Assembly: GCA_947495685.1 (NCBI GenBank)
Contig: CANLZY010000001.1
Location: forward strand, 62,001 to 126,000
Origin: an uncultured Tropicimonas sp.
GTDB lineage: Bacteria; Pseudomonadota; Alphaproteobacteria; Rhodobacterales; Rhodobacteraceae
Length of the DNA: 64,000 bases
Direction of reading: 5' to 3'
The translations under genes and the position numbers were made by a program. The notes beneath the pieces are model-generated. The model had not been told where the DNA came from and made no database searches. It saw nothing but the letters and a program-made list of their open reading frames with translations. Below are positions 1 through 64,000 of the stretch, one piece after another (the stretch's first letter is position 1; each line of letters opens with the position of its first letter).

Positions 1-66
1 CGGTGCGCCGGACGGTTGGTCAGCGGTTCCGGCCATGTCTTTCATCGAAGTCCCCTGTAAGTCGCG

Positions 67-99
67 AAGGGCCGCGTGGCGTCACGCTACGCGGCCCTT
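67..99. terminator. Hairpin downstream of the BMP gene
   Basis: Perfect 11-bp arms (AAGGGCCGCGT at 67-77, ACGCGGCCCTT at 89-99) around a loop that is itself partly self-complementary. It lies about 30 bp beyond the stop of the minus-strand BMP gene. The only T-rich flank is on the plus side (CTTGTCATTT), so it may serve a plus-strand gene left of the window, or act in both directions. Confidence 0.5.
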
Positions 100-129
100 C
101 CTTGTCATTTGGAACGATCCGTCAGTGGA

Positions 130-1125
130 TCAGAACTGCAGTGCGGGGCAGACGTTGTCGGCCATGTAGTCATGCACGACCAGTTCGCCCGAGGCGATCT
201 TTTCAGCGGCCTCGTCGGCGGCCATTTTCCAGTTCGCATCGACGATCGGACCGTTGTTTTCGTCCATGGCAAAGCCGACGCCGCCGTTGCCAACGCCCAT
301 CACCATGACACCGGTCTCGAAGCCGGGGCCGTCGGTGAATGCCTTTTCGACAGCGTTGTCCACCCGCTTGACCATCGAGGTCAGGACCATGCCGGCATGC
401 AGGTGGTTCTGGTTGGAATCGACGCCGATCGACAGGATACCGCCATCGGCAGCCGCCTGCAGGACGCCAACACCAGTGCCGCCAGCGGCCGCAAAGACCA
501 CGTCAGCGCCCTGGCTGATCTGGGCCTTGGTCAGTTCGGAACCCTTGACCGGATCATTCCAGGCGGCCGGGGTGGTGCCGGTCATGTTGGAGACGATTTT
601 GGCGTCCGGGTTCACGGCCTTTACGCCTTGGGCATAGCCACAGGCAAACTTGCGGATCAGCGGGATGTCCATGCCGCCGATGAAGCCGACGGTGCCGGAT
701 TTGGACGCATTGGCCGCCAGCATGCCGACAAGGAAGGAGCCTTCATGTTCAGAGAAGACCACCGAACGGACGTTGGGCTGGTCGACGACCATGTCGATGA
801 TGGCAAAGGACGTGTCCGGGTAATCCGGTGCGACCTCGTTCAGTACGTTGCCAAAGGCAAAGCCGGTCATCACGACGGGGTTTGCGCCGCTTTCGGCCAG
901 ACGTCGCAGGGCCTGCTCTCGCTGGGCCTCGGACTGCATCTCGATTTCCTTGAAGGTCCCGGCATGGGCCTCGGCCCAACGCTTGGCACCGCGATAGGCG
1001 GATTCGTTGAACGACTTGTCGAACTTGCCGCCAAGGTCAAAGATGATGGCCGGATCGGCCGCAGCCGTACCGGCAACCAGCGCCAAGGTGGCAGCTGCGC
1101 CAAGAATGCTCCGCATGAAGGTCAT
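130..1125 (-). CDS. BMP-family ABC transporter substrate-binding protein
   Basis: 331-residue periplasmic solute-binding protein of the BMP/PnrA-Med family, usually linked to uptake of purine nucleosides or related ligands. A Sec signal peptide covers about residues 1-23 (hydrophobic stretch ending in AAA). The mature part opens with IIFDLGGKFDKSFNESA, the family's N-terminal ligand-lobe signature. No lipobox cysteine is visible, so a soluble periplasmic form is likely. A GGGAGA ribosome site sits 6 bases before the chosen ATG. Permease and ATPase genes are not in the window on the right, so they are either beyond the left edge or elsewhere. The family is sure; the ligand is not read from sequence. 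Confidence 0.9.
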   Translation of the reverse strand: MTFMRSILGAAATLALVAGTAAADPAIIFDLGGKFDKSFNESAYRGAKRWAEAHAGTFKEIEMQSEAQREQALRRLAESGANPVVMTGFAFGNVLNEVAPDYPDTSFAIIDMVVDQPNVRSVVFSEHEGSFLVGMLAANASKSGTVGFIGGMDIPLIRKFACGYAQGVKAVNPDAKIVSNMTGTTPAAWNDPVKGSELTKAQISQGADVVFAAAGGTGVGVLQAAADGGILSIGVDSNQNHLHAGMVLTSMVKRVDNAVEKAFTDGPGFETGVMVMGVGNGGVGFAMDENNGPIVDANWKMAADEAAEKIASGELVVHDYMADNVCPALQF

Positions 1126-1237
1126 GAATAGTCTCCCGGTTGGGTTTGGTAGGGCGTCGGGCCTCGCAGCCCGAACCGTGAAAGCGAACAGATCTCTTTC
1201 CGGATCACGGTTGAATAAGGCCGCAGCCTATCAGGGT

Positions 1238-1274
1238 GGTCAACCGGTTTTTTGGCTTTTTGGCCCGGTTGACC
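1238..1274. promoter_or_regulatory. Long inverted repeat upstream of the BMP gene
   Basis: GGTCAACCGG (1238-1247) and CCGGTTGACC (1265-1274) are exact inverted copies separated by 17 bases rich in T. The repeat lies 113-149 bp upstream of the BMP start codon, in the 272-bp gene-free gap before rimI. It could be an operator with two half-sites or the stem of a leader/terminator hairpin. Function is inferred only from position and symmetry. Confidence 0.35.
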
Positions 1275-1397
1275 CGCGACCCTTGGACATTCTGTTGCTG
1301 CCGGTGGTTGGCTTCCCCCACGGTTACCGGTGCCGGATGCTGCAATTGGCAAATTGCCGTTGCGGCAATTCACCGACAGTCCGGCACGGTGTGTCGG

Positions 1398-1832
1398 TCA
1401 GGTGCCGGGAGGCGTGCAACTGCTCAGGTCGCGGCCAAGAACAAGCGCATCAATCCGGTGTCCCGTCGGTGTCCGAAAGTATCCCTTGCGCCATCCGGTC
1501 TGAGAGTATCCGGCGGCCCGATACAGGCCAAGCGCCGCGGTATTCTCCACGCTGACTTCCAGAAACGCGGTGGTGGCGCCGCGGAGGACGGCCGAGTCGG
1601 CAAACTCGTCCAGCAGCCGGCGGCCAAGGCCCCGGCGACGCGCCGATGGCGCAACCGCAAGGGTCAGCAATTCGGCCTCGTCAAAGATCACCCGTCCCAA
1701 GGCAAAGCCATCGGTCCTCTCGCACAGGAACGTTTCGGGCGCCGTCAGCACCGCCTCGATTTCGGCTTCCGACCACGGGCGCGGGGTCTCGAAACACTGC
1801 GCATGCAGGGCAGCTAGGCGGCTGGCAGTCAT
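1398..1832 (-). CDS. rimI: RimI-type protein N-acetyltransferase
   Basis: 144-residue GNAT acetyltransferase, the expected size for RimI (ribosomal protein S18 alanine N-acetyltransferase). The acetyl-CoA loop is seen as [15 protein letters not shown] (about residues 60-75), followed by the C-terminal LEVSVENTAALGLYRAAGY segment, typical of RimI. Its start overlaps the tsaB stop by four bases (ATGA), and tsaB-rimI is a very common bacterial pair, which supports the symbol. It appears to be the last gene of an nfu-tsaB-rimI operon. An alternative general GNAT role cannot be excluded from sequence alone. Confidence 0.85.
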   Translation of the reverse strand: MTASRLAALHAQCFETPRPWSEAEIEAVLTAPETFLCERTDGFALGRVIFDEAELLTLAVAPSARRRGLGRRLLDEFADSAVLRGATTAFLEVSVENTAALGLYRAAGYSQTGWRKGYFRTPTGHRIDALVLGRDLSSCTPPGT

Positions 1833-2506
1833 GGCAGGATCACCGGGGGCGGATCGGAGGGCGGGGCCGCATCGGCTGATCGAACGTACAGCGGGGCCGG
1901 GCGGTCCGGTGTTTCGCGCTCGTCGACAAGGCGCCGTTTGGCGATATGGGCGATCCGTTCCGGGATGTTCCCGAGGTTGGTGGGCTCGGCCAAGACAGTG
2001 CGTTGCCCGGCGATCATGTCGGCCAGGTACCCGGTGACTCGAGCTCCCTTCACATGCTCCGTCCCATCCTGGGGCGCGAACGGGTCCACCAACACGGCCT
2101 GGCCCGTCGCACGACCCTGACTGAAGGGTTGCAAATAGGCCCGGTCGCGGGGGGCGGGCAGGCTCACGAGCAAGTCCGTGCTCGTGTTCCCATAGGCCAT
2201 GACCTCGAACATCGACACCCCGATCGCCGGGATGCCAAGCGCCAAGGCAAGCCCGCGCGCCGCCGACACGGAGATGCGGATACCGGTGAAATTTCCGGGG
2301 CCGATCCCAACTGCGATGGCGTCAAGGTCCGACCAGTCAAGGCCCCTGATGACGAGTGTCTGTTCCAGCAGGGGCATCAGCGCTTCGGCTTGTCCCCGCG
2401 CCATGTCGATGGTCCTGTCGCCGAACACTGTGCCGCTTGACAGCAAAGCGGCCGCGCAATGCGCGGCCGATGTGTCGAAAGCCAGGAGGGTCGGGTCAGA
2501 CCGCAA
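1829..2506 (-). CDS. tsaB: tRNA t6A37 biosynthesis protein TsaB
   Basis: 225-residue ASKHA-fold protein that forms the TsaBDE complex adding threonylcarbamoyl to A37 of ANN-decoding tRNAs. The N-terminus LLAFDTSAAHCAAAL and the GIGPGNFTGIRISVSAARGLA motif (about residues 67-85) are diagnostic. The start is TTG at 2506; no upstream ATG gives a sensible N-terminus and the family begins only a few residues before the LAFDTS strand. The gene therefore overlaps the end of nfu by 11 bp and rimI by 4 bp, so translation is probably coupled through all three. Confidence 0.92.
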   Translation of the reverse strand: MRSDPTLLAFDTSAAHCAAALLSSGTVFGDRTIDMARGQAEALMPLLEQTLVIRGLDWSDLDAIAVGIGPGNFTGIRISVSAARGLALALGIPAIGVSMFEVMAYGNTSTDLLVSLPAPRDRAYLQPFSQGRATGQAVLVDPFAPQDGTEHVKGARVTGYLADMIAGQRTVLAEPTNLGNIPERIAHIAKRRLVDERETPDRPAPLYVRSADAAPPSDPPPVILP

Positions 2507-3062
2507 CGGGCCGGACCTCCAGCACCTCGGGGATGTAGTGCCGCAGCAGGTTCTCGATGCCCATTTTCAGCGTCAGTGTCGAGGAGGGGCACCCCGCGCA
2601 GGCACCCTGCATGTGCAGGTAAACGACGCCACGGTCAAAGCCATGAAAGGTGATGTCGCCACCGTCCTGTGCCACGGCGGGGCGCACACGGGTGTCGAGC
2701 AATTCCTTGATCTGGTTCACGATATCGGAATCTTCGCCGTCGTGATCCGCGTGACCGCCCGCAGTCGGGCCGCTGCCGTCGGAAATCACCGGTTGGCCGG
2801 ACTGGAAGTGTTCCATGATCGCGCCGAGAATCGCAGGCTTCACATGCTCCCATTCCACCGCATCGCTCTTGGTCACGGTCACGAAGTCGTTTCCAAAGAA
2901 CACGGCCGTCACGCCGTCGATGGCAAAGACGCGGGTGGCCAAAGGGGATTTTTCGGCGGTATCGGCACTTGGAAAGTCCGCGGTGCCGGCTTCGAGCACG
3001 GTCTGGCCGGGCAGAAACTTCAATGTGGCCGGGTTCGGCGTGGATTCGGTCTGAATGAACAT
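2496..3062 (-). CDS. NifU-like iron-sulfur scaffold/carrier protein
   Basis: 188-residue Nfu-type protein. The N-terminal Nfu_N domain (about 1-90; begins MFIQTESTPNPATLKFLPG) is followed by an Asp/His-rich linker and a C-terminal NifU domain carrying the cluster-binding CxxC motif in GACAGCPSSTLTLK (about residues 152-165). The family carries [4Fe-4S] clusters to apo-enzymes. It is first in a tightly packed operon with tsaB and rimI, behind a TTGACA/CATATA promoter. The combination of both domains is normal for alphaproteobacteria. No sign of truncation. Confidence 0.92.
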   Translation of the reverse strand: MFIQTESTPNPATLKFLPGQTVLEAGTADFPSADTAEKSPLATRVFAIDGVTAVFFGNDFVTVTKSDAVEWEHVKPAILGAIMEHFQSGQPVISDGSGPTAGGHADHDGEDSDIVNQIKELLDTRVRPAVAQDGGDITFHGFDRGVVYLHMQGACAGCPSSTLTLKMGIENLLRHYIPEVLEVRPVAV

Positions 3063-3089
3063 GGGGCACCCTTTCCTGAGCGATCCGTG

Positions 3090-3120
3090 TGTATATGCGC
3101 CCGAGGGCCCGATGTGTCAA
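3090..3120 (-). promoter_or_regulatory. Sigma-70-like promoter of nfu-tsaB-rimI
   Basis: Read on the minus strand: -35 TTGACA (3115-3120), 17-base spacer, -10 CATATA (3092-3097), with an overlapping TATACA at 3090-3095. The -10 lies about 30 bases before the nfu start codon. This is the best housekeeping promoter match I noticed in the window. Confidence 0.55.
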
Positions 3121-3232
3121 CGGACTGGAATGATTCTAATCTGGGTGTGAACCCTGATATTTCCGCTCGATTGGTCAGCCGCACGCACTGTCACGCCGGA
3201 ACGGTGCGCCGCCTGGGCCGTGACGCGCCCGG

Positions 3233-3688
3233 CTAGGTGACGGTTTCGAGCTGTTCCTTGGTCAGGCCACCCGGCACGATGGTGATCGGGATCGGTAGGG
3301 TGCCGGAGTTCCGGGTCAACTGCGTTACCAGCGGGCCGGGACCGCCCTTTCCAGTGCCGGCGCCCAGCACCAGCACTCCGATATCCGGGTCATCGTGGAC
3401 CTGTGCCATTATTTCCGGAACTGGTTCGCCTTCGCGGATCACCAGGTGTGGGTCGACGCCCTGACGGTCGCGCATCCACTTGGCAAACACCTCGAAATGC
3501 ACTTCGATCCGTTCGCGCGCCTCTGCCCGCATGATATCCCCCACACCGATCCAGTGCTGGAATTCATCGGGCGGGATGATCGACAGGATCTCCACGCCAC
3601 CGCCTGTGTTGGATGCACGCATTGCGGCGAACCGCATGGCGTTCAGGCATTCGCGGCTGTCATCGAGTACGACAAGAAACTTGCGCAT
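3233..3688 (-). CDS. Universal stress protein (UspA family)
   Basis: 151-residue Usp domain protein starting MRKFLVVLDDSRECLNAMRFAA, the conserved first strand and helix. Toward the C-terminus LVLGAGTGKGGPGPLV resembles the GxxG-(9x)-GS/T nucleotide loop, with Pro and Thr where the classical site has Gly-Ser, so ATP binding is uncertain. Start chosen at 3688 because a GGAGGA ribosome site lies just upstream; a longer reading of 24 more residues has no family support. Single gene; stress or survival role by family only. Confidence 0.85.
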   Translation of the reverse strand: MRKFLVVLDDSRECLNAMRFAAMRASNTGGGVEILSIIPPDEFQHWIGVGDIMRAEARERIEVHFEVFAKWMRDRQGVDPHLVIREGEPVPEIMAQVHDDPDIGVLVLGAGTGKGGPGPLVTQLTRNSGTLPIPITIVPGGLTKEQLETVT

Positions 3689-3913
3689 CTGTGGGGCCTC
3701 CTCCGTCGCGGGCACCGAGCGTTGCCCGCACAATCTGCCTGCGCATTCCACCAAGGGCAAGCGAAAGCGCGCGCCCGGAAAGTCGCGCGGGCGAACGCTT
3801 GCCGCTCAAGATGTCGTCCGGGCGCGGTCGACAAGCCAAACCAGCGCCCGCAAGGCCTGAGTGTTCCCAAGCGTCACTTGTGTCCGCCGCTGGCAGCGGC
3901 GGGCGCGTGGGGC

Positions 3914-4777
3914 TCAATCCGCGGACAAGGCCCAGTCCCAATAGAGTTCCCGAACCCGGCGCGTGACCGGGCCCTCCTGATAGGTCACATCGTCGAACGC
4001 CGTGACCGGTGTCACCTTGGTCATGTTTCCGGACAGGAACACCTCGTCGGCCTCGTCGAACTCGGAGAATGTCAGAACCTTCTCGACCACCTCGAACCCG
4101 TCGGCCCTCAGGTTGGCGATATGTCGACTGCGCGTGATTCCGGCGAGGAACGTGCCATTGGCAATGGGCGTGAAGATCACGCCGTCCTTGACCATGAAGG
4201 CGTTGGCTGTGGCGGTTTCGGCGACATTGCCCATGGCATCGGCCACCAGGGCGTTGGCAAACCCCTTCGCATGGGCCTCGGCCAGCATGCGCCCGTTGTT
4301 GGGATAAAGGCATCCTGCCTTGGCATTGCACACCGAAGAATCCAGCGTCGGCCGCCGGAACCGGGTCCGGGTGAGGGTCGTGGTCGTGCCGGCGGGCGCC
4401 ATCGGAATCTGCTCCAGACAGATGGCAAAGCCGGTTGCGCCCTCCTTGGGCAATACGCCGGACGGGCCACCGTCCAGCGCCCAGTACATGGGGCGGATAT
4501 AGACTGCCTGCGCCGGTGAATACGTCGCCAGTCCTTCGCGCACGATCTCGACCATGTCGTCAGCCGAGATCGTCGGGGTGATCAGCAAGGCCTTGGCAGA
4601 ACGGTTCACGCGGGCACAATGGGCCCCAAGATCCGGTGCGACGCCCTCGAAATACCGCGCGCCGTCAAACACGGTCGAGCCGAGCCAAGACCCGTGGTCC
4701 GCCGCACGCATGACGGGCACATCGCCCTCGTGCCAGGTTCCGTCAAAAAATGTGCGAATGTTCGTTCCGACAGCCAT
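3914..4777 (-). CDS. Branched-chain-type class IV aminotransferase
   Basis: 287-residue fold-type IV PLP aminotransferase. The PLP lysine is seen in CNAKAGCLYPNNGRML (equivalent to Lys159 of E. coli IlvE in AKAGGNY), and the phosphate-binding part at GITRSR. The usual EGxGEN segment reads VAETATANAF, closer to the D-amino-acid/ADC-lyase side of the family, so the substrate is less certain than a simple IlvE label suggests. The start at 4777 is preceded by GGAGG; an ATG four codons earlier overlaps that ribosome site. Probably transfers amino groups between branched-chain amino acids and 2-oxoglutarate. Confidence 0.82.
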   Translation of the reverse strand: MAVGTNIRTFFDGTWHEGDVPVMRAADHGSWLGSTVFDGARYFEGVAPDLGAHCARVNRSAKALLITPTISADDMVEIVREGLATYSPAQAVYIRPMYWALDGGPSGVLPKEGATGFAICLEQIPMAPAGTTTTLTRTRFRRPTLDSSVCNAKAGCLYPNNGRMLAEAHAKGFANALVADAMGNVAETATANAFMVKDGVIFTPIANGTFLAGITRSRHIANLRADGFEVVEKVLTFSEFDEADEVFLSGNMTKVTPVTAFDDVTYQEGPVTRRVRELYWDWALSAD

Positions 4778-4933
4778 GAGGCCCTCCATTTTAGCGCGGC
4801 GCAGCCTAGGAGCGTCATAGGGCAGGGTCCAGCCCCGCCGGGTGCGGCATCGGTTCCCGTACGGACAGCGCGGGACACGCCCTCTGGCAAGGGTCGGCGA
4901 CCGGGAGGGCTTGCCCCCGGGCGCGCAGTCCGG

Positions 4934-5959
4934 TCAGCGTCCGACCAACCCCACAATCTCGTAGGTCTTTTTCAGGATCGGGTCGGCCAGCACCCTGGCC
5001 TGATCGGCTCCATGGGCCAGGATCCGGTCGATCTCTGCCGGATCGGCCATCAACCGGGCCATCTCGGTCGAGATCGGGGCGAGCCTGTCCACCGCCAGGT
5101 CAGCCAGAGCCGGCTTGAACCGGCCCCAGCCCGCCCCGGCATATTCGGTGATTACCTGCTCGTCCGTCATCCCCGACAGACCGGCATAGATATCGACAAG
5201 GTTCTTTGCTTCCGGTCGCCCCGCCAGTCCTTCCAGTGTTTCAGGCAGCGGTTCCGGATCGGTCCGGGCTTTCTTGAATTTCTTGGAAATAGTGTCGGCA
5301 TCGTCGGTCATGTTGATGCGTTCCATGTCGCTCTCGCCGGATTTCGACATCTTCTTGGTGCCGTCCCGCAGGTTCATCACCCGGGTCGCGGGCCCCTCGA
5401 TCACCGGCTTCGTCTCCGGAAAGAAATCGACCTTGTAGTCGTGGTTGAACTTCTGCGCGATATCGCGGGTCAGCTCCACGTGCTGTTTCTGATCCTCGCC
5501 CACCGGGACGTGGGTGGCGTGGTAAAGCAGGATGTCCGAGGCCATGAGCGCCGGATAGGCATACAGGCCAAGGCTGACCTTCTCGGCGTTTGTGCCGGCC
5601 TTGTCCTTGAACTGCGTCATGCGGTTCATCCAGCCGACGCGGGCCACACAGCTGAAGATCCACCCCAGCTCGGTATGGGCCGAGACCTGGCTCTGATTGA
5701 ACAGGACGGATTTCATCGGGTCGATGCCGGACGCGATGAAGCCTGCCGCAACCTCCCGCGTCGCGGCATGGAGTTCCGCTGGATCCTGCCAGACGGTGAT
5801 CGCATGCAGGTCGACGACGCAATAGATCGTCTCGTGAGTGCCGGCGTCCTGCCAGTCCACGAACCGCTTGATGGCACCCAGATAATTGCCAAGCGTCAGC
5901 CCCCCGGACGGCTTGATCCCGGAAAAAACTCGCGGCGTGAACGTGGATTGATCGGACAT
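4934..5959 (-). CDS. trpS: Tryptophanyl-tRNA synthetase
   Basis: 341 residues, the normal size of bacterial TrpRS, which charges tRNA-Trp. The class I signature appears as [18 protein letters not shown] near residue 14 (TLGN in the HIGH position), and the second signature as [10 protein letters not shown] near residue 200. No internal break. It stands alone between the aminotransferase gene (about 150 bp away) and the divergent rhomboid-like gene. Confidence 0.97.
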
Positions 5960-6033
5960 GGGATGACTCCGGCTGGATCTTCGGGCTGCGCTCGCTTACC
6001 CATGCGTGCAATTGACGTCAACCGGAGGCAGGG

Positions 6034-6723
6034 ATGCAGCAGCGACACAACGACAGCCCGTTCAACGCGATTCCCCCCGTGGTCGTGGCACTGGTTGCCA
6101 TCATCTTCGGGGTTGAACTGCTGTTTCACCTGTCGCGTTCGGGGTTCATTGGCGGCACCCGTGGTGGCGAGGACTGGCGGATCTTCGCGATCCAGGACTA
6201 TGCATTTTCCAGCGAAATCTTTCGCTGGATGATGGAAACGGGCCGTTGGCCGCTGGAACACCTGCAACGCTTCGTCACCTACCTCTTCGTGCACGGCAGC
6301 TTCACCCACATGGTGATGGTCAGTGTGTTCGTTCTGGCGCTCGGCAAGATGGTTGGCGAAACCTTCTCGCAACTGGCGGTTGTGGTGGTCTTTGTTGGCT
6401 CGGGTATCGTGGGCGCGCTGGCCTATGGCCTTGTGCTCGACACCCGCCAGCCTCTGTTTGGCGGCTACACGGGCGCCTACGGGCTGATCGGGGCTTTCAC
6501 TTTCATCCTGTGGGTGGGGTACGGGCGGACCGGTGAAAACCAGTTTCAGGCCTTCCGGCTGATCGGTTTCCTGATGGGTATCCAACTGCTGTTCGGGTTG
6601 CTGTTCGGCGCGAACAAGGATTGGGTCGCCGAACTGGCCGGCTTTGCCACCGGGTTCCTCCTGTCGGGTGTCCTGCGCCCCGGCGGCTGGGCCATCATCC
6701 TGAACAACCTGCGCCAGCGCTGA
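6034..6723 (+). CDS. Rhomboid-like membrane protein, catalytic residues replaced
   Basis: 229-residue protein with six hydrophobic segments and the rhomboid layout: an amphipathic part with HGSFTH after the first long loop, a glycine-rich GGYTGAYGLIGAF in the fourth membrane helix and ELAGFATGFLL in the sixth. Compared with GlpG, the catalytic Ser of GxSG is Thr146, the catalytic His of AHxxG is Glu200, and the Asn that follows HxxxN is Val96, while His92 is kept. It should therefore be proteolytically dead, like iRhoms or derlins, possibly binding membrane-protein clients. GGAGG ribosome site before ATG. Convergent with murJ. Confidence 0.85.
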   Translation: MQQRHNDSPFNAIPPVVVALVAIIFGVELLFHLSRSGFIGGTRGGEDWRIFAIQDYAFSSEIFRWMMETGRWPLEHLQRFVTYLFVHGSFTHMVMVSVFVLALGKMVGETFSQLAVVVVFVGSGIVGALAYGLVLDTRQPLFGGYTGAYGLIGAFTFILWVGYGRTGENQFQAFRLIGFLMGIQLLFGLLFGANKDWVAELAGFATGFLLSGVLRPGGWAIILNNLRQR

Positions 6724-6816
6724 TCCGGGGGCGGCAAGCTCGCTGTTTCGTTTCTTCCGTTCCGATAGATCCCCGCCGGAGGCTCGATTTCCCTGAAAAT
6801 CGCTTGGCTTTCGACG

Positions 6817-8361
6817 TCAGGCACCGCGCCGCATCGAACGGCGGATGTCACCGAAACTGGTCGCCCCGATCAGCTGTGCGGTGCCGAAATAGCTGGCAAT
6901 CCCGACCCCGACCAGCACCAGCAACGCCAGATATCGTAGGCCGTCGGTGTAGAGCAATTCGCCAAGCAGATACTCTGTACCCAACAGGCAGACCCCCATC
7001 ACGCCGCAAGACAGCAGGACCAACAACGTGCGCCGCTTGAGCCGCGCGTCAAGCCGCGTGGCTTCGCCCATCTGTCGCGATCCGCGCCACAACAGGATGA
7101 CCATTGCCCAGGCCGCCAGGGTCGTGGCCCAGGCCGCCGCATAGAACCCGATGATCGGGGAGACGCCGACAGCAATGGCGGCATTGATCACCATCGCGAC
7201 CAGCGCGTAATGGAACGGTGTTTTGGTGTCATGGCGGGCAAAGAACACCGGTTGCAGAACCTTCTGAAGCACAAAAGCGGGCAAACCGGCGCCATAGATC
7301 CCGGTGACGACCGCCGTTCGGGCCGCTGCGTCGGCCCCGAAGGCGCCACGTTGATACAGCACCGACACGATGGGGTCGGCAATCAGGATCAGCGCGACCG
7401 CCGCCGGAAGGGTCAGCAGCAGGGCAAACTCGGCCGCCCGGTTCAGCGCATTCCGACCGCCGTCGGTATCCTCGGCCGCCAGTCGACGCGACAGGTCCGG
7501 CAAAAGCACGACGCCGATGGCAATCGCCACGACCCCCAGGGGCAATTGGTACAGCCTGTCGGCGAGGTTCAGGTACTGGATCGCTCCGTCGAAATAGCTG
7601 GCAACCTGGCGTCCAACCAGCAGGTTGATCTGCACCACCCCGCCTGCCAGCATGGCCGGCGCGGCGATCCATGCCAGGCGTTTCATGTCCGGCGTCATCC
7701 GGGGCATCTGCAGCGTCAGCCGGAACCCGGCCCGGGCCGCGGCCTTCCAGACGAAGGCCAACTGGACCACACCCGCCACCGGAACCGCCCAGACAAGGTA
7801 TGTGCCAAAGTCGCCACCGGTGAGCTCGGCTGCAACCATCGCCCCGATCAGGATGACGTTCAGCAGGACCGGTGCGGCGGCGGCGGCCACAAAACGGCCC
7901 GTCGCGTTCAGCACCCCGGACAGCAGGGCCGCGAGTGAGATGAACAGGATATAGGGAAAGGCGATGCGTCCGAAATCGGTCGCCAGCTGAAACCGCTCGT
8001 CGGCGGCAAAGCCAGATGCCATTGCCAGCACCAGCCAGGGCATTGCCACCTGGGCCAGCAGGGTGAACACGATCAGGATGGACGCCAACCCGCCAAAGGC
8101 ATCGTTGGCAAAGCCCTTGGGGTCGTCGTCTGCCTCAAGCTTCTTGGAGAACATTGGCACGAAGGCCATGTTGAAGGCGCCCTCCGCGAAGAACCGGCGG
8201 AACATGTTGGGCAGGCTGAAGGCGATAAGGAAAGCTTCGGCCACCGGGCCGTCGCCAAGCTTGGCAGCAAAGACGATATCACGGACAAAGCCAAGGATCC
8301 GGGACATCAGCGTCCAGAACCCCACCGTCAGGAAGCCCGCCACGAGGCGGATCGGTTTCAT
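6817..8361 (-). CDS. murJ: Lipid II flippase MurJ (MviN)
   Basis: 514-residue MOP-superfamily membrane protein with about 14 hydrophobic helices; the start MKPIRLVAGFLTVGFWTLMSRILGFVRD is characteristic of MurJ, which moves lipid-linked peptidoglycan precursor across the inner membrane. FFAEGAFNMAFVPMF in the N-terminal part is also a family hallmark. Its start overlaps the glnD stop by four bases, an arrangement common in alphaproteobacteria, so the two are co-transcribed. Full length. Confidence 0.96.
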   Translation of the reverse strand: MKPIRLVAGFLTVGFWTLMSRILGFVRDIVFAAKLGDGPVAEAFLIAFSLPNMFRRFFAEGAFNMAFVPMFSKKLEADDDPKGFANDAFGGLASILIVFTLLAQVAMPWLVLAMASGFAADERFQLATDFGRIAFPYILFISLAALLSGVLNATGRFVAAAAAPVLLNVILIGAMVAAELTGGDFGTYLVWAVPVAGVVQLAFVWKAAARAGFRLTLQMPRMTPDMKRLAWIAAPAMLAGGVVQINLLVGRQVASYFDGAIQYLNLADRLYQLPLGVVAIAIGVVLLPDLSRRLAAEDTDGGRNALNRAAEFALLLTLPAAVALILIADPIVSVLYQRGAFGADAAARTAVVTGIYGAGLPAFVLQKVLQPVFFARHDTKTPFHYALVAMVINAAIAVGVSPIIGFYAAAWATTLAAWAMVILLWRGSRQMGEATRLDARLKRRTLLVLLSCGVMGVCLLGTEYLLGELLYTDGLRYLALLVLVGVGIASYFGTAQLIGATSFGDIRRSMRRGA

Positions 8362-11174
8362 TCGGTTCTGGCCCTCTCCGCACCGTCCTCGATGGCCTTG
8401 ATCAGCCTCTTCTCAAGGGCGCGTCGTTTTGATTCCGAGAAGATCTTCAAACCGAACATGTCCTTCACATAAAAGGTATCGACCACCTGCGCGCCATAGG
8501 TCGCGATCACGGCCGAGGCGATGTAGATATGCGCGTTGGCCAGCGTCCGGGTCAGGTCGTACAGCAGGCCGGGCCGGTCACGGGTATCGACCTCGATCAG
8601 GGTGTAGATCTCGGACCCGTCGTTGTCGAAATGCACCGAAGTCGGGAACCGGAAATCGCGTTCGCGCTTTTTCTGCTTGTCGCGTTTCTGCAGGGCATCG
8701 CGGGGGATTACCTCCCCCTTCAGGGTCTTGTGGATCATCTGGCTCAGTCGGGGCAGGCGGTTGGCCTCGAAGGGGGCGCCGTCGCCATCCTGGATCCAGA
8801 AGATGGCCGTGGCGTATCCATCTTTCGAGGTATAAGTGCGCGCGTCCACGACGTTTGCGCCAACCAACGCCAACGCCCCGGCAAGCCGTGAGAAGATCCC
8901 GGGATGGTCAGCCAGCGCAAAACAGGCGCGCGTGGCGTCACGCTCGATATCCGGGGTCAGGTCGATGCGGATCTCGTCGTTGGGCAGGTCGCTCAGAAGC
9001 CGGGCAAAGACCACGTGGGCATCGGTTGGCAACCCCTGCCAGTAGGGCGAATAATGCCGCTCGATCTCGGCTTCGAGCGCGTCTTCGTTCCACTCGGGCA
9101 GGGCCTCTCGCAAGGATTTCTGCGCCTCTTCGCCGATGTTGTCGCGGTTCAGATCCTCCAGCCCGTTTTCCAACGCATCCGCCGTCTGGCGATGCAGGGA
9201 ACGCAGCAGTTGTGCCTTCCAGTTGTTCCAGGTGTTCGGTCCGACGCCGCGGATGTCGCAGACCGTCAGCACCGTCAGCAGGTCCAGCCGCTTGCGGGTC
9301 TTCACCGTCTTGGCAAAGTCTCGGACCGTGCGCGGATCGGAGATGTCGCGCTTCTGCGCCATGTCCGACATCACCAGGTGCGAGCGTACCAGCCATTCGA
9401 CGGTCTCGGTCTCTTCCGGGGTCAAGCCCAGCCGCTGGCACACGGGCCGCGCGATCCGTGCGCCCAAAATCGAGTGATCCTCGGTTCGACCCTTGCCGAA
9501 ATCGTGCAGAAAGACGGCGAGGTAGAGCACCTTGCGATCGACGCCCTTTTCCAGGATGCGAGAGGCGACCGGCAGTTCCTCGATCAGTTCGCCATGTTCG
9601 ATTTGTGCAAGTACGCGGATGCACTGGATCGTGTGCTCGTCCACCGTGTAGGCGTGGTAGAAGTTGAACTGCATCATCGCGACGATGGGTTCGAACTCAG
9701 GCACAAAGGCCGCCAGCACGCCCAACTCGTTCATCCGGCGCAGAGCGCGCTCCGGGTTGCCATGGTCCAGCATCAGCCGCAGGAAGATCCGCGACGCCTC
9801 GGGGCTGCGGCGCATCTCGGCGTCGATCCGGTCCAGGTTGGCCGACACCAGCCGCATTGCTTCCGGGTGGATCAGGGTATCAGCCCGCAACGCCTCGTCG
9901 AACAGCCGCAGGATGTTGAGATTGTCCGCAAGGAAGGCATCATCGTCGGCAATGGCCAGGCGCCCGCCCTTCATGACAAAACCGTCGCGCACCTTCGGGC
10001 GACGGCGGAACAATCCGGCCAGCATTGGCGGCCGCTTCGCGTGGGCGGCTTCCAGCGCGGTCAGGAAGATCCGCGTCAGCTCTCCGACCTGAGTGGCGTG
10101 GCGGAAGTAGTCCTGCATGAAGTGCTCGACCGCGCGCCGGCCGGTGTGATCCGTGTATCCCAGCCGTTCGGCCACCGGCACCTGCATGTCAAAGGTCAAC
10201 TGATCCACTGGGCGCCCGGTGATCAGGTGCAGATGGGCGCGCGCTGCCCACAGGAAGTTCTCGGCCTGTTCAAAGGCCCAGTATTCTTCGGGCGAAAACA
10301 CTTCGAGCCCGACCAGCTCCTCGATACGGTTCACGCGGTGAACATACTTGGCGATCCAGAACAGCGATTGAAGGTCGCGCAGCCCACCCTTGCCCTCCTT
10401 GATGTTGGGTTCCAGCATGTAGCGCTGGCCACCTTGTTTCTGGTGGCGTTCCTCGCGTTCGTTGAGCTTGGCCTCGATGTAGTCCTTGCTCGATCCGTTG
10501 AAGAGGTCCGTCCACAGTCGGTCTGCCAACATCTCGGTCAACACCGGGTCGCCGTCGACGTGACGCATCTCCAACAGCGAAGTCCGGATTGTGTAATCTT
10601 CGCGCCCGAGCCGGATGCATTCGCGCAACGTGCGGGTGGCGTGGCCGACCTTCAGTCGGAGATCCCACAGGATATACAGCATCTCCTGAACGATGCTTTC
10701 GATCCGCGGGGTCAGCTTTTCCTCTGACAGAAACAGCAGGTCCAGGTCCGAGTGAGGGGCCATCTCGGCCCGACCATAGCCGCCCACGGCAATGACGGTC
10801 ATGTGCTGTTCGCTGGCGTCGGCGCCACCGGGAACGAGCAGGAACTTGGCTGTCCAGAATGCAGTGCGGACGACACAGTCCGTCAGCCAGGCATAGGAAT
10901 GCACCAGCGGGCGGGCGGCCCGTGGTGACCGTTCAAACGCCACCTCGATCGCCGTCCGGCCACGCAGCAGCGCTTCGGCCAGGATCTCTCGCGCCTGGGC
11001 ACGTCGTTCGGTGCCGTCGCCGGTGGCAACGGCGGCGGTCAGGCGTTCCGGGAGACCCGCAAAGTCGAAGATGTCTGCCGCGGGGCAGATCAGATCGTCG
11101 GGTGCGGGCGGCGATACGGGGCCGTGGCTCGGCTCAGAAGCCGAAGCCACCGAAGCTTCTCGGGGCAGGGTCAA
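8358..11174 (-). CDS. glnD: PII uridylyltransferase / uridylyl-removing enzyme
   Basis: About 938 residues. It senses glutamine and modifies PII proteins to control nitrogen assimilation. Domains in order: nucleotidyltransferase with GGYGRAEMAPHSDLDLLFL (about 150-170), GlnE-like helical part, HD hydrolase with FLHDFGKGRTEDHS (about 500), and two C-terminal ACT domains (LADHPGIFSRLAGAL and TRDRPGLLYDLTRTL). The start is not an ATG: TTG at 11174 (41-bp overlap with the upstream lipoprotein gene) or GTG at 11150 (17-bp overlap). It is followed directly by murJ. Confidence 0.96.
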   Translation of the reverse strand: MTLPREASVASASEPSHGPVSPPAPDDLICPAADIFDFAGLPERLTAAVATGDGTERRAQAREILAEALLRGRTAIEVAFERSPRAARPLVHSYAWLTDCVVRTAFWTAKFLLVPGGADASEQHMTVIAVGGYGRAEMAPHSDLDLLFLSEEKLTPRIESIVQEMLYILWDLRLKVGHATRTLRECIRLGREDYTIRTSLLEMRHVDGDPVLTEMLADRLWTDLFNGSSKDYIEAKLNEREERHQKQGGQRYMLEPNIKEGKGGLRDLQSLFWIAKYVHRVNRIEELVGLEVFSPEEYWAFEQAENFLWAARAHLHLITGRPVDQLTFDMQVPVAERLGYTDHTGRRAVEHFMQDYFRHATQVGELTRIFLTALEAAHAKRPPMLAGLFRRRPKVRDGFVMKGGRLAIADDDAFLADNLNILRLFDEALRADTLIHPEAMRLVSANLDRIDAEMRRSPEASRIFLRLMLDHGNPERALRRMNELGVLAAFVPEFEPIVAMMQFNFYHAYTVDEHTIQCIRVLAQIEHGELIEELPVASRILEKGVDRKVLYLAVFLHDFGKGRTEDHSILGARIARPVCQRLGLTPEETETVEWLVRSHLVMSDMAQKRDISDPRTVRDFAKTVKTRKRLDLLTVLTVCDIRGVGPNTWNNWKAQLLRSLHRQTADALENGLEDLNRDNIGEEAQKSLREALPEWNEDALEAEIERHYSPYWQGLPTDAHVVFARLLSDLPNDEIRIDLTPDIERDATRACFALADHPGIFSRLAGALALVGANVVDARTYTSKDGYATAIFWIQDGDGAPFEANRLPRLSQMIHKTLKGEVIPRDALQKRDKQKKRERDFRFPTSVHFDNDGSEIYTLIEVDTRDRPGLLYDLTRTLANAHIYIASAVIATYGAQVVDTFYVKDMFGLKIFSESKRRALEKRLIKAIEDGAERARTE

Positions 11175-12315
11175 TGACGGTCACCTGGTTGTTCCTGATC
11201 TGGCCCACGGCGAGGCCACGTTGATTGGTGCCGTCCGGCAGCAGGCGGAAGATACCGCTCACCCCGGCAAACCCCGATCCCTGTGTCAGGGACGTACGGG
11301 TCAGGGCTGCGGATTTTTTCTGACCGACCAGCGCGCCGATTGCGGCGATGCCGTCATAGGACAATCCGGCAAGCGGATGCGGTTGGCTGCCAAAGGCGGC
11401 GGCGTAGCGGTTGTTGAAATTGGCGCTCAGCCCCGGGTCGGGCAGGGCCAGCCAGGCGCCCTGAAGGCCGGGCTGGGTCAGGGCCTCGGACGGAATGTCC
11501 AGGCGGGCCAGGCCGATGAACTGACTCGTCGTGGTCGAGACGCCGTTCTCGGGCAGCAACTGGGCCAGGAACGGCATCGCGCCAGCGTTGTCCGAGGTGA
11601 AGAAGACGGAATTGGCACCGGTGGACTGCACCTGGGCGGCGATCTGCGGAACCGCAGCGACCAGCCCTTGCTGGGACAGCTCGAACGAGGCATTGCCCGC
11701 CATGCTGGTGCGACCGTTTCCGGCGATGGCTCGTGCAATGGCGTCGCGACCGACCTCTTCTGCGGTCGAACGGGCGTTCACGACAAAGATGTTGCCCTTT
11801 CCCTGGGCCCCGGCGTAGCCAACCAACCGGCTGGCCGTGTTGTCGAACGTGTTGCCCAGCACAAAGACGTTCCCGCCGGCGATGGCGGGGTTGTTGGAGA
11901 ACGACAGCACGTTCAGGCCACGGTTGGCTACGGCCAGTCCGGCGGCGTTGGCGGCACCGGAATACAGCGGACCGACCAGGATCTTGGCACCTTCGTCGGC
12001 CGCCTTTGTCGCGGCGGCGGCCGCACCTCCGGCATTGCCACCGGTGGGATAGACCCTAAGGTCGATCTGCACACCTTCGAGATCCGCAATGGCCATGCGC
12101 GCGGCGTTTTCAAGATTGCGCGAAACCACGGCGTCGCCCTGGCTGCCGGAGCTTCCCGGTACCAGCAAGGCCACTGGAACGGGCGCGCCCGCGTCGATCT
12201 TGGGGCCGCCGCTTCCACCGGAGACCGGAACGTCACAAGCTGACAAAAGCAGGGCGGCGGCGAGAGCAAGGCCGCGGCCCGCAAACGTACGGGGAATTCT
12301 AAATGCAGAAAACAT
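11134..12315 (-). CDS. LpoA-like lipoprotein, penicillin-binding protein activator
   Basis: 393-residue lipoprotein: signal peptide with lipobox LLLSAC (Cys about residue 27), then a type I periplasmic-binding fold (Leu/Ile/Val-binding-like; PVALLVPGSSGSQGDAVVSRNLENAARMA is its first strand and helix). In proteobacteria this family (LppC/LpoA) stimulates class A penicillin-binding proteins. Genomic position opposite rsmI and yraN is typical of the family. The C-terminal end overlaps glnD, suggesting lpoA-glnD-murJ form one transcript. The alphaproteobacterial members lack the N-terminal TPR of E. coli LpoA, so the activator role is by analogy. Confidence 0.85.
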   Translation of the reverse strand: MFSAFRIPRTFAGRGLALAAALLLSACDVPVSGGSGGPKIDAGAPVPVALLVPGSSGSQGDAVVSRNLENAARMAIADLEGVQIDLRVYPTGGNAGGAAAAATKAADEGAKILVGPLYSGAANAAGLAVANRGLNVLSFSNNPAIAGGNVFVLGNTFDNTASRLVGYAGAQGKGNIFVVNARSTAEEVGRDAIARAIAGNGRTSMAGNASFELSQQGLVAAVPQIAAQVQSTGANSVFFTSDNAGAMPFLAQLLPENGVSTTTSQFIGLARLDIPSEALTQPGLQGAWLALPDPGLSANFNNRYAAAFGSQPHPLAGLSYDGIAAIGALVGQKKSAALTRTSLTQGSGFAGVSGIFRLLPDGTNQRGLAVGQIRNNQVTVIDPAPRSFGGFGF

Positions 12316-12409
12316 GGGCTAAATCTCGTTTTTCCTGGTCATCGCGGGTATCGGGTGCACAGAAGGCCCCGAGCGGGGCAAAGCCTATGACGGGGAGGGC
12401 CGCAAGTAA

Positions 12410-13294
12410 ATGACCGAGGCAGGACAAGTGCGGGTGTTTCGCGAAGTATCGCTGGACCCGGGCGTGCATTTTGTTGCGACACCCATCGGCAGTGCCCGGG
12501 ATGTCACGTTGCGGGCTCTGGATATCCTGGCCTCGGCCGATGTGATCGCCGCCGAAGACACCCGCACCACGCGACACCTGATGGATCTTCATGGTGTGCC
12601 GCTGGGCGGGCGTCCGATGATTCCCTATCACGATCACAACGGTGCGGCGCAGCGGCCAAGGCTGTTGGAGATGATCCGGCAGGGCAAATCGGTTGCCTAT
12701 GCCTCGGAGGCGGGCATGCCGCTGGTGGCGGACCCCGGCTTTCAGTTGGGGCGGGCCGCGATCGAGGCCGGGCTTTTTGTCACAGGCGCCCCGGGGCCGT
12801 CTGCGGTGCTGGCGGCGCTGACGGTGTCGGGCCTGCCCAGTGACCGGTTCATGTTCGTCGGGTTTCCACCTGCCGCCGGTGGACCGCGCAAGACCTGGAT
12901 CCGCAATTTGTCAGGTGTCGATGCGACGCTCATCCTGTTCGAATCGCCCAAGCGGCTTGGGCGGTTACTGGGCGACCTGATCCCGGAGTTCGGCGCCGAT
13001 CGCAGGGCCGCGATGTGCCGTGAACTGACCAAGAAGTTCGAGGAGGTGGAGCGGGGCACGCTGAGCGAACTGTCGCAACGGCTGGCCGAGCGCTCTCTCA
13101 AGGGTGAAGTCGTGCTGGTTCTGGACCGGGCCGGAAAACCGGAGGCGGACACAGAAACGGTCGAGGCTGCCCTTCTGGAAGCCCTGGCTGACGCACCGGT
13201 CAAACAGGCATCGGCACTGGTGGCCGAACGATTCGAGCTGAAGAAGCGGGATGTCTACCAGATGGCCCTGCGGCTCAGGGGCGAGGCGGAATGA
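12410..13294 (+). CDS. rsmI: 16S rRNA (cytidine-1402-2'-O)-methyltransferase RsmI
   Basis: 294 residues of the tetrapyrrole-methylase fold. VHFVATPIGSARDVTLRALDILASADVIAAEDTR (about 20-53) is the RsmI N-terminus, and GPSAVLAALTVSGLPSDRFMFVGF the second SAM-site region. Methylates C1402 in the ribosomal P site. Divergent from the LpoA-like gene with 94 bp between start codons; overlaps yraN by 4 bp. The first ten residues are poorly conserved in general, so a slightly later start is possible. Confidence 0.96.
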   Translation: MTEAGQVRVFREVSLDPGVHFVATPIGSARDVTLRALDILASADVIAAEDTRTTRHLMDLHGVPLGGRPMIPYHDHNGAAQRPRLLEMIRQGKSVAYASEAGMPLVADPGFQLGRAAIEAGLFVTGAPGPSAVLAALTVSGLPSDRFMFVGFPPAAGGPRKTWIRNLSGVDATLILFESPKRLGRLLGDLIPEFGADRRAAMCRELTKKFEEVERGTLSELSQRLAERSLKGEVVLVLDRAGKPEADTETVEAALLEALADAPVKQASALVAERFELKKRDVYQMALRLRGEAE

Positions 13295-13644
13295 CCGGGG
13301 CCGTCGGGTATCACGCTGGCCTTGCCGCCGAAGAAATCGTCGAACGTCACTATGTCGACATGGGTTTGCAGCCGGTGGTGCGCCGCTGGCGGGGGACGGG
13401 CGGCGAGATCGACCTGATTGTCCGCGATGGCGCCGGGCTGATCTTTGTCGAGGTAAAGAAGGCGCGGGATTTTGCCCGGGCGGCCGAGCGGGTGACAGCC
13501 CGGCAACAGCAACGGATCCAGTCTGCCGCGGGCGAATACCTCGGCACAATGCCGGAAGGGCAGGCGACAGAGGCCAGATTCGACGTGGCCCTTGTGGACG
13601 GGCAGGGGCATGTCCACATCATCGAAAACGCCTTCGGTCTCTGA
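13291..13644 (+). CDS. YraN family endonuclease-like protein (UPF0102)
   Basis: 117-residue protein with a restriction-endonuclease-like core. A conserved E (AAEEIVE), GGEIDLIVRD and FVEVKKA (about residues 42-60) form the D...ExK metal-binding pattern of PD-(D/E)xK nucleases. Cellular role unproven. Starts inside the rsmI stop codon (ATGA). The order lpoA / rsmI-yraN-gshB is conserved in many proteobacteria. Confidence 0.92.
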   Translation: MTGAVGYHAGLAAEEIVERHYVDMGLQPVVRRWRGTGGEIDLIVRDGAGLIFVEVKKARDFARAAERVTARQQQRIQSAAGEYLGTMPEGQATEARFDVALVDGQGHVHIIENAFGL

Positions 13645-13708
13645 TCCGGGCAGTTGCCTCGCCCGGGGACATCGGCGATGAAGGTTCAAACGATCAAGGA
13701 ATGCCCAT

Positions 13709-14653
13709 ATGCCGCTTCGAATTGCCTTTCAGATGGACCCGATCACCGGGGTCGACATCGACGCCGACAGCACGTTTCGACTGGCCGAAGAGGCGCAGGG
13801 CCGTGGCCACGAGATGTTCTTTTACACGCCCGACCGGCTGACCTGGCGCGACGGGCGCGTCGTGGCGCGGGCGCAGTCGATGACCGTGCGGCGGGTGAAG
13901 GGCGACCATGTCACGCTGGGCGAAGAGCACGAGCTGGACCTGGGCACGGTGGACGTGGTCTGGCTGCGGCAGGATCCACCGTTCGACATGGGTTACATCA
14001 CCACAACCCATATTCTGGAGCAGTTGTCGCCGCAGGTGCTGGTGGTCAACGATCCGTTCTGGGTGCGCAATTGCCCGGAAAAGCTGCTGGTGCTGCAATT
14101 TCCCGACCTGATCCCGCCGACCATGATCGCGCGCGAACTGGAAGACCTGCGCAGCTTCAAGGCCGAGCATGACGACATCATCCTCAAGCCGCTCTATGGC
14201 AACGGTGGCGCGGGTGTATTCCGGCTTGACCCGAACGACCGCAACCTTGCCTCGCTGCACGAACTGTTTGTCACGCTCAGCCGCGAGCCGCTGATTGCGC
14301 AGAAATTCATCCCTGACGTCTCCAACGGCGACAAACGGGTGATCCTGGTTGATGGCGAACCCGTGGGGGCAATCAACCGGGTGCCGGCGGCCGGGGAAAC
14401 CCGCTCCAACATGCATGTTGGTGGCCGGCCCGAAAAGATAGGCCTGTCGGACCGCGACAAGGAAATCTGTGCCGCCATCGGGCCGCTGCTGCGGGAACGC
14501 GGGCAGATCTTTGTCGGAATCGACGTCATCGGCGACTACCTGACCGAAATCAACGTGACCTCGCCAACCGGCATCCAGGAGTTGGAACGGTTTGACGGAA
14601 TCAACGTCGCCGAGAAGATCTGGCAAGCCATCGAGGCCCGCCGCGCGGGCTGA
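13709..14653 (+). CDS. gshB: Glutathione synthetase
   Basis: 314 residues, matching the family (E. coli 316). ATP-grasp ligase joining gamma-glutamylcysteine and glycine. Start [23 protein letters not shown], substrate region [16 protein letters not shown], glycine loop [11 protein letters not shown] (about 170) and C-terminal [18 protein letters not shown] are all family hallmarks. AAGGAA ribosome site upstream. Likely co-transcribed with the hydrolase that follows 14 bp later. Confidence 0.97.
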
Positions 14654-14667
14654 TCCGGGAGGGCGGC

Positions 14668-15573
14668 ATGAGCTGGCGGCTAGCACGGTTGAACATGTTT
14701 CTCCGGTGGGTCGTGCGCCCGAAACTGGCCGCCACACGTACCCCCGACGAGGCGCGGCGCGACTTTGACCTGTTCGCGCCGCTTGCGTTGCGGGCGCCGC
14801 CGAATGTCTTGCACCTGACAGAGCCGGGCACGCCGGAGCTTCACTGGGTCAGCGTCGGGCGGTGCCTGCCGCGTCATGTCATCCTGCATTTCTTTGGGGG
14901 TGCCTATATCTCCGGCAGCCCGCGGACCCACCGGAGCATGCTGGGGCGGCTGTCGAGTCTGACAGGGCTGCGGGTGGCGATCCCGGCCTATCGGCTTGCC
15001 CCGGGCGATCCGGCCCCGGCACAGTTCGACGACGCACGCGCAGCCCATGCCCACCTGTTGCAGCTCGGCTATCCACCGGAGAACATCATCCTGGGGGGTG
15101 ACAGCGCTGGGGGCGGGCTGGCGCTGGCGCTGCTGGCGGACCTGTGTGCCCGCGACCTGCGGCCCGCCGCGCTCTATGCCATCTCGCCGTGGACCGACCT
15201 GACGCTGAGCGGCGACAGCCTGATCACGAATGCCGACCGCGAGCCGCTGCTTCCGGTGTCGCGGGTGCAGGAGGTGGTCGGCTATGTGCTGGGGGACGTC
15301 GCGGCCGATGATGCACGGGTGTCGCCGCTGTTTGCAGAGTTTCGCCGCCCGCCGCCAGTGCAGATTCATGTCGGCACGACCGAGATCCTGCTGGACGATG
15401 CCTGCCGGATGGCAGACCGCCTGCGGGCCAGCGGAGGCCGTGTGGAGCTGCGGTGTTGGGAAAACACGCCCCATGCCTGGCCGATCTTTGATGGCTATGT
15501 CCCCGAAGCCCGCCAGACGTTGTTTCAGATCGCCGAATTCATCCGGCAGGAGTCAGGTGTTCCGGCCCGTTGA
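14668..15573 (+). CDS. Alpha/beta hydrolase of the hormone-sensitive-lipase type
   Basis: 301 residues. Nucleophile motif GDSAGGGLA (about 146-153), acid in GTTEILLDDA and histidine in NTPHAW give an intact catalytic triad. The oxyanion HGGG motif is altered to HFFGGAY (about residue 71), which changes the His position but keeps two glycines. Esterase or lipase activity on a short acyl ester is likely; substrate unknown. Overlaps the 3' end of the opposing comM by 21 bp. Confidence 0.83.
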   Translation: MSWRLARLNMFLRWVVRPKLAATRTPDEARRDFDLFAPLALRAPPNVLHLTEPGTPELHWVSVGRCLPRHVILHFFGGAYISGSPRTHRSMLGRLSSLTGLRVAIPAYRLAPGDPAPAQFDDARAAHAHLLQLGYPPENIILGGDSAGGGLALALLADLCARDLRPAALYAISPWTDLTLSGDSLITNADREPLLPVSRVQEVVGYVLGDVAADDARVSPLFAEFRRPPPVQIHVGTTEILLDDACRMADRLRASGGRVELRCWENTPHAWPIFDGYVPEARQTLFQIAEFIRQESGVPAR

Positions 15574-17079
15574 AACCCGAAAGCTGACGGCCTCGGCAAT
15601 ATGGGGCTTGCGCACGTCGGGGCTCTGGTCGAGGTCCGCGATGGTTCGCGCGACACGCAGAACCCGGTGGTAGCCACGCGCCGACAGGCCGAAGGTTTGC
15701 GACACCTTTCGCAGCAGGGCATGCCCTTCCACGTCGGGGCGGGCGATTTCCTCCAACAGGGTTCCTTCGGCGTCAGCGTTGACCCGCAGGCCGCTGTGCC
15801 CCTCGAACCGCCGGGTCTGTATGTCCCGGGCGGTGGCCACACGCGCGGCCACTTTCGCACTGTCTTCGGTGGGTGGTGGCAGGTCCAGATCCGTGAACGC
15901 GACTGGCGGCACCTCGACCCGAAGGTCGATGCGGTCGAGCAGCGGTCCCGAGATCCGGCCAAGGTAATCTTCGCCACATCCGGGGGCCCGGGCGCAGGCG
16001 CGGGACGGGTCGCCCAGGTGACCGCATTTGCAGGGGTTTGCCGCTGCCACCATCAGGAACCGGCAGGGATAGCGGACATGAGCGTTGGCACGGGCGACCA
16101 CCACGTCACCGGATTCCATCGGCTGGCGCAGGGTTTCGAGCACCTGCCGCGGAAACTCCGGAAATTCATCCATGAACAGAACGCCGTTGTGCGCCAACGA
16201 GATTTCGCCGGGCTTCGCGCCGCGTCCGCCTCCGACGATCGCCGCCATGGAAGCGGTGTGGTGCGGTTCGCGGAACGGGCGGTCCCGCGAGATGCCGCCT
16301 TCGTCCAACAGCCCGGACAGCGAATGGATCATCGAGGTTTCCAGCGCCTCCACCGCAGACAATGGCGGCAGAATTCCGGGCATCCGGGCCGCCAGCATCG
16401 ATTTTCCCGATCCCGGCGAGCCGACCATCAGAAGGTGATGGCGCCCTGCCGCCGCGATCTCCAGCGCCCGCTTTGCCCGCTCCTGACCCTTGACGTCGCG
16501 CAGGTCCTTTCCTGCGGACCTGTGCACGACCTCGCCGGGGCTGGCTGGGGTCAGAATTGCCTGTCCGGTGAAATGGCGCACGGTGGCACTCAGCGAGTCG
16601 GCGGCAAAGACGGTCGTCGCGCCGACCCACGCGGCCTCTGGTCCGCAGCCCTTCGGACACAGAAGCGACCGGTTGCCCGCCGCGGCCGCCACCGCCGCTG
16701 GCAGCGCGCCGATCACCGGCACCAGGGTGCCATCAAGGGACAATTCTCCAAGCGCGACGGTTTGGTCGACCTCTTCGGGCGGCAGGATCTCCAAGGCCGC
16801 AAGCAGCGCCATGGCGATGGGCAGGTCGAAATGCGAGCCTTCCTTTGGCAGGTCGGCAGGCGACAGGTTGATCGTGATGCGTTTGGAGGGCAGGGCAATG
16901 GCCATGCTTTGCAACGCGGCGCGAACCCGCTCTCGCGCTTCGCTGACGGCCTTGTCGGGAAGCCCCACGATGGAAAAGGCCGGCAGCCCCGGTGATACCG
17001 CGCACTGGACCTCGACCGGGCGGGCGTCCACCCCCTCGAAGGCTACCGTATGGGCAAGTGCCACCAAGTTGCGCCTCAT
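15553..17079 (-). CDS. ComM/YifB family AAA+ ATPase
   Basis: 508 residues. The N-terminal ribosomal-S5-like domain carries VDARPVEVQCAVSPGLPAFSIVGLPDKAV. It is followed by the Mg-chelatase-type AAA+ core with Walker A MVGSPGSGKSMLA (about 220) and Walker B GVLFMDEFPEF, and the YifB C-terminal helical domain. The homologue ComM is a hexameric helicase aiding branch migration of transformed DNA in competent bacteria; elsewhere the role is less clear. Full-length. Convergent with the hydrolase gene. Confidence 0.93.
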   Translation of the reverse strand: MRRNLVALAHTVAFEGVDARPVEVQCAVSPGLPAFSIVGLPDKAVSEARERVRAALQSMAIALPSKRITINLSPADLPKEGSHFDLPIAMALLAALEILPPEEVDQTVALGELSLDGTLVPVIGALPAAVAAAAGNRSLLCPKGCGPEAAWVGATTVFAADSLSATVRHFTGQAILTPASPGEVVHRSAGKDLRDVKGQERAKRALEIAAAGRHHLLMVGSPGSGKSMLAARMPGILPPLSAVEALETSMIHSLSGLLDEGGISRDRPFREPHHTASMAAIVGGGRGAKPGEISLAHNGVLFMDEFPEFPRQVLETLRQPMESGDVVVARANAHVRYPCRFLMVAAANPCKCGHLGDPSRACARAPGCGEDYLGRISGPLLDRIDLRVEVPPVAFTDLDLPPPTEDSAKVAARVATARDIQTRRFEGHSGLRVNADAEGTLLEEIARPDVEGHALLRKVSQTFGLSARGYHRVLRVARTIADLDQSPDVRKPHIAEAVSFRVSTGRNT

Positions 17080-17244
17080 TTTTCATGTTCTGGGTTAACG
17101 CATGCTCTTCATGCCTTTACAAAAGGTTAACTCTGTTTTCGTGGCAGTCAGTATGAGCATCTTTCCAATTAACGAAGAATTTTCCTTGGAATTGTCCGAG
17201 TTTTGCCGAAAAAGGACCGTGTAGTTTCCAGATGCATCGGGACC

Positions 17245-17919
17245 ATGATGATCTCGTCTTTTACCAGTTCAGCTCGTTCGTCGACACGAGCTCGTTTCAA
17301 CCGACAGACCTCCGACCGGAGCACCTATGCCGGCAAGAGGCTGCTCGATGTCTTTCTCACGCTGCTTGCAATTCCGCTTGTGCTGCCGCTGATCCTGCTG
17401 TTGGCGGTGCTTGTTGGACGGGACGGGGCAAACCCGTTCTTCGTGCAACGGCGTCTCGGCCGCGATGGCCGCGTCTTCCGAATGCTGAAGCTGCGCACCA
17501 TGGTGCCGGATGCCGAAGCCCGGCTGGCGACGCTTCTCGACACGGATCGGGCCGCACGCATCGAATGGGAGCGTTTTCAGAAGCTCAGCTCTGATCCGCG
17601 GGTTACGCCATTTGGACAATTTCTGCGCAAGACGTCATTGGACGAGTTGCCTCAGTTCCTGAACGTGCTGCTTGGGACGATGAGCCTTGTCGGCCCGCGA
17701 CCGATGTTGCCCGAACAGCGCGACATGTACCCCGGCACAGCCTATTATCGGTTGAAACCGGGGATCACCGGCCCTTGGCAGGTGTCGGAGCGCAACGGCG
17801 TCTCCTTCTCGGAACGGGCCACCTTTGATGCGATCTACCTGCGCGATCAGAGCGTTCTCGCCGATATCTCACTGATCCTGCGCACGGCAGGTGCAGTGGT
17901 CCGGATGTCCGGACGCTGA
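17245..17919 (+). CDS. ExoY-like undecaprenyl-phosphate sugar transferase
   Basis: About 224 residues, bacterial sugar transferase (WcaJ/ExoY C-terminal) domain. One long N-terminal hydrophobic helix (KRLLDVFLTLLAIPLVLPLILLL) precedes the catalytic part with FRMLKLRTMVPDAE, LRKTSLDELPQFLNVL, MSLVGPRPML and KPGITGPWQVS. It should place the first sugar phosphate on the lipid carrier for an exopolysaccharide. No other polysaccharide gene is adjacent. Start is uncertain: ATG ATG at 17245/17248 is preferred over a TTG at 17203. A second paralogue lies at 53847-54545. Confidence 0.85.
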   Translation: MMISSFTSSARSSTRARFNRQTSDRSTYAGKRLLDVFLTLLAIPLVLPLILLLAVLVGRDGANPFFVQRRLGRDGRVFRMLKLRTMVPDAEARLATLLDTDRAARIEWERFQKLSSDPRVTPFGQFLRKTSLDELPQFLNVLLGTMSLVGPRPMLPEQRDMYPGTAYYRLKPGITGPWQVSERNGVSFSERATFDAIYLRDQSVLADISLILRTAGAVVRMSGR

Positions 17920-17961
17920 CACTTCCGACCAGATGCGACGGGGCAACGATTTCACCGGCTC

Positions 17962-18825
17962 TCAGAGCAGGGCGGTAACCTGCGGCCACGCCTGTGGGTC
18001 CGCTATGACCTTGTCGCGGCATCCAGAATTGCAGAATCCAACGATCTTTCCGTCGATATCGGCAAAGTGGGTGATCGGGCCGCTGGAGAACGGACAAGTT
18101 GCATTGATCGACGGCCCGGTACTGGCCTTGGCGTGCAACGGTACGGGACCCGGCCACGCCTGCAGTGGGTAGGGTCTTTCGTACCACGGCAGGGTCGTGC
18201 CACGGCTTTGGCCGATAGCCCTCCATCGCCGAAAGGCACCATCGCCAAGATGCGCGGCAACATAGGCCTGTGCGTTGTCGGAGACTGGCAGGTTGTATCC
18301 GGCGATCCGGGCGGCGACCGGCGCGAAAAAGGCGTCGGCAGCGCTAAAGGGGCCAAAGAGCCACGGCGTTTGGGAGCCAGATTGGGCCTTGGCGTACTCC
18401 CAGATCACCTCGAGTCGCCGAAGCTCTGCCAGCAGTGCGTCCGACGACGGACCATGGGCGTAGCCGGTGCGCAGGTTCATCGGGCAGTCATTGCGCAAGG
18501 CCATGAAGCCCGAGTGCATCTCGGCGGCCAGACTGCGAGCGGTGGCCCGAGCCTCTGGATCGGAAGGCCAAATCCCGGCATCCGGGTGGCGGCTTGCCAG
18601 CTCTTCGGCGATGGCCAGCGAGTCCCACAGGATCGCGCCGTCGGACATCCTCAGGCAGGGTACGGTTCGGGCCGGTGCACACTCCTGCAATTGCTCGGCA
18701 ACGCTGCCGGCCAGGAAATCCACCCATGTCGGTGTCATGGCAATGCCGAAGCGTTCAAACAGCAGCCAGCCGCGCAAGGACCAGCTGGAATAGGACGGGT
18801 CACCAAGGAAGAGTTCATATGTCAT
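17962..18825 (-). CDS. Glutathione S-transferase with Cys-rich C-terminal tail
   Basis: 287 residues, about 80 longer than a standard GST. Residues 1-80 form the thioredoxin-fold N-domain (PSYSSWSLRGWLL, then VPCLRMSDGAILWDSLAIAEEL) and 90-205 the helical C-domain. After a linker, residues 240-287 carry Cys244 (CPFSSGP), then GKIVGFCNSGCRDKV with Cys265 and Cys269, ending in ADPQAW. This resembles a YHS/TRASH metal-binding fold, in which a CPxxG strand is followed by GFCxxGCRDKF. Conjugation or metal/thiol sensing are both possible. Convergent with the sugar transferase. Confidence 0.8.
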   Translation of the reverse strand: MTYELFLGDPSYSSWSLRGWLLFERFGIAMTPTWVDFLAGSVAEQLQECAPARTVPCLRMSDGAILWDSLAIAEELASRHPDAGIWPSDPEARATARSLAAEMHSGFMALRNDCPMNLRTGYAHGPSSDALLAELRRLEVIWEYAKAQSGSQTPWLFGPFSAADAFFAPVAARIAGYNLPVSDNAQAYVAAHLGDGAFRRWRAIGQSRGTTLPWYERPYPLQAWPGPVPLHAKASTGPSINATCPFSSGPITHFADIDGKIVGFCNSGCRDKVIADPQAWPQVTALL

Positions 18826-18883
18826 CGGGTCACCCTAGCGGCTGCGCGGACACGGTTCCAGACAGCCATCGTTGGGTGGGGCA

Positions 18884-19456
18884 TCACGGGATGTGATTGA
18901 TCAGGTCGGCATGCCACCGCTCGCCGTCCCATGTCAGGCGGCTGACCGACAGGTTATCGATTGGTTGCGCCAGAATCTCCACCGCTGTGCATTGACGGGC
19001 GCGCTGGACCTGGCTGAGGATCGTGCCGAAATGGGCCACTGCGATCACGTCGCCGGCCTCGCCGGTCAGCCAGTCGACCGCCCGGTGGACACGGGTGCCA
19101 AGGTCATTCCAGCTTTCGCCACCCACCGGGCGGACATCGCCGGGGTGTTCCCAGTACCGGCGGATCAGGCGAGGGTCTTCCTGCTGGACATCATCGAAGG
19201 TGCGGCCCTCCCAAGCGCCAAAATGGATCTCACGCAGGTTGCGGTCGTGCGGCAACCGGGCGCGACCGCGTTGGATGGCGTCGGCGGTGTCGATGGCGCG
19301 GCAAAGATCAGAGGACACGATCGGCGCGTCAGCGGGCAGGAAAGCGGCAAGCCGGTCAAGCGCCTCGGTGTCAGAGAGGTCGGCGGGCACGTCGGTCCAG
19401 CCGTTCATGTCGCGCCGATGGGTCGGGCCATGTCGGATCCACCACCAGGTCACCAT
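18884..19456 (-). CDS. Histidine phosphatase family protein, CobC-like
   Basis: 190 residues. IRHGPTHRRDMNGWTD near the N-terminus holds the RHG phosphohistidine motif, with the second His in IAVAHFGTI (about 150). Start chosen at 19456, where the ATG overlaps the cobU stop by 7 bases; the open frame continues upstream but that part is antisense-like to nothing in the family. Its coupling to cobU points to alpha-ribazole phosphatase activity in cobalamin nucleotide-loop assembly, but phosphoglycerate-mutase-like phosphatases of other specificity look the same. Confidence 0.8.
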   Translation of the reverse strand: MVTWWWIRHGPTHRRDMNGWTDVPADLSDTEALDRLAAFLPADAPIVSSDLCRAIDTADAIQRGRARLPHDRNLREIHFGAWEGRTFDDVQQEDPRLIRRYWEHPGDVRPVGGESWNDLGTRVHRAVDWLTGEAGDVIAVAHFGTILSQVQRARQCTAVEILAQPIDNLSVSRLTWDGERWHADLINHIP

Positions 19457-19986
19457 TTCGAAACCTCCGGCAACTGGCCCTTCAACGCCAGCGGCAGCCC
19501 GGCCATGACAGCGACGACCAGATCCGCCTGCGCGGCGATCTGACAGTTCAGCCGGCCCTGAAGGTCGCGGAACCGGCGAGCCAGCGCGTTTTCGGGGACA
19601 CCGCTCATGCCGAGCTCGTTGGACACGACGACAACCGGCGCGGCACATCGAGTCAGGGCCGCGATGAGGGGCGGAACCTCGGCCTCGATGTCGGCCTCGG
19701 CCAACAGGCGATTGCTGAGCCACATCGTGGCACAGTCGAGCAGCACGGTGTTTCCGGCAGCAACGGCATCAAGTGCCGCGACCGGATCATGCGGCGCATC
19801 GACGGTTTGCCAGCCGGCGCCACGGGAGGTGCGGTGGGCGGCGATCTTGGCCTGCATCTCGGCGTCGAACGCCTGCGCGGTCGCGATATAGACCTTCGGC
19901 GTGGCGCGGGCCAGCACCAGGGTTTCGGCATAGGCCGACTTGCCGGAACTCGCCCCTCCCAGAACGAGGGTCAGTTGCTGTTTCAT
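19450..19986 (-). CDS. cobU: Adenosylcobinamide kinase / guanylyltransferase
   Basis: 178 residues. P-loop GGASSGKS (residues 10-17), KVYIATAQAFDAEMQAKIAAH with the catalytic His region, WQTVDAP and VVVSNELGMSGVPENALARRFRDLQGRLNC are CobU/CobP hallmarks. It phosphorylates adenosylcobinamide and adds GMP in late B12 synthesis or salvage. The start at 19986 places the P-loop in its usual position; the frame stays open far upstream, but there it lies opposite rpoH. Only this gene and the phosphatase represent the B12 pathway here. Confidence 0.94.
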   Translation of the reverse strand: MKQQLTLVLGGASSGKSAYAETLVLARATPKVYIATAQAFDAEMQAKIAAHRTSRGAGWQTVDAPHDPVAALDAVAAGNTVLLDCATMWLSNRLLAEADIEAEVPPLIAALTRCAAPVVVVSNELGMSGVPENALARRFRDLQGRLNCQIAAQADLVVAVMAGLPLALKGQLPEVSKW

Positions 19987-20004
19987 CAATTGCCGGGTCC
20001 CGAG

Positions 20005-20032
20005 TGATCCACCTGTCGGCCCATTGCGTATC
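20005..20032 (+). promoter_or_regulatory. RpoE (ECF sigma)-type promoter of the sigma-32 gene
   Basis: TGATCC (20005-20010), 18-base spacer, TATC (20029-20032), ending 56 bases before the rpoH start codon. This fits the -35 TGATCC and -10 TA-rich pattern of the Rhodobacter singlet-oxygen sigma factor RpoE, whose regulon includes rpoHII. The -35 and spacing match; the -10 is only a partial match. Confidence 0.5.
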
Positions 20033-20088
20033 AGAAGCACAGGACACGACGAAAGCCCCGTCTTGGGCGGGATCGAAAGGGGAAGCGC

Positions 20089-20970
20089 ATGACACAGGAA
20101 GAGTCGCGGGACCGGCACATGTCCCGCACGGCCATGAAAGCCGAGATGCTGGATGCCGAGACCGAACGTCAATTGGCCTATGCCTGGCGGGATCACCGGG
20201 ACGAACAAGCCCTGCACCGGTTGATCACGGCGTACATGCGGCTTGCCATTTCGATGGCGTCGAAGTTCCGCCGTTACGGCGCACCGATGAACGACCTGAT
20301 CCAGGAGGCCAGCTTGGGCCTGATGAAGGCGGCGGACAAGTTCGACCCTGATCGCGGGGTGCGCTTTTCGACCTATGCCGTCTGGTGGATCAAGGCGTCG
20401 ATCCAGGACCACGTTATGCGGAACTGGTCGATGGTCCGCACCGGATCGACCTCCAGCCAGAAATCGCTGTTCTTCAACCTGAAGAGGGTTCAGGCCCGCA
20501 TGGAGCGTGAGGCGCAGGAATCGGGCGTGCCGCTGGACGGTGAACAGATTTGTCAGTTGATTGCGGAGGATCTCGGCGTGCCCGTGCACGACGTGCGGAT
20601 GATGCAGGGGCGTCTGTCGGGGTCTGACTTTTCACTGGATGCGCCGCAGGGTTCTGACGAAGCGGAGGGACGCAGCTGGGTCGACACCTTGGAGGATGAC
20701 TCCGAACAGGTAGAGGACCGCGTGCGGTTTCGGCGGGATCGAGACACGCTGCGTGGTTGGTTGGTCGAGTCGATGGGCACCCTGACCGAGCGGGAGCGCT
20801 TCATCGTGCGCGAGCGTAAAATGGTGGAGGCGCCCCGCACCCTGCAATCGCTGGGCAGCGAGTTGGGGGTTTCCAAGGAGCGGGTCAGGCAGCTGGAGGC
20901 CATTGCATTCGAAAAGATGCGCAAGGCTCTGGAGGGGCGATCCAAGGATGTTTATGACCTGTTGGTATGA
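20089..20970 (+). CDS. rpoH: RNA polymerase sigma-32 factor (RpoH-II type)
   Basis: 293 residues. Region 2 includes MNDLIQEASLGLMKAADKFDP and the -10-binding FSTYAVWWIKASIQDHVMRNWSMVR. The RpoH box is QKSLFFNLKR (about 124-133). Region 4 includes LTERERFIVRERKM and the helix-turn-helix LGSELGVSKERVRQLE. Alphaproteobacteria often have two copies; this one resembles the RpoH-II class used in oxidative/singlet-oxygen stress rather than classic heat shock, an inference supported by the TGATCC promoter. Its stop overlaps the start of the ChaN-like gene. Confidence 0.93.
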   Translation: MTQEESRDRHMSRTAMKAEMLDAETERQLAYAWRDHRDEQALHRLITAYMRLAISMASKFRRYGAPMNDLIQEASLGLMKAADKFDPDRGVRFSTYAVWWIKASIQDHVMRNWSMVRTGSTSSQKSLFFNLKRVQARMEREAQESGVPLDGEQICQLIAEDLGVPVHDVRMMQGRLSGSDFSLDAPQGSDEAEGRSWVDTLEDDSEQVEDRVRFRRDRDTLRGWLVESMGTLTERERFIVRERKMVEAPRTLQSLGSELGVSKERVRQLEAIAFEKMRKALEGRSKDVYDLLV

Positions 20971-21782
20971 AACATGCCAGATTGATGCTGATCGGGATGG
21001 CGATCGCGGGATCCGCGGTGGCCCATGCCGGAGAATTGCCGGGGATTGACGCCCTCGACACGGGGGGCGCACACATTGTCCTGCTGGGCGAAGTGCACGA
21101 CAACCCGGTGCACCACCAAAATCAGGCAACGGCGGTGGCGTTGCTCGCGCCGTCAGCCCTGGTGTTCGAGATGTTGACGCCCGAGCAGGCGGCGACGGCG
21201 AACGGGATGGATCGGGGTGACGCCGCCGCCATGGCCGCGGCGCTGGACTGGGTGCACAGCAGCTGGCCAGATTTTGCGATGTATCATCCGATCTTTCTGG
21301 CCGCCCCGCAGGCGTCCATTTTTGGCGCCGCAGTCGGGCGGGATGACCTGATCGCTGCGATGAAGTCGACCGCAGCCGATGTATTTGGCTCCGGGGCTAA
21401 CTCTATTGGACTGACCCCGCTGCCACCCACTCAGCAGGCAGAGCGCGAAGCGCTCCAGATGGAAGCCCATTGCGGCGCCCTGCCAGAAGACATGCTGCCG
21501 GGCATGGTCGAGGCGCAGCGTCTTCGGGATGCACGTTTTGCCGCTACGACACTTGACGCGCTGGAGCAATCCGGCGGGCCGGTTGTCGTGATCACCGGCA
21601 ACGGCCACGCGCGGCGCGACTGGGGAATGCCGGCCTACCTGTCCGTCGCTGCGCCCGATGTCGAAGTGTTTTCGCTGGGACAGGTCGAGGAAATCGCTCC
21701 ACCTGACGGTTTGTACGACGCTTGGCTGATCACCCCTGCAGCGGAGCGCGAGGACCCCTGCGCGGTGTTTGAAAAGAAATAG
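20967..21782 (+). CDS. ChaN-like heme/iron-associated periplasmic protein
   Basis: 271 residues with a Sec signal peptide (residues 1-21, ending VAHAG). HIVLLGEVHDNPVHHQNQ is the signature of the ChaN/EreA-like fold (DUF399), members of which bind heme as dimers in Campylobacter. The second half keeps the family's VVVITGNGHARRDWGMP segment. It starts in the rpoH stop codon, so it is made with the sigma factor. Iron or heme handling under stress is plausible but not shown by the sequence. Confidence 0.82.
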   Translation: MKHARLMLIGMAIAGSAVAHAGELPGIDALDTGGAHIVLLGEVHDNPVHHQNQATAVALLAPSALVFEMLTPEQAATANGMDRGDAAAMAAALDWVHSSWPDFAMYHPIFLAAPQASIFGAAVGRDDLIAAMKSTAADVFGSGANSIGLTPLPPTQQAEREALQMEAHCGALPEDMLPGMVEAQRLRDARFAATTLDALEQSGGPVVVITGNGHARRDWGMPAYLSVAAPDVEVFSLGQVEEIAPPDGLYDAWLITPAAEREDPCAVFEKK

Positions 21783-21846
21783 ATGTCGCGTCCGGGGCGT
21801 TCCCCTCGATCCGGGACGCTGCCGCGTCCGGGATCCTTGGGGCATG

Positions 21847-21863
21847 GCACGCCTTTGGCGTGC
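21847..21863 (+). other. Perfect short hairpin before coaBC
   Basis: GCACGCC (21847-21853), TTT loop, GGCGTGC (21857-21863), between the ChaN-like gene and coaBC. The tip is very stable but no T-run follows, so it may attenuate or just pause transcription. Not a known riboswitch. Confidence 0.35.
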
Positions 21864-21948
21864 AGGCAGGGGGCGGGCGTTGTGCCGCTTGCCACCCCAC
21901 GCGGGGCTGCCTAAACCGGGGGGCGAGGCAATTTCGGGATGGCACCAC

Positions 21949-23145
21949 ATGAGCACGGACAAGCGTATCCTTCTGGTCATCGGCGGTGGAATCGCTGCGT
22001 TCAAGTCGCTTGACCTGATCCGCAGGCTGCGAGAGCGCGGCTTTGCCGTGACGCCTGTCCTGACGCCCGCAGCAGAGCAGTTCGTGACACCGCTGAGTGC
22101 GTCAGCGCTTGCAGCCCAAAAGGTGTATCGCGACCTCTTCGACCTGACGGACGAGGCCGAGATGGGCCACATAGAATTGAGCCGGGCCGCAGATCTGGTT
22201 GTCGTGGCGCCGGCGACCGCCGACCTGATGGCCAAAATGGCGAACGGGCATGCCAATGATCTGGCCTCGACGTTGCTGATGGCGACCGACAAACCGGTGC
22301 TGATCGCGCCTTCGATGAATGTGCGGATGTGGGAGCACCCGGCAACCCGACGCAACCTCGCGGCGTTGCAGCGAGATGGCATTCTGACCGTCGGGCCGGA
22401 CGAGGGGCCGATGGCCTGCGGCGAATACGGCCCCGGCCGAATGGCCGAGGTGCCGCAGATCGTGGCGGCGGTGGAGGCCGCGCTTGCGGATGGCCCGATG
22501 ACGGGGCGGCATGTCGTGGTCACGTCCGGGCCGACCCACGAACCGATCGATCCGGTTCGCTACATCGCCAATCGCTCCAGCGGGGCGCAAGGCACGGCGA
22601 TCGCGCGGGCGCTGGTGGCGCTGGGGGCTCGGGTGACGTTTGTGACCGGCCCCGCCAGTGTTGGGCCGCCGCAGGGTGTCGAGGTGGTCGCCGTGGAAAC
22701 GGCGCGGCAGATGCGAGAGGCCGTTCTGGACGCGCTGCCGGCGGACGCAGGGGTGTTTGCCGCTGCCGTGGCAGACTGGCGCGTCGAAAACGCGGCGGAC
22801 CGCAAGATGAAGAAGGATGGCAGCGGGACCCTGCCGACGTTGGACTTTGCGGAGAACCCCGACATCCTGGCGGAAGTCTCGGCGCTGTCCAAGGGCCGCC
22901 CCCAACTTGTGGTTGGTTTTGCCGCAGAGACGCATGACGTCATCGCCCATGCTACGGCCAAGCGTGCGCGCAAGGGCTGCGACTGGATTGTCGCCAACGA
23001 TGTGTCCGAGGGCACGGGGATCATGGGCGGCAGCGAAAACGAGGTGACCTTGATCGGCGCAGAAACGTCCGAGACCTGGCCCCGCATGGGCAAGGACGAG
23101 GTTGCCCGGAAGCTGGCCCTGCGGATCTCGGAGGCCCTGGCATGA
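21949..23145 (+). CDS. coaBC: Bifunctional phosphopantothenoylcysteine decarboxylase/synthetase
   Basis: 398 residues, coenzyme A pathway. CoaC half: VIGGGIAAFKSLDLIRRL, the catalytic His in GHIELSRAAD, PATADLMAKMANG, PSMNVRMWEHPA and the active Cys in MACGEYGPGRMAE. CoaB half from about residue 185: VVVTSGPTHEPIDPVRYIANRSSG and RKMKKDG. The start at 21949 gives the normal N-terminus; 60 more in-frame upstream codons have no family match. Overlaps dut by 4 bp, then moeB by 1 bp: a compact operon. Confidence 0.96.
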   Translation: MSTDKRILLVIGGGIAAFKSLDLIRRLRERGFAVTPVLTPAAEQFVTPLSASALAAQKVYRDLFDLTDEAEMGHIELSRAADLVVVAPATADLMAKMANGHANDLASTLLMATDKPVLIAPSMNVRMWEHPATRRNLAALQRDGILTVGPDEGPMACGEYGPGRMAEVPQIVAAVEAALADGPMTGRHVVVTSGPTHEPIDPVRYIANRSSGAQGTAIARALVALGARVTFVTGPASVGPPQGVEVVAVETARQMREAVLDALPADAGVFAAAVADWRVENAADRKMKKDGSGTLPTLDFAENPDILAEVSALSKGRPQLVVGFAAETHDVIAHATAKRARKGCDWIVANDVSEGTGIMGGSENEVTLIGAETSETWPRMGKDEVARKLALRISEALA

Positions 23146-23609
23146 GCGTGGTGCTGAAGCTGGTCCGCGAGGATTGGTCCGACGCGGGCGTGCCGCTGCC
23201 GTCCTACGAGACCGACGGCGCGGCGGGCGCAGACATTCGCGCCAACCTGCCAGAGGCGGACCGCGCACAGGGTTTCACCCTTGCTCCGATGGAACGGCGA
23301 ATCGTGCCCAGTGGCCTGCGAGTAGAGATCCCTGCGGGGTACGAAATGCAGATCCGCCCGCGCTCTGGTCTGGCGCTGAAACACGGGATCACGTTGCCCA
23401 ACACGCCGGGCACAATCGACAGCGACTATCGCGGGCCGCTTGGCGTCCTGCTGGTGAACCTCGGGGCAGAGCCCTACACGATCCACCACGGCGACCGGGT
23501 TGCCCAGATCATTGTCGCGCCGGTGCTTCAGGCAAAGTTCGAGGTGTCGGACGGTTTGAGCGAGAGCGCGCGCGGCGCGGGCGGCTTCGGCTCTACGGGG
23601 CGCGGCTGA
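23142..23609 (+). CDS. dut: Deoxyuridine 5'-triphosphate nucleotidohydrolase
   Basis: 155 residues; trimeric dUTPase that removes dUTP and supplies dUMP. All five motifs are visible: AGADIRANL, PRSGLALKHGI, NTPGTIDSDYRGPL, RVAQIIV and the C-terminal GAGGFGSTGR. Starts within the coaBC stop codon (ATGA). coaBC-dut is a common bacterial pair. Confidence 0.97.
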   Translation: MSVVLKLVREDWSDAGVPLPSYETDGAAGADIRANLPEADRAQGFTLAPMERRIVPSGLRVEIPAGYEMQIRPRSGLALKHGITLPNTPGTIDSDYRGPLGVLLVNLGAEPYTIHHGDRVAQIIVAPVLQAKFEVSDGLSESARGAGGFGSTGRG

Positions 23610-24664
23610 TGGCGTTGGTCCTGTTCCTTGCGGCGCTGATCTGGGGCGTCGGGATCGTCATGAAGGCACCGATCCGGATGCGCTGGACGATGATCGGGGT
23701 GCTTTACCTGGCGGTCTTGCTGGCCCAGACGGTCCTGCCCGACGGAAACCCGTTGCGCGCGGCAACCGGTGGGTCGGCCGCGCCATGGCTGTTGCTGGGC
23801 GGTTTCGTTCTGCTGGCCGGGATCTATTCCGCCGGCCTGCGCTGGCTCAAGGCGCGGGCGCAGCCGGCGGCGATGCTGGCGGGAACCCCGCCGCGACCTG
23901 CCAGCTTCACCGAGCCGGAACTGGAACGCTATGCCCGCCATATCGTGCTGCGCGAGCTGGGTGGGCCGGGGCAGAAGCGCCTGCACAATGCCCGGGTTCT
24001 GGTGATAGGGGCAGGGGGGCTTGGCTCTCCGGCGTTGCTGTACCTGGCGGCTGCAGGGGTGGGTACGATCGGAGTGATCGACGACGACGTTGTCGAAAAC
24101 GCCAATCTGCAACGGCAGGTCATCCACCGCGACGGTACCATCGGAATGCCCAAGGTTTTTTCGGCGCAGCAGGCGATGCTGGAGCTGAACCCCAATATCA
24201 CCGTCAAACCCTATCAGCGCCGGCTGTCCGACGAGATCGCGGCAGAGTTGTTCTCGGAATTCGACCTCGTGCTGGACGGAACAGACAATTTCGACACCCG
24301 CTATCTTGCCAACCGTGCGGCGGTCGCTGCGCAGATCCCGCTGATTTCCGGGGCGCTCAGCCAGTGGGAGGGGCAGATCTCGGTCTTTGACCCGGCCAAT
24401 GGCGCTCCCTGCTATCAGTGCATCTTTCCCGAGGCACCTGCGCCGGGGTTGGCGCCATCCTGTGCCGCCGCGGGTGTGCTTGGACCATTGCCGGGGGTCA
24501 TCGGTACGATGATGGCTGTCGAGGCGGTCAAGGTGCTGGCCGGTGCCGGGGAACCGCTGCGTGGGCGGATGATGATCTACGATGCGCTGTACGCCGAAAC
24601 GCGCCAGATCAACCTGTCGCCCCGGGCCGATTGCCCTGTCTGTGGCGGTGGATCCGCCGGCTGA
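23609..24664 (+). CDS. moeB: Membrane-anchored MoeB/ThiF-family adenylyltransferase
   Basis: 351 residues. The E1-like ThiF/MoeB core begins near residue 95 ([26 protein letters not shown]). It contains [19 protein letters not shown] for [16 protein letters not shown], zinc pairs CYQC and CPVC, and the catalytic Cys region [15 protein letters not shown]. The family activates MoaD or ThiS for molybdopterin or thiamin sulfur transfer. Unlike soluble MoeB (about 250 residues), it has an N-terminal extension with two to three membrane helices (about 2-20, 26-45, 58-75). The start overlaps the dut stop by one base. Confidence 0.9.
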
Positions 24665-24723
24665 CTGGACAGTGCCGCCCGCAACGCCATACTGCGACGA
24701 AAATCAACAGGGAGACTCCCCCC

Positions 24724-25509
24724 ATGAAGCTGCTTTCGTCCCTTGCCGTCGCGACCCTCGTCGCGGCCTCTCCGCTGTGGGCCGAGATGCCCGACCTTGC
24801 CGGGCAGGAGGTGACCATCGTCACCGAAAACGCCTATCCGCCGCTGCAATTCGTCGATCCGGCATCGGGCGATGCGATCGGCTGGGAATACGACGCGATG
24901 GAAGAAATCGCCAGGCGCATCAACATCGCCGTCACCTACGAGAACACCTCCTGGGACGCGATGATACCGGCCGTGTCGGAAGGCCAGTACGACATGGGCA
25001 TGACCGGCATCACCATTCGCGATGACCGGGCCGAAAAGGTCGATTTCTCGGCTCCCTACCTGCGCTCTGAAATGATGATGATCGTGGCCGGCGACGAGGA
25101 TCGTTTCTCCAACCACACCGAGTTTGCCGCCAACGACGACCTGTTGATCGGCGCCCAGCCGGGCACCACGCCGTTCTACGTGGGTATCTACGAGGTGCTG
25201 GATGGCAACGAACAGAACCCGCGCATGAAACTCTTCGAGACCTTCGGTGCCGCCATCCAGGCGCTGAGGACCGGCGATGTCGACCTTGCGCTCAGCGACA
25301 GCACGGCCGCGAACGGCTATGTGCGGGCGTCCGAAGGCGGGTTGAAGATTGTCGGCGATCCACTGGGCGCCGAGGATTTCGGTTTCATCTTCCCGAAAGG
25401 CTCGGATCTGGTCGCGCCGTTCAACGCCGCCATCGCCTCGATGCGGGAAGACGGCACATTGGACGCGTTGAACACGAAATGGTTCCTGGACTACAAGTTG
25501 GGCGGCTGA
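24724..25509 (+). CDS. Polar amino acid ABC transporter substrate-binding protein
   Basis: 261 residues with a Sec signal (1-20, ending LWAEM) and the family 3 solute-binding fold. [36 protein letters not shown] is the first lobe, and [24 protein letters not shown] the conserved hinge and ligand site. Probably binds a polar or cationic amino acid. The start at 24724 follows a GGGAGA ribosome site. The permease follows 41 bp later; no ATPase gene is nearby. Confidence 0.92.
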
Positions 25510-25550
25510 GCGCGCACATGGCATCGCTGGTCGACACCTGAAAGGCCGCG

Positions 25551-26348
25551 ATGCTTCCTTCGCCCAAGAACGACGATACCGAATTTCCCTGGTGGCTGCT
25601 GGTCGCCGGGGGACTTGCCGCGTTTTTCCTCTATCGGATTCTGGATGACGCGCTTTACACCCAGGTCCTGTCGACCCTGTCCAAGGGCGTGGGAATCACC
25701 ATCTTCGTCACGCTCGTCGGGTTCAGTTCGGCTTGCCTGATCGGCTTGCTGCTGGCCGTGGCGTGCCTGTCGCGCTACCGCGTGCTGCGGCAACTGGCGC
25801 GGTTCTATATCGAGATCGTGCGGGGCCTGCCGATCATCGTCCTGTTGCTCTACGTGGCGTTCGTCGTTGCTCCGGCGCTGGTCGCCGCTATCAACTGGGT
25901 GCTGGAAGGGGTGGGGATGGAGGGGCTGCGGACCCGTGATTTTCCGCTTCTCTGGCGCGCGATCCTGGCGCTGACCATCGGCTATTCCGCCTTCATTGCC
26001 GAAGTGTTCCGTGCCGGCCTTCAGGCTGTGGACGAAGGCCAGGTCGAAGCGGCCAAGGCGCTTGGACTGAACGGGTGGAACAGGTTCCGGTTCATCGTCT
26101 TTCCGCAGGCGATCCGGATGATCCTGCCGCCGCTGGGCAACGATTTCATCGCCATGATCAAGGATAGCTCGCTTGTTTCGGTGCTGGGCGTGATGGATAT
26201 CACCCAGCTGGGCAAGGTGACCGCCGCCGGAAACTTCCGATATTTCGAGACCTACAACGTCGTGGCCTTTCTCTACCTGACCATGACCGTCACGCTGTCC
26301 CTGCTCTTGCGCCGGTTCGAACGTCACATGTGCAAGGTGCCGGACTAG
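25551..26348 (+). CDS. Amino acid ABC transporter permease
   Basis: 265 residues of the His/Glu/Gln transporter permease family, with about five membrane helices and the cytoplasmic EAA loop (EAAKALGLNGWNRFRFIVFPQ) that docks the ATPase. GITIFVTLVGFSSACLIGLLLA is the conserved N-terminal HisM-like segment. It forms a unit with the binding protein upstream. The ATPase and a second permease are missing from this locus; one permease can act as a homodimer, while the ATPase must come from another locus. Confidence 0.93.
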   Translation: MLPSPKNDDTEFPWWLLVAGGLAAFFLYRILDDALYTQVLSTLSKGVGITIFVTLVGFSSACLIGLLLAVACLSRYRVLRQLARFYIEIVRGLPIIVLLLYVAFVVAPALVAAINWVLEGVGMEGLRTRDFPLLWRAILALTIGYSAFIAEVFRAGLQAVDEGQVEAAKALGLNGWNRFRFIVFPQAIRMILPPLGNDFIAMIKDSSLVSVLGVMDITQLGKVTAAGNFRYFETYNVVAFLYLTMTVTLSLLLRRFERHMCKVPD

Positions 26349-26479
26349 GCAAGCGGCACGTGGCTGGTCAGCCATGCATCAGACGCAAGGACGCTTCCCC
26401 ATTGAACTGAGGATCGGGTGCCCCTACGTCCCGTGTTCACGGGACATCCAGAACGAGATTCTGACGACAGGGCGGGCAC

Positions 26480-26782
26480 ATGCGACCACCGATTTATTCA
26501 ATCGTGAACTTCAGGGTTCAACCGGATCAGGTCAACAAGGCCCGGGTACAGATGCGGCGGCTGGAACGGGATGCACGCACCCTGGAAGGGTGTATCCAGT
26601 ACCATTTCCTGCAGGATCTCGACGACCCGTCGATCTTTGCCGGCTATGGCATCTGGACCAATGGCGCCGATCTGGACCGCTATCGGGGCCGGATGGACGA
26701 TGCACGGGAAAACGGGAATGCCCTGATGTCGATGTTTGACCCGGAGACCCCGGTTGTCATTCGCACGATGGACAGGATCTGA
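26480..26782 (+). CDS. Antibiotic biosynthesis monooxygenase (ABM) domain protein
   Basis: 100-residue single ABM-fold protein (dimeric alpha/beta barrel). IVNFRVQPDQVNKARVQMRRLERDARTLEGCIQYHFLQDLDDP covers the conserved first half, and the C-terminal strand ends in PVVIRTMDRI. Related proteins include quinol monooxygenases and small heme- or polyketide-modifying enzymes; most have no proven substrate. It stands between the permease and an M3 peptidase with no overlap. Confidence 0.75.
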   Translation: MRPPIYSIVNFRVQPDQVNKARVQMRRLERDARTLEGCIQYHFLQDLDDPSIFAGYGIWTNGADLDRYRGRMDDARENGNALMSMFDPETPVVIRTMDRI

Positions 26783-26852
26783 CGCACTCCGGCGGCCGGG
26801 TGATTGTCTCCGGCGGTTCGGGCGACTAGCTAGTGTCTCGAAGGAGAGACGC

Positions 26853-28880
26853 ATGACAAATCCCCTGCTCGCAGAGCGCTCCACCCCATTCGACCTGCCC
26901 GACTTTGCCGCCGTGTCGGATGCGGATTTTGCCCCTGCCTTTGATGTGGCGCTCGACGCCGCCAAGGCCGAGATCGACGCGATTGCCGGTTGCCCGGAGC
27001 CAGCCAGCTTTGCCAACACGATCGAGGCGTTGGAACTGGCCGGCAAGGAGCTTGGCGACGTGCTGGCAGTGTTCTACCTGCTGGCCGCTGTCGATTCGAA
27101 CCCGGAGCGCCAGGCGTTGCAACGGGCGTTCTCGCCCCGGCTGGCCGAGTATTCCAGCGACGTGTCGCTGAACGAGGCGCTGTTTGCCCGCATTGACGGG
27201 TTGTGGACCCGCCGCGATGCGCTGGATTTGACCGACGAACAGGCGCGCGTCCTGTACCTGACTCACCGCAATTTCACCCGCGCCGGCGCAGCGCTGGACG
27301 GAATCGGTCGCACGCGCCTGCGCGAGATCAACACCCGACTGGCAGAGCTGGGCACCGCCTTCGGCCAGAACCTGCTGGCGGATGAACGCGACTGGTTCAT
27401 GGAGTTGTCGGAGGCCGATCTGGAGGGTCTGCCCGCGTTCCTCGTGGATGCCGCGCGGGCTGCTGGGCAGGAAAAAGGCAGCGACGGGCCGGTCGTGACG
27501 CTGTCACGGTCGTTGATCGTGCCGTTCCTGCAGTTCTCGCCGCGTCGAGACCTGCGCCAGACCGCATACGAGGCATGGGGCGCGCGCGGCGCAAATGGCG
27601 GTGCCACCGACAACCGCGCCATGATCGCCGAGATGCTGGCCTTGCGGCATGAACGGGCCGGGTTGCTGGGCTATGACACCTTCGCGGCCTACAAGCTTGA
27701 AACCGAGATGGCCAAGACGCCGGATGCGGTGCGTGACCTGTTGATGGCGGTTTGGGAACCGGCCCGCGGGCGGGCCCAGACCGATAGTGCCTACCTGGAA
27801 CGCATGCTGGTGGCTGACGGCGCCATCATGCCGCTGGAGCCCTGGGACTGGCGATACTATGCCGAGCGTCGCCGCATGGCCGAACATGATCTGGACGAGG
27901 CGGAACTGAAGCCGTTTTTCCAGCTCGACCGGATGCTCGAGGCCGTGTTCGATTGTGCCAACCGGCTGTTCGGGTTGGAGTTTGCAGCTTTGGATGTGCC
28001 GCTGCATCATCCTGACGCCCGCGCCTGGGATGTCACGCGGGATGGCCAGCACATCGCGGTGTTCATCGGGGACTACTTCGCGCGGTCCGGCAAGCGCTCC
28101 GGTGCCTGGTGTTCGGCCTTGCGCAGCCAGCAGAAACTGGCCGGCGACATTCGCCCCCACGTGATGAACGTCTGCAACTTTGCCAAACCGGCCCAAGGTG
28201 CACCGGCGTTGCTGTCCTACGACGACGCCCGCACCCTGTTCCACGAATTCGGCCATGCGCTGCACCAGATGCTCAGCGACGTGACCTATGACAGCATCTC
28301 GGGCACCTCGGTTCCGCGCGACTTTGTCGAACTGCCCAGTCAGCTTTACGAACACTGGCTGGAGGTGCCCGAGGTTCTGGAACGCTTCGCGACCCATGCC
28401 GAGACCGGCGAGCCGATGCCGCGTGACCTGCTGGAGCGGGTTCTGGGCGCTGCGACCTATGACATGGGGTTCCAGACGGTGGAGTTCATTGCCTCGGCCA
28501 TGGTCGACCTGGAGTTTCACGACGGCCCGCCACCCGCCGACCCGATGCAGAAACAGGCCGAGGTGCTGGAAGGCATGGGCATGCCGGCGGCGATCCGGAT
28601 GCGCCACGCGACGCCGCATTTCGCCCATGTCTTCTCGGGCGGGTATTATGCGTCCGCGTACTACAGCTACATGTGGTCCGAGGTGATGGACGCGGATGCC
28701 TTCGCCGCCTTCCTTGAGGCCGGTGGCGCCTTTGATGCAGCAACGGCTGCATCGCTTGAGCAGAACATCCTGTCGGCCGGCGGATCGCGCGACCCCGAGG
28801 CTCTGTACACGGCGTTCCGGGGCCGGTTGCCGGGCGTCGAGGCGCTGCTCAAGGGGCGGGGGCTGGTGGAACCGGCCTGA
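26853..28880 (+). CDS. M3 family zinc metallopeptidase (oligopeptidase A-like)
   Basis: 675 residues, the usual size of oligopeptidase A or peptidyl-dipeptidase Dcp. Zinc motif HEFGH at residues 464-468 (context TLFHEFGHALHQMLSD) and the third ligand Glu about 25 residues later in the DFVELPSQLYEHW segment. Degrades short peptides in the cytoplasm; no signal peptide. The start at 26853 is behind AAGGAGAG; an in-frame extension upstream overlaps the ABM gene and lacks support. Confidence 0.93.
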   Translation: MTNPLLAERSTPFDLPDFAAVSDADFAPAFDVALDAAKAEIDAIAGCPEPASFANTIEALELAGKELGDVLAVFYLLAAVDSNPERQALQRAFSPRLAEYSSDVSLNEALFARIDGLWTRRDALDLTDEQARVLYLTHRNFTRAGAALDGIGRTRLREINTRLAELGTAFGQNLLADERDWFMELSEADLEGLPAFLVDAARAAGQEKGSDGPVVTLSRSLIVPFLQFSPRRDLRQTAYEAWGARGANGGATDNRAMIAEMLALRHERAGLLGYDTFAAYKLETEMAKTPDAVRDLLMAVWEPARGRAQTDSAYLERMLVADGAIMPLEPWDWRYYAERRRMAEHDLDEAELKPFFQLDRMLEAVFDCANRLFGLEFAALDVPLHHPDARAWDVTRDGQHIAVFIGDYFARSGKRSGAWCSALRSQQKLAGDIRPHVMNVCNFAKPAQGAPALLSYDDARTLFHEFGHALHQMLSDVTYDSISGTSVPRDFVELPSQLYEHWLEVPEVLERFATHAETGEPMPRDLLERVLGAATYDMGFQTVEFIASAMVDLEFHDGPPPADPMQKQAEVLEGMGMPAAIRMRHATPHFAHVFSGGYYASAYYSYMWSEVMDADAFAAFLEAGGAFDAATAASLEQNILSAGGSRDPEALYTAFRGRLPGVEALLKGRGLVEPA

Positions 28881-28895
28881 GCCCGGAGGGGCTGT

Positions 28896-28916
28896 GGCGG
28901 GGACAGCGTCCCCCGC
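28896..28916 (+). terminator. Terminator-like hairpin after the M3 peptidase gene
   Basis: GGCGGGGA (28896-28903), five-base loop, TCCCCGCC (28909-28916): a perfect 8-bp GC stem starting 15 bases after the stop codon. No T-run follows, as is frequent in high-GC genomes. Confidence 0.5.
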
Positions 28917-29277
28917 CGCAGATCTGGGTGAAAAGTTGAAACCACGGGCCCCAATGCCGTCGGTGGTGTCGGAATGCATCCGGCGATTGGGGAGCGTTGC
29001 GACGGCATCTTTCGAAGGCTGCGTTTCCTGAAGGGACTGGCGGTGTCATCGCGAACCCCGACCGGTGGACACTGGTGCATCAGAATTTCACCGCCGCCGG
29101 GAACGAGCCGGGTTGGCCTGACTCATCCGATAGAGCGGCCGCATCGGCTCGGGACAATCCGTGTGTGTGAGAGGCAATTGTTGCAAAAAGAGCCTGTGGA
29201 TCACATGGGGAGCTTAGGTCCCGGAGATTCCTTGGCGCGCCACGTGTCTGAAACCCCTGGGTCAGGCGGATGACCGA
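28917..29277. other. Gene-free stretch
   Basis: About 360 bases between the M3 peptidase hairpin and the stop of the SH3-domain gene. I find no frame with a family signature, no tRNA-like fold and no long repeat. The part around 29170-29215 is somewhat AT-richer (GGCAATTGTTGCAAAAAGAG) and might hold a small-RNA promoter, but nothing decisive is visible. Confidence 0.3.
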
Positions 29278-29817
29278 TCACTCGCGGATCTCGTCGGGGA
29301 GGACGCCCCACATCGCGGTCTTCTCCAACCAGCCACGCTCGCCACCGGCCGTGACCTGACACCAGTTGGCGGTGCATTCCCCGAGGCGGGCAATCACACC
29401 GATCTCGGCCTGTGCCACGACATCGGCATCCTCGGACGGGCTGGCGTGCATTTCGACCATGTCCCGCTCGATCAACACGGTCCGAACCCCGGACAGCAGC
29501 GAGTAGTGCACCCAACCGCCCGCGCCATCCCTGTCACGGACCCGGCGCCAATGGCCGAACTCGGCCGTGATCTCGAGCGGTTGGTCACGTCGTTTGTAGA
29601 CCCAGTCGATCCGGTGGCTGAGCGACGGACCGCGTCGCGCGTTCCCCTCGGAGGACTTGAGTGAGACAAATCGCGGCAGCGGCAGATTGGTGACCGGCCC
29701 GCGGTCTGGCTGTGTGTCGGCCGCAAATGCCGGAAATGTCGCCATGAAACCGGAGATAACAGCCACGAAGGCCGTCTTTCGGGCGCGATTCCTGACGGCG
29801 CCTGCCTGTTGTGCCAT
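29278..29817 (-). CDS. Secreted SH3-like domain protein
   Basis: 179 residues with an N-terminal signal peptide (TAFVAVISGFMATFPAFAAD, cleavage about residue 33). Two bacterial SH3-like repeats (SH3_4 type) follow: LPRFVSLKSSEGNARRGPSLSHRIDWVYKRR...HWRRVRDRDG, then MVEMHASPSEDADVVAQAEIGVIARLGECTANWCQVTAGGERGWLEK. Such proteins are periplasmic and thought to contact peptidoglycan; no enzyme domain is present. Common next to 2-hydroxyacid dehydrogenase genes in this family of bacteria, here divergent with a 101-bp gap. Confidence 0.8.
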   Translation of the reverse strand: MAQQAGAVRNRARKTAFVAVISGFMATFPAFAADTQPDRGPVTNLPLPRFVSLKSSEGNARRGPSLSHRIDWVYKRRDQPLEITAEFGHWRRVRDRDGAGGWVHYSLLSGVRTVLIERDMVEMHASPSEDADVVAQAEIGVIARLGECTANWCQVTAGGERGWLEKTAMWGVLPDEIRE

Positions 29818-29918
29818 GTCTTTTTGTCGCTCGTTTCTGAGGGGCGCTTGTGCCGCGCGATTTTAGACCGCACTGTGCCACCCGACAGGAATTCAGGGAA
29901 GATGTCAGGAGAGGTTTC

Positions 29919-30905
29919 ATGGCAACGAAGCGGTTGAGTGTTGTCGTTACGCGACGGTTGCCCGAGGCGGTCGAGGCCCGGATGGCCGAGTTGTTCGATA
30001 CCGAGCTACGCAGTGACGACCGGCCGATGACCCGCGACGAGTTGATCGCCGCGATGTGCCGCGCCGATGTGCTGGTGCCGGCGATCAACGATCATATCGA
30101 CGCGTCGATGCTGGCCCATGCGGGCGAGCGGGTTAAGTTGATTGCGAACTATGGGGCAGGGGTCGACAATCTGGATGTGCTGACGGCCCGACAGCGCGGC
30201 ATTCTGGTGACGAACACGCCCGGCGTGACGACCGAGGATACCGCCGACATGGCGATGGCGCTGATCCTGGGGGTCACACGGCGCATCCCCGAAGGGCTGT
30301 CGGTGATGCAGTCCGGTCGATGGGAAGGCTGGGCACCGACGGCGTTCCTGGGCGGGCGGGTCGGCGGACGACGGCTTGGGATCCTTGGCATGGGCCGTAT
30401 CGGTCAGGCGGTGGCACGACGCGCCCGGGCCTTTGGCATGCAGGTGCACTATCACAACCGGCGCCGCTTGCGCCCGGAGGTGGAGCAGGAACTGGACGCC
30501 ACATGGTGGGACAGCCTCGATCAGATGGTCAGCCGGATGGACGTGGTATCGATCAACTGCCCGCACACACCGTCGACCTTCCACCTGATGAACGCACGGC
30601 GCCTGAAGCTGATGAAACCCTCTGCGGTGATCGTGAACACCTCGCGCGGCGAGGTCATCGACGAGAACGCGCTGACCCGGATGCTGCGCACGGGGGATAT
30701 CGCCGGGGCAGGTCTGGACGTCTATGAACACGGCGTCGACATCAATCCCCGCCTGCGCGATCTGCCGAACGTCGTTCTGCTGCCGCAAATGGGGTCGGCA
30801 ACGGTCGAAGGCCGGATCGAGATGGGCGAGAAGGTGATCATCAACATCAAGACCTTCGCCGATGGCCACCGGCCGCCCGACCTGGTCGTGCCGTCAATGC
30901 TGTGA
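29919..30905 (+). CDS. D-isomer 2-hydroxyacid dehydrogenase family protein
   Basis: 328 residues, glyoxylate/hydroxypyruvate reductase-like. NAD(P) loop LGILGMGRIGQAVARRA (about 152-168). The catalytic Arg is in NTSRGEVIDENAL and Glu in GLDVYEHG. The catalytic His, normally in PHxGSAT, reads PQMGSAT: codon CAA at 30786-30788, Gln290. Without that His hydride transfer should be badly impaired, unless another group substitutes, as in formate dehydrogenase where a Gln-His pair is used. Start at 29919 behind AGGAGAGG. Otherwise full length. Confidence 0.88.
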   Translation: MATKRLSVVVTRRLPEAVEARMAELFDTELRSDDRPMTRDELIAAMCRADVLVPAINDHIDASMLAHAGERVKLIANYGAGVDNLDVLTARQRGILVTNTPGVTTEDTADMAMALILGVTRRIPEGLSVMQSGRWEGWAPTAFLGGRVGGRRLGILGMGRIGQAVARRARAFGMQVHYHNRRRLRPEVEQELDATWWDSLDQMVSRMDVVSINCPHTPSTFHLMNARRLKLMKPSAVIVNTSRGEVIDENALTRMLRTGDIAGAGLDVYEHGVDINPRLRDLPNVVLLPQMGSATVEGRIEMGEKVIINIKTFADGHRPPDLVVPSML

Positions 30906-30912
30906 CGCCGGG

Positions 30913-31788
30913 ATGAGCGGTTCGCGGCGCAGCGTGTTTCTTGCGGGGTTGGCGGCCCTGTGCCTGTTGCTTGCAACACTTCAGGCAGGCCCGCTGACTT
31001 CGCCTGCCGTTCGCAGCGCCCGTGACGCCGCCGTTGCCAGCCTTGGCGTTTATGTCGCGCTGCGGTCCATCAATGCCGCGTTGTCGTTCGCGCAGGAGAT
31101 CGAGGTCGGGGGGAGCTTTGGCCTGTCGGCCAATGCACAACCGCTGAAGTTTCTCGAACCCATCGACGACACGGTTGAACGGGTTGCGGGGGCAATCTTT
31201 GCGATTTCGTTATTGGCCGGTGTGTTGACGGTCTCGATTGCACCTGTGTCCGGGCTGGGCTTTCTGCTGCTGGCGGCGGGGTTGATGATCGGGGCATTGC
31301 GCGGCCTGCTGGTTGCGCGGGCGGGAGCGGTGGCCGAACCGGTCTGCCGGGCCGGAAACGCCTGCAACGTCACCGGAGTTTTCCTGGCCTTGGTGCTGCC
31401 GGTGTCGCTGTCTCTGGGCAGTGTTCTGGGGGGGCATCTGACCGCAAACCAGTGGACAGAGGCGCAATCCAATCTTACGCAAATATCGGATCACGCCCGC
31501 GACCTGTTGGGGGCGACCGAGGCCGCCGGTCTTGCCGACACCGGCGGCACTGCCCTGCCATCCGACGCATCGCCGGGCGTCTTGGGGCGGGTCTGGGGCG
31601 AGGTGTCAGGCGCGGCGGCGCAGACCGATGCCTATATCGATGCCGCCGGTTATTTTGTCGTTCATGCAGACGAGTTGCTGGAGTCGTCCTTGATCATCGT
31701 GGCGATCTTCCTGCTCCGCACCTTGGTGCTGCCGGTGACATTCATGCTGGTCATGCTTGTCCTGACAAGACGTCTGGCCCGGTTCTAA
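30913..31788 (+). CDS. Membrane protein of unknown function
   Basis: 291 residues; family not recognised. Hydrophobic segments lie near residues 6-26 (signal-like), 90-108, 112-136, 150-172 and 258-285. Between the last two is a polar, Ala/Asp-rich stretch of about 80 residues that should be on one side of the membrane. Two cysteines lie in CRAGNAC near residue 148. It starts 7 bp after the dehydrogenase stop, so it is probably co-transcribed. The GcvT-type oxidoreductase follows 149 bp later. No motif suggests a function. Confidence 0.6.
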   Translation: MSGSRRSVFLAGLAALCLLLATLQAGPLTSPAVRSARDAAVASLGVYVALRSINAALSFAQEIEVGGSFGLSANAQPLKFLEPIDDTVERVAGAIFAISLLAGVLTVSIAPVSGLGFLLLAAGLMIGALRGLLVARAGAVAEPVCRAGNACNVTGVFLALVLPVSLSLGSVLGGHLTANQWTEAQSNLTQISDHARDLLGATEAAGLADTGGTALPSDASPGVLGRVWGEVSGAAAQTDAYIDAAGYFVVHADELLESSLIIVAIFLLRTLVLPVTFMLVMLVLTRRLARF

Positions 31789-31937
31789 CGCGGCTTGCGT
31801 CCATTGGCGCCGAGACAGGATCGCAGGCGAGCAGGGAGCCGCGTCGTTTTCGGCGGTCCAAGGGTCGTCACCGAATGGCGACGGATTTCCGGTCTGCGGT
31901 TTACTCCCCTCAACAGGTTTGCAGAGGGAAGTTGGCC

Positions 31938-34424
31938 ATGAAGACCCACGTTAAAGCACTCGTCGTCGGCGGCGGTGCTGTCGGTACCGGCATCGCCTAT
32001 CACCTGGGCAAGGCGGGCTGGGACACCATGCTGCTGGAACGCGACGAGTTGACCTGTGGTTCGACATGGCATGCGGCGGGGCTTCTGCCGCTGTTCAACA
32101 TGTCGTTCGCGACCTCGCATATTCACGACTACTCGGTAAAGTTCTACAAGGGGCTGGAGGCCGAAACTGGGCTAAACCCGGGGTTCTCGGTGGTCGGCAA
32201 CCTGCGCATGGCCCAGACGCAGGCCCGCATGGACGAATACATGCTGTATGCCTCCACCGCCGAAACGGTCGGAATCCCCTACGAATGGCTGAGCCCGGCG
32301 CAGATCCGGGAGCGCTGGCCGCTGGTGCGGACCGAGGATCTGAAAGGCGCGATCTTTCACCCCACCGACGGCTACATCAACCCCGCCGACGTGACGATGG
32401 CGATGGCCAAGGGCGCGCGCCAGTTCGGCGTCACCATCGAGCGTAAATGGCAGGTCGACGGCTATGAATGGACCGGGTCCGAGTGGCGCGTCACCTGCAC
32501 CAAGATGGCCGAACGGGGCGGAAACCTTGTGCCGACGGACGAGCAGGTGGTGATCACCGCCGAACATGTTGTCACCGCCACCGGCAACCACGCGCAGCGC
32601 ACCGCCGGATTGTTGGGGATCAAGATCCCCGCGATCCCGGTCGAGCACCAGTTCATCGTGACCGAACCCGACCCGGCGCTGGTTCAGTACCGCAAGACCC
32701 ACGGCGAACACCCGGTGCTGCGGGATGCCGACGCCAAATGGTACGTGCGTGAGGAGCGTGGCGGCTGGATCCTTGGCCCGTATGAAGACGGCGCGCCCGC
32801 GCGGTTCAAATACGCGGTTCCCGAGAGCTTCCGCGCCGATCTGTTCCAGCTCGACCTGGATCGGATCGAGGAAGAATACATGTCGATGATCCACCGCATC
32901 CCGACTTCGGAGACGGTGGGCCTGAAGGACGATTTCAACGGTCCGATCTGCTATACGCCCGATGGCAACCCGCTGGTCGGCCCGGCACCGGGGCTGCGCA
33001 ACATGTGGCTGGCCGAGGGGTTCTCCTTTGGCATCACCGCTGCAGGTGGCACCGGTTATTACCTTGCCCAGATGATGGTGCAGGGGGAGGCCGAAATCGA
33101 CATGGCGAGCCTCGATCCCAAGCGGTACGGACCGTGGATGACCACCGAATATGCCGTGCAGAAGAACGAGGAATGCTATTCCCACGTGTTCGTGCTGCAC
33201 CACCCTGACGAGGAACGCCCGGCGGCCCGCCCGCTGCGCACCTCGCCGGCCTATGATCGGCAAAGGGCGCGCGGCGCACAGTTCGGCCACGTCAACGGAT
33301 GGGACCGGCCCAATTATTACGCGCCCGAAGGGTTCGACGATCACGCATCGCGAAGCTTCCGCCGTGGTGGCTGGTGGCAATATGCGGTCGAGGAGGCCAA
33401 GGCGATCCGCGAGGGCGTCGGCCTGATCGATGCAACCGCCTTTACCAAGCACATCGTCAAGGGGCCCGGCGCGACCGCTTTCCTTGACTGGTTCACCACC
33501 AACAAACTGCCGAAGGTGGGCCGGATCAACCTGACCTACGCGTTGACCGATGCGGGCACCACGCGCACCGAGTACACCATCGTGCGGATTTCGGAGGAAG
33601 AATATTACCTCGTCTCTGCTGGTGCGTGGTCGGCCTACGATCAGGACTTCCTGAAGAAGGCCATCGAGGACAAGGAACCCGAGTTCGGTCGCATCGAGAT
33701 GCAGGATGTCACCACCCAATGGGGCGTCCTTGCGATTGCAGGCCCAAAATCACGCGATGTGCTGAATGACCTGGTCCGCGATGCCGAGCCTGAAACGGTG
33801 CTGTCCAACAAGCGGTTCCCCTGGCTGTCGATGCGCAAGATCGAGCTTGGCATGGTGCCGACGATGGCCATCCGCGTGGCCTATACCGGCGAGCTTGGCT
33901 GGGAACTGCATCACCCGATCGAGATGCAGAACCACCTTTGGGATCAGTTGATGCTGGCGGGGGAAAAACATGGACTCAAGCTGGTGGGCGCACGTGCCCA
34001 GAACTGGTTGCGGCAGGAGAAAAGTTATCGCGCCTTCGGCACGGAACTCGGGCGCGACGCCACCCCGCTCGAAGCCGGGCTGGACCGGTTTGTCGACCTT
34101 GGCAAGACGTTCAATGGCAAGCAGCCCATGCTGGACATCGGTATCCGCAGCACATGCGTGACTGTTTTGATTGATGGGCCGGAGGATGCAGACCCGTGGG
34201 GGCGCGAGGCCTTGTATGATGGCGACACCAAGGTTGGCCGCCTCACCTCTGGCGGGTATTCGGTGGCCTTTGGAAAATCCGTCGGGATGGGGTATGTCCG
34301 CCCTGACCTCGCCGTACCGGGCACGCGGTTGAAAGTCCGGATGTTCGACCAGCTCTGGGATGTCGAGGTGACCGAAGACAGCCCCTATGACCCCAGGAAC
34401 GAAACCATCCGGCAGAACGGCTGA
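31938..34424 (+). CDS. GcvT-family FAD-dependent oxidoreductase (dimethylglycine/sarcosine dehydrogenase-like)
   Basis: 828 residues. N-terminal DAO-type FAD domain with VVGGGAVGTGIAYHLGKAGW and GSTWHAAGLLP, where the His is the covalent FAD site in dimethylglycine dehydrogenase. An FAO_M linker domain follows near residue 385. The C-terminal folate-binding GcvT domain covers about 430-800 (WWQYAVEEAKAIREGVGLID, YTGELGWELHHP). It should oxidatively demethylate an N-methyl amine and pass the one-carbon unit to tetrahydrofolate. Roseobacters carry several paralogues for glycine betaine-derived amines, so the exact substrate is open. Confidence 0.92.
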   Translation: MKTHVKALVVGGGAVGTGIAYHLGKAGWDTMLLERDELTCGSTWHAAGLLPLFNMSFATSHIHDYSVKFYKGLEAETGLNPGFSVVGNLRMAQTQARMDEYMLYASTAETVGIPYEWLSPAQIRERWPLVRTEDLKGAIFHPTDGYINPADVTMAMAKGARQFGVTIERKWQVDGYEWTGSEWRVTCTKMAERGGNLVPTDEQVVITAEHVVTATGNHAQRTAGLLGIKIPAIPVEHQFIVTEPDPALVQYRKTHGEHPVLRDADAKWYVREERGGWILGPYEDGAPARFKYAVPESFRADLFQLDLDRIEEEYMSMIHRIPTSETVGLKDDFNGPICYTPDGNPLVGPAPGLRNMWLAEGFSFGITAAGGTGYYLAQMMVQGEAEIDMASLDPKRYGPWMTTEYAVQKNEECYSHVFVLHHPDEERPAARPLRTSPAYDRQRARGAQFGHVNGWDRPNYYAPEGFDDHASRSFRRGGWWQYAVEEAKAIREGVGLIDATAFTKHIVKGPGATAFLDWFTTNKLPKVGRINLTYALTDAGTTRTEYTIVRISEEEYYLVSAGAWSAYDQDFLKKAIEDKEPEFGRIEMQDVTTQWGVLAIAGPKSRDVLNDLVRDAEPETVLSNKRFPWLSMRKIELGMVPTMAIRVAYTGELGWELHHPIEMQNHLWDQLMLAGEKHGLKLVGARAQNWLRQEKSYRAFGTELGRDATPLEAGLDRFVDLGKTFNGKQPMLDIGIRSTCVTVLIDGPEDADPWGREALYDGDTKVGRLTSGGYSVAFGKSVGMGYVRPDLAVPGTRLKVRMFDQLWDVEVTEDSPYDPRNETIRQNG

Positions 34425-34425
34425 T

Positions 34426-34462
34426 CCGGTTCCGCATTGGACGCGACAACCAATGCAACCGG
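34426..34462 (+). terminator. Bulged hairpin terminator after the GcvT-type gene
   Basis: GCATTGG (34434-34440) pairs with CCAATGC (34450-34456) across a nine-base loop; the stem extends outward as CGGTT against AACCG with a two-base bulge. It begins at the stop codon. A second GC hairpin (GCCCGG/CCGGGC, 34494-34510) lies between here and the opposing lipoprotein gene. Confidence 0.5.
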
Positions 34463-34525
34463 GTGACAAGGGGGATCGCATCCCAAGATGCCGGCCCGGA
34501 TTTGCCGGGCTGGCCAGGCATTGGG

Positions 34526-34900
34526 CTATTTGGCGATATAGATCGGGTTCAGGCCGTCGTTGACCTCGACAGCTGACGTGTCGGCGGTTGGTGCACGTCG
34601 AGAGGTCGTCGTGTCCACGTCCCGATACACCCAGTCACCGGTTGCCGCGACATATGCAGGGCGCTGGCCATGGGCGTCGGGTGCCCCGGTATATTCGGGG
34701 TAATCGTCCTTGTGGGTTCCGGTCTGCAATTGGCTGGCGCGCATCTTGCGCACATCGATCCGCTGCGTCGACTCCGGCAGGTAGACCTTGTCCATGGATG
34801 TGTCGAGCGACGTGCAGGCCGTCAGGCCCGCGCCAAGGGCGACCACGCCAAGGCCCCGGAAAAGTGCCGCAAATCGGCGTGCAAGATAGTCAAACATCAC
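34526..34900 (-). CDS. Small predicted lipoprotein
   Basis: 124 residues. Signal peptide with lipobox LTAC (Cys about residue 29) after a hydrophobic run (LGVVALGAGLTAC); mature protein polar, no transmembrane part. The central GDWVYRDVDTTTSRR has no motif I recognise. Family unknown; probably outer-membrane anchored. Its stop faces the GcvT-type gene, and the GH25 lysozyme on the same strand lies 177 bp upstream. Confidence 0.65.
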   Translation of the reverse strand: MMFDYLARRFAALFRGLGVVALGAGLTACTSLDTSMDKVYLPESTQRIDVRKMRASQLQTGTHKDDYPEYTGAPDAHGQRPAYVAATGDWVYRDVDTTTSRRAPTADTSAVEVNDGLNPIYIAK

Positions 34901-35077
34901 GTTGCCCTCGTTGAAAATCCATCCGATCCCCAGTCACCGGGTAAAAGCCTCGAAACAACCGGCAGGAACGGCGAGTGTCAGTCTAACGGCGATTGCGCCC
35001 GGAAATACAGCGGATTCATGGCAGGCATGGGCCAGAGCCCCCATCATGCGGCGGCGCAAGGGTATAGGGGACGTGCC

Positions 35078-35869
35078 CTAGCGACCCCAGGTGTTCCAGG
35101 CCGCCGCCGAGCCGGAGAAGACGTTGATATCGACCGGTCCGGCGATTCCCGGAACCACGCCGGTCCCGGTATATTGCCACAGCATCCAACGGCTCCCGGG
35201 ATAGGTTTCGCGCGGGTGCCCGGCCACGGAGCGCAACCAGAATTGTGTTCGGGGAACCCGCTTGATGTCGGTGTCCTCCCAGAAATCGGGCGTTGTATAG
35301 ATCACCGGACGCTTTCCATAGTGACGTTCGAGAATGTCCAGAAAAGTTGCCGCCTCGGCGCGCACCGTTGCGCCGTCCGGGCGCTTGCGGCATGTCGGCG
35401 AATGCGCATTCCACTCCATGTCGAGCACATGGGGCAGGTCGGACCGGTCGCGCGGGACATTGGCAATGAACCACCGCGCCTGCTCTGCGGCCGGGGCGCA
35501 AAAATAGAAATAGTGATAGGCGCCGCGCGCGACCCCGGCGGCGCCCGCGGCCTCCCAATGGGGTCTGAACCGGGGATCAAGCTCCTCCTTGCCCTCGGTG
35601 GCCTTGATAAAGGCAAAGCTGATGCCGGCGGCCCTGGCCTTGTTCCAGTCGATGCTGGCCTGCCATCGCGACACGTCGATCCCGTGCACCGGATAGCTGT
35701 GCGGCGCCCGCCCCGACCAGGGATGCGGATCGCGGTCTGCAAACCGGGGGTACAGACGAGGGGCCACCGGGTTTCCGGCCCCGGCGCGACCCGTGTCCTG
35801 CTGGGATGGGCGCCCGCCGCACCCGACCAGGAAAAGCGTGATCAGCAGGGTCAGAACAAGTCGCGTCAT
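35078..35869 (-). CDS. GH25 lysozyme, lipoprotein
   Basis: 263 residues. Lipobox FLVGC at residues 13-17, then a glycoside hydrolase 25 (N,O-diacetylmuramidase) fold. HGIDVSRWQASIDW holds the first Asp, FIKATEGKE is a family strand, VLDMEW gives the Asp-x-Glu catalytic pair and WLWQYTGTG-like MLWQYTGTG the end strand. Cleaves peptidoglycan glycan strands from the outer-membrane side. The start at 35869 has GGGGAG seven bases before it; 94 further in-frame codons upstream would bury the signal peptide. Confidence 0.9.
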   Translation of the reverse strand: MTRLVLTLLITLFLVGCGGRPSQQDTGRAGAGNPVAPRLYPRFADRDPHPWSGRAPHSYPVHGIDVSRWQASIDWNKARAAGISFAFIKATEGKEELDPRFRPHWEAAGAAGVARGAYHYFYFCAPAAEQARWFIANVPRDRSDLPHVLDMEWNAHSPTCRKRPDGATVRAEAATFLDILERHYGKRPVIYTTPDFWEDTDIKRVPRTQFWLRSVAGHPRETYPGSRWMLWQYTGTGVVPGIAGPVDINVFSGSAAAWNTWGR

Positions 35870-36149
35870 CAAAAAACTCCCCGGGGCGATTCCCGTATGC
35901 AATGAGGCCATTAACGCCGATCCCGATTGGCCCGGCAACCGTGTTGGGGCACCAATCGTGGTGCGGCTGTTATCCCCCGGCCACCGCCCCAACGGGCCGA
36001 ATGCCCCGGACAGGGGGTGATGGGACGCGCGCGCCGGGCCGGGTCCGGAGTTTTCTGCGACTTTCCCGTTGTCGGAGCGGAAATCCCCTTGTTCCCAATC
36101 GATACCCTGTGAATTGTGCCTACCGAGATCATGCTGAGGGAGAGGTTCC

Positions 36150-37355
36150 ATGACATCCTATCTGAAGACGACACCCACCCGTGACGGCTTTTTTGGCGAG
36201 TATGGCGGAGCGATGCTTCCGCCGCCGCTGGAGCCGCACTTTGCCGAGATCAACAAGGCTTGGGACCAGTTGTCGAAATCGGCTGCGTTTCTCGAAGAAC
36301 TGCGCTCCATCCGCAAGCATTTCCAGGGCCGCCCGACGCCCATTTCGTACCTGCACAACATGTCTCGGCACTTGGGTGGGGCTCAGATTTACGCCAAGCG
36401 TGAAGATCTCAACCACACAGGCGCCCACAAGCTGAACCACTGCATGGCGGAGGCGCTGCTGGCCAAGTACATGGGCAAGACCAAGATCATGGCCGAAACC
36501 GGTGCCGGGCAACACGGCGTCGCTCTGGCCACCGCCGCCGCCTATTTTGGCATGGAATGCGAAATCCACATGGGCGAGATCGACATCGAGAAAGAGGCGC
36601 CCAATGTCACCCGCATGAAGCTGCTGGGGGCAACGGTCGTCCCGGTCGGCTTTGGTGGGCGCTCTCTGAAAGAAGCGGTCGACAGCGCCTTCCAGAGCTA
36701 CGTCGCCCAGGCCGACCATGCATTGTTCTGCATCGGATCGGTTGTCGGGCCGCACCCCTTCCCCAAGATGGTGCGTGACTTTCAGTCGATCGTCGGCATC
36801 GAAGCCCGCGAGCAGTTCCACGAGATGACGGGGCAGTTGCCTGACATCGTGGCGGCTTGTGTTGGCGGTGGGTCCAATGCAATGGGGCTGTTCGCCGGCT
36901 TCATCGACGAAGAGGACGTGGCGCTTTATGGGGTCGAACCGATGGGCACGTCGTCCAATCTGGGCGATCACGCAGCAACCATAACCTTTGGCGAGGACGG
37001 CGATATCCACGGCTTCCGCACCATGCTGCTGAAGGATGAAAACGGCGAACCGGCGCCGGTTCACACCGTGGCCTCGGGGCTCGATTATCCCGGCGTCGGC
37101 CCGGAACACGCCCACCTGCACCGCACGGGCCGGGTCACCTATACCTCGGCAAACGACAAGGAGGCGCTTGATGCCTTCTTTGCGCTGTCGCGGGACGAGG
37201 GCATCATTCCAGCGCTGGAGAGCGCCCATGCGGTCGCCTTTGCAATCCGCGAGGCACCCAAGAACCCTGGAAAGTCGATTCTGCTGAACCTGTCAGGGCG
37301 GGGCGACAAGGACATCGACTACGTGACCGAGACCTTCGGTTTCGGCGACGCCTAA
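36150..37355 (+). CDS. trpB: Tryptophan synthase beta chain (stand-alone copy)
   Basis: 401 residues. PLP lysine Lys94 in [10 protein letters not shown], catalytic Glu in [27 protein letters not shown] phosphate loop and [14 protein letters not shown] all match TrpB. The communication-domain region ([18 protein letters not shown] to [12 protein letters not shown]) differs from the classical sequence more than the core does. No trpA or trpF is near, though roseobacters usually keep trpFBA together, so this may be a second, diverged copy using free indole or another partner. GAGGGAGAGG ribosome site. Confidence 0.85.
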
Positions 37356-37364
37356 CCGCAAAGT

Positions 37365-37392
37365 CCGACACAGCCGGCGCCGGCTGTGTCGG
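37365..37392 (+). terminator. 28-bp perfect palindrome after trpB
   Basis: Each 14-base arm (CCGACACAGCCGGC and its exact complement) runs without loop or mismatch, starting 10 bases after the trpB stop. As RNA it makes a very stable hairpin with a forced small loop. No T-run follows. Terminator is the simplest reading; as DNA it could also bind a dimeric protein. Confidence 0.55.
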
Positions 37393-37541
37393 GCGGACAC
37401 CGCGGGCCTCACAGCGTTGATCGCCGGTATGTAAGCCCTTTAGTGTAAAGAAAAAACTTTCTGAGATTGACCTGGGTCAGTGCAACTTCCGAAATTGCAT
37501 CGGCAAGGCAGGGCAGGGCCAATCGACAGGAGGTTTGCACC

Positions 37542-37853
37542 ATGACACACACGAAGCTTGTTGCTGTGGCTCTTGCTGTGTTTTCCTTAGGCACGTCAGC
37601 ACAGGCGTTGACCGGAGACAGCACCACCCTGCGGGAGGGGCTCGGCCTGCCTCCTGTTCTGCTGGCGCAATCAAATTGCCCATCCGGGACCACCCCCTGT
37701 GCTGCCGGGAGCTATGGCCCGGGCGGTTGCTACAAACCCGGATACGCCACCTGCACTGCCGGTCTGGTTTGCACGGACGGGATGTCGGCCTGCAAACCGA
37801 CAAACGGCGGCCCGGCCTATTGCTTCAAGGCGGGCATTGGCAGCTGCAACTGA
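37542..37853 (+). CDS. Secreted eight-cysteine small protein
   Basis: 103 residues. Sec signal peptide 1-22 (LVAVALAVFSLGTSAQA), then a short linker and a mature domain of about 60 residues with eight cysteines. Spacing runs as NCPSGTTPC, GGCYKPGYATC, VCTDGMSAC, YCFKAGIGSC: four disulfides are likely after export. No family recognised. A strong AGGAGG ribosome site and an upstream TTGACC/GAAATT pair (37467-37496) suggest its own promoter. Possible roles are a small structural, metal-binding or toxin-like protein; none is shown. Confidence 0.7.
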   Translation: MTHTKLVAVALAVFSLGTSAQALTGDSTTLREGLGLPPVLLAQSNCPSGTTPCAAGSYGPGGCYKPGYATCTAGLVCTDGMSACKPTNGGPAYCFKAGIGSCN

Positions 37854-37921
37854 CTCCACTTTCCGCACCGCAGGCCGATGGCCGTAGCGGTGCGGATATC
37901 TCGCGCCACGCTGAGCCTTGG

Positions 37922-39832
37922 TCAGCCCCGGATGGTGTGAAACCAGTGCACGCCATAGGCATCGAGGCGTAGCGGTCCGGTGCCGATCGCCGTTTCCGGG
38001 GCCAGCAGATCCATGACCTTGGCGCTTCCCAACAGGTCGGCAACCGACTCCTCCAGCGACAGAGTGTGCTCGCTGAAGTTCGCCACCACGAGCAACCGCG
38101 CGGCGTCGGTCTCGCGCAGGAACGCGAACGTATGCGGAGACGCCAGCCGTATCAGGTCAAAGGACGAGGACCCAAAGACCGCGTTGGCCTTGCGGATGGC
38201 GATCATCCGGCGGATTTCCGAGTGAATATGTGCCTGCGGGGTCCCGGGGGCCTGCGCGGTCGTCAGGTCGGCATCGGTCAGTGCCTTGCGATGAACCCAC
38301 CGCGAATCTTCCCGTTTGCTCGGGTCGGTCAGATAGGCATCGTCGTTCAGAACGCCGATCTCGTCGCCCTGATACAGCAGCGGTATCCCCGGTGTGGCAA
38401 AGACAACGGCGTTCAGCAGATCGATGCGCCGCAGGGCATGCTCCATCGCCAGCGCATTTCCGGTCTGCTGTGCCTGTTCGACCCCGGCGAGCGACGCCAG
38501 CGTCCCGCAGACCCGGCAGTCGCCATTTGTCGGGTTCTCCTGAAACGGCACGCCACTGGCAAAACTGCCCTCGAAGCGTCCGGTGTAGAACCGGTTCAGG
38601 AACTGGCGGTGGCCGTAGCCGTCGATGCCCAACCTGGCGGAAATCGCGTCGTCCCACATCCAGCCGATATCGTCATGGCAGCGGATATAGTTCACCCATG
38701 CGGTGCCTTCGGGGATGGCAAAGCTGCGCTCCATCGAGGCGTTCAGCAGTTCGGTGCGACGGGTGGCGAGGCTTTCCCACATCAACGCCATCATCAACGG
38801 ATTGTACGACAGCTCGCATTCGTCGCGGCGGATGTAGCGGTTTACCTCGTCGGGGTGCACGATAGCTTCGGATTTGAAGACGACCTCGGGCGCGGCCAGC
38901 TTCAGGCACAGGTTGAAGGCCTGGATGACGGTATGTGCCTTTGGCAGGTTTTCGCAGACGGTCCCCATCTCCTTCCAGACAAAGGCCAGCGCATCCAGCC
39001 GCAGCACGTCGGCCCCCATCGACACCAGGTGCAGCATCTCGTCCACGACCGAGACAAAGACATCCGGATTGGCGTAGTTCAGGTCCCATTGGAACGAATT
39101 GAACGTCGTCCAGACGTGTTTGCCCAGCGTCTCGTTCCAGGTGAAGCTGCCCCGGCGAACCTGTGGAAAGATCTCGCGCACGGTGCTGTTGTAGGCGTCG
39201 GCGTCGTCAGGATCGCAGAGGAAATAGAACTGCTGATAGCGCGGGTCGCCATCAAGCGCGGCCCGGACCCAGCGGTGTTCGTCCGACGTGTGGTTGAAGA
39301 CGAAGTCCAGCACCAGGCGGATGCCACGGGCGTGCAGTGCCCGCGACAACGCCTTGAGATCCTTGTTGGTTCCAAGAGCCGGATTGACGGTCCGATAGTC
39401 GGACACGGCATAGCCGCCGTCGCTGTTGGCCTCGGGAGCCAGGTACAGCGGCATCAGGTGCAGGTAGGTCACGCCGAGGTCTTCGAGATAGGGAATGCGG
39501 TCGATCAAACCCTTCAGGTCACCGGCAAACAGATCCACGTAGACGGCCATTCCCACGGCCTCCCGGCCTTCGAACCAGGGCTCCGTCGTCGATTTGACCC
39601 GCCGCATGGCCGGGGTGGCCTGGTGCCGGGCGAGGCCCTGCATCAAGGTGCGCATGTGCACATAGGCATCGTAGCGGGTGCCGTACAGCTCCATCATGTG
39701 GGCGAACAGGTCAGGGAAATACAGGTCGATCCGCTTGCGAAAGGCGCTCATGCGCCGGGCGGGCACACCAGAGAGATCGATTTCACGCAGGATCAGGTCC
39801 AGCGTCTTTCGGGTTTCATAGGCGGTGTTCAT
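37922..39832 (-). CDS. Amylosucrase-type GH13 glucosyltransferase
   Basis: 636 residues, the length of GH13 subfamily 4 enzymes. N-terminal helical domain, then the barrel with DFVFNHTSDEH (region I), ADVLRLDALAF (nucleophile Asp), FKSEAIVHPDEVNRY (acid/base Glu) and NYIRCHDDIGW (third Asp with His). The family transfers glucose from sucrose to an alpha-1,4 glucan or hydrolyses sucrose. No signal peptide, so intracellular. Start at 39832 behind GGAGGA. No other sugar genes adjoin it. Confidence 0.88.
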   Translation of the reverse strand: MNTAYETRKTLDLILREIDLSGVPARRMSAFRKRIDLYFPDLFAHMMELYGTRYDAYVHMRTLMQGLARHQATPAMRRVKSTTEPWFEGREAVGMAVYVDLFAGDLKGLIDRIPYLEDLGVTYLHLMPLYLAPEANSDGGYAVSDYRTVNPALGTNKDLKALSRALHARGIRLVLDFVFNHTSDEHRWVRAALDGDPRYQQFYFLCDPDDADAYNSTVREIFPQVRRGSFTWNETLGKHVWTTFNSFQWDLNYANPDVFVSVVDEMLHLVSMGADVLRLDALAFVWKEMGTVCENLPKAHTVIQAFNLCLKLAAPEVVFKSEAIVHPDEVNRYIRRDECELSYNPLMMALMWESLATRRTELLNASMERSFAIPEGTAWVNYIRCHDDIGWMWDDAISARLGIDGYGHRQFLNRFYTGRFEGSFASGVPFQENPTNGDCRVCGTLASLAGVEQAQQTGNALAMEHALRRIDLLNAVVFATPGIPLLYQGDEIGVLNDDAYLTDPSKREDSRWVHRKALTDADLTTAQAPGTPQAHIHSEIRRMIAIRKANAVFGSSSFDLIRLASPHTFAFLRETDAARLLVVANFSEHTLSLEESVADLLGSAKVMDLLAPETAIGTGPLRLDAYGVHWFHTIRG

Positions 39833-39957
39833 CGGGACAGTCCTCCGATCGGGTCGTTCAGGAAAGGCCGCCGACCTACGCCCGGACAAATGCTTTTGCA
39901 AGAGATCTGCCGGGCGATCCGCGGGAGTGGATGCCGGGTGGGGGGGCTGAACGACAT

Positions 39958-39979
39958 CGGGCCGGCGTGGGCCGGCCCG
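39958..39979 (-). terminator. Terminator hairpin of the nap operon
   Basis: CGGGCCGGC (39958-39966), four-base loop, GCCGGCCCG (39971-39979), a perfect 9-bp GC stem about 30 bases beyond the napC stop. The plus-strand side is followed by a modest T-rich run (CCTGTTTGTCTG), so it might act both ways. Confidence 0.5.
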
Positions 39980-40009
39980 AGATCCTGTTTGTCTGCGTGC
40001 CGCGGGCTG

Positions 40010-40726
40010 TCAGTCCGCAGTCCCGGTTCCCAGAAAGCCCTTGATCGCGGCTGTCAGGCCCTGGGTGTCAAGGATGCCGCTGTGATCGACGGCGGGCAGC
40101 GTGGCCGTCAATGCCAGCTCATCGACAACGTGCCTGTATTCCTCCAGGTACCCTTCGGGCAGTGTGTGGGCGATGCCCTGGTGACAGTCGATGCAGGTCA
40201 TGTTTTCGTCCAGCGCCCGCTGGTGCTCGTTCGAGGCGCGGTTCTCCTGGATTGTGAAGTCCATGTACTCGAAGCTGTGGCAATTCCGGCACTCGCGGCT
40301 GTCGGTCTTCTTCATCTTGGTCCAGACGGCGGCGGCCATGTGCAGTCGCCGGTCCTCATAGCTCTCTTCCGTGGCGATCGTGCCCAGAAGCTCGTGATAG
40401 ACGTCCTTGCTGGCCATGATCTTGGCCTTGATCTTGTGCTGCCATTCATTGGGCACGTGGCAGTCCGGGCAGGTCGCGCGCACGCCGGAATGGTTATTGT
40501 AGTGCACTGTCTCCGTGTACTCGTCGAAGTTGCGCTCCATCGTGTGACACGAGACGCAGAATTTCTCGGTGTTGGTCATTTCCAGGGCCCAGTGGAACCC
40601 GCCCCAGAACAGGATCCCGAAAAGGAACCCGAGGATGGTGAGGAATCCGAGGCTCAGAACCCCGCTGGGGCTCCAGATCCAGTTCCAGGTGCGGCGGATG
40701 ATGCCGTGACGTTCGGTGTCGGCCAT
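40010..40726 (-). CDS. napC: NapC tetraheme quinol dehydrogenase
   Basis: 238 residues, the usual NapC length. One N-terminal membrane helix (VLSLGFLTILGFLFGILFW), then four heme-binding CxxCH motifs: CVSCH, CPDCH, CRNCH and CIDCH. It takes electrons from quinol and passes them to NapB in the periplasm. Last gene of the nap operon, 30 bp after napB, with AAGGAAG ribosome site. Confidence 0.97.
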   Translation of the reverse strand: MADTERHGIIRRTWNWIWSPSGVLSLGFLTILGFLFGILFWGGFHWALEMTNTEKFCVSCHTMERNFDEYTETVHYNNHSGVRATCPDCHVPNEWQHKIKAKIMASKDVYHELLGTIATEESYEDRRLHMAAAVWTKMKKTDSRECRNCHSFEYMDFTIQENRASNEHQRALDENMTCIDCHQGIAHTLPEGYLEEYRHVVDELALTATLPAVDHSGILDTQGLTAAIKGFLGTGTAD

Positions 40727-40756
40727 GTGGTGTGCTTCCTTCTGTTATCGAAGGCT

Positions 40757-41197
40757 TCAGCGCGAGGCCGAGGGTTCGAAGGTGTTCTCGACCAGCGCCG
40801 GGGCGTTGGCCTGTGGCACGTGACACTGGTTGCAGAACCAGCGTGTGCCCGCGACGTGATCCATCTCGTTGCCATCCCGGTCCAGGTAGTGGGTCATCGA
40901 CAGGGTCGGGGCGCCGCGATCACCGGCATTGGTCCAGTCGTGACAGCTGAGGCACTGGTTGGCCTTCAGGTCCATCTGGTACTGATCGATCGAATGCGGG
41001 ACCAACGGCGGCTGCTGTCGATACTCCCGCGTGAAACGCTTGGCGTCCTGTTGAAACACCTCCTGTGGCGCAAGGCTTTGATCCACGCCGACGCCGCGCA
41101 GGGACGAGACGACTCCGGTGGTTTGGGCAAGGCCGAACCCCGCCAGGGAAAGAGATGTCGCAAGGGCAAGGACACCCGCAAGGACCGGCTTTTTCAT
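40757..41197 (-). CDS. napB: NapB diheme cytochrome subunit of periplasmic nitrate reductase
   Basis: 146 residues. Signal peptide 1-25, then two heme motifs CLSCH and CNQCH and the family segment PPLVPHSIDQYQMDLKANQ. It forms the electron-entry subunit with NapA. Flanked by napH (21 bp) and napC. Confidence 0.97.
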   Translation of the reverse strand: MKKPVLAGVLALATSLSLAGFGLAQTTGVVSSLRGVGVDQSLAPQEVFQQDAKRFTREYRQQPPLVPHSIDQYQMDLKANQCLSCHDWTNAGDRGAPTLSMTHYLDRDGNEMDHVAGTRWFCNQCHVPQANAPALVENTFEPSASR

Positions 41198-41218
41198 CTT
41201 GGTTCTCCGTTGCTCGTT

Positions 41219-42142
41219 TCACGCTGCATGTCGGTTTGGCGGCTCGGTATCCGAGACCGCGTCTTTCGGGGCTTCGACATGGGTGTCAAAGCGGTGAGTG
41301 AAGGCGAAGACGTCCACGGCGCAGACGTCGATGCACCGCCCGCAATTGGTGCAATCGGGCGACAGGATCAGCGGCGTGCTGCCGTCCTTGCCCTTGAGGG
41401 CGGGCGAGATGACCTGGTTTTCGGGGCAGACCGCATAGCAATCCATGCAGTCGTCGCAGGCCGACCGATCCACCGCACTGACGCGCAGCAGGCTCTTGGT
41501 GCCGATCAGGCTGTAGAAAGCGCCGACGGGGCAGACATGGCCGCACCAGCCGCGGCGTGCCACGAGCAGGTCGAAAAAGAAGATGCCGATCACAAGCGCC
41601 CAGACAAAGCCCATACCGAAAACCAGCCCGCGATGCACCATGGTGACCGGGTTGATGACCTCCCAGGCGATGGTGCCGGTCAGGGCAGACACCGCCATCA
41701 CGGTGCCGAGGATCCAGTAGCGGGTGGCACGCTTTGGCTGCCATCCCTTGGGCAGGTTCAACTTGTCGTGCAACCAGTGCGCGGTGTCGGTCACCGGGTT
41801 GATCGGGCAGACCCAGGAGCAATAGACCCGGCCACCGATCAACCCATAGGCGACCAGAACGATCAGACCGCCGATCAGCGCGGTGGTTTCGGGCCAGTGG
41901 CCCGCAAACATGCCCTGCAACAGGATCATCGGATCGTTCAGCGGCAGGACGCCGAAGGTCATCGACCCGGCAAGGTTGCCCTGAACCCACCAGAGGCCGA
42001 ACCACGGCCCCATGAGGAACAGGAACAGGAAGAAGGTCTGGCTGATGCGGCGCAGAACCAGGTACTTGTGGGCGCCAAACCAGCCTTTGACTTCGCGGGC
42101 CTCCTGGCCAACGGGGAGATGAACCTTGCCCTTGGTACTCAT
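41219..42142 (-). CDS. napH: NapH quinol-oxidising ferredoxin-type membrane protein
   Basis: 307 residues with four membrane helices. CSWVCP and CGHVCP motifs lie on the cytoplasmic side and two [4Fe-4S] ferredoxin motifs near the C-terminus ([12 protein letters not shown] and [11 protein letters not shown]). NapGH forms a second quinol dehydrogenase feeding NapB/NapC. The start at 42142 overlaps the napG stop (ATGA); the frame is open further up but there lies over napG. Confidence 0.95.
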
Positions 42143-42957
42143 TGGGACACCCCCGGCAATTTGTAGGTCGGTTCGAAGCCTCCGGGCGCGGCAAGGTTGT
42201 CGGTGCCCGGTCCGGGCAGGCGGTCGGGCAGGTCGATGATGCCTTCGACCACGGGCGCCCCCTTGGCGTCCTGTTCTTCCCAGCCGAGCCGATAGTGCTC
42301 GGCGGCCTCGCCACGGGCGAGTCGCAGCGGCAGCACCTTGATGGCGGACTCGGGCAGGACGCAGGATTTTTCGCAGACCCCGCAGCCGGTGCATTTGTCG
42401 GCATGCACGGTCGGGGCGAATATCGCGTGGTGGCCGGAGCGCTCGTTGTGCATCGTCTCCAGCGTGATCGCCTCGTCGATGACGGGGCAGACGCGATAGC
42501 AGACGTCGCAGCGCAGGCCGAGGAAGTTCAGGCAGTTTTCCTGATCGACCAGAACGGCTGTGCCCATGCGGGCGTCGTCGATCACGGTCAGATCCTTGTC
42601 GAGCGCGCCGGTGGGGCAGGCGGCAACGCAAGGGATGTCATCGCACATTTCGCAAGGGATGTTGCGCGCGGTAAAGTACGGTGTGCCAGTGGCCGCGCCA
42701 TCCACGCCCAGCTCTGCAAGGACCAGCGTGTCATAGGGACAGTCCCGCACGCACAGCCCGCACCGGATGCAGGCCGCGAGAAAGTCGTCCTCGGGTAGCG
42801 CCCCCGGGGGCCGAATGGCCTGATCCGGAAGCGCCTTCGCGTCGTTTGTCACATAGGCCAGAAGCGTGCCCGCCACCGCGCAGCCCCCCGCCATGCGGGC
42901 GGAGTCTGTCAGAAATCGACGACGGTCGACCTTCCTGGGTTTTGCGGCAGTGGGCAT
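42139..42957 (-). CDS. napG: NapG periplasmic ferredoxin-type protein
   Basis: 272 residues. Twin-arginine signal RRRFLTD (residues 12-18) with hydrophobic part. Four ferredoxin-like Cys groups follow: [35 protein letters not shown] and [11 protein letters not shown]. It is exported folded and works with NapH. AGGAG ribosome site; overlaps napH by 4 bp. Confidence 0.95.
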
Positions 42958-43022
42958 TGTCGGCTCCTAAGGCTCCAGGGTGGTGCGCGTTTCCTGGTGC
43001 GGGTGACTGGGATGTGACGGGA

Positions 43023-45515
43023 TCAGGCGCGCTCGACCTTGCAGGCGCACTTCTTGTAATCCGTCTCTTTCGACAGCGGGCAGGTCGCATCCAGTGTCAG
43101 CTTGTTGGTCAGCTGGCCCTCGTCGAACCACGGCATGAACACCAACCCCTGCGGGACCTTGTTGCGCCCCCGGGTTTCCAACCGGCTGAGAACTTCTCCA
43201 CGACGGGTCGAGATCGAGATCTCCTGACCCCGGCGCAGGCCACGGTCCTTGGCATCCTCCGGGTGCATGTAGACGACAGCGGCCGGGAACGCGCGGTGAA
43301 GCTCTTCGACCCGACGGGTCATCGAGCCAGAGTGCCAATGCTCCAGAACCCGACCGGTGCAGAGCCACAGGTTGAACTCCTCGTCCGGTTCTTCGGCAGC
43401 AATCTCGTAGGGGGCGAAGATGATGTTCGCCCTTCCGTCGGGCTTGCCGTAGAATTTGACGCCCTCGCCTTCCTTGACATAGGGGTCATACCCTTCGCGG
43501 AAGCGGTACAGGGTCTCCTTGCCATCGACCACGGGCCAGCGCAGGCCACGGGCCTTGTGATAGGTGTCGAAGGGGGCCAGGTCGTGGGCATGACCGCGAC
43601 CGAAGCCGGCGTATTCCTCGAACAGACCCTTCTGGACGTAGAAACCGAAATCCTCGCTTTCGTCGTTGTCAAAGCCTTCGGCCGTTTCCGACAGCGGGTA
43701 CTTGTCGACCACGCCGTTGGTGAACAGCACCTCGTAGAGCGTCTTGCCCGCGAGTTCCGGCTTCTTGGCGACCAGCTCTTCGCCCCAGGCCTCTTCGACG
43801 GTGAAGCGCTTGGAGAATTCCATCACCTGCCAGACGTCCGAGCGTGCCTCGCCCGGGGCCTTGACCTGCTGGCGCCAGAACTGGGTGCGGCGCTCGGCGT
43901 TGCCATAGGCGCCTTCCTTTTCGACCCACATCGCGGTGGGCAGGATCAGGTCGGCGGCGGTGGCGGTCACGGTCGGGTAGGGGTCTGAAACGGTGATGAA
44001 GTTCTCGGGGTTGCGATAGCCCGGAAGCCCTTCTTCGTTCAGGTTCGGTGCCGCCTGAAGGTTGTTGGTGCACTGCACCCAGTGACAGTTCAGGTCACCG
44101 TCCTTGAGTTTGCGGTGCATCAGAACGGCGTGGAATCCGGGCTTGGGCGGGATGGTGCCCTCGGGGATGTTCCAGGCGGTCTCGCAGATCTCGCGGTGCT
44201 TGTCGTTGGCGACAACCATGTCGGCGGGCAGGCGGTGCGCAAAGGTGCCGACCTCGCGCGCGGTGCCACAGGCCGAAGGTTGGCCAGTCAGCGAGAAGGG
44301 CGAGTTGCCCGGCTCGGAGATCTTTCCGACCAGCAGGTGCACGTTGTAGCACAACGAGTTGACCCACGAGCCACGGCTGTGCTGGTTGAACCCCATCGTC
44401 CAGAGCGACATCACCTTGCGGTTCGGGTCGGCGTATTGCTTGGCCAGCCGTTCCAGTTTGTCTGCCGGCACGCCGGACAGTTCCGAGGTGTATTCCAGCG
44501 TGTAGGCCGAAACGGCCTCGGCATATTCCTCGAAGCTGATCGGGTCCATCTTGCCGGAGTTCGGGTTCTCGGCTTCCATCTGAAGGGCATTGTCGTCCCG
44601 CAGGCCATAGCCGATATCGGTCGCAGTCTTGGTGAAGTTGACGTTCTTCTCGACGAACGCCTTGTTCACCATGTCGTTGGAGATGATGTAGTTGGCGATG
44701 TAGTTCAGGATCGCCAGATCGGTCTGCGGGTTGAAGATCATGCCGTTGTCGGCCAACTCGAACGACCGGTGCTCGAAGGTCGACAGGACGTGAACCTCGG
44801 CCCCCGGCTTGGTCAGGCGTGTGTCGGTCAGGCGCGACCACAGGATCGGGTGCATCTCGGCCATGTTTGACCCCCAGAGCACAAAGGTATCAGCGTGCTC
44901 GAAGTCGTCATAGCAGCCCATCGGCTCGTCGATACCGAAGGTGCGCATGAAGCCCACAACGGCCGAGGCCATGCAGTGGCGCGCGTTGGGGTCGATGTTG
45001 TTGGAGCGCAGGCCGGCCTTCATGAACTTGGCGGCGGCGTAGCCTTCCCAGACAGTCCACTGGCCAGAGCCGAAGATCGACACCCCGGTCGGACCCTTGT
45101 CCTTGAGCGTGGCTTTCCACTTTTCGGCCATTACGTCAAAGGCTTCGTCCCACGACACCGGCTCGAAATCGCCGTTCTTGTCATAGACGCCGTTCGACTT
45201 GCGCAGCAGTGGCGTGGTCAGGCGGTCCTTGCCGTACATGATCTTGGACAGGAAGTAGCCCTTGATGCAGTTCAGGCCACGGTTCACCGGCGCGTCCGGG
45301 TCGCCCTGGGTGGCGACGACACGGCCGTCCTTGGTGCCGACCAGCACCGAACACCCGGTGCCGCAGAACCGGCAGGCGGCCTTGTCCCAACGGATGTCGG
45401 GGGTGCGGGCCTGGGCATTCGCCTCGCCCGCGGGAAGGGTGATGCCGGCAGCGGAGGCCGTTGCAATTGCCGCGGTGGATTTCAGGAAAGTCCGGCGGGA
45501 GTCTGACATGGTCAT
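43023..45515 (-). CDS. napA: NapA catalytic subunit of periplasmic nitrate reductase
   Basis: 830 residues, matching Rhodobacter NapA (831). Tat signal [10 protein letters not shown] (residues 4-13). The [4Fe-4S] motif is [13 protein letters not shown] with the fourth Cys in GLNCIKG. The molybdenum-ligand Cys is in [13 protein letters not shown]. It binds bis-MGD and reduces nitrate to nitrite in the periplasm. Start at 45515 gives MTMSDSRR; an ATG two codons later is a close alternative. Upstream frame extension covers napD and is rejected. Confidence 0.98.
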
Positions 45516-45532
45516 TGCTGTGGTACTCCGGT

Positions 45533-45814
45533 TCAGGTGTTGCTGGAGAGGGCCGGCTGCGGCTGGCGTGTGGCGCCATCCTGCGGGTCCTCGAAATGGT
45601 GATAGGTCAATGTGAGCGAGACCACGCCTGGGATCTGGTGCATCTCCATGATCGTCTCGGAGGCGCGCCTGTCCTCGGTATCCTCGACGACGACGACAAG
45701 CCGTCCCTCCTCGGTTCGTGCATGGACCTCGACGCCCGCCATGGCATTCGCCGCGTCCGACACGCGATCTACCTTGTCGGGGGTCGCATGGACCAGGCAT
45801 CCGCAGATGTTCAT
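45533..45814 (-). CDS. napD: NapD chaperone
   Basis: 93 residues. [32 protein letters not shown] is the NapD ferredoxin-like fold that binds the NapA Tat signal peptide and delays export until the cofactor is in. Start at 45814 within the napF stop and behind GGAGG. 17 bp before napA. Confidence 0.94.
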
Positions 45815-46320
45815 CCTGTCGCCTCCAATGTCGTGATTTCCTGTCGTGCAAATTCGATGGCTCCGGCCGGACAGCCGCCGGCGCAGGCGCCGCACCCGGT
45901 GCAAAGATCTTCGTCGATCATCGGGCGGGCCTTGCCGCCCAGTTCCAGCCGGAACCGGATGGCCTGTTCGTCGCAGAAATCTTCGCAGGTGCGGCAGCTG
46001 ATCGCCTGCAGGGACAGGCAGGCGGTGCCAACACGGGCAATCCAGTTCCAATCATCCTTCCGGTCCGCGAGCAGCGCGCCGGTTGGGCAGGCCTCGATGC
46101 AGGCATGACAGAACGTGCAGGCACCGCGGCTCAGATCCAGGGCGGCGAGTCCCTCGCTGTCTTTGCGGATGATCTGTTCCGGGCAGGCGCGGGCGCAATC
46201 GCCACACCCGTCGCACGCACGCCCGAACGGCTCCATCCCGAGGGCACCCGGCGGGCGCATCGTTTCGGTCTTCAGGTAACTCGCACGAAGAAAACTCCTG
46301 CGCGTGCCTTGGGTCGCCAT
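45811..46320 (-). CDS. napF: NapF ferredoxin-type protein
   Basis: 169 residues from the preferred start at 46320. N-terminal RRSFLRA Tat-like segment, then four Cys groups: [36 protein letters not shown] and [12 protein letters not shown]. NapF helps mature or load NapA in the cytoplasm. An ATG at 46347 would add nine residues, but the FNR-type promoter upstream predicts transcription starting about 46348, leaving no leader; the shorter start is therefore favoured. First gene of napFDAGHBC. Confidence 0.93.
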
Positions 46321-46354
46321 GTTTCGGCTGCCTGTCGCGTTGTTCATAACCTGC

Positions 46355-46398
46355 GTAGTAAGTAATCAACACGCTTACAATCTTGACTTTTGTCAAGA
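46355..46398 (-). promoter_or_regulatory. FNR/NnrR-type site and promoter of the nap operon
   Basis: TCTTGACTTTTGTCAAGA (46381-46398) is a 7-bp-arm palindrome of the Crp/Fnr form TTGAC-N4-GTCAA. Its centre lies 41.5 bp from 46348, and TACTAC (minus strand, 46355-46360) sits exactly where a -10 would be for such a class II site. Strong positional evidence for control of napF by oxygen or nitrogen oxides. Confidence 0.65.
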
Positions 46399-46598
46399 AG
46401 AGTCCGCGAATCGATTAATCGGTGCAGGAGAAATGCCGCAGCAGGGCTTGCCAATTTTATGCTGAATTTTGAATGTGATCGGTCGAATGCCGCATTGACC
46501 CTTTGCGACAATCGGCAGAAGAACGGCTCAGTCGGCCCCTTGTCCGGGGTCAGGGCCCGCCCGACGGGGCGGACGCAATCCCGCTGAGGAACACAAAG

Positions 46599-48380
46599 AT
46601 GAAACTTCGCTCGCAACGTTGGTTTGACAATCCCGAAAACCCGGGGATGACGGCGCTCTATCTTGAACGTTATCTGAACTACGGGATCACGCGGGAAGAA
46701 TTGCAGTCCGGCAAGCCGATCATCGGGATTGCGCAGACTGGCAGCGACCTCAGCCCCTGCAACCGGCACCATATCGAACTGGCCAAGCGGGTGCGCGACG
46801 GGATCATTGCCGCGGGCGGCATCTGCATGGAATTCCCGGTGCATCCGATCCAGGAAACCGGCAAGCGACCGACGGCAGCGCTGGATCGCAACCTGGCGTA
46901 TCTGGGGCTCGTCGAGTGCCTGTATGGCTATCCGCTGGATGGGGTCGTGCTGACCATTGGTTGTGACAAGACCACGCCGGCGATGCTGATGGCTGCGGCC
47001 ACGGTCGACATCCCGGCCATCGCGCTCAGCGTCGGACCGATGCTGAACGGCTGGCACAAGGGCGAGCGCGCGGGCTCGGGCACCGCGATCTGGCTGGCAC
47101 GGCAAAAGATGGCCAAGGGCGAGATCGACTATGACGAGTTCATGGATATCGCCGCCGATTCCGCCCCGTCCGTTGGCTATTGCAACACGATGGGCACCGC
47201 CTCGACGATGAATTCCCTGGCAGAGGCGCTTGGCATGCAATTGCCGGGGTCTGCGTCCATTCCGGCACCCTACCGCGAACGGGGCCAGATCTCTTACGAG
47301 ACCGGTCGGCGGATCGTCGAGATGGTGAACGAAGACCTGAAGCCGTCCGATGTCATGACCCGCGCGGCCTTCGAGAACGCGGTTGTGGTGAACTCTGCCA
47401 TCGGTGGCTCGACCAACGCACCGATCCACCTGAATGCCATTGCCCGCCATCTGGGTCTGGAACTGTCGAACGACGACTGGCAAGCGGTGGGACACCAGAT
47501 TCCGCTGCTGTGCAACGTCCAGCCGGCCGGTGAATACCTGAGCGAAGATTTCCATCGCGCCGGCGGCATCCCGGCGGTCTTTGGCGAACTGATGGGGGCC
47601 GGCGTCCTGCCACACCCCGAGGCCGTCACCGTGTCGGGCAAGGCCGTGTCGGATATCTATGCCAAGGCCGCGATCCAGAACACCGACGTGATCCGACCCT
47701 TCAACGACCCGCTGAAGCCCGCTGCCGGCTTCATCAACCTGCGGGGCAACCTGTTCGACAGCGCGATCATGAAGACCAGCGTGATCTCGGAGGACTTCCG
47801 CGCTCGCTATCTGTCCAATCCGGACGATATGGAAGCCTTCGAGGGCCGCGCCATCGTCTTTGAAGGGCCAGAGGATTACCACGACCGGATCGACGAGGCT
47901 GCGCTGGAAATCGACGAAAACTGCATCCTGGTGGTCCGCGGAACGGGTCCGATCGGGTATCCTGGCGGGGCCGAGGTGGTGAACATGCAACCCCCGGCGG
48001 CGCTGCTGAAGCGAGGCATCGATGCGCTTCCCTGCATCGGCGATGGACGCCAATCCGGCACATCGGGAAGCCCGTCGATCCTGAACGCCGCCCCGGAGGC
48101 CGCCGCCATGGGCGGGCTGGCGCTGGTACAGACCGGCGACCGCATCCGGGTGGACCTGAACAAGGGCACCGCCAACCTTCTGATCCCGGAGGCTGACCTG
48201 GCTGCCCGTCGGGCGGCACTTGAGGGCGCTGGCGGCTTCCCGTTCGCCGACCACCAGACACCGTGGCAAGAAATCCAGCGTGGCATTGTCGACCAGTTCG
48301 ACAAGGGCATGACGCTGAAGCCGGCGGTGAAATACCAACGGATTGCCAAGACCAAGGGTATTCCGCGCGACAACCATTGA
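46599..48380 (+). CDS. IlvD/Edd family sugar-acid dehydratase
   Basis: 593 residues. Iron-sulfur cysteines are seen in [23 protein letters not shown] and [13 protein letters not shown]; the last pattern and the length fit the aldonate (arabonate/xylonate) branch more than branched-chain IlvD. Such enzymes remove water from pentonates or hexonates to give 2-keto-3-deoxy acids. Start at 46599 follows a GAGGA ribosome site. It is divergent from the nap operon and stands alone, followed by a clear terminator, so the substrate cannot be deduced from neighbours. Confidence 0.9.
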
Positions 48381-48389
48381 TGACGAATC

Positions 48390-48426
48390 CCGTGCCCTCG
48401 CCTGTAGGAGAATAGGGCACGGTTTT
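48390..48426 (+). terminator. Rho-independent terminator of the dehydratase gene
   Basis: CCGTGCCCT (48390-48398) and AGGGCACGG (48414-48422) pair perfectly across a 15-base loop and are followed directly by TTTT. Starts 10 bases after the stop codon. One of the few hairpins here with a T-run. Confidence 0.7.
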
Positions 48427-48520
48427 CCAGAATTCGGCACGGTTTCCGATTTTTGACGCCGTAACCTGACCCGAACAGGGGCGGATGTTTCCGCCCCGCC
48501 GGTGTCAGGGAGCGCGCCCG

Positions 48521-49681
48521 ATGCAGTTCGGATTGTCGCAAGAACAGGAGATGATCGTCTCCACCGTCCGCAGTTTCGTCGAAAACGAGATCTACCCGCA
48601 TGAAACGGCGGTAGAGCGCAGCGGGCAGGTTCCGCCGGAATTTGGCGAAGCGATCAAGGCCAAGACCCTCGAACTGGGTTTCTACGCCTGCAATTTCCCC
48701 GAAGAGGTCGGCGGTGCCGGTCTGAGCCACATGGATTTCTGCCTGGTCGAACGCGAACTTGGTCGTGGCTCCATGGCGTTGACGCATTTCTTTGGCCGCC
48801 CCCAGAACATCCTGATGGCGTGCGAGGGCGCGCAGCGCGAGCGGTACCTGCTGCCGGCGGTGCGGGGCGAGAAAATGGACGCGCTCGCCATGACGGAACC
48901 CGACGCTGGATCGGATGTGCGCGGCATGAAATGTACCGCCGTCTGCGATGGCGGCGACTGGGTCATCAGTGGCTCAAAGCACTTCATCTCTGGTGCCGAG
49001 CACGCTGATTTCTTTATCGTTTTCGTGGCGACGGGAGTCGATGAAACACCCAAGGGTCCAAAAAAGCGGATCACCTGTTTCCTGGTGGACCGCGGCACGC
49101 CGGGGTTCGAGGTGCGCGATGGTTACCGGTCAGTCAGCCATCGGGGCTACAAGAACTACGTTCTGGATTTTGACCAATGCCGCCTGCCGGATGCGCAGGT
49201 TCTGGGCGAGGTCGATGGCGGTTTCGCGGTCATGAACGAATGGCTCTATGCCACGCGGCTGACAGTTGCGGCCATGGCCGTCGGACGCGCACGCCGCTGT
49301 TTCGACTTTGCGCTGAACTACGCCGCCGAGCGCAAGCAGTTCGGTCAGGCCATCGGCAAATTCCAGGGGATCGGGTTCCAGATTGCCGACATGGTGACCG
49401 AGATCGACGCGGCCGACTGGCTGACACTGGCGGGGGCGTGGCGGCTGGATCAGGGACTTCCGGCCAACCGCGAGATCGCTTCCGCCAAGCTCTTTGCGAC
49501 CGAGATGCTGGCACGGGTGACCGATACGACTCTCCAGATCTTTGGCGGGATGGGGTTGATGGACGATTTTCCCATCGAACGGTTCTGGCGGGATGCGCGG
49601 GTCGAACGGATCTGGGATGGCACCTCCGAAATTCAGCGCCACATTATCAGCCGCGACCTGCTGCGGCCGCTGGGCGCCTGA
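48521..49681 (+). CDS. Acyl-CoA dehydrogenase, first gene of a carnitine-like cassette
   Basis: 386 residues. The FAD/substrate region AMTEPDAGSDVRGMKC, CaiA/ACAD C-terminal QIFGGMGLMDDFPIERFWRDAR and RIWDGTSEIQRHIISR are clear. Where most homologues have the catalytic Glu in (Y)EGTSEI, this one has Asp366. The following genes encode an acyl-CoA synthetase and a CaiD-like hydratase, so its substrate may be a carnitine-derived or other short branched acyl-CoA. Start at 48521 behind AGGGAG. Confidence 0.9.
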   Translation: MQFGLSQEQEMIVSTVRSFVENEIYPHETAVERSGQVPPEFGEAIKAKTLELGFYACNFPEEVGGAGLSHMDFCLVERELGRGSMALTHFFGRPQNILMACEGAQRERYLLPAVRGEKMDALAMTEPDAGSDVRGMKCTAVCDGGDWVISGSKHFISGAEHADFFIVFVATGVDETPKGPKKRITCFLVDRGTPGFEVRDGYRSVSHRGYKNYVLDFDQCRLPDAQVLGEVDGGFAVMNEWLYATRLTVAAMAVGRARRCFDFALNYAAERKQFGQAIGKFQGIGFQIADMVTEIDAADWLTLAGAWRLDQGLPANREIASAKLFATEMLARVTDTTLQIFGGMGLMDDFPIERFWRDARVERIWDGTSEIQRHIISRDLLRPLGA

Positions 49682-49687
49682 AAGATC

Positions 49688-49707
49688 ATGCCTCCGGCGG
49701 GGATATT
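49688..49707 (+). repeat. Dispersed Rhodobacteraceae-type intergenic motif
   Basis: ATGCCTCCGGCGGGGATATT just after the acyl-CoA dehydrogenase gene. I recall similar CCTCCGGCGGGGATATT blocks downstream of genes in many roseobacter genomes; only this copy was noticed here. The half-palindromic CCTCCGGCGGGG can form a short stem. The rest of the 191-bp gap to the next gene holds nothing else I can name. Confidence 0.35.
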
Positions 49708-49872
49708 CCCAGACAGAACAGCCGCTGCCACGCAGGTTTTGGCCACGAGGCCGGGGGCTGGATGGTTGCTATGCGACCGGTGCCCCCCCGGTCTTTGCCC
49801 AGCGGCGAGTTGTTCCGACGCCGACGTGCCACCGGTTTTTGATCGTCCGAGCCAATGCGAGGGCAGAACGTG

Positions 49873-51870
49873 ATGAACGGTTTCGACCGCCTTCTGCAGC
49901 CCCGATCCATTGCCGTGTTTGGCTCGAGTTGGGCGGAGAACGTCATCGCCCAATGCCGCAAGATGGGGTTCGCTGGCGAGATCTGGGCCGTGCATCCCCG
50001 GCACGCCGAGGTGGGCGGGCATCGGGCCTATGCCTCGCTCGCGGATCTTCCCGGGGCGCCGGATGCGAGCTTTGTCGGCGTTAACCCATTGGCGACACTT
50101 GAGATCGTTGGGCAATTGTCCGAGATGCAGGCCGGTGGTGCCATCTGTTTCGCGTCCGGGTGGCGCGAGGCGGGGCAGGACGCATTGCAGCGGAAGTTGG
50201 TCCAGGCGGCCAATGGAATGCCCATTCTGGGGCCAAATTGTTATGGCATGATCAACTACCTCGATGGGGCGATCATCTGGCCGGATCAGCATGGTGGCCG
50301 CCGGGTGGACCGTGGCGTGGCGGTCATCTCGCAAAGTTCGAACATCGCGATCAATATCACGATGCAGGCGCGCGGGTTGCCCATTGCCTATGTCGCCTGC
50401 CTTGGAAACGCGGCGCAGATCGGGTTGGCGGATCTGGCAGCAGCCCTGTTGGCCGACGACCGGGTGACCGCCCTGGGGATCTATTGCGAGGGGATCGACG
50501 ATCCCGCAGCCTTGGCAGCGGTGGCACAGGCTGCGCGGCTGGCCGGGCGGGGCGTTGTTGCGATCAAGGCGGGCAAGACGGCGGCCGGTGCGTCGGCGGC
50601 GGCGTCGCACACCGCATCCCTGGCCGGATCGGCCGCCGCATCCTCGGCATTCTTGCGCCAGGCCGGCATTGCGGAGGTCCTGACCATCGCCGAACTGGTC
50701 GAAACCCTGAACGTCTATCACGCGCATGGCCCTCTGCGCGGCGCGCGGTTCTGCTCGTTGTCTTGCTCCGGCGGAGAGGCAACGCTGGTGGCCGACCTGA
50801 CGGAGCGCTCGGTTCTGGATTTCCCTGCGCCTTCAAGCGCACAGTCCGAGTGTCTTAAGACCTTGCTAGGCCCCATGGTGACGATCAGCAATCCGTTGGA
50901 TTACCAGACCTATATCTGGGGCGACACAGACAGGACGACACAGGTGTTCACGGCGATGCTGGAGGGCTACGACGCCGGGCTCTTCGTGATCGACCCGCCG
51001 AGGCCGGACCGGTGCGACCCGGCGTCATTCCTGCATTCGTTGCAGGCGATAGAGGCTGCGGCGCGGGCGACAGGCAAACCGGCATTTCCGGTAGCGACAC
51101 TGCCGGAAAATTTTGACGAGGACCTCGCCATTGCGATGATCGATCGCGGGATTGCGCCGTTGTCGGGGCTCGAAACCGCATTGACGGCGCTGGCAGCTGC
51201 CACAACTCCGGCCGGTGGGCCGACCTGGCGTCCGTGGCCTGCACTGTCGGAAGCAGAGACGGCACTGATGTTGGAAAGTGACGCCAAGGCGATACTGGAA
51301 GCTGCTGGCATGTCCATCCCGGTCGGGATTGCCGCCGACACGTTGGAAGGCCTGGCAGAGGACATCGGGCAGCTTGTACCGCCGTTTGCCCTGAAGGGGC
51401 TTGGGTTCGCACACAAGAGCGAAGCCGGAGCCGTGCGGTTGGGATTGATCGACCTGTGCGGGCAGGTCCCGATGCCGGGCGCCCAGGGGTACCTTGCCGA
51501 AGAGATGGTCACCGGCGGTGTTGCCGAAATGCTGATCGGTGTCCGACGGGATCCGGTTTATGGGGCCACGGTGACGTTGGGGTTGGGCGGTGTGACGGCG
51601 GAGCTGTTGGCCGATACCGTCACCTTGGTCCTGCCGGTATCGGCCAATGACGTCGAGGTTGCCTTGGGGTGGTTGCGCCTTGCGCCGCTGTTGCGCGGAT
51701 ACCGCGGGCGACCGGTGGCCGATGAAGGCGCGATCATCGATGCGGTTCTGATGTTGCAGACGCTGCTCGAAACCCAGCCTGACATCGCAGAGATCGAAAT
51801 CAACCCGCTGATCGTGCGGGACACCGGCGCCATCGCGGTGGACGCCCTGATACGAAAGGACATCGGATGA
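49873..51870 (+). CDS. ADP-forming-type acyl-CoA synthetase (acetate--CoA ligase family)
   Basis: 665 residues. Domains in order: CoA-binding Rossmann (FDRLLQPRSIAVFGSS), two succinyl-CoA-ligase-like domains with the phospho-His region in ASHTASLAGSAAAS (about 245), and a C-terminal ATP-grasp lobe (about 460-665; PFALKGLGFAHKSEAGAVRLGL). It should activate a carboxylic acid by CoA with ATP to ADP plus phosphate, reversible. Placed between an acyl-CoA dehydrogenase and caiD it takes the place held by the AMP-forming CaiC in E. coli. Start at 49873 with GAGGG upstream. Overlaps caiD by 4 bp. Confidence 0.88.
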   Translation: MNGFDRLLQPRSIAVFGSSWAENVIAQCRKMGFAGEIWAVHPRHAEVGGHRAYASLADLPGAPDASFVGVNPLATLEIVGQLSEMQAGGAICFASGWREAGQDALQRKLVQAANGMPILGPNCYGMINYLDGAIIWPDQHGGRRVDRGVAVISQSSNIAINITMQARGLPIAYVACLGNAAQIGLADLAAALLADDRVTALGIYCEGIDDPAALAAVAQAARLAGRGVVAIKAGKTAAGASAAASHTASLAGSAAASSAFLRQAGIAEVLTIAELVETLNVYHAHGPLRGARFCSLSCSGGEATLVADLTERSVLDFPAPSSAQSECLKTLLGPMVTISNPLDYQTYIWGDTDRTTQVFTAMLEGYDAGLFVIDPPRPDRCDPASFLHSLQAIEAAARATGKPAFPVATLPENFDEDLAIAMIDRGIAPLSGLETALTALAAATTPAGGPTWRPWPALSEAETALMLESDAKAILEAAGMSIPVGIAADTLEGLAEDIGQLVPPFALKGLGFAHKSEAGAVRLGLIDLCGQVPMPGAQGYLAEEMVTGGVAEMLIGVRRDPVYGATVTLGLGGVTAELLADTVTLVLPVSANDVEVALGWLRLAPLLRGYRGRPVADEGAIIDAVLMLQTLLETQPDIAEIEINPLIVRDTGAIAVDALIRKDIG

Positions 51871-52652
51871 CCGACGGACCCATTCGCACCCGCCAGGAGG
51901 GCGGCATTCTGGAGGTCACGCTGGATCGCCCCAAGGCCAATGCTATCGATCTGGCGACAAGCCGCATCATGGGCGAGACCTTTCGCGGGTTTCGCGACGA
52001 CGACAGCCTGCGGGTGGCGATCCTGCGCGCCGAGGGGGACAGGTTTTTCTGCCCTGGCTGGGATCTGAAGGCCGCCGCCGACGGGGATGCGGTGGATGGT
52101 GATTATGGCGTCGGGGGCTTTGGCGGATTGCAAGAACTGCCCCGCCTGAACAAGCCCGTTATCTGCGCCGTCAATGGCATCTGTTGCGGGGGCGGTCTGG
52201 AACTGGCGTTGAGCTGCGACCTGATCCTTGCATCGGAGACGGCGACCTTTGCCTTGCCGGAAATCCGCTCGGGCACCGTCGCCGATGCGGCCTCGATCAA
52301 GCTGCCCAAGCGCATCCCGTATCACGTCGCCATGGACCTGTTGCTGACAGGGCGATGGTTCGATGCTGCAGAGGCCAAGACCTGGGGATTGGTGAAGGAT
52401 ATCACCACGCCGGAGGGGCTGTTGCCAGCGGCCTGGGACCTCGCGCGGTTGCTCGAAGCGGGGCCGCCGCTGGTCTATGCGGCAATCAAGGAGGTTGTAC
52501 GCGAAGCGGAGGACATGAAGTTCCAGGACGCGTTGAACCGGATCACCAAGAGCCAGTTCGCGACGGTTGAGCGGCTGTATTCCTCCGAAGACCAACTCGA
52601 AGGCGCTCGCGCTTTTGCCGAAAAACGTGATCCCGTCTGGAGGGGGCGCTAG
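51867..52652 (+). CDS. caiD: CaiD-like carnitinyl-CoA dehydratase
   Basis: 261 residues, same length as E. coli CaiD. ILEVTLDRPKANAIDLATS, FFCPGWDLKAAADGDA, FALPEIRSG and the C-terminal EGARAFAEKRDPVWRGR closely follow CaiD. The crotonase oxyanion glycines are in GICCGGGLELALS. It would interconvert carnitinyl-CoA and crotonobetainyl-CoA or a similar substrate. The start lies in the stop codon of the synthetase gene. No CaiB CoA-transferase is near. Ends 8 bp from the opposing glycosyltransferase. Confidence 0.88.
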   Translation: MTDGPIRTRQEGGILEVTLDRPKANAIDLATSRIMGETFRGFRDDDSLRVAILRAEGDRFFCPGWDLKAAADGDAVDGDYGVGGFGGLQELPRLNKPVICAVNGICCGGGLELALSCDLILASETATFALPEIRSGTVADAASIKLPKRIPYHVAMDLLLTGRWFDAAEAKTWGLVKDITTPEGLLPAAWDLARLLEAGPPLVYAAIKEVVREAEDMKFQDALNRITKSQFATVERLYSSEDQLEGARAFAEKRDPVWRGR

Positions 52653-52660
52653 GGTCAGGC

Positions 52661-53608
52661 TCAGAGGTCGAGCGCCCGCCCCGGTGACAGCCGCCCGCGC
52701 ATCAGGTCGGCAAGGGCGATGAGGTTGCCCTTCAGTCGCCCGCGACTGTCCGTCCAGGGGCGAGGACGGACAGAGTAGAGGACGTTCGACACCGTGTTGC
52801 GTGCCATGATCTTGAAAGCGCGACTGCCGGCAAAGGTTCCCTTGCTGTTCAGATACACCGGGTTGGCGATCTGCGAGTACCCCAGACGTTGGCCGGGGGT
52901 ACGGCTGGTCTTGGTGCCCAGGTGCACGCCACACAGGCCCGAGGACCGAACAATCCGCCCAAACGGCGCTAGCTGCCGCGAGAAATCCACGTCTTCCAGC
53001 CATCCGTACAGCGGCAGGTTCTCGTCAAAACGCAACTGGTGGCCGACGATCGGGCGGCCTCGCATCGCCATGTTGCACCCGTATCCGTTGTAGATCTCTT
53101 CGATAACGGAGGTGTCGGCCGGCGGCGCGGTACCGCCCAGCAGGGCAACCCCTTTGGCGTGGTCATAGCCTTCGCCCACGACGCCATCCGCCAGCACTGT
53201 TCCTGTTGCCATGACAATCTCCGAATCGGCTTCCAACAGGGCTTCGAGTCTCTGCAGATACTCCGGCGCCATGAGGAAATCGTCGTCCAGGAACAGCAAA
53301 AGGTCTGTTGCTGTCAGTTTTTCCAGAATCCGGTTTCGCTGTGCCGGAAGCCCGCGTGTCCCCGTGAGGACGATCGCCGGAAAGGGCAGATCGGACAGAG
53401 CCTGACGGTCGATGTCCGATTCCTGGGAAATGGAGAGGATCAGCAGGTCCGGCAATCGCGTTTGCAAAACCAATGCCTTAACTGTGTCAGTGAGAATGCT
53501 GCTGCGTCCGACGGTCGGGATCCCGACAATCAGTCGCGCTGCCGGTGCGGGCGGTTCGACGGGGGCCGGGGCCGGTCGGTCACAGGTCGGGCGTGTCGTG
53601 AGGGTCAT
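52661..53608 (-). CDS. Family 2 glycosyltransferase
   Basis: 315 residues, GT-A fold. LIVGIPTVGRSSILTDTVKAL begins the fold, and LLLFLDDDFLMAPEYL (about 115-130) has the DxD-like DDD for metal and nucleotide sugar. Inverting transfer of a sugar in surface polysaccharide assembly is likely; donor and acceptor unknown. Soluble, no membrane helix. Start chosen at 53608; 50 further open codons upstream lack support. Part of a polysaccharide group to 57113. Confidence 0.83.
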   Translation of the reverse strand: MTLTTRPTCDRPAPAPVEPPAPAARLIVGIPTVGRSSILTDTVKALVLQTRLPDLLILSISQESDIDRQALSDLPFPAIVLTGTRGLPAQRNRILEKLTATDLLLFLDDDFLMAPEYLQRLEALLEADSEIVMATGTVLADGVVGEGYDHAKGVALLGGTAPPADTSVIEEIYNGYGCNMAMRGRPIVGHQLRFDENLPLYGWLEDVDFSRQLAPFGRIVRSSGLCGVHLGTKTSRTPGQRLGYSQIANPVYLNSKGTFAGSRAFKIMARNTVSNVLYSVRPRPWTDSRGRLKGNLIALADLMRGRLSPGRALDL

Positions 53609-53686
53609 CACACATTCTCTTTGACTGCGAATCGAGACGCTGGCATGGTCCGAGTCGTCGCTGGGGGGCGATTGAGGAAACAACCG

Positions 53687-53830
53687 ATGCAAGACGCGCC
53701 CCATACGGAATCCCACGAGAGCACCAAATGTCCATCCTGGACGAATGTCACTCCGCACGTTTCGTGGCGGTTTGCGGTGTTGTTCTGTCTTGTTTTCTGG
53801 GGAGGGACGTTGTCGCTTCTGATCGGCTGA
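53687..53830 (+). CDS. Possible 47-residue membrane microprotein
   Basis: 47 codons from ATG at 53687 with a GAGGAAAC ribosome site. The N-terminal half is polar (HTESHESTKCPSW) and the C-terminal half one hydrophobic helix (FAVLFCLVFWGGTLSLLIG). It fills the 238-bp space between GT2 and the sugar transferase on the strand opposite to both. No family known. Small single-helix proteins often regulate membrane polysaccharide machinery, but this is inference; it may be non-coding. Confidence 0.45.
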   Translation: MQDAPHTESHESTKCPSWTNVTPHVSWRFAVLFCLVFWGGTLSLLIG

Positions 53831-53846
53831 GACAGAAACGGCGCGC

Positions 53847-54545
53847 TCAGCGGGCGCCGTTTCCGGTCAGGACGACCCGTACCGTCTGAAACACGATCTT
53901 GATGTCGCCCCAGAAAGACTGGCGACGGACATAGGCCACATCCATTCGAACGCGTTCGGCAAAGGTGGTGTTGCTGCGACCAGTCACCTGCCAAGCGCCA
54001 GTGACGCCGGGGCGGACCGATTTATACTCTGCCAGGTATTCGCGATAGAAGTGCGCTTCGTCCGCCACGATGGGCCGGGGGCCGACAACCGACATTTCTC
54101 CCCGCAGGACGTTGAGGAACTGGGGCAGCTCATCCAGGCTTGATTTGCGCAGGAATCGGCCCAGGCAGGAGACCCGAGGATCGTTGGTCAGCTTGCGGGT
54201 TGTCTGCCATTCGGCCCGTGCGACCGGGTCGTTTTCCAACAACTCTTCCAGCTGGCGATCGGCATCGACGGCCATTGTCCGGAACTTGAGGCAGCCAAAA
54301 GGCTTGCCGGCATGACCCATGCGCTGGTGCCGAAAGAACACCGGGCCACCCTCGGTGATGACCAAGGCCAACGCGACGAGTACCATGAACGGCAAGACGA
54401 ATGTCAAAGCCGCCAGAGAGAACACGACGTCAAAGACTCTCTTTGACGTCGATATGTCCGGGAACGCCGTTTTCGCTGCATGATTAGGACCATACACAAC
54501 ACCGGATTCCATCAGGCCAAGGCCTACTTCGCTTTGATTATTCAT
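53847..54545 (-). CDS. ExoY-like undecaprenyl-phosphate sugar transferase
   Basis: 232 residues. One membrane helix (VFDVVFSLAALTFVLPFMVLVALALV), then FGCLKFRTMAVDADRQ, LRKSSLDELPQFLNVL, MSVVGPRPIV and RPGVTGAWQVTGR. It begins a polysaccharide repeat by loading a sugar phosphate on the lipid carrier. Paralogue of the gene at 17245-17919. It is divergent from the flippase gene, with an AT-rich 257-bp gap containing a 19-bp palindrome. Confidence 0.92.
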   Translation of the reverse strand: MNNQSEVGLGLMESGVVYGPNHAAKTAFPDISTSKRVFDVVFSLAALTFVLPFMVLVALALVITEGGPVFFRHQRMGHAGKPFGCLKFRTMAVDADRQLEELLENDPVARAEWQTTRKLTNDPRVSCLGRFLRKSSLDELPQFLNVLRGEMSVVGPRPIVADEAHFYREYLAEYKSVRPGVTGAWQVTGRSNTTFAERVRMDVAYVRRQSFWGDIKIVFQTVRVVLTGNGAR

Positions 54546-54649
54546 ATCTCAATTCATGGCCGCTTGCGCGGCCGCCCCTCACAATGTCAATGAGGACCAC
54601 ACCCGCCCCCTTATTGACATATTCTTGCCGTCTTTCCACCGTCTCCAAG

Positions 54650-54668
54650 CGTAAACACACTGTTTACG
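54650..54668. promoter_or_regulatory. 19-bp palindrome between the sugar transferase and flippase genes
   Basis: CGTAAACACACTGTTTACG: two perfect 8-base arms around CAC, in the middle of the divergent intergenic region. A TTGACA lies at 54614-54619. Looks like an operator for a dimeric regulator controlling both directions; the regulator is unknown. The rest of the gap holds no gene that I can see. Confidence 0.5.
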
Positions 54669-54802
54669 TAATCGCACCTATAGGCAGTGTGGCGTTCAAA
54701 CCGATACTCCACTAAGGTGATGCGGCGTTGCAGAAAAACACTTTGTGGCGAATTTAACGTTAAGTCATAGGGGCTTAGGGTATTTCGAGAGGACGCATTT
54801 CT

Positions 54803-56293
54803 GTGGAAATCTCAGGAAAAAAAGCGCGTCGAAACAAGGGCCGCGGCTCCGGTGCGATCGGGGGTGGGTTGTGGACGATGGCCGAACGGCTGACGTCACA
54901 ATCCAGTCAACTTGTCATTTTTGTGGTCGCGGCGAGGATTCTCGGACCGGCGGATTTTGGCGTATTCGCGCTCGTTGCGGCCTGCGCGATTCTGTTGATG
55001 CGGCTCGCGGAGGGGGGGTGGTCCCCATACATCCTGTCCTATGCAGGCGATTCGACCGTGCCGCGACAGGTTTTGCTGGTGGCGATCATCAGCGGCGCGA
55101 TGGCGGCAGTCGCAGGCGGGCTTGTCGGCCTGACGTTGCCCTTCGTTGGGTTTTCCACCCAGATCGTCACTTTGGTGGTGCTGTTCTCGGGATGGGTCCT
55201 GCTGGCGGTCACCTCATCGGCGCAAAAGGCTATCCTGATCTGGCAAGGGCGTTTGCGGGCCGCGGCGGTGTCGGAGATCTTCGGCGAGATCGCCGGACTG
55301 GGCGTTGCGCTCATGGCATTGTACGGGGGGCAGGGCGTGCTGTCGCTGGTCTATGGTCGGCTTGCCTTTCAGACGGTGCAACTGATCGTGAGCTTTTCGA
55401 TCACCCGGCTCAGCCCGCTGCCGGGCATGGAGCGGACGGCCTTTCGCGAGATGATGCGGGTCTCGGGGCAATTCTTCATCTCTCGCATGATCTACAATTT
55501 CCGGGTTTATGCGGCGACTTTCATGGTTGGTGCGTTCCTCGGGCCGGCGGCGGTCGGGTTTTACCGCGCTGCCGAGCGTCTGACCGGGGCCATGGGCGAG
55601 GTCGTGGGGGTGCCGACGCAGACGCTGGCCTGGAACCTGTTTCGTCAGGCCCGAGAGGATGACAACGGCGGCACCGGAAAGTTCCAGGCGGTCGCCAATA
55701 CGTTCTTCCCGGTTCTGTTGGCCGCAGCGGTGCCCCTGTTTGTCTGGTTGAGCATCATGGGAGAGGACCTGATCCGCGGCCTGTTGGGCGAAGAGTGGCT
55801 TCCGACCTTGCCGGTGCTCGCGGTGCTGGTCTTTGCGCGCGCGATCAACCTGGTGGGCTTTCTGACAGAGCCGATCCTGTCGCTGGCCGGTCAGATCCAT
55901 CGGTTGCCCGCGATCTCTGTCCTGTACCTGCTGGTCACCATTGTGGCCGTTCTGGTCTCCGCGCCCTTCGGTCTGATCCCGCTGGCCGTGGCGCAGGTCG
56001 GGGTCTCGTCGGTTGTGGCCGGCACGACATTCTGGCTGCTTCATCGGCATGCGGGTCTGGAGTGGGGGGCAATCCTGCGTCGCTTGCCGCGCATCGTGCT
56101 TGCGATCGTGATCGGCGCAGGCACGATGGTGTTGCTGCGCAACAGCCCCATGACGGCGTCGTGGCCGCCGCTCTTGCGGGCTTTCGGGCTGATCCTCCCG
56201 GTGGTGATCGTGTATGCGGGTGCACTTGTGGCGTTGGAGCCGACCGTGCGCGGGCTGGTCATGGGGCGGCTGCGGGCCGCGCGGGGCAATTGA
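54803..56293 (+). CDS. Wzx-type polysaccharide flippase (MOP superfamily)
   Basis: 496 residues, about 12-14 hydrophobic helices. The N-terminus GAIGGGLWTMAERLTSQSSQ followed by ARILGPADFGVFALV is typical of lipopolysaccharide/exopolysaccharide flippases that move lipid-linked repeat units to the periplasm. Start is GTG at 54803 with GAGAGGA about 10 bases upstream. It leads a plus-strand run with the methyltransferase-like gene 16 bp later. Confidence 0.9.
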   Translation: MEISGKKARRNKGRGSGAIGGGLWTMAERLTSQSSQLVIFVVAARILGPADFGVFALVAACAILLMRLAEGGWSPYILSYAGDSTVPRQVLLVAIISGAMAAVAGGLVGLTLPFVGFSTQIVTLVVLFSGWVLLAVTSSAQKAILIWQGRLRAAAVSEIFGEIAGLGVALMALYGGQGVLSLVYGRLAFQTVQLIVSFSITRLSPLPGMERTAFREMMRVSGQFFISRMIYNFRVYAATFMVGAFLGPAAVGFYRAAERLTGAMGEVVGVPTQTLAWNLFRQAREDDNGGTGKFQAVANTFFPVLLAAAVPLFVWLSIMGEDLIRGLLGEEWLPTLPVLAVLVFARAINLVGFLTEPILSLAGQIHRLPAISVLYLLVTIVAVLVSAPFGLIPLAVAQVGVSSVVAGTTFWLLHRHAGLEWGAILRRLPRIVLAIVIGAGTMVLLRNSPMTASWPPLLRAFGLILPVVIVYAGALVALEPTVRGLVMGRLRAARGN

Positions 56294-56309
56294 AGCACAG
56301 GAGGCCGAC

Positions 56310-57113
56310 ATGGGTGTGATCTCGAAACTGCGCAAGGCGGGCGGCAAGGCGACCATGCCCCTGACGGCGGGTCTGGCACACGCGAGACGTCTGGCCGGGC
56401 GCCCGGCCAGGTTCCACGGCACCTGGCCCACAGTCGAGGCGGCGTTGGCAAGTCTCCCGACCGAGGCCCGCGGCGGCTATGACACCGAGGGTGTCGCCGA
56501 CATCTCGTTCGAGCAGATGGCACGAGTGGTGCCGTGGGATTATCCGGTGCTGTTCTGGCTGAGAACGCTTTTACCCGATGGCGGTAGCGTGCTGGATGCG
56601 GGCGGACATATGGGCACCAAGTACCTGGCCTTTCGATCCCTGATGCCGCTGGAAGCAATCACCTGGACGGTATGCGACCTGCCGGCGATCGTCCGCGCGG
56701 CCCGTTCGGCCCAGGCCGCCGGGAAATTGCCTGTCGAAATCGGCTTCAGCGACCAGCCGTCACAAACATCGCCCGCTGACGTGCTGCTTGCCTCCGGGTT
56801 GCTGCAATACCTCGACACGCCGCTGTCGGCGTATGTCGATGCTCTTCCGGCGCGGCCCGATTTCCTGTTGCTCAACAAGGTGGCCTTGCGGGATGGACCA
56901 CAGGTGGTGACACTGGAGCAGATCGGCCCGGCACGTGTGCCCTACCAGATCCGGTCCCGACAGGAGTTCCTCCGCGAGGTGGGGACGATGGGATATGTCG
57001 TGCGGGACACCTGGCGGATCCCGGAATTGAACCATGTCATTCCGTCTCACCCCTGGTTGGGGTCTTCCGCAAGCGAAGGGTTTCTTTTGGCAAAGGCCGA
57101 CGATTCGCAGTGA
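56310..57113 (+). CDS. Putative methyltransferase (TIGR04325-like)
   Basis: 267 residues. SVLDAGGHMGTKYLAFRSLM (about 93-112) looks like a SAM-binding motif I, followed by TVCDLPAIV and LLASGLLQYLDTP, as in the LIC12133-like putative methyltransferases found in O-antigen and capsule loci. Start at 56310 behind AGGAGG. It could methylate a sugar of the polysaccharide or a product of the large synthase downstream; the sequence does not decide. Confidence 0.72.
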   Translation: MGVISKLRKAGGKATMPLTAGLAHARRLAGRPARFHGTWPTVEAALASLPTEARGGYDTEGVADISFEQMARVVPWDYPVLFWLRTLLPDGGSVLDAGGHMGTKYLAFRSLMPLEAITWTVCDLPAIVRAARSAQAAGKLPVEIGFSDQPSQTSPADVLLASGLLQYLDTPLSAYVDALPARPDFLLLNKVALRDGPQVVTLEQIGPARVPYQIRSRQEFLREVGTMGYVVRDTWRIPELNHVIPSHPWLGSSASEGFLLAKADDSQ

Positions 57114-57131
57114 CCTGTCCTTTTGGGCAGG
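57114..57131 (+). terminator. Hairpin after the methyltransferase gene
   Basis: CCTGTCC (57114-57120), TTTT loop, GGGCAGG (57125-57131) with one G-U pair, starting directly at the stop codon. Suggests that the polysaccharide transcript ends here and that the synthase gene has its own promoter. Confidence 0.5.
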
Positions 57132-57510
57132 TGTAATTCCGGTTGGCCGCGTTTCTGCCACATTGTCGACGGCTTACGGTCTTGCATGCGAATTGAATAT
57201 GGCGACCGAAACAACATGAAACGGTTGTTTCTGTTTTTTAATAATATTTAAAAACAGTTGGTTGCGTGAATTTATTCACCCAGGTGCCGAATTGCTGACC
57301 GATAGGGCTGCTGCTTGCGTTGACAGGTCTTTGGTGCCGTCAATAATCGTTGGATATGTCGTCGATTTTTCGGAAAGTCTTCCGTTCTTTTCTGGTGGGT
57401 GAATGGCCGGTTTTGGCGGTGGTTTCGAATGATTGGCTGATGGGTAAACGATATTTGCACACGAAAAGGCGATTGAAGCACGATGGAATGCGATCGCATG
57501 GGACACGTCC
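57132..57510 (+). promoter_or_regulatory. AT-rich leader region of the NRPS/PKS gene
   Basis: About 380 bases without a gene, clearly lower in GC than the rest, with the poorest part near 57180-57290. It has two dyads: CTGTTTTT (57231-57238) with AAAAACAG (57250-57257), and GTGAATTTATTCAC (57266-57279). I see no convincing -35/-10 pair. Probably the control region of the giant gene; the open frames on the other strand here have no protein features. Confidence 0.45.
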
Positions 57511-60500
57511 ATGACTTTGGGTGACCGGACGCCAAACCGGCCTGATGCTGCCCGTGATCGGCCAGCACCCGGGTTGGTTGGGGTGTTCCGCCAGCACTGC
57601 AAGGCGTCGCCGGATGCGTTGGCTGTCATGGCTGGCGCACGTTGCATGTCCTATGCAGACCTGGACCATGCGGCGCGGCGCGTGGCTGGATGCCTGCAGG
57701 CAGCGGGTGTCCGGCGTGGTGACATGGTCGGCCTCTATTCTGCCCGCTCCGTTGATGCCGTCATCGCGACGCTTGGGATCCTCTATGCCGGTGCGGGCTA
57801 CGTGCCACTTGATCCGACCCATGCGCCCGAACAACTGGCGTTCATCGCGGAGGACCTGTCCCTTGCGACGGTGCTTGTCGCGCCAGACTGGGCGACGGAT
57901 GCCGACAGGGATCTCGGGGTGGATGTCACCCGCATCCCGCTGGCGGAGGCGATCGGGTTTGCGGCAACCGGCGCAATCGTGTCGGATTGTGGTGGCGAGG
58001 ACGTCGCCTATGTCATGTATACGTCCGGCACCACGGGGCGGCCCAAGGGCGTGGCCGTGCCGCATCGTGCCATTCTGGCCTATGGCCATGCGCAACCCTT
58101 CATGCAGATGCGCGCCGACGACGTGGTGCTGCATTTCCTGACCATTGCCTGCGATGGGGCGACGTTCGAGATCTGGGCGGCCCTGTTGAACGGCGCGAGC
58201 ATCGCCGTGGTCGAGGCTCAGGCCCCGTCGCTGGACGATATCGCCTCCGCGATGATCCGCCATTCGGTGTCGGCTGTGGGGTGGTATGCCGGCATCCATC
58301 ACATGATGATCGATCAACGGCTCGAAGCCTTCGCGACGGTGCGCCTGAACATTGCGGGCGGCGATGTGATGTCGCCTGCCCACGCGGCGCGGCTGTTGGA
58401 GGCCTGGCCTGATATCCTGCTGATCAACTCCTATGGCCCGACCGAAGCGACGGTCGGCGCGCTCTATTGCCATGTCACACCCGAGGTGCTGGACGGTGGT
58501 CCGATTCCGATCGGAAGGGCCTATGACCGATATGACGCCTTTGTTGTCGACGAAGCCCTGAGAGTTTTGCCCGAAGGCGAAACCGGTCAGTTGGTGTTGG
58601 CGGGGGGCGGTGTCGCGCTTGGGTATCACAACCGCCCCGACCGGACCGCGACCAGCTTTGTACCTGACCCGCGGCCCGGGAAGGGGGGCACGGTCTACCT
58701 GACCGGGGATCTCGCTCGCCAGTCCGAGGATGGCAGTTTTGCCTTTGCAGGGCGCGTGGACCGCCAGGTCAAGCTGGGCGGTCGGCGGATCGAACTGGAC
58801 GGCGTCGAACATGTCCTGCGCACCCAACCCGGCGTTCGTGGGGCGGCTGTGGTGCTGCTGACGGCAGAGCGGGGCGACCGCCGCATCGCCGCCGCGTTGC
58901 TGGCCGAAGACACCGACGGGTCCGGGTCCGACCTGATCGACAGGGTCCTCAAGGGTGCGGCCGAGCAACTTCACCCGATGACCTTGCCCCGTCAGGTCCG
59001 AGTCCTGCCGCGCTTTCCGCTGACCTCGGCGGGAAAGGTGGATCGACGCGCGGTGGCTGAGCTGTTGCAGGAGGATCCCGACGTCGCGCCCGATACGTCT
59101 GTCGATGCTGCGGACTCCCGGGATGTCCGCGCGCTGATTGCCGATGTCTGGGACAAGCTTCTGGGCTGCGGGCCGGTGTCCGACGACACGACCTTCTTTG
59201 ATGCCGGCGGCAACTCATTGCAGCTGATGGAGGCCCATGCGGCGCTGGAGACCGCGCTCGGAATGCGGTTCCCGATCACGCAGTTGTTCGACACGCCCCG
59301 GTTGGGGCAGCTTGCCCGGGTTCTGGGCGCGACAGCCCCGGCGGAGACAGCAGCAAAGGCCCGGTCGGTCCCGTCTGCCGACACGAGTGACCTTCCTGCT
59401 GGAGCGATTGCAATTGTCGGCATGGCTGCCCGCCTTCCCGGGTCTGCCTCTGTGGAGGACTTCTGGGAGCACCTTCGGCGTGGCGACAACCTGATCGACC
59501 GCTTTTCCGTCGAGGAGTTGGAAGACAATCACGACGCGGCGACCCGCGCCGATCCCGCCTTTGTGCCGGCCCGGTCGATCCTGCCCGATGCCGACATGTT
59601 CGATGCCCGGTTCTTTGGGGTGCTGCCGCGGGAGGCCGAACAGATGGACCCGCAGGCACGCGTGTTCCTGGAGCTGTGCCAACAAGCGCTGGAAGACGCC
59701 GGGATCGATCCGGCCCGCGCGCCCGGTGCCATTGGCGTCTGGGCGGGCAGCTCGCCGAGCACCTATCTGCTGGCCAACCTGCTGTCAGGTGGGGACGACC
59801 TGCGCGACTATACCTCCACCTACCAATCCGGCGACTATCACCGCCTGACCGGCAACAGCACCGACAGCCTCGCCACGCGGGTTGCCTACAAGCTGGATCT
59901 CAAGGGACCGGCGATGTCGGTGGGCACGGCGTGCTCGACCTCGCTGACAGCCATTTCCCAGGCCGTTCAGGCCCTGCGGTCCGGTGGCGCCGACGTGGCC
60001 ATGGCCGGCGGCGTCTCGATCACCTTCCCGCAGAAACGTGGATACCTGGCATTGGAGGGGGGGATGGCGTCGCCGCACGGCCTGTGCCGCCCCTTCGACG
60101 CTCAGGCCGACGGAACCGTGTTCGGCCATGGCGCAGGTGTGGTTGTCCTGCGTCGGCTCGAAGATGCGTTGGCCGATGGCGATCCGATCCATGCGGTCAT
60201 TCGCGGCGTCGGGCTCAATAACGATGGCGCCGACAAGATCTCGTACACGGCGCCGTCGGTTGACGGGCAGGCCGGTGCAATCCGCATGGCGCACAGCGAT
60301 GCCGGGCTGGACCCGACCACGATCAGTTATGTCGAATGCCACGGCACCGCGACCCCGCTGGGGGACCCGGTGGAGCTGATGGGGCTGGCACGGGCCTTTG
60401 GGCCGGGGGCCGAGGGCCGCTGTGCCATCGGATCGGTCAAGGGCAACATCGGCCACCTGGATGCCGCCGCCGGGGTGGTCAGCGTGATCAAGACGGCGAT

Positions 60501-63500
60501 GATGCTGACACGGGCCGAGATTCCGCCAGTCGCCAACTTCCGCGCGCTCAACCCCCGGATCGATCTCGATGGCACGCCGTTCCGCGTTGCCGACCGGCTG
60601 ACCGACTGGGCCTGCAACGGCCCGCGCCGGGCCGGGATCAGCTCGTTCGGGGTTGGTGGCACGAACGCCCACCTGGTGCTGGAACAGGCACCTTCCGGTC
60701 GCGAGGCTGCCTCTATCACGACGCCGCAAGCCTTGCCGTTGGCAGCAAAATCCGCCGAGGCGCTGGCCGAGATGACGACGATGCTGGCCGACAGGCTCAA
60801 GCGCGATGATGCGCCGGATCTGGCAGAGGTGGCGCTGACGCTGCAACGGGGACGCAGCGAGTTCCCGTGGCGGCTGGCAGTTGCGGCCTCCGATCCCGCC
60901 ACCGCGATCGCGAAACTGCGCCGGGCCCGGCCGCCTGCAACCAAGGCGCCAAGCACTGCGCCCGAGGTCGTGTTCATGTTCCCCGGGCAGGGCTCGCAGT
61001 ATCCCGGAATGGGTAGCGGCCTTTACGCCGCCGAACCGGCTTATGCCCGCTGGATCGATCGGGGCGCCGAAATCCTGCGACCGATCATTGGTCAGGACCT
61101 GACCGCGCTGCTGACCCGCGCCGACCTGTCGGATGACGAGGCCGCCCGGGCATTGCGCGACACCCGATTGACCCAGCCGGCGCTTTTCATCGTGCAATAC
61201 GGTTGTGCCCGGGTGTGGATGGACCGCGGCATCACCCCCGCGGCGATGGTCGGGCATTCGGTCGGGGAATTCACCGCCGCCGCATTGGCCGGCGTGATGG
61301 ATTTCGAGACCGGCCTGCGGATCATCGCCGCGCGTGGGCAGTTGATGCAGGACCAACCCGGCGGCGCAATGTTGTCGGTGCGTGCCCCGCTGGAGGCACT
61401 GGAGCCGCACCTGTTCGCCGGCGTCGAGCTGGCCGCGATGAACGCGCCAAAGGCGCAGGTTGTCGCCGGGCCGTTCGACGCGATCGAGCAGCTGGAGCTA
61501 CGCCTGTCCGCTGCCGGCATCGCCGCAAAGCGGCTGCACACCTCGCACGCCTTCCACTCGGCCATGATGGACCCGGTGGTATCGGCGCTCGAGACAGAGA
61601 TTTCAGGCGTGGCCCTTGCCGCGCCGACCATTCCGCTGGTGTCTTCGGTCACCGGCGACTGGTTGACGGACAAAGACGCTCGCAGCCCCGCCTTCTGGGC
61701 GGCGCAGGCGCGGGCGTCAGTAAACTTCCAGGCTGCTCTGCAGGCGGTCTGTGAAGAAGCGTCGCGTGTGCTGGTTGAAATGGGGGCCGGTGGCACCCTT
61801 TCGGCCTTTGCCACGCAAACGCTTGGACGCGGAGGTTTTGGCGGGGTTTTTCAGTCACTGACGGACCACACCCAAACCGAATGTGATGTCGATGCCATGG
61901 CCTCCGCGTTCGCCAATCTCTGGGCTGCTGGCGTGCCCGTGGACTGGTCCCGATTGGGACCGGCAGCCACGAAACGCGTGTCGGTTCCCGGCACGGCGTT
62001 CCAGCGCAAACGCTATTGGGTCGAGCCGCCGCAATCGGATGCGGCTCGACCTGTTTCCATTCCGGCGGCGGCTTCGGTGGCCGCTGCACCCGTTGCGTAC
62101 GAGGAACCGATGACAGAAACGAGCCCAACCCCACAGGCAGAGCGCGGCCCACGGTTGACGCAGGAATTGCTGGCGATGCTCTCGGATCTGTCGGGCGAGG
62201 ATCTGGGCGCGGCGGATGCCGGGGTTCCGTTCCTCGAACTGGGGTTTGATTCGCTGTTCATGGGGCAGGTTAGCCAGGCGATCGGCAAGACGTACGGCGT
62301 CGAGGTCACCTTCCGAACGCTGTTGGCCGAGATGCCCAGCGTCGAGCTCTTGTCGGCGCATCTGGACAATGTCTTGCCGCCGGAAGAGGCCGCCCCGGTG
62401 CACGTCGCCACTCCGGCACCTGCGGCCGCGCCAACCGCCGTGGGGGCACCAGTCCCTGTTGCCGGGGCCACTCCTGCGCCTGTCGCGCCGTTGGCTGGCG
62501 ATATCGGGGCCGTGATGCAAGCCCAGATGCAGGCCATGCAATCCTTGTTTTCGGAGCAGTTGCGAGTACTCGGCGGCGGCAGCCCAGTGGTCGCCCCGGT
62601 GCTGCCGCAACCGGCGCCGGTTCAACCCGCCCCTGCGCCAATGCCTGCTTCGACGGTTGCCACGGCCGGTACGTCGATGTCGGCGCCCCCCACTGGAGGC
62701 TTCAAGACCGGTCGCGGGCCGGATGTCTCGGGCGGGGCGCTGGATGCAGCCCAGGCAGCGTTCGTCGCGGACCTCGCCCGGCGGTATTCCGACCGCTTCG
62801 CCAAGTCCAAGGCCTATACTGCCGACCATCGCGGCGCGCTGGCCGATCCGCGCACGGTGTCGGGGTTCCGGGCGGAGTGGAAGGAACTCACCTTCCCCGT
62901 CGTCGTCGAAGAGGCCCAAGGGGCCTATTTCAAGGATGCAGATGGCAACCGCCTGATCGACCTGGTGAACGGGTTCGGGCAGACGGCGTTCGGCCATTCG
63001 CCCGATTTCGTCTCCAGGGCCGTGGCCGACCAGATGACGCGCGGCTATCCCATCGGCCCGCAGAGCGATCTGGCAGGGCCTGTCGCGGACCGCTTTGCCC
63101 GGTTGACGGGGCACGAGCGGGTCACCTTCTGCAACACGGGGTCCGAGGCGGTGATGGCTGCGATGCGGCTGGCGCGCACGGTAACGGGGCGCGAAAAGGT
63201 TGTTGTCTTCAGCGGCGACTACCACGGCCAGTTCGACGAGGTTCTGGTCAAGGGCAAATCGCGCGGCGGCGCGCCGGCGGCGTTGCCCATTGCGCCGGGG
63301 ATCCCGCGCTCGGGCCTGACCAACATGACCGTGCTGGCCTACGGCGCGCCAGAATCGCTGGACTGGCTGCGGGAGAACGCACACGACATCGCGGCGGTGC
63401 TGGTCGAGGCGGTGCAAAGCCGCCACCCGAACCTGCGTCCGGCAGATTTCGTGCGCGAGGTGCGCAGGATCACCGCGCAATCGGGCACCGCGCTGGTGAT

Positions 63501-64000
63501 GGACGAGGTCGTCACCGGGTTCCGAACCCACATGCGCGGCATGCAGGGCGTCTGGGACATCAAGGCCGACATGGCCACCTATGGCAAGGTCGTCGGTGGC
63601 GGCATGCCCATCGGTGTGCTGGCGGGCGATGCGCGTTTCATGGATGCGCTGGATGGCGGCACATGGCAGTTTGGCGACGATAGCAAGCCCGAGATTGCGC
63701 CGACCTTCTTCGCCGGCACGTTCGTGCGGCATCCGTTGGTTCTGGCGGCTGTTGACGCCGTTCTGAGACATCTGGAAACCGACGGCGAAGCGTTGTTTTC
63801 CGATACCGCTGCCCGTGCGGCTCGTCTGGCCGATGATCTGCGGGCAGCGCTGGCCCGCCGCGGATTGCCCGACCTGGTCGAGAGCTATTCCAGCTGGTTC
63901 GTACTGAATGTCACCCAGCGCGACCCGCGCGCCACCTTGCTCTATGCGCTGATGCGCATGGAGGGGGTGCATGTGCTCGACGGGTTCTGCGGCTTCCTGA
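57511..64000 (+). CDS. NRPS/PKS hybrid synthase A-PCP-KS-AT-ACP-aminotransferase (3' end beyond window)
   Basis: Open without a stop for 2163 codons from the first in-frame ATG to the window edge. Order: adenylation (about 20-515; YVMYTSGTTG at 167, NSYGPTEA near 308, YLTGDLA at 396, Lys509 in AGKVDRR); carrier with Ser569 (GGNSL); ketosynthase (631-1060; Cys808, His944, His982); acyltransferase (1151-1450; FPGQGSQYPGMG, Ser1250 in GHSVGE, HAFH at 1346 as in malonyl-specific enzymes); carrier with Ser1581 (GFDSL); Ala/Pro linker; class III aminotransferase from about 1790 (Asp1998, PLP Lys2026). No condensation domain precedes A, so it looks like a starting module; no ketoreductase is present. 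It should make a beta-amino product. Confidence 0.9.
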   Translation, partial: MTLGDRTPNRPDAARDRPAPGLVGVFRQHCKASPDALAVMAGARCMSYADLDHAARRVAGCLQAAGVRRGDMVGLYSARSVDAVIATLGILYAGAGYVPLDPTHAPEQLAFIAEDLSLATVLVAPDWATDADRDLGVDVTRIPLAEAIGFAATGAIVSDCGGEDVAYVMYTSGTTGRPKGVAVPHRAILAYGHAQPFMQMRADDVVLHFLTIACDGATFEIWAALLNGASIAVVEAQAPSLDDIASAMIRHSVSAVGWYAGIHHMMIDQRLEAFATVRLNIAGGDVMSPAHAARLLEAWPDILLINSYGPTEATVGALYCHVTPEVLDGGPIPIGRAYDRYDAFVVDEALRVLPEGETGQLVLAGGGVALGYHNRPDRTATSFVPDPRPGKGGTVYLTGDLARQSEDGSFAFAGRVDRQVKLGGRRIELDGVEHVLRTQPGVRGAAVVLLTAERGDRRIAAALLAEDTDGSGSDLIDRVLKGAAEQLHPMTLPRQVRVLPRFPLTSAGKVDRRAVAELLQEDPDVAPDTSVDAADSRDVRALIADVWDKLLGCGPVSDDTTFFDAGGNSLQLMEAHAALETALGMRFPITQLFDTPRLGQLARVLGATAPAETAAKARSVPSADTSDLPAGAIAIVGMAARLPGSASVEDFWEHLRRGDNLIDRFSVEELEDNHDAATRADPAFVPARSILPDADMFDARFFGVLPREAEQMDPQARVFLELCQQALEDAGIDPARAPGAIGVWAGSSPSTYLLANLLSGGDDLRDYTSTYQSGDYHRLTGNSTDSLATRVAYKLDLKGPAMSVGTACSTSLTAISQAVQALRSGGADVAMAGGVSITFPQKRGYLALEGGMASPHGLCRPFDAQADGTVFGHGAGVVVLRRLEDALADGDPIHAVIRGVGLNNDGADKISYTAPSVDGQAGAIRMAHSDAGLDPTTISYVECHGTATPLGDPVELMGLARAFGPGAEGRCAIGSVKGNIGHLDAAAGVVSVIKTAMMLTRAEIPPVANFRALNPRIDLDGTPFRVADRLTDWACNGPRRAGISSFGVGGTNAHLVLEQAPSGREAASITTPQALPLAAKSAEALAEMTTMLADRLKRDDAPDLAEVALTLQRGRSEFPWRLAVAASDPATAIAKLRRARPPATKAPSTAPEVVFMFPGQGSQYPGMGSGLYAAEPAYARWIDRGAEILRPIIGQDLTALLTRADLSDDEAARALRDTRLTQPALFIVQYGCARVWMDRGITPAAMVGHSVGEFTAAALAGVMDFETGLRIIAARGQLMQDQPGGAMLSVRAPLEALEPHLFAGVELAAMNAPKAQVVAGPFDAIEQLELRLSAAGIAAKRLHTSHAFHSAMMDPVVSALETEISGVALAAPTIPLVSSVTGDWLTDKDARSPAFWAAQARASVNFQAALQAVCEEASRVLVEMGAGGTLSAFATQTLGRGGFGGVFQSLTDHTQTECDVDAMASAFANLWAAGVPVDWSRLGPAATKRVSVPGTAFQRKRYWVEPPQSDAARPVSIPAAASVAAAPVAYEEPMTETSPTPQAERGPRLTQELLAMLSDLSGEDLGAADAGVPFLELGFDSLFMGQVSQAIGKTYGVEVTFRTLLAEMPSVELLSAHLDNVLPPEEAAPVHVATPAPAAAPTAVGAPVPVAGATPAPVAPLAGDIGAVMQAQMQAMQSLFSEQLRVLGGGSPVVAPVLPQPAPVQPAPAPMPASTVATAGTSMSAPPTGGFKTGRGPDVSGGALDAAQAAFVADLARRYSDRFAKSKAYTADHRGALADPRTVSGFRAEWKELTFPVVVEEAQGAYFKDADGNRLIDLVNGFGQTAFGHSPDFVSRAVADQMTRGYPIGPQSDLAGPVADRFARLTGHERVTFCNTGSEAVMAAMRLARTVTGREKVVVFSGDYHGQFDEVLVKGKSRGGAPAALPIAPGIPRSGLTNMTVLAYGAPESLDWLRENAHDIAAVLVEAVQSRHPNLRPADFVREVRRITAQSGTALVMDEVVTGFRTHMRGMQGVWDIKADMATYGKVVGGGMPIGVLAGDARFMDALDGGTWQFGDDSKPEIAPTFFAGTFVRHPLVLAAVDAVLRHLETDGEALFSDTAARAARLADDLRAALARRGLPDLVESYSSWFVLNVTQRDPRATLLYALMRMEGVHVLDGFCGFL

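Follow-up and report, generated by a model that had tools for sequence, protein, structure and literature searches.

Synthases of the mycosubtilin, iturin and bacillomycin type start from an acyl ligase and yield β-amino fatty acids, and their KS-AT-ACP-aminotransferase (AMT) block, as in MycA and BamA, is shared by the synthase described here, which begins instead with an amino-acid adenylation (A) domain. N-acyl amino acid synthases are not modular lines, and we know of no modular NRPS-PKS line that is a recognised part of Wzx/Wzy- or XrtA-type exopolysaccharide loci. The microcystin McyG/McyE and nodularin NdaC/NdaF proteins, according to the available sections of PMC2885083, combine an A-PCP start, PKS steps, an AMT that makes a β-amino acid and a subsequent NRPS module, all of which recur in the present synthase; McyG differs in loading phenylpropanoids, with several malonyl units to follow, whereas the present synthase has a single extension module, a pocket of amino-acid type and a setting among polysaccharide genes. 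N-acyl amino acid synthases adjoin exosortase and exopolysaccharide genes, and the stieleriacines are small N-acyl tyrosines acting on biofilms (PMC7293339, in the part available); such exosortase/PEP-CTERM loci resemble the situation proposed below in placing small amino-acid products beside exopolysaccharide genes, but theirs are free small molecules. One paper covering both NRPS and polysaccharide loci treats the two in separate sections (PMC3102044, in its accessible text). In the literature searched, which leaves most subscription papers outside, we found no description of this synthase family or its polysaccharide link, and no known product.

The window, a stretch of 64,000 nucleotides from an uncultured Tropicimonas sp., ends inside the synthase gene (Table 1). 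A preliminary description of this DNA had proposed a single A-PCP-KS-AT-ACP-aminotransferase frame with seven intact catalytic residues, allowing that a frameshift or stop just after 64000 might leave the enzyme broken. The frame is real, every named domain was confirmed, all seven residues lie at the positions given within their expected motifs, and no break occurs after 64000: the gene runs to a stop at 67299 (window numbering) and encodes a product of 3262 aa. The part past the window end adds C1 (HHIAVDG), A2 and PCP3, giving the order A-PCP-KS-AT-ACP-AMT-C-A-PCP; of the later C, A and TE domains sought to the right of the window, C-A-PCP belongs to the synthase and TE to a partner gene. 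This C-A-PCP end, a degenerate last module in the partner and a phosphopantetheinyl transferase gene all lie beyond the edge and outside the preliminary description.

Table 1. Features of the synthase locus (window numbering; positions above 64000 lie beyond the window).
Feature	Position	Strand	Remarks
Initiating sugar-phosphate transferase	53847..54545	-	PF02397 E 6e-66, above cut-off
Wzx-like polysaccharide flippase	54803..56293	+	PF13440 E 5e-28, above cut-off
TIGR04325-family methyltransferase	56214..57113	+	TIGR04325 E 1e-47, above cut-off
Hybrid NRPS-PKS gene, in-window part	57511..64000	+	single open frame, named domains present
A1 loading adenylation domain	57574..59070	+	pocket code DGFGIGSVG(K)
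PCP1	59137..59322	+	Ser569
KS	59404..60540	+	Cys808, His944, His982
AT	60970..61824	+	Ser1250; HAFHS at 1346
ACP	62203..62430 (limits approximate)	+	Ser1581
Class III aminotransferase (AMT) domain	62848..64000 (cut by window edge; end ~64080)	+	Lys2026
Partner gene (C2, adenylation remnant, PCP, TE)	67303-70107	+	beyond window; 934 aa; 3 bp after synthase gene
Phosphopantetheinyl transferase	70121-70882	-	beyond window
CocE/NonD hydrolase	70882-72699	+	beyond window
Glycosyltransferase + Wzz/tyrosine autokinase	72715-76096	-	beyond window
Wzy-like membrane protein	76394-78736	-	beyond window; by eye
Polysaccharide pyruvyl transferase	79629-81263	-	beyond window

Pfam matches over the whole synthase (AMP-binding, E 2.6e-143; ketoacyl-synt, E 1.7e-69; Acyl_transf_1, E 2e-46; Aminotran_3, E 1.2e-46) are far enough above cut-off to exclude chance. 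A single chain holds the KS Cys-His-His, AT Ser, ACP Ser and AMT Lys together with NRPS modules, as does a hybrid NRPS/cis-AT PKS with an aminotransferase, and the HAFHS motif of the AT presumably denotes the malonyl type. The closest solved structure to the AMT domain is the aminotransferase of mycosubtilin synthase (subunit A, MycA; E 5e-151), by homology to which it is inferred to aminate a carrier-bound β-ketoacyl chain; bacillomycin D BamA was also matched in a plasmid search, at 46.5% identity. A1 was identified as an amino-acid adenylation domain by its TIGR01733 match and Asp235, which bears out the earlier view that an amino-acid A domain, not a fatty-acyl ligase, feeds a PKS module with a mycosubtilin-like AMT.

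Residue 235 is Asp in 60 of 61 A1 domains, and the A1 codes are of valine type in 31/61; those of the window's clade (nine readable copies) differ from the valine type, and the own A1 code matches none known to us. The own A2 code, DILQLGMIW(K), is of glycine type, as are 49 of the 76 A2 codes. The amino-acid start does set the arrangement apart from iturin and mycosubtilin synthases, as had been argued, but it is not peculiar to this genome: the order A, KS, AMT, C, A was found in 55/87 loci, and the idea of a unique domain order was rejected.

The partner protein does not hold a complete terminal C-A-PCP-TE module, such as some homologs retain: only the C-terminal part of AMP-binding stands between C2 and PCP, and the adenylation core is absent, as in 34 of 43 partner proteins. 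The PCP is present in the own partner and in 34/43 in all, and absent in 9/43. In place of the canonical HHxxxDG, C2 reads HQSCFDG, and its second His is absent in 29/43 partners. The TE likewise departs from the canonical triad with His; its nucleophile is Cys (motif GICVHG), a residue that also serves as nucleophile in the SulM and ObiF1 thioesterases. In ObiF1, where Cys replaces Ser in the nucleophile motif, the triad His1284 is kept (PMC6668435, as far as its available text describes), whereas throughout the window's lineage (8/8) the canonical His is missing, its column being Leu in the own TE, and a new His lies two residues past the Cys.

Within the window, the genes directly upstream of the synthase, which the preliminary description had left unmentioned, encode a sugar transferase, a flippase and a TIGR04325 methyltransferase. 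EPS-type NCBIfam models match the sugar transferase only below their cut-offs; the flippase is 33% identical over 429 aa to that of the Rhizobium lusitanum locus, and the methyltransferase, whose real start is probably later than 56214, shares 45% identity with its Rhizobium counterpart across 250 aa. The autokinase matches Wzz and GNVR above the Pfam cut-off and TIGR01005 below its own cut-off, while the Wzy-like protein gave no family match. The genome holds the initiating sugar transferase, Wzx-type flippase and chain-length/tyrosine autokinase of a Wzx/Wzy locus. The export protein PF02563 (Poly_export) occurs in loci of relatives and has four matches in the own genome, none of them on the synthase contig. 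Around the synthase lie genes familiar from Wzx/Wzy- and XrtA-type loci, for sugar transfer, a flippase, a chain-length/tyrosine kinase, export and pyruvyl transfer, the set varying from locus to locus.

This polysaccharide-gene context is the principal new point, and it recurs across genomes. In at least 30 of 47 genomes a PF02397 gene lies no more than 30 kb from the synthase, where 1.7 would be expected; the remaining NRPS clusters of these genomes, a weak control, have one nearby in 3/29. PF02563 within 14 kb adds at least four further genomes, bringing the two markers together to at least 34/47 (distances by hand). Among the matches listed, 17/47 genomes have no PF02397 within 30 kb, 13/47 have neither marker within that distance, and in nine genomes the nearby sugar transferase is the sole copy. 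The linkage spans several proteobacterial orders together with one verrucomicrobial and two acidobacterial genomes, and in seven Xanthomonadales genomes the sugar transferase stands on one side of the synthase and the export gene on the other. Flippase, glycosyltransferase, kinase or export genes surround the synthase in 6/7 plasmid loci inspected, the set differing between loci, and polysaccharide genes also surround it in the Dyella locus and in the part of the Rhizobium locus that was read. The six plasmid loci linked to polysaccharide genes share no recurrent drug exporter next to the synthase; RND genes lie some 11 kb from it in Loktanella, and Rhodobacter CZR27 has a DMT transporter. In Variovorax, the synthase is accompanied by TIGR04325 methyltransferases and efflux genes, and polysaccharide genes are absent. 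Because synthase and partner sit among sugar-coat genes in many unrelated bacteria, these results suggest that the cell's sugar coat, or its biofilm, uses an unusual amino-acid building block.

Our leading explanation, rated at somewhat below even confidence, is that the assembly line serves the exopolysaccharide locus by supplying a β,γ-diaminoacyl-glycine unit for the polysaccharide. A1 and PCP1 would load an amino acid, which one KS-AT-ACP extension and the mycosubtilin-type AMT would convert before C1-A2-PCP3, with its glycine-type pocket, adds glycine; on established domain functions, the PCP3 thioester would be β,γ-diaminoacyl-glycine with a side chain set by A1. The C2 and Cys-thioesterase of the partner may then remove the unit from PCP3 and hand it to an acceptor of small size. 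The likeliest such acceptor is a sugar in the polysaccharide repeat, and export by the Wzx flippase would follow. The methyltransferase would probably tailor the unit or the sugar, and the phosphopantetheinyl transferase would activate the carrier domains. The partners lacking the adenylation core or the PCP fit an acceptor without a carrier, while retention of the PCP in the own partner and most others leaves room for in-trans loading of a third building block; the missing second His of C2 and the absence of the canonical His from the own TE mean that release could be weak or dead. Transfer to polysaccharide is opposed by the 13 genomes with neither marker among the matches listed, by the Variovorax locus and by the absence of Poly_export from the own contig. 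More tentatively, it is possible that a widespread class of exopolysaccharide bears a PKS-NRPS-made, aminostatine-like β,γ-diaminoacyl-glycine with a strain-variable side chain, put on a sugar by an activation-less terminal protein, and, as part of the same joint reading, that the catalytic His of the TE has shifted to the nucleophile elbow in the window's lineage.

If this holds, part of a bacterial surface polysaccharide is built by assembly-line chemistry, which would connect natural-product with polysaccharide biosynthesis in a way that we know from no described system. Many environmental and plant-associated bacteria would gain a coat whose chemistry is positively charged and varies between strains. 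Where a bacterium has few NRPS genes besides its orphan NRPS-PKS, or none, the role of that synthase would become testable through analysis of the polysaccharide, and the relocated thioesterase His would be a useful example of active-site rewiring.

Nearly as likely as a polysaccharide unit is a diffusible product: a small peptide of aminostatine-like structure, such as a protease inhibitor or a signal in biofilms, which would not be bound to the polysaccharide but would share regulation with its genes or leave the cell through the flippase. Homologs without polysaccharide neighbours, such as that of Variovorax with its efflux genes, the genomes with neither marker and the C-A-PCP-TE module retained in some homologs would all suit such a product, and the stieleriacines, made as free molecules beside exopolysaccharide genes, offer a precedent for it and against a bound unit (PMC7293339, in the part available). 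The breadth of the linkage to polysaccharide genes, the polysaccharide type of the flippase and the lack of a recurrent drug exporter in the six plasmid loci argue instead for the polysaccharide unit.

The polysaccharide might instead need the product for its assembly, as a primer, a cap or part of a carrier, a role proposed for RkpA, the fatty-acid/polyketide synthase-like protein of the rhizobial K-antigen. Such a role would agree with the adjoining initiating sugar transferase and flippase; it is unlikely, as KR, DH and ER domains gave no Pfam match anywhere in the 3262-aa synthase and a lipid product is not expected. We also consider it improbable that the locus is decaying, with the partner gene a relic yielding little or no product. 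The loss of the partner's adenylation core, the replaced C2 His and the missing canonical TE His would agree with decay, as would an in-frame TAG inside C1 in two draft homologs, for which a common pattern was rejected because the positions differ. However, the own synthase and partner genes are intact, the own TE is 44-69% identical to those of seven clade relatives (comparable to 49-68% for C2), its Cys and Asp are kept in 8/8 of the lineage, and the predicted TE fold of one clade member is confident (pLDDT 92.6). An iturin-like lipopeptide with a β-amino fatty acid, suggested by the AMT domain of the same type, is very improbable and was dropped, since A1 is not an acyl ligase but an amino-acid A domain with near-universal Asp235 and frequent valine-type codes among homologs.

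The gene beginning at 57511 encodes a hybrid NRPS-PKS with an aminotransferase, and what is new about this system is its polysaccharide linkage, its reduced last module and a moved thioesterase (TE) histidine. The single open frame of 57511-64000 recorded in the preliminary description is real, and the seven catalytic residues quoted there as intact are all found at their positions. Whole-genome reading reveals that the gene is truncated by the window edge (the window is G000:C1:62001-126000 in the genome's own numbering); to the right, the frame continues to 67299, giving 3262 aa with the Pfam series A, PCP, KS, AT, ACP, class III aminotransferase (AMT), C, A and PCP. The partner gene begins 3 bases past the synthase stop and encodes 934 aa, comprising a C domain (C2), an AMP-binding C-terminal piece without its core, a PCP and a TE. 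Existing database records label the gene as a hybrid NRPS/PKS, and no description of the synthase's role was found in the literature searched. Its architecture, spread and polysaccharide linkage are established at the level of sequence; we infer that the product may be transferred to a polysaccharide.

The AMT recurs at 49-77% identity in 6 of 59 other genomes (60 searched, including its own). A contig scan with seven AMT sequences as queries, from which the best 80 loci of a longer list were retained, yielded 87 loci together with the own locus and six from relatives, with domains read by phmmer. A KS lies upstream of the AMT in 75/87 loci and the order AMT-C-A is likewise present in 75/87, while the full order, including an A domain ahead of the KS, is seen in 55/87, several others stopping at contig edges. 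These loci occur in Rhodobacterales, rhizobia, Xanthomonadales, Burkholderiales, Acidobacteria, Verrucomicrobia, cyanobacteria and other taxa. The window's own position in the AMT tree suggests that it, too, belongs to Rhodobacterales. Two draft homologs, L025 and L054, each carry one in-frame TAG within the first C domain (C1), at differing positions, reflecting either sequencing error or broken genes.

The AT motifs GHSVGEF and HAFHS form what we take to be a malonyl-type signature, and the closest solved relative of the AMT domain comes from mycosubtilin synthase subunit A. Pocket codes are named by reference codes that we assume for Val and Gly. The second A domain (A2) has the glycine-like code DILQLGMIW(K); codes starting with DILQ occur in 49/76 A2 domains, including 13/13 copies in the window's Rhodobacterales clade and 9/9 rhizobial copies, and a valine reading in 9/76. 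In the first A domain (A1), Asp235 is kept in 60/61 copies, as in amino-acid pockets, and a valine-like code (D..W.GGTF) is found in 31/61. Among the 13 loci surrounding the window in the AMT tree, the nine readable A1 codes include no two alike and none for valine; that of the window, DGFGIGSVG(K), allows no amino acid to be assigned. Since core motifs A3, A5 and A7 are intact in these nine copies (A4 is variable), the divergence resembles changed specificity more than it does decay. The domain set and pocket codes together lead us to expect a carrier-bound beta,gamma-diaminoacyl-glycine, the chemistry as far as the PCP3-bound unit following from established domain functions. Valine readings of A1 do occur in Rhodobacterales outside the clade (loci L094 and L096); these two are shorter forms with the C-A-PCP-TE end inside a single protein, the second pocket being presumably beta-alanine-like in L096 and valine-like in L094.

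The last module is being reduced across the 43 partner proteins compared (45 gathered; L095 and L101, of other architecture, left out). The A-core stretch exceeds 400 aa in 8, counting L097 and L103 although domain reading gave them no A domain, measures 93 aa in one and does not exceed 22 aa in 34. Nine of the 43 lack the PCP and 34 keep it, the own partner protein among them; the second His of HHxxxDG is substituted in 29/43 (by Gln in 18 of these), and the TE nucleophile is Cys in 39/43.

A His two residues past this Cys (CVHGN) is found in 8/43 TEs, all assigned to the window's Rhodobacterales clade, one from a MAG labelled Proteobacteria only. The canonical TE His is absent from precisely these eight and present in 34 of the remaining 35. 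On the C2-domain tree the CVHGN label requires one or two changes, which suggests one or two events rather than eight; the four changes on the AMT tree arise because three loci of the clade, L031, L035 and L036, whose TE His is unlike that of their relatives, have another partner type on the opposite strand, and two more, L033 and L034, yielded no partner sequence. In the seven clade relatives, TE identity to the own protein (44-69%) is close to that of C2 (49-68%), which speaks against free drift of the TE. A model of one of these eight TEs, from locus L029, has a mean pLDDT of 92.6 (alignment of 38 sequences), and its top Foldseek matches are entries with the NRPS and PKS thioesterases AB3403, Pks13 and NocB. 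The elbow His is a candidate catalytic residue of a putatively rewired TE.

Positions of features in the window, to its right and in homologous loci
Feature	Position	Strand	Remark
Phosphopantetheinyl transferase	after partner gene	opposite	
CocE/NonD hydrolase	next to phosphopantetheinyl transferase, downstream of partner gene		
Second PF02397 sugar transferase	~17335 (G000:C1:79335)		
Dihydroxy-acid dehydratase, acyl-CoA dehydrogenase, acyl-CoA ligase, enoyl-CoA hydratase genes	46503-52652		
L025 TAG	8365-8367	-	same-family genome
L054 TAG	11909-11911	+	Rhodospirillales URHD0017
L031 partner gene	17618-20530	- (opposite to synthase)	TE motif GxCVDG, canonical His present
L035 partner gene	5209-7734	- (opposite to synthase)	TE motif GxCVDG, canonical His present
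L036 partner gene	15182-17617	- (opposite to synthase)	TE motif GxCVDG, canonical His present

In its own genome, the synthase is immediately preceded by a Wzx-like flippase and a TIGR04325 methyltransferase, with an initiating sugar transferase upstream on the other strand. The downstream side carries genes for a glycosyltransferase, a Wzz/tyrosine kinase, a pyruvyl transferase and a Wzy-like membrane protein (judged by eye). The window holds a second PF02397 sugar transferase, and its 46503-52652 gene row looks like an organic-acid catabolic operon without relation to the synthase.

Across 47 genomes (the own, five relatives and 41 carrying loci of the best 80), the sugar-transferase family PF02397 is represented no farther than 30 kb from the synthase in at least 30, against 1.7 expected, and within 15 kb in at least 23, against 0.8; it is the sole genome copy in 9 of the 30 among matches listed. 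At least four genomes without a near PF02397 have the export family PF02563 within 14 kb (distances by hand), so that one or the other is near in at least 34/47, and neither in 13/47 among matches listed. Seven Xanthomonadales genomes have the two families on either side of the synthase. As a weak control, 3 of 29 other condensation-domain clusters, from ten of the same genomes only, lie within 30 kb of PF02397 among matches listed (Fisher p 4e-6). These counts argue that the linkage is not a local accident. Of the 47 genomes searched, 31 possess TIGR04325, and 18 of these have it no farther than 30 kb from the synthase. Gene order is partly conserved across orders: the own flippase and methyltransferase are 33% and 45% identical to a Rhizobium lusitanum locus pair. 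At most two condensation-domain matches are listed in 28/47 genomes, and the two of the own genome both come from the synthase and its partner, so in these NRPS-poor genomes the synthase is not one among many secondary-metabolite clusters.

A homolog is present in 44 plasmid records (25 listed), seven of which were examined: polysaccharide genes surround the synthase in Jannaschia, two Rhizobium, Loktanella, Rhodobacter CZR27 and Aliiroseovarius, the last with a more distant homolog; around the Variovorax synthase no polysaccharide genes are found, and TIGR04325 genes are present. Such a neighbourhood does not in itself prove attachment of the product, given the precedent of N-acyl amino acid synthases beside exosortase/exopolysaccharide genes, where the stieleriacines are nonetheless small N-acyl tyrosines acting on biofilms (PMC7293339). 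The Dyella locus additionally has nucleotide-sugar enzymes and XrtA-type export genes. In the rhizobial loci L037, L040, L112, L114 and L116, the synthase is adjoined by a DegT aminotransferase, which could be the source of an amino sugar acceptor, a GMC oxidoreductase, a GH16 glycoside hydrolase and a GINT1-like protein.
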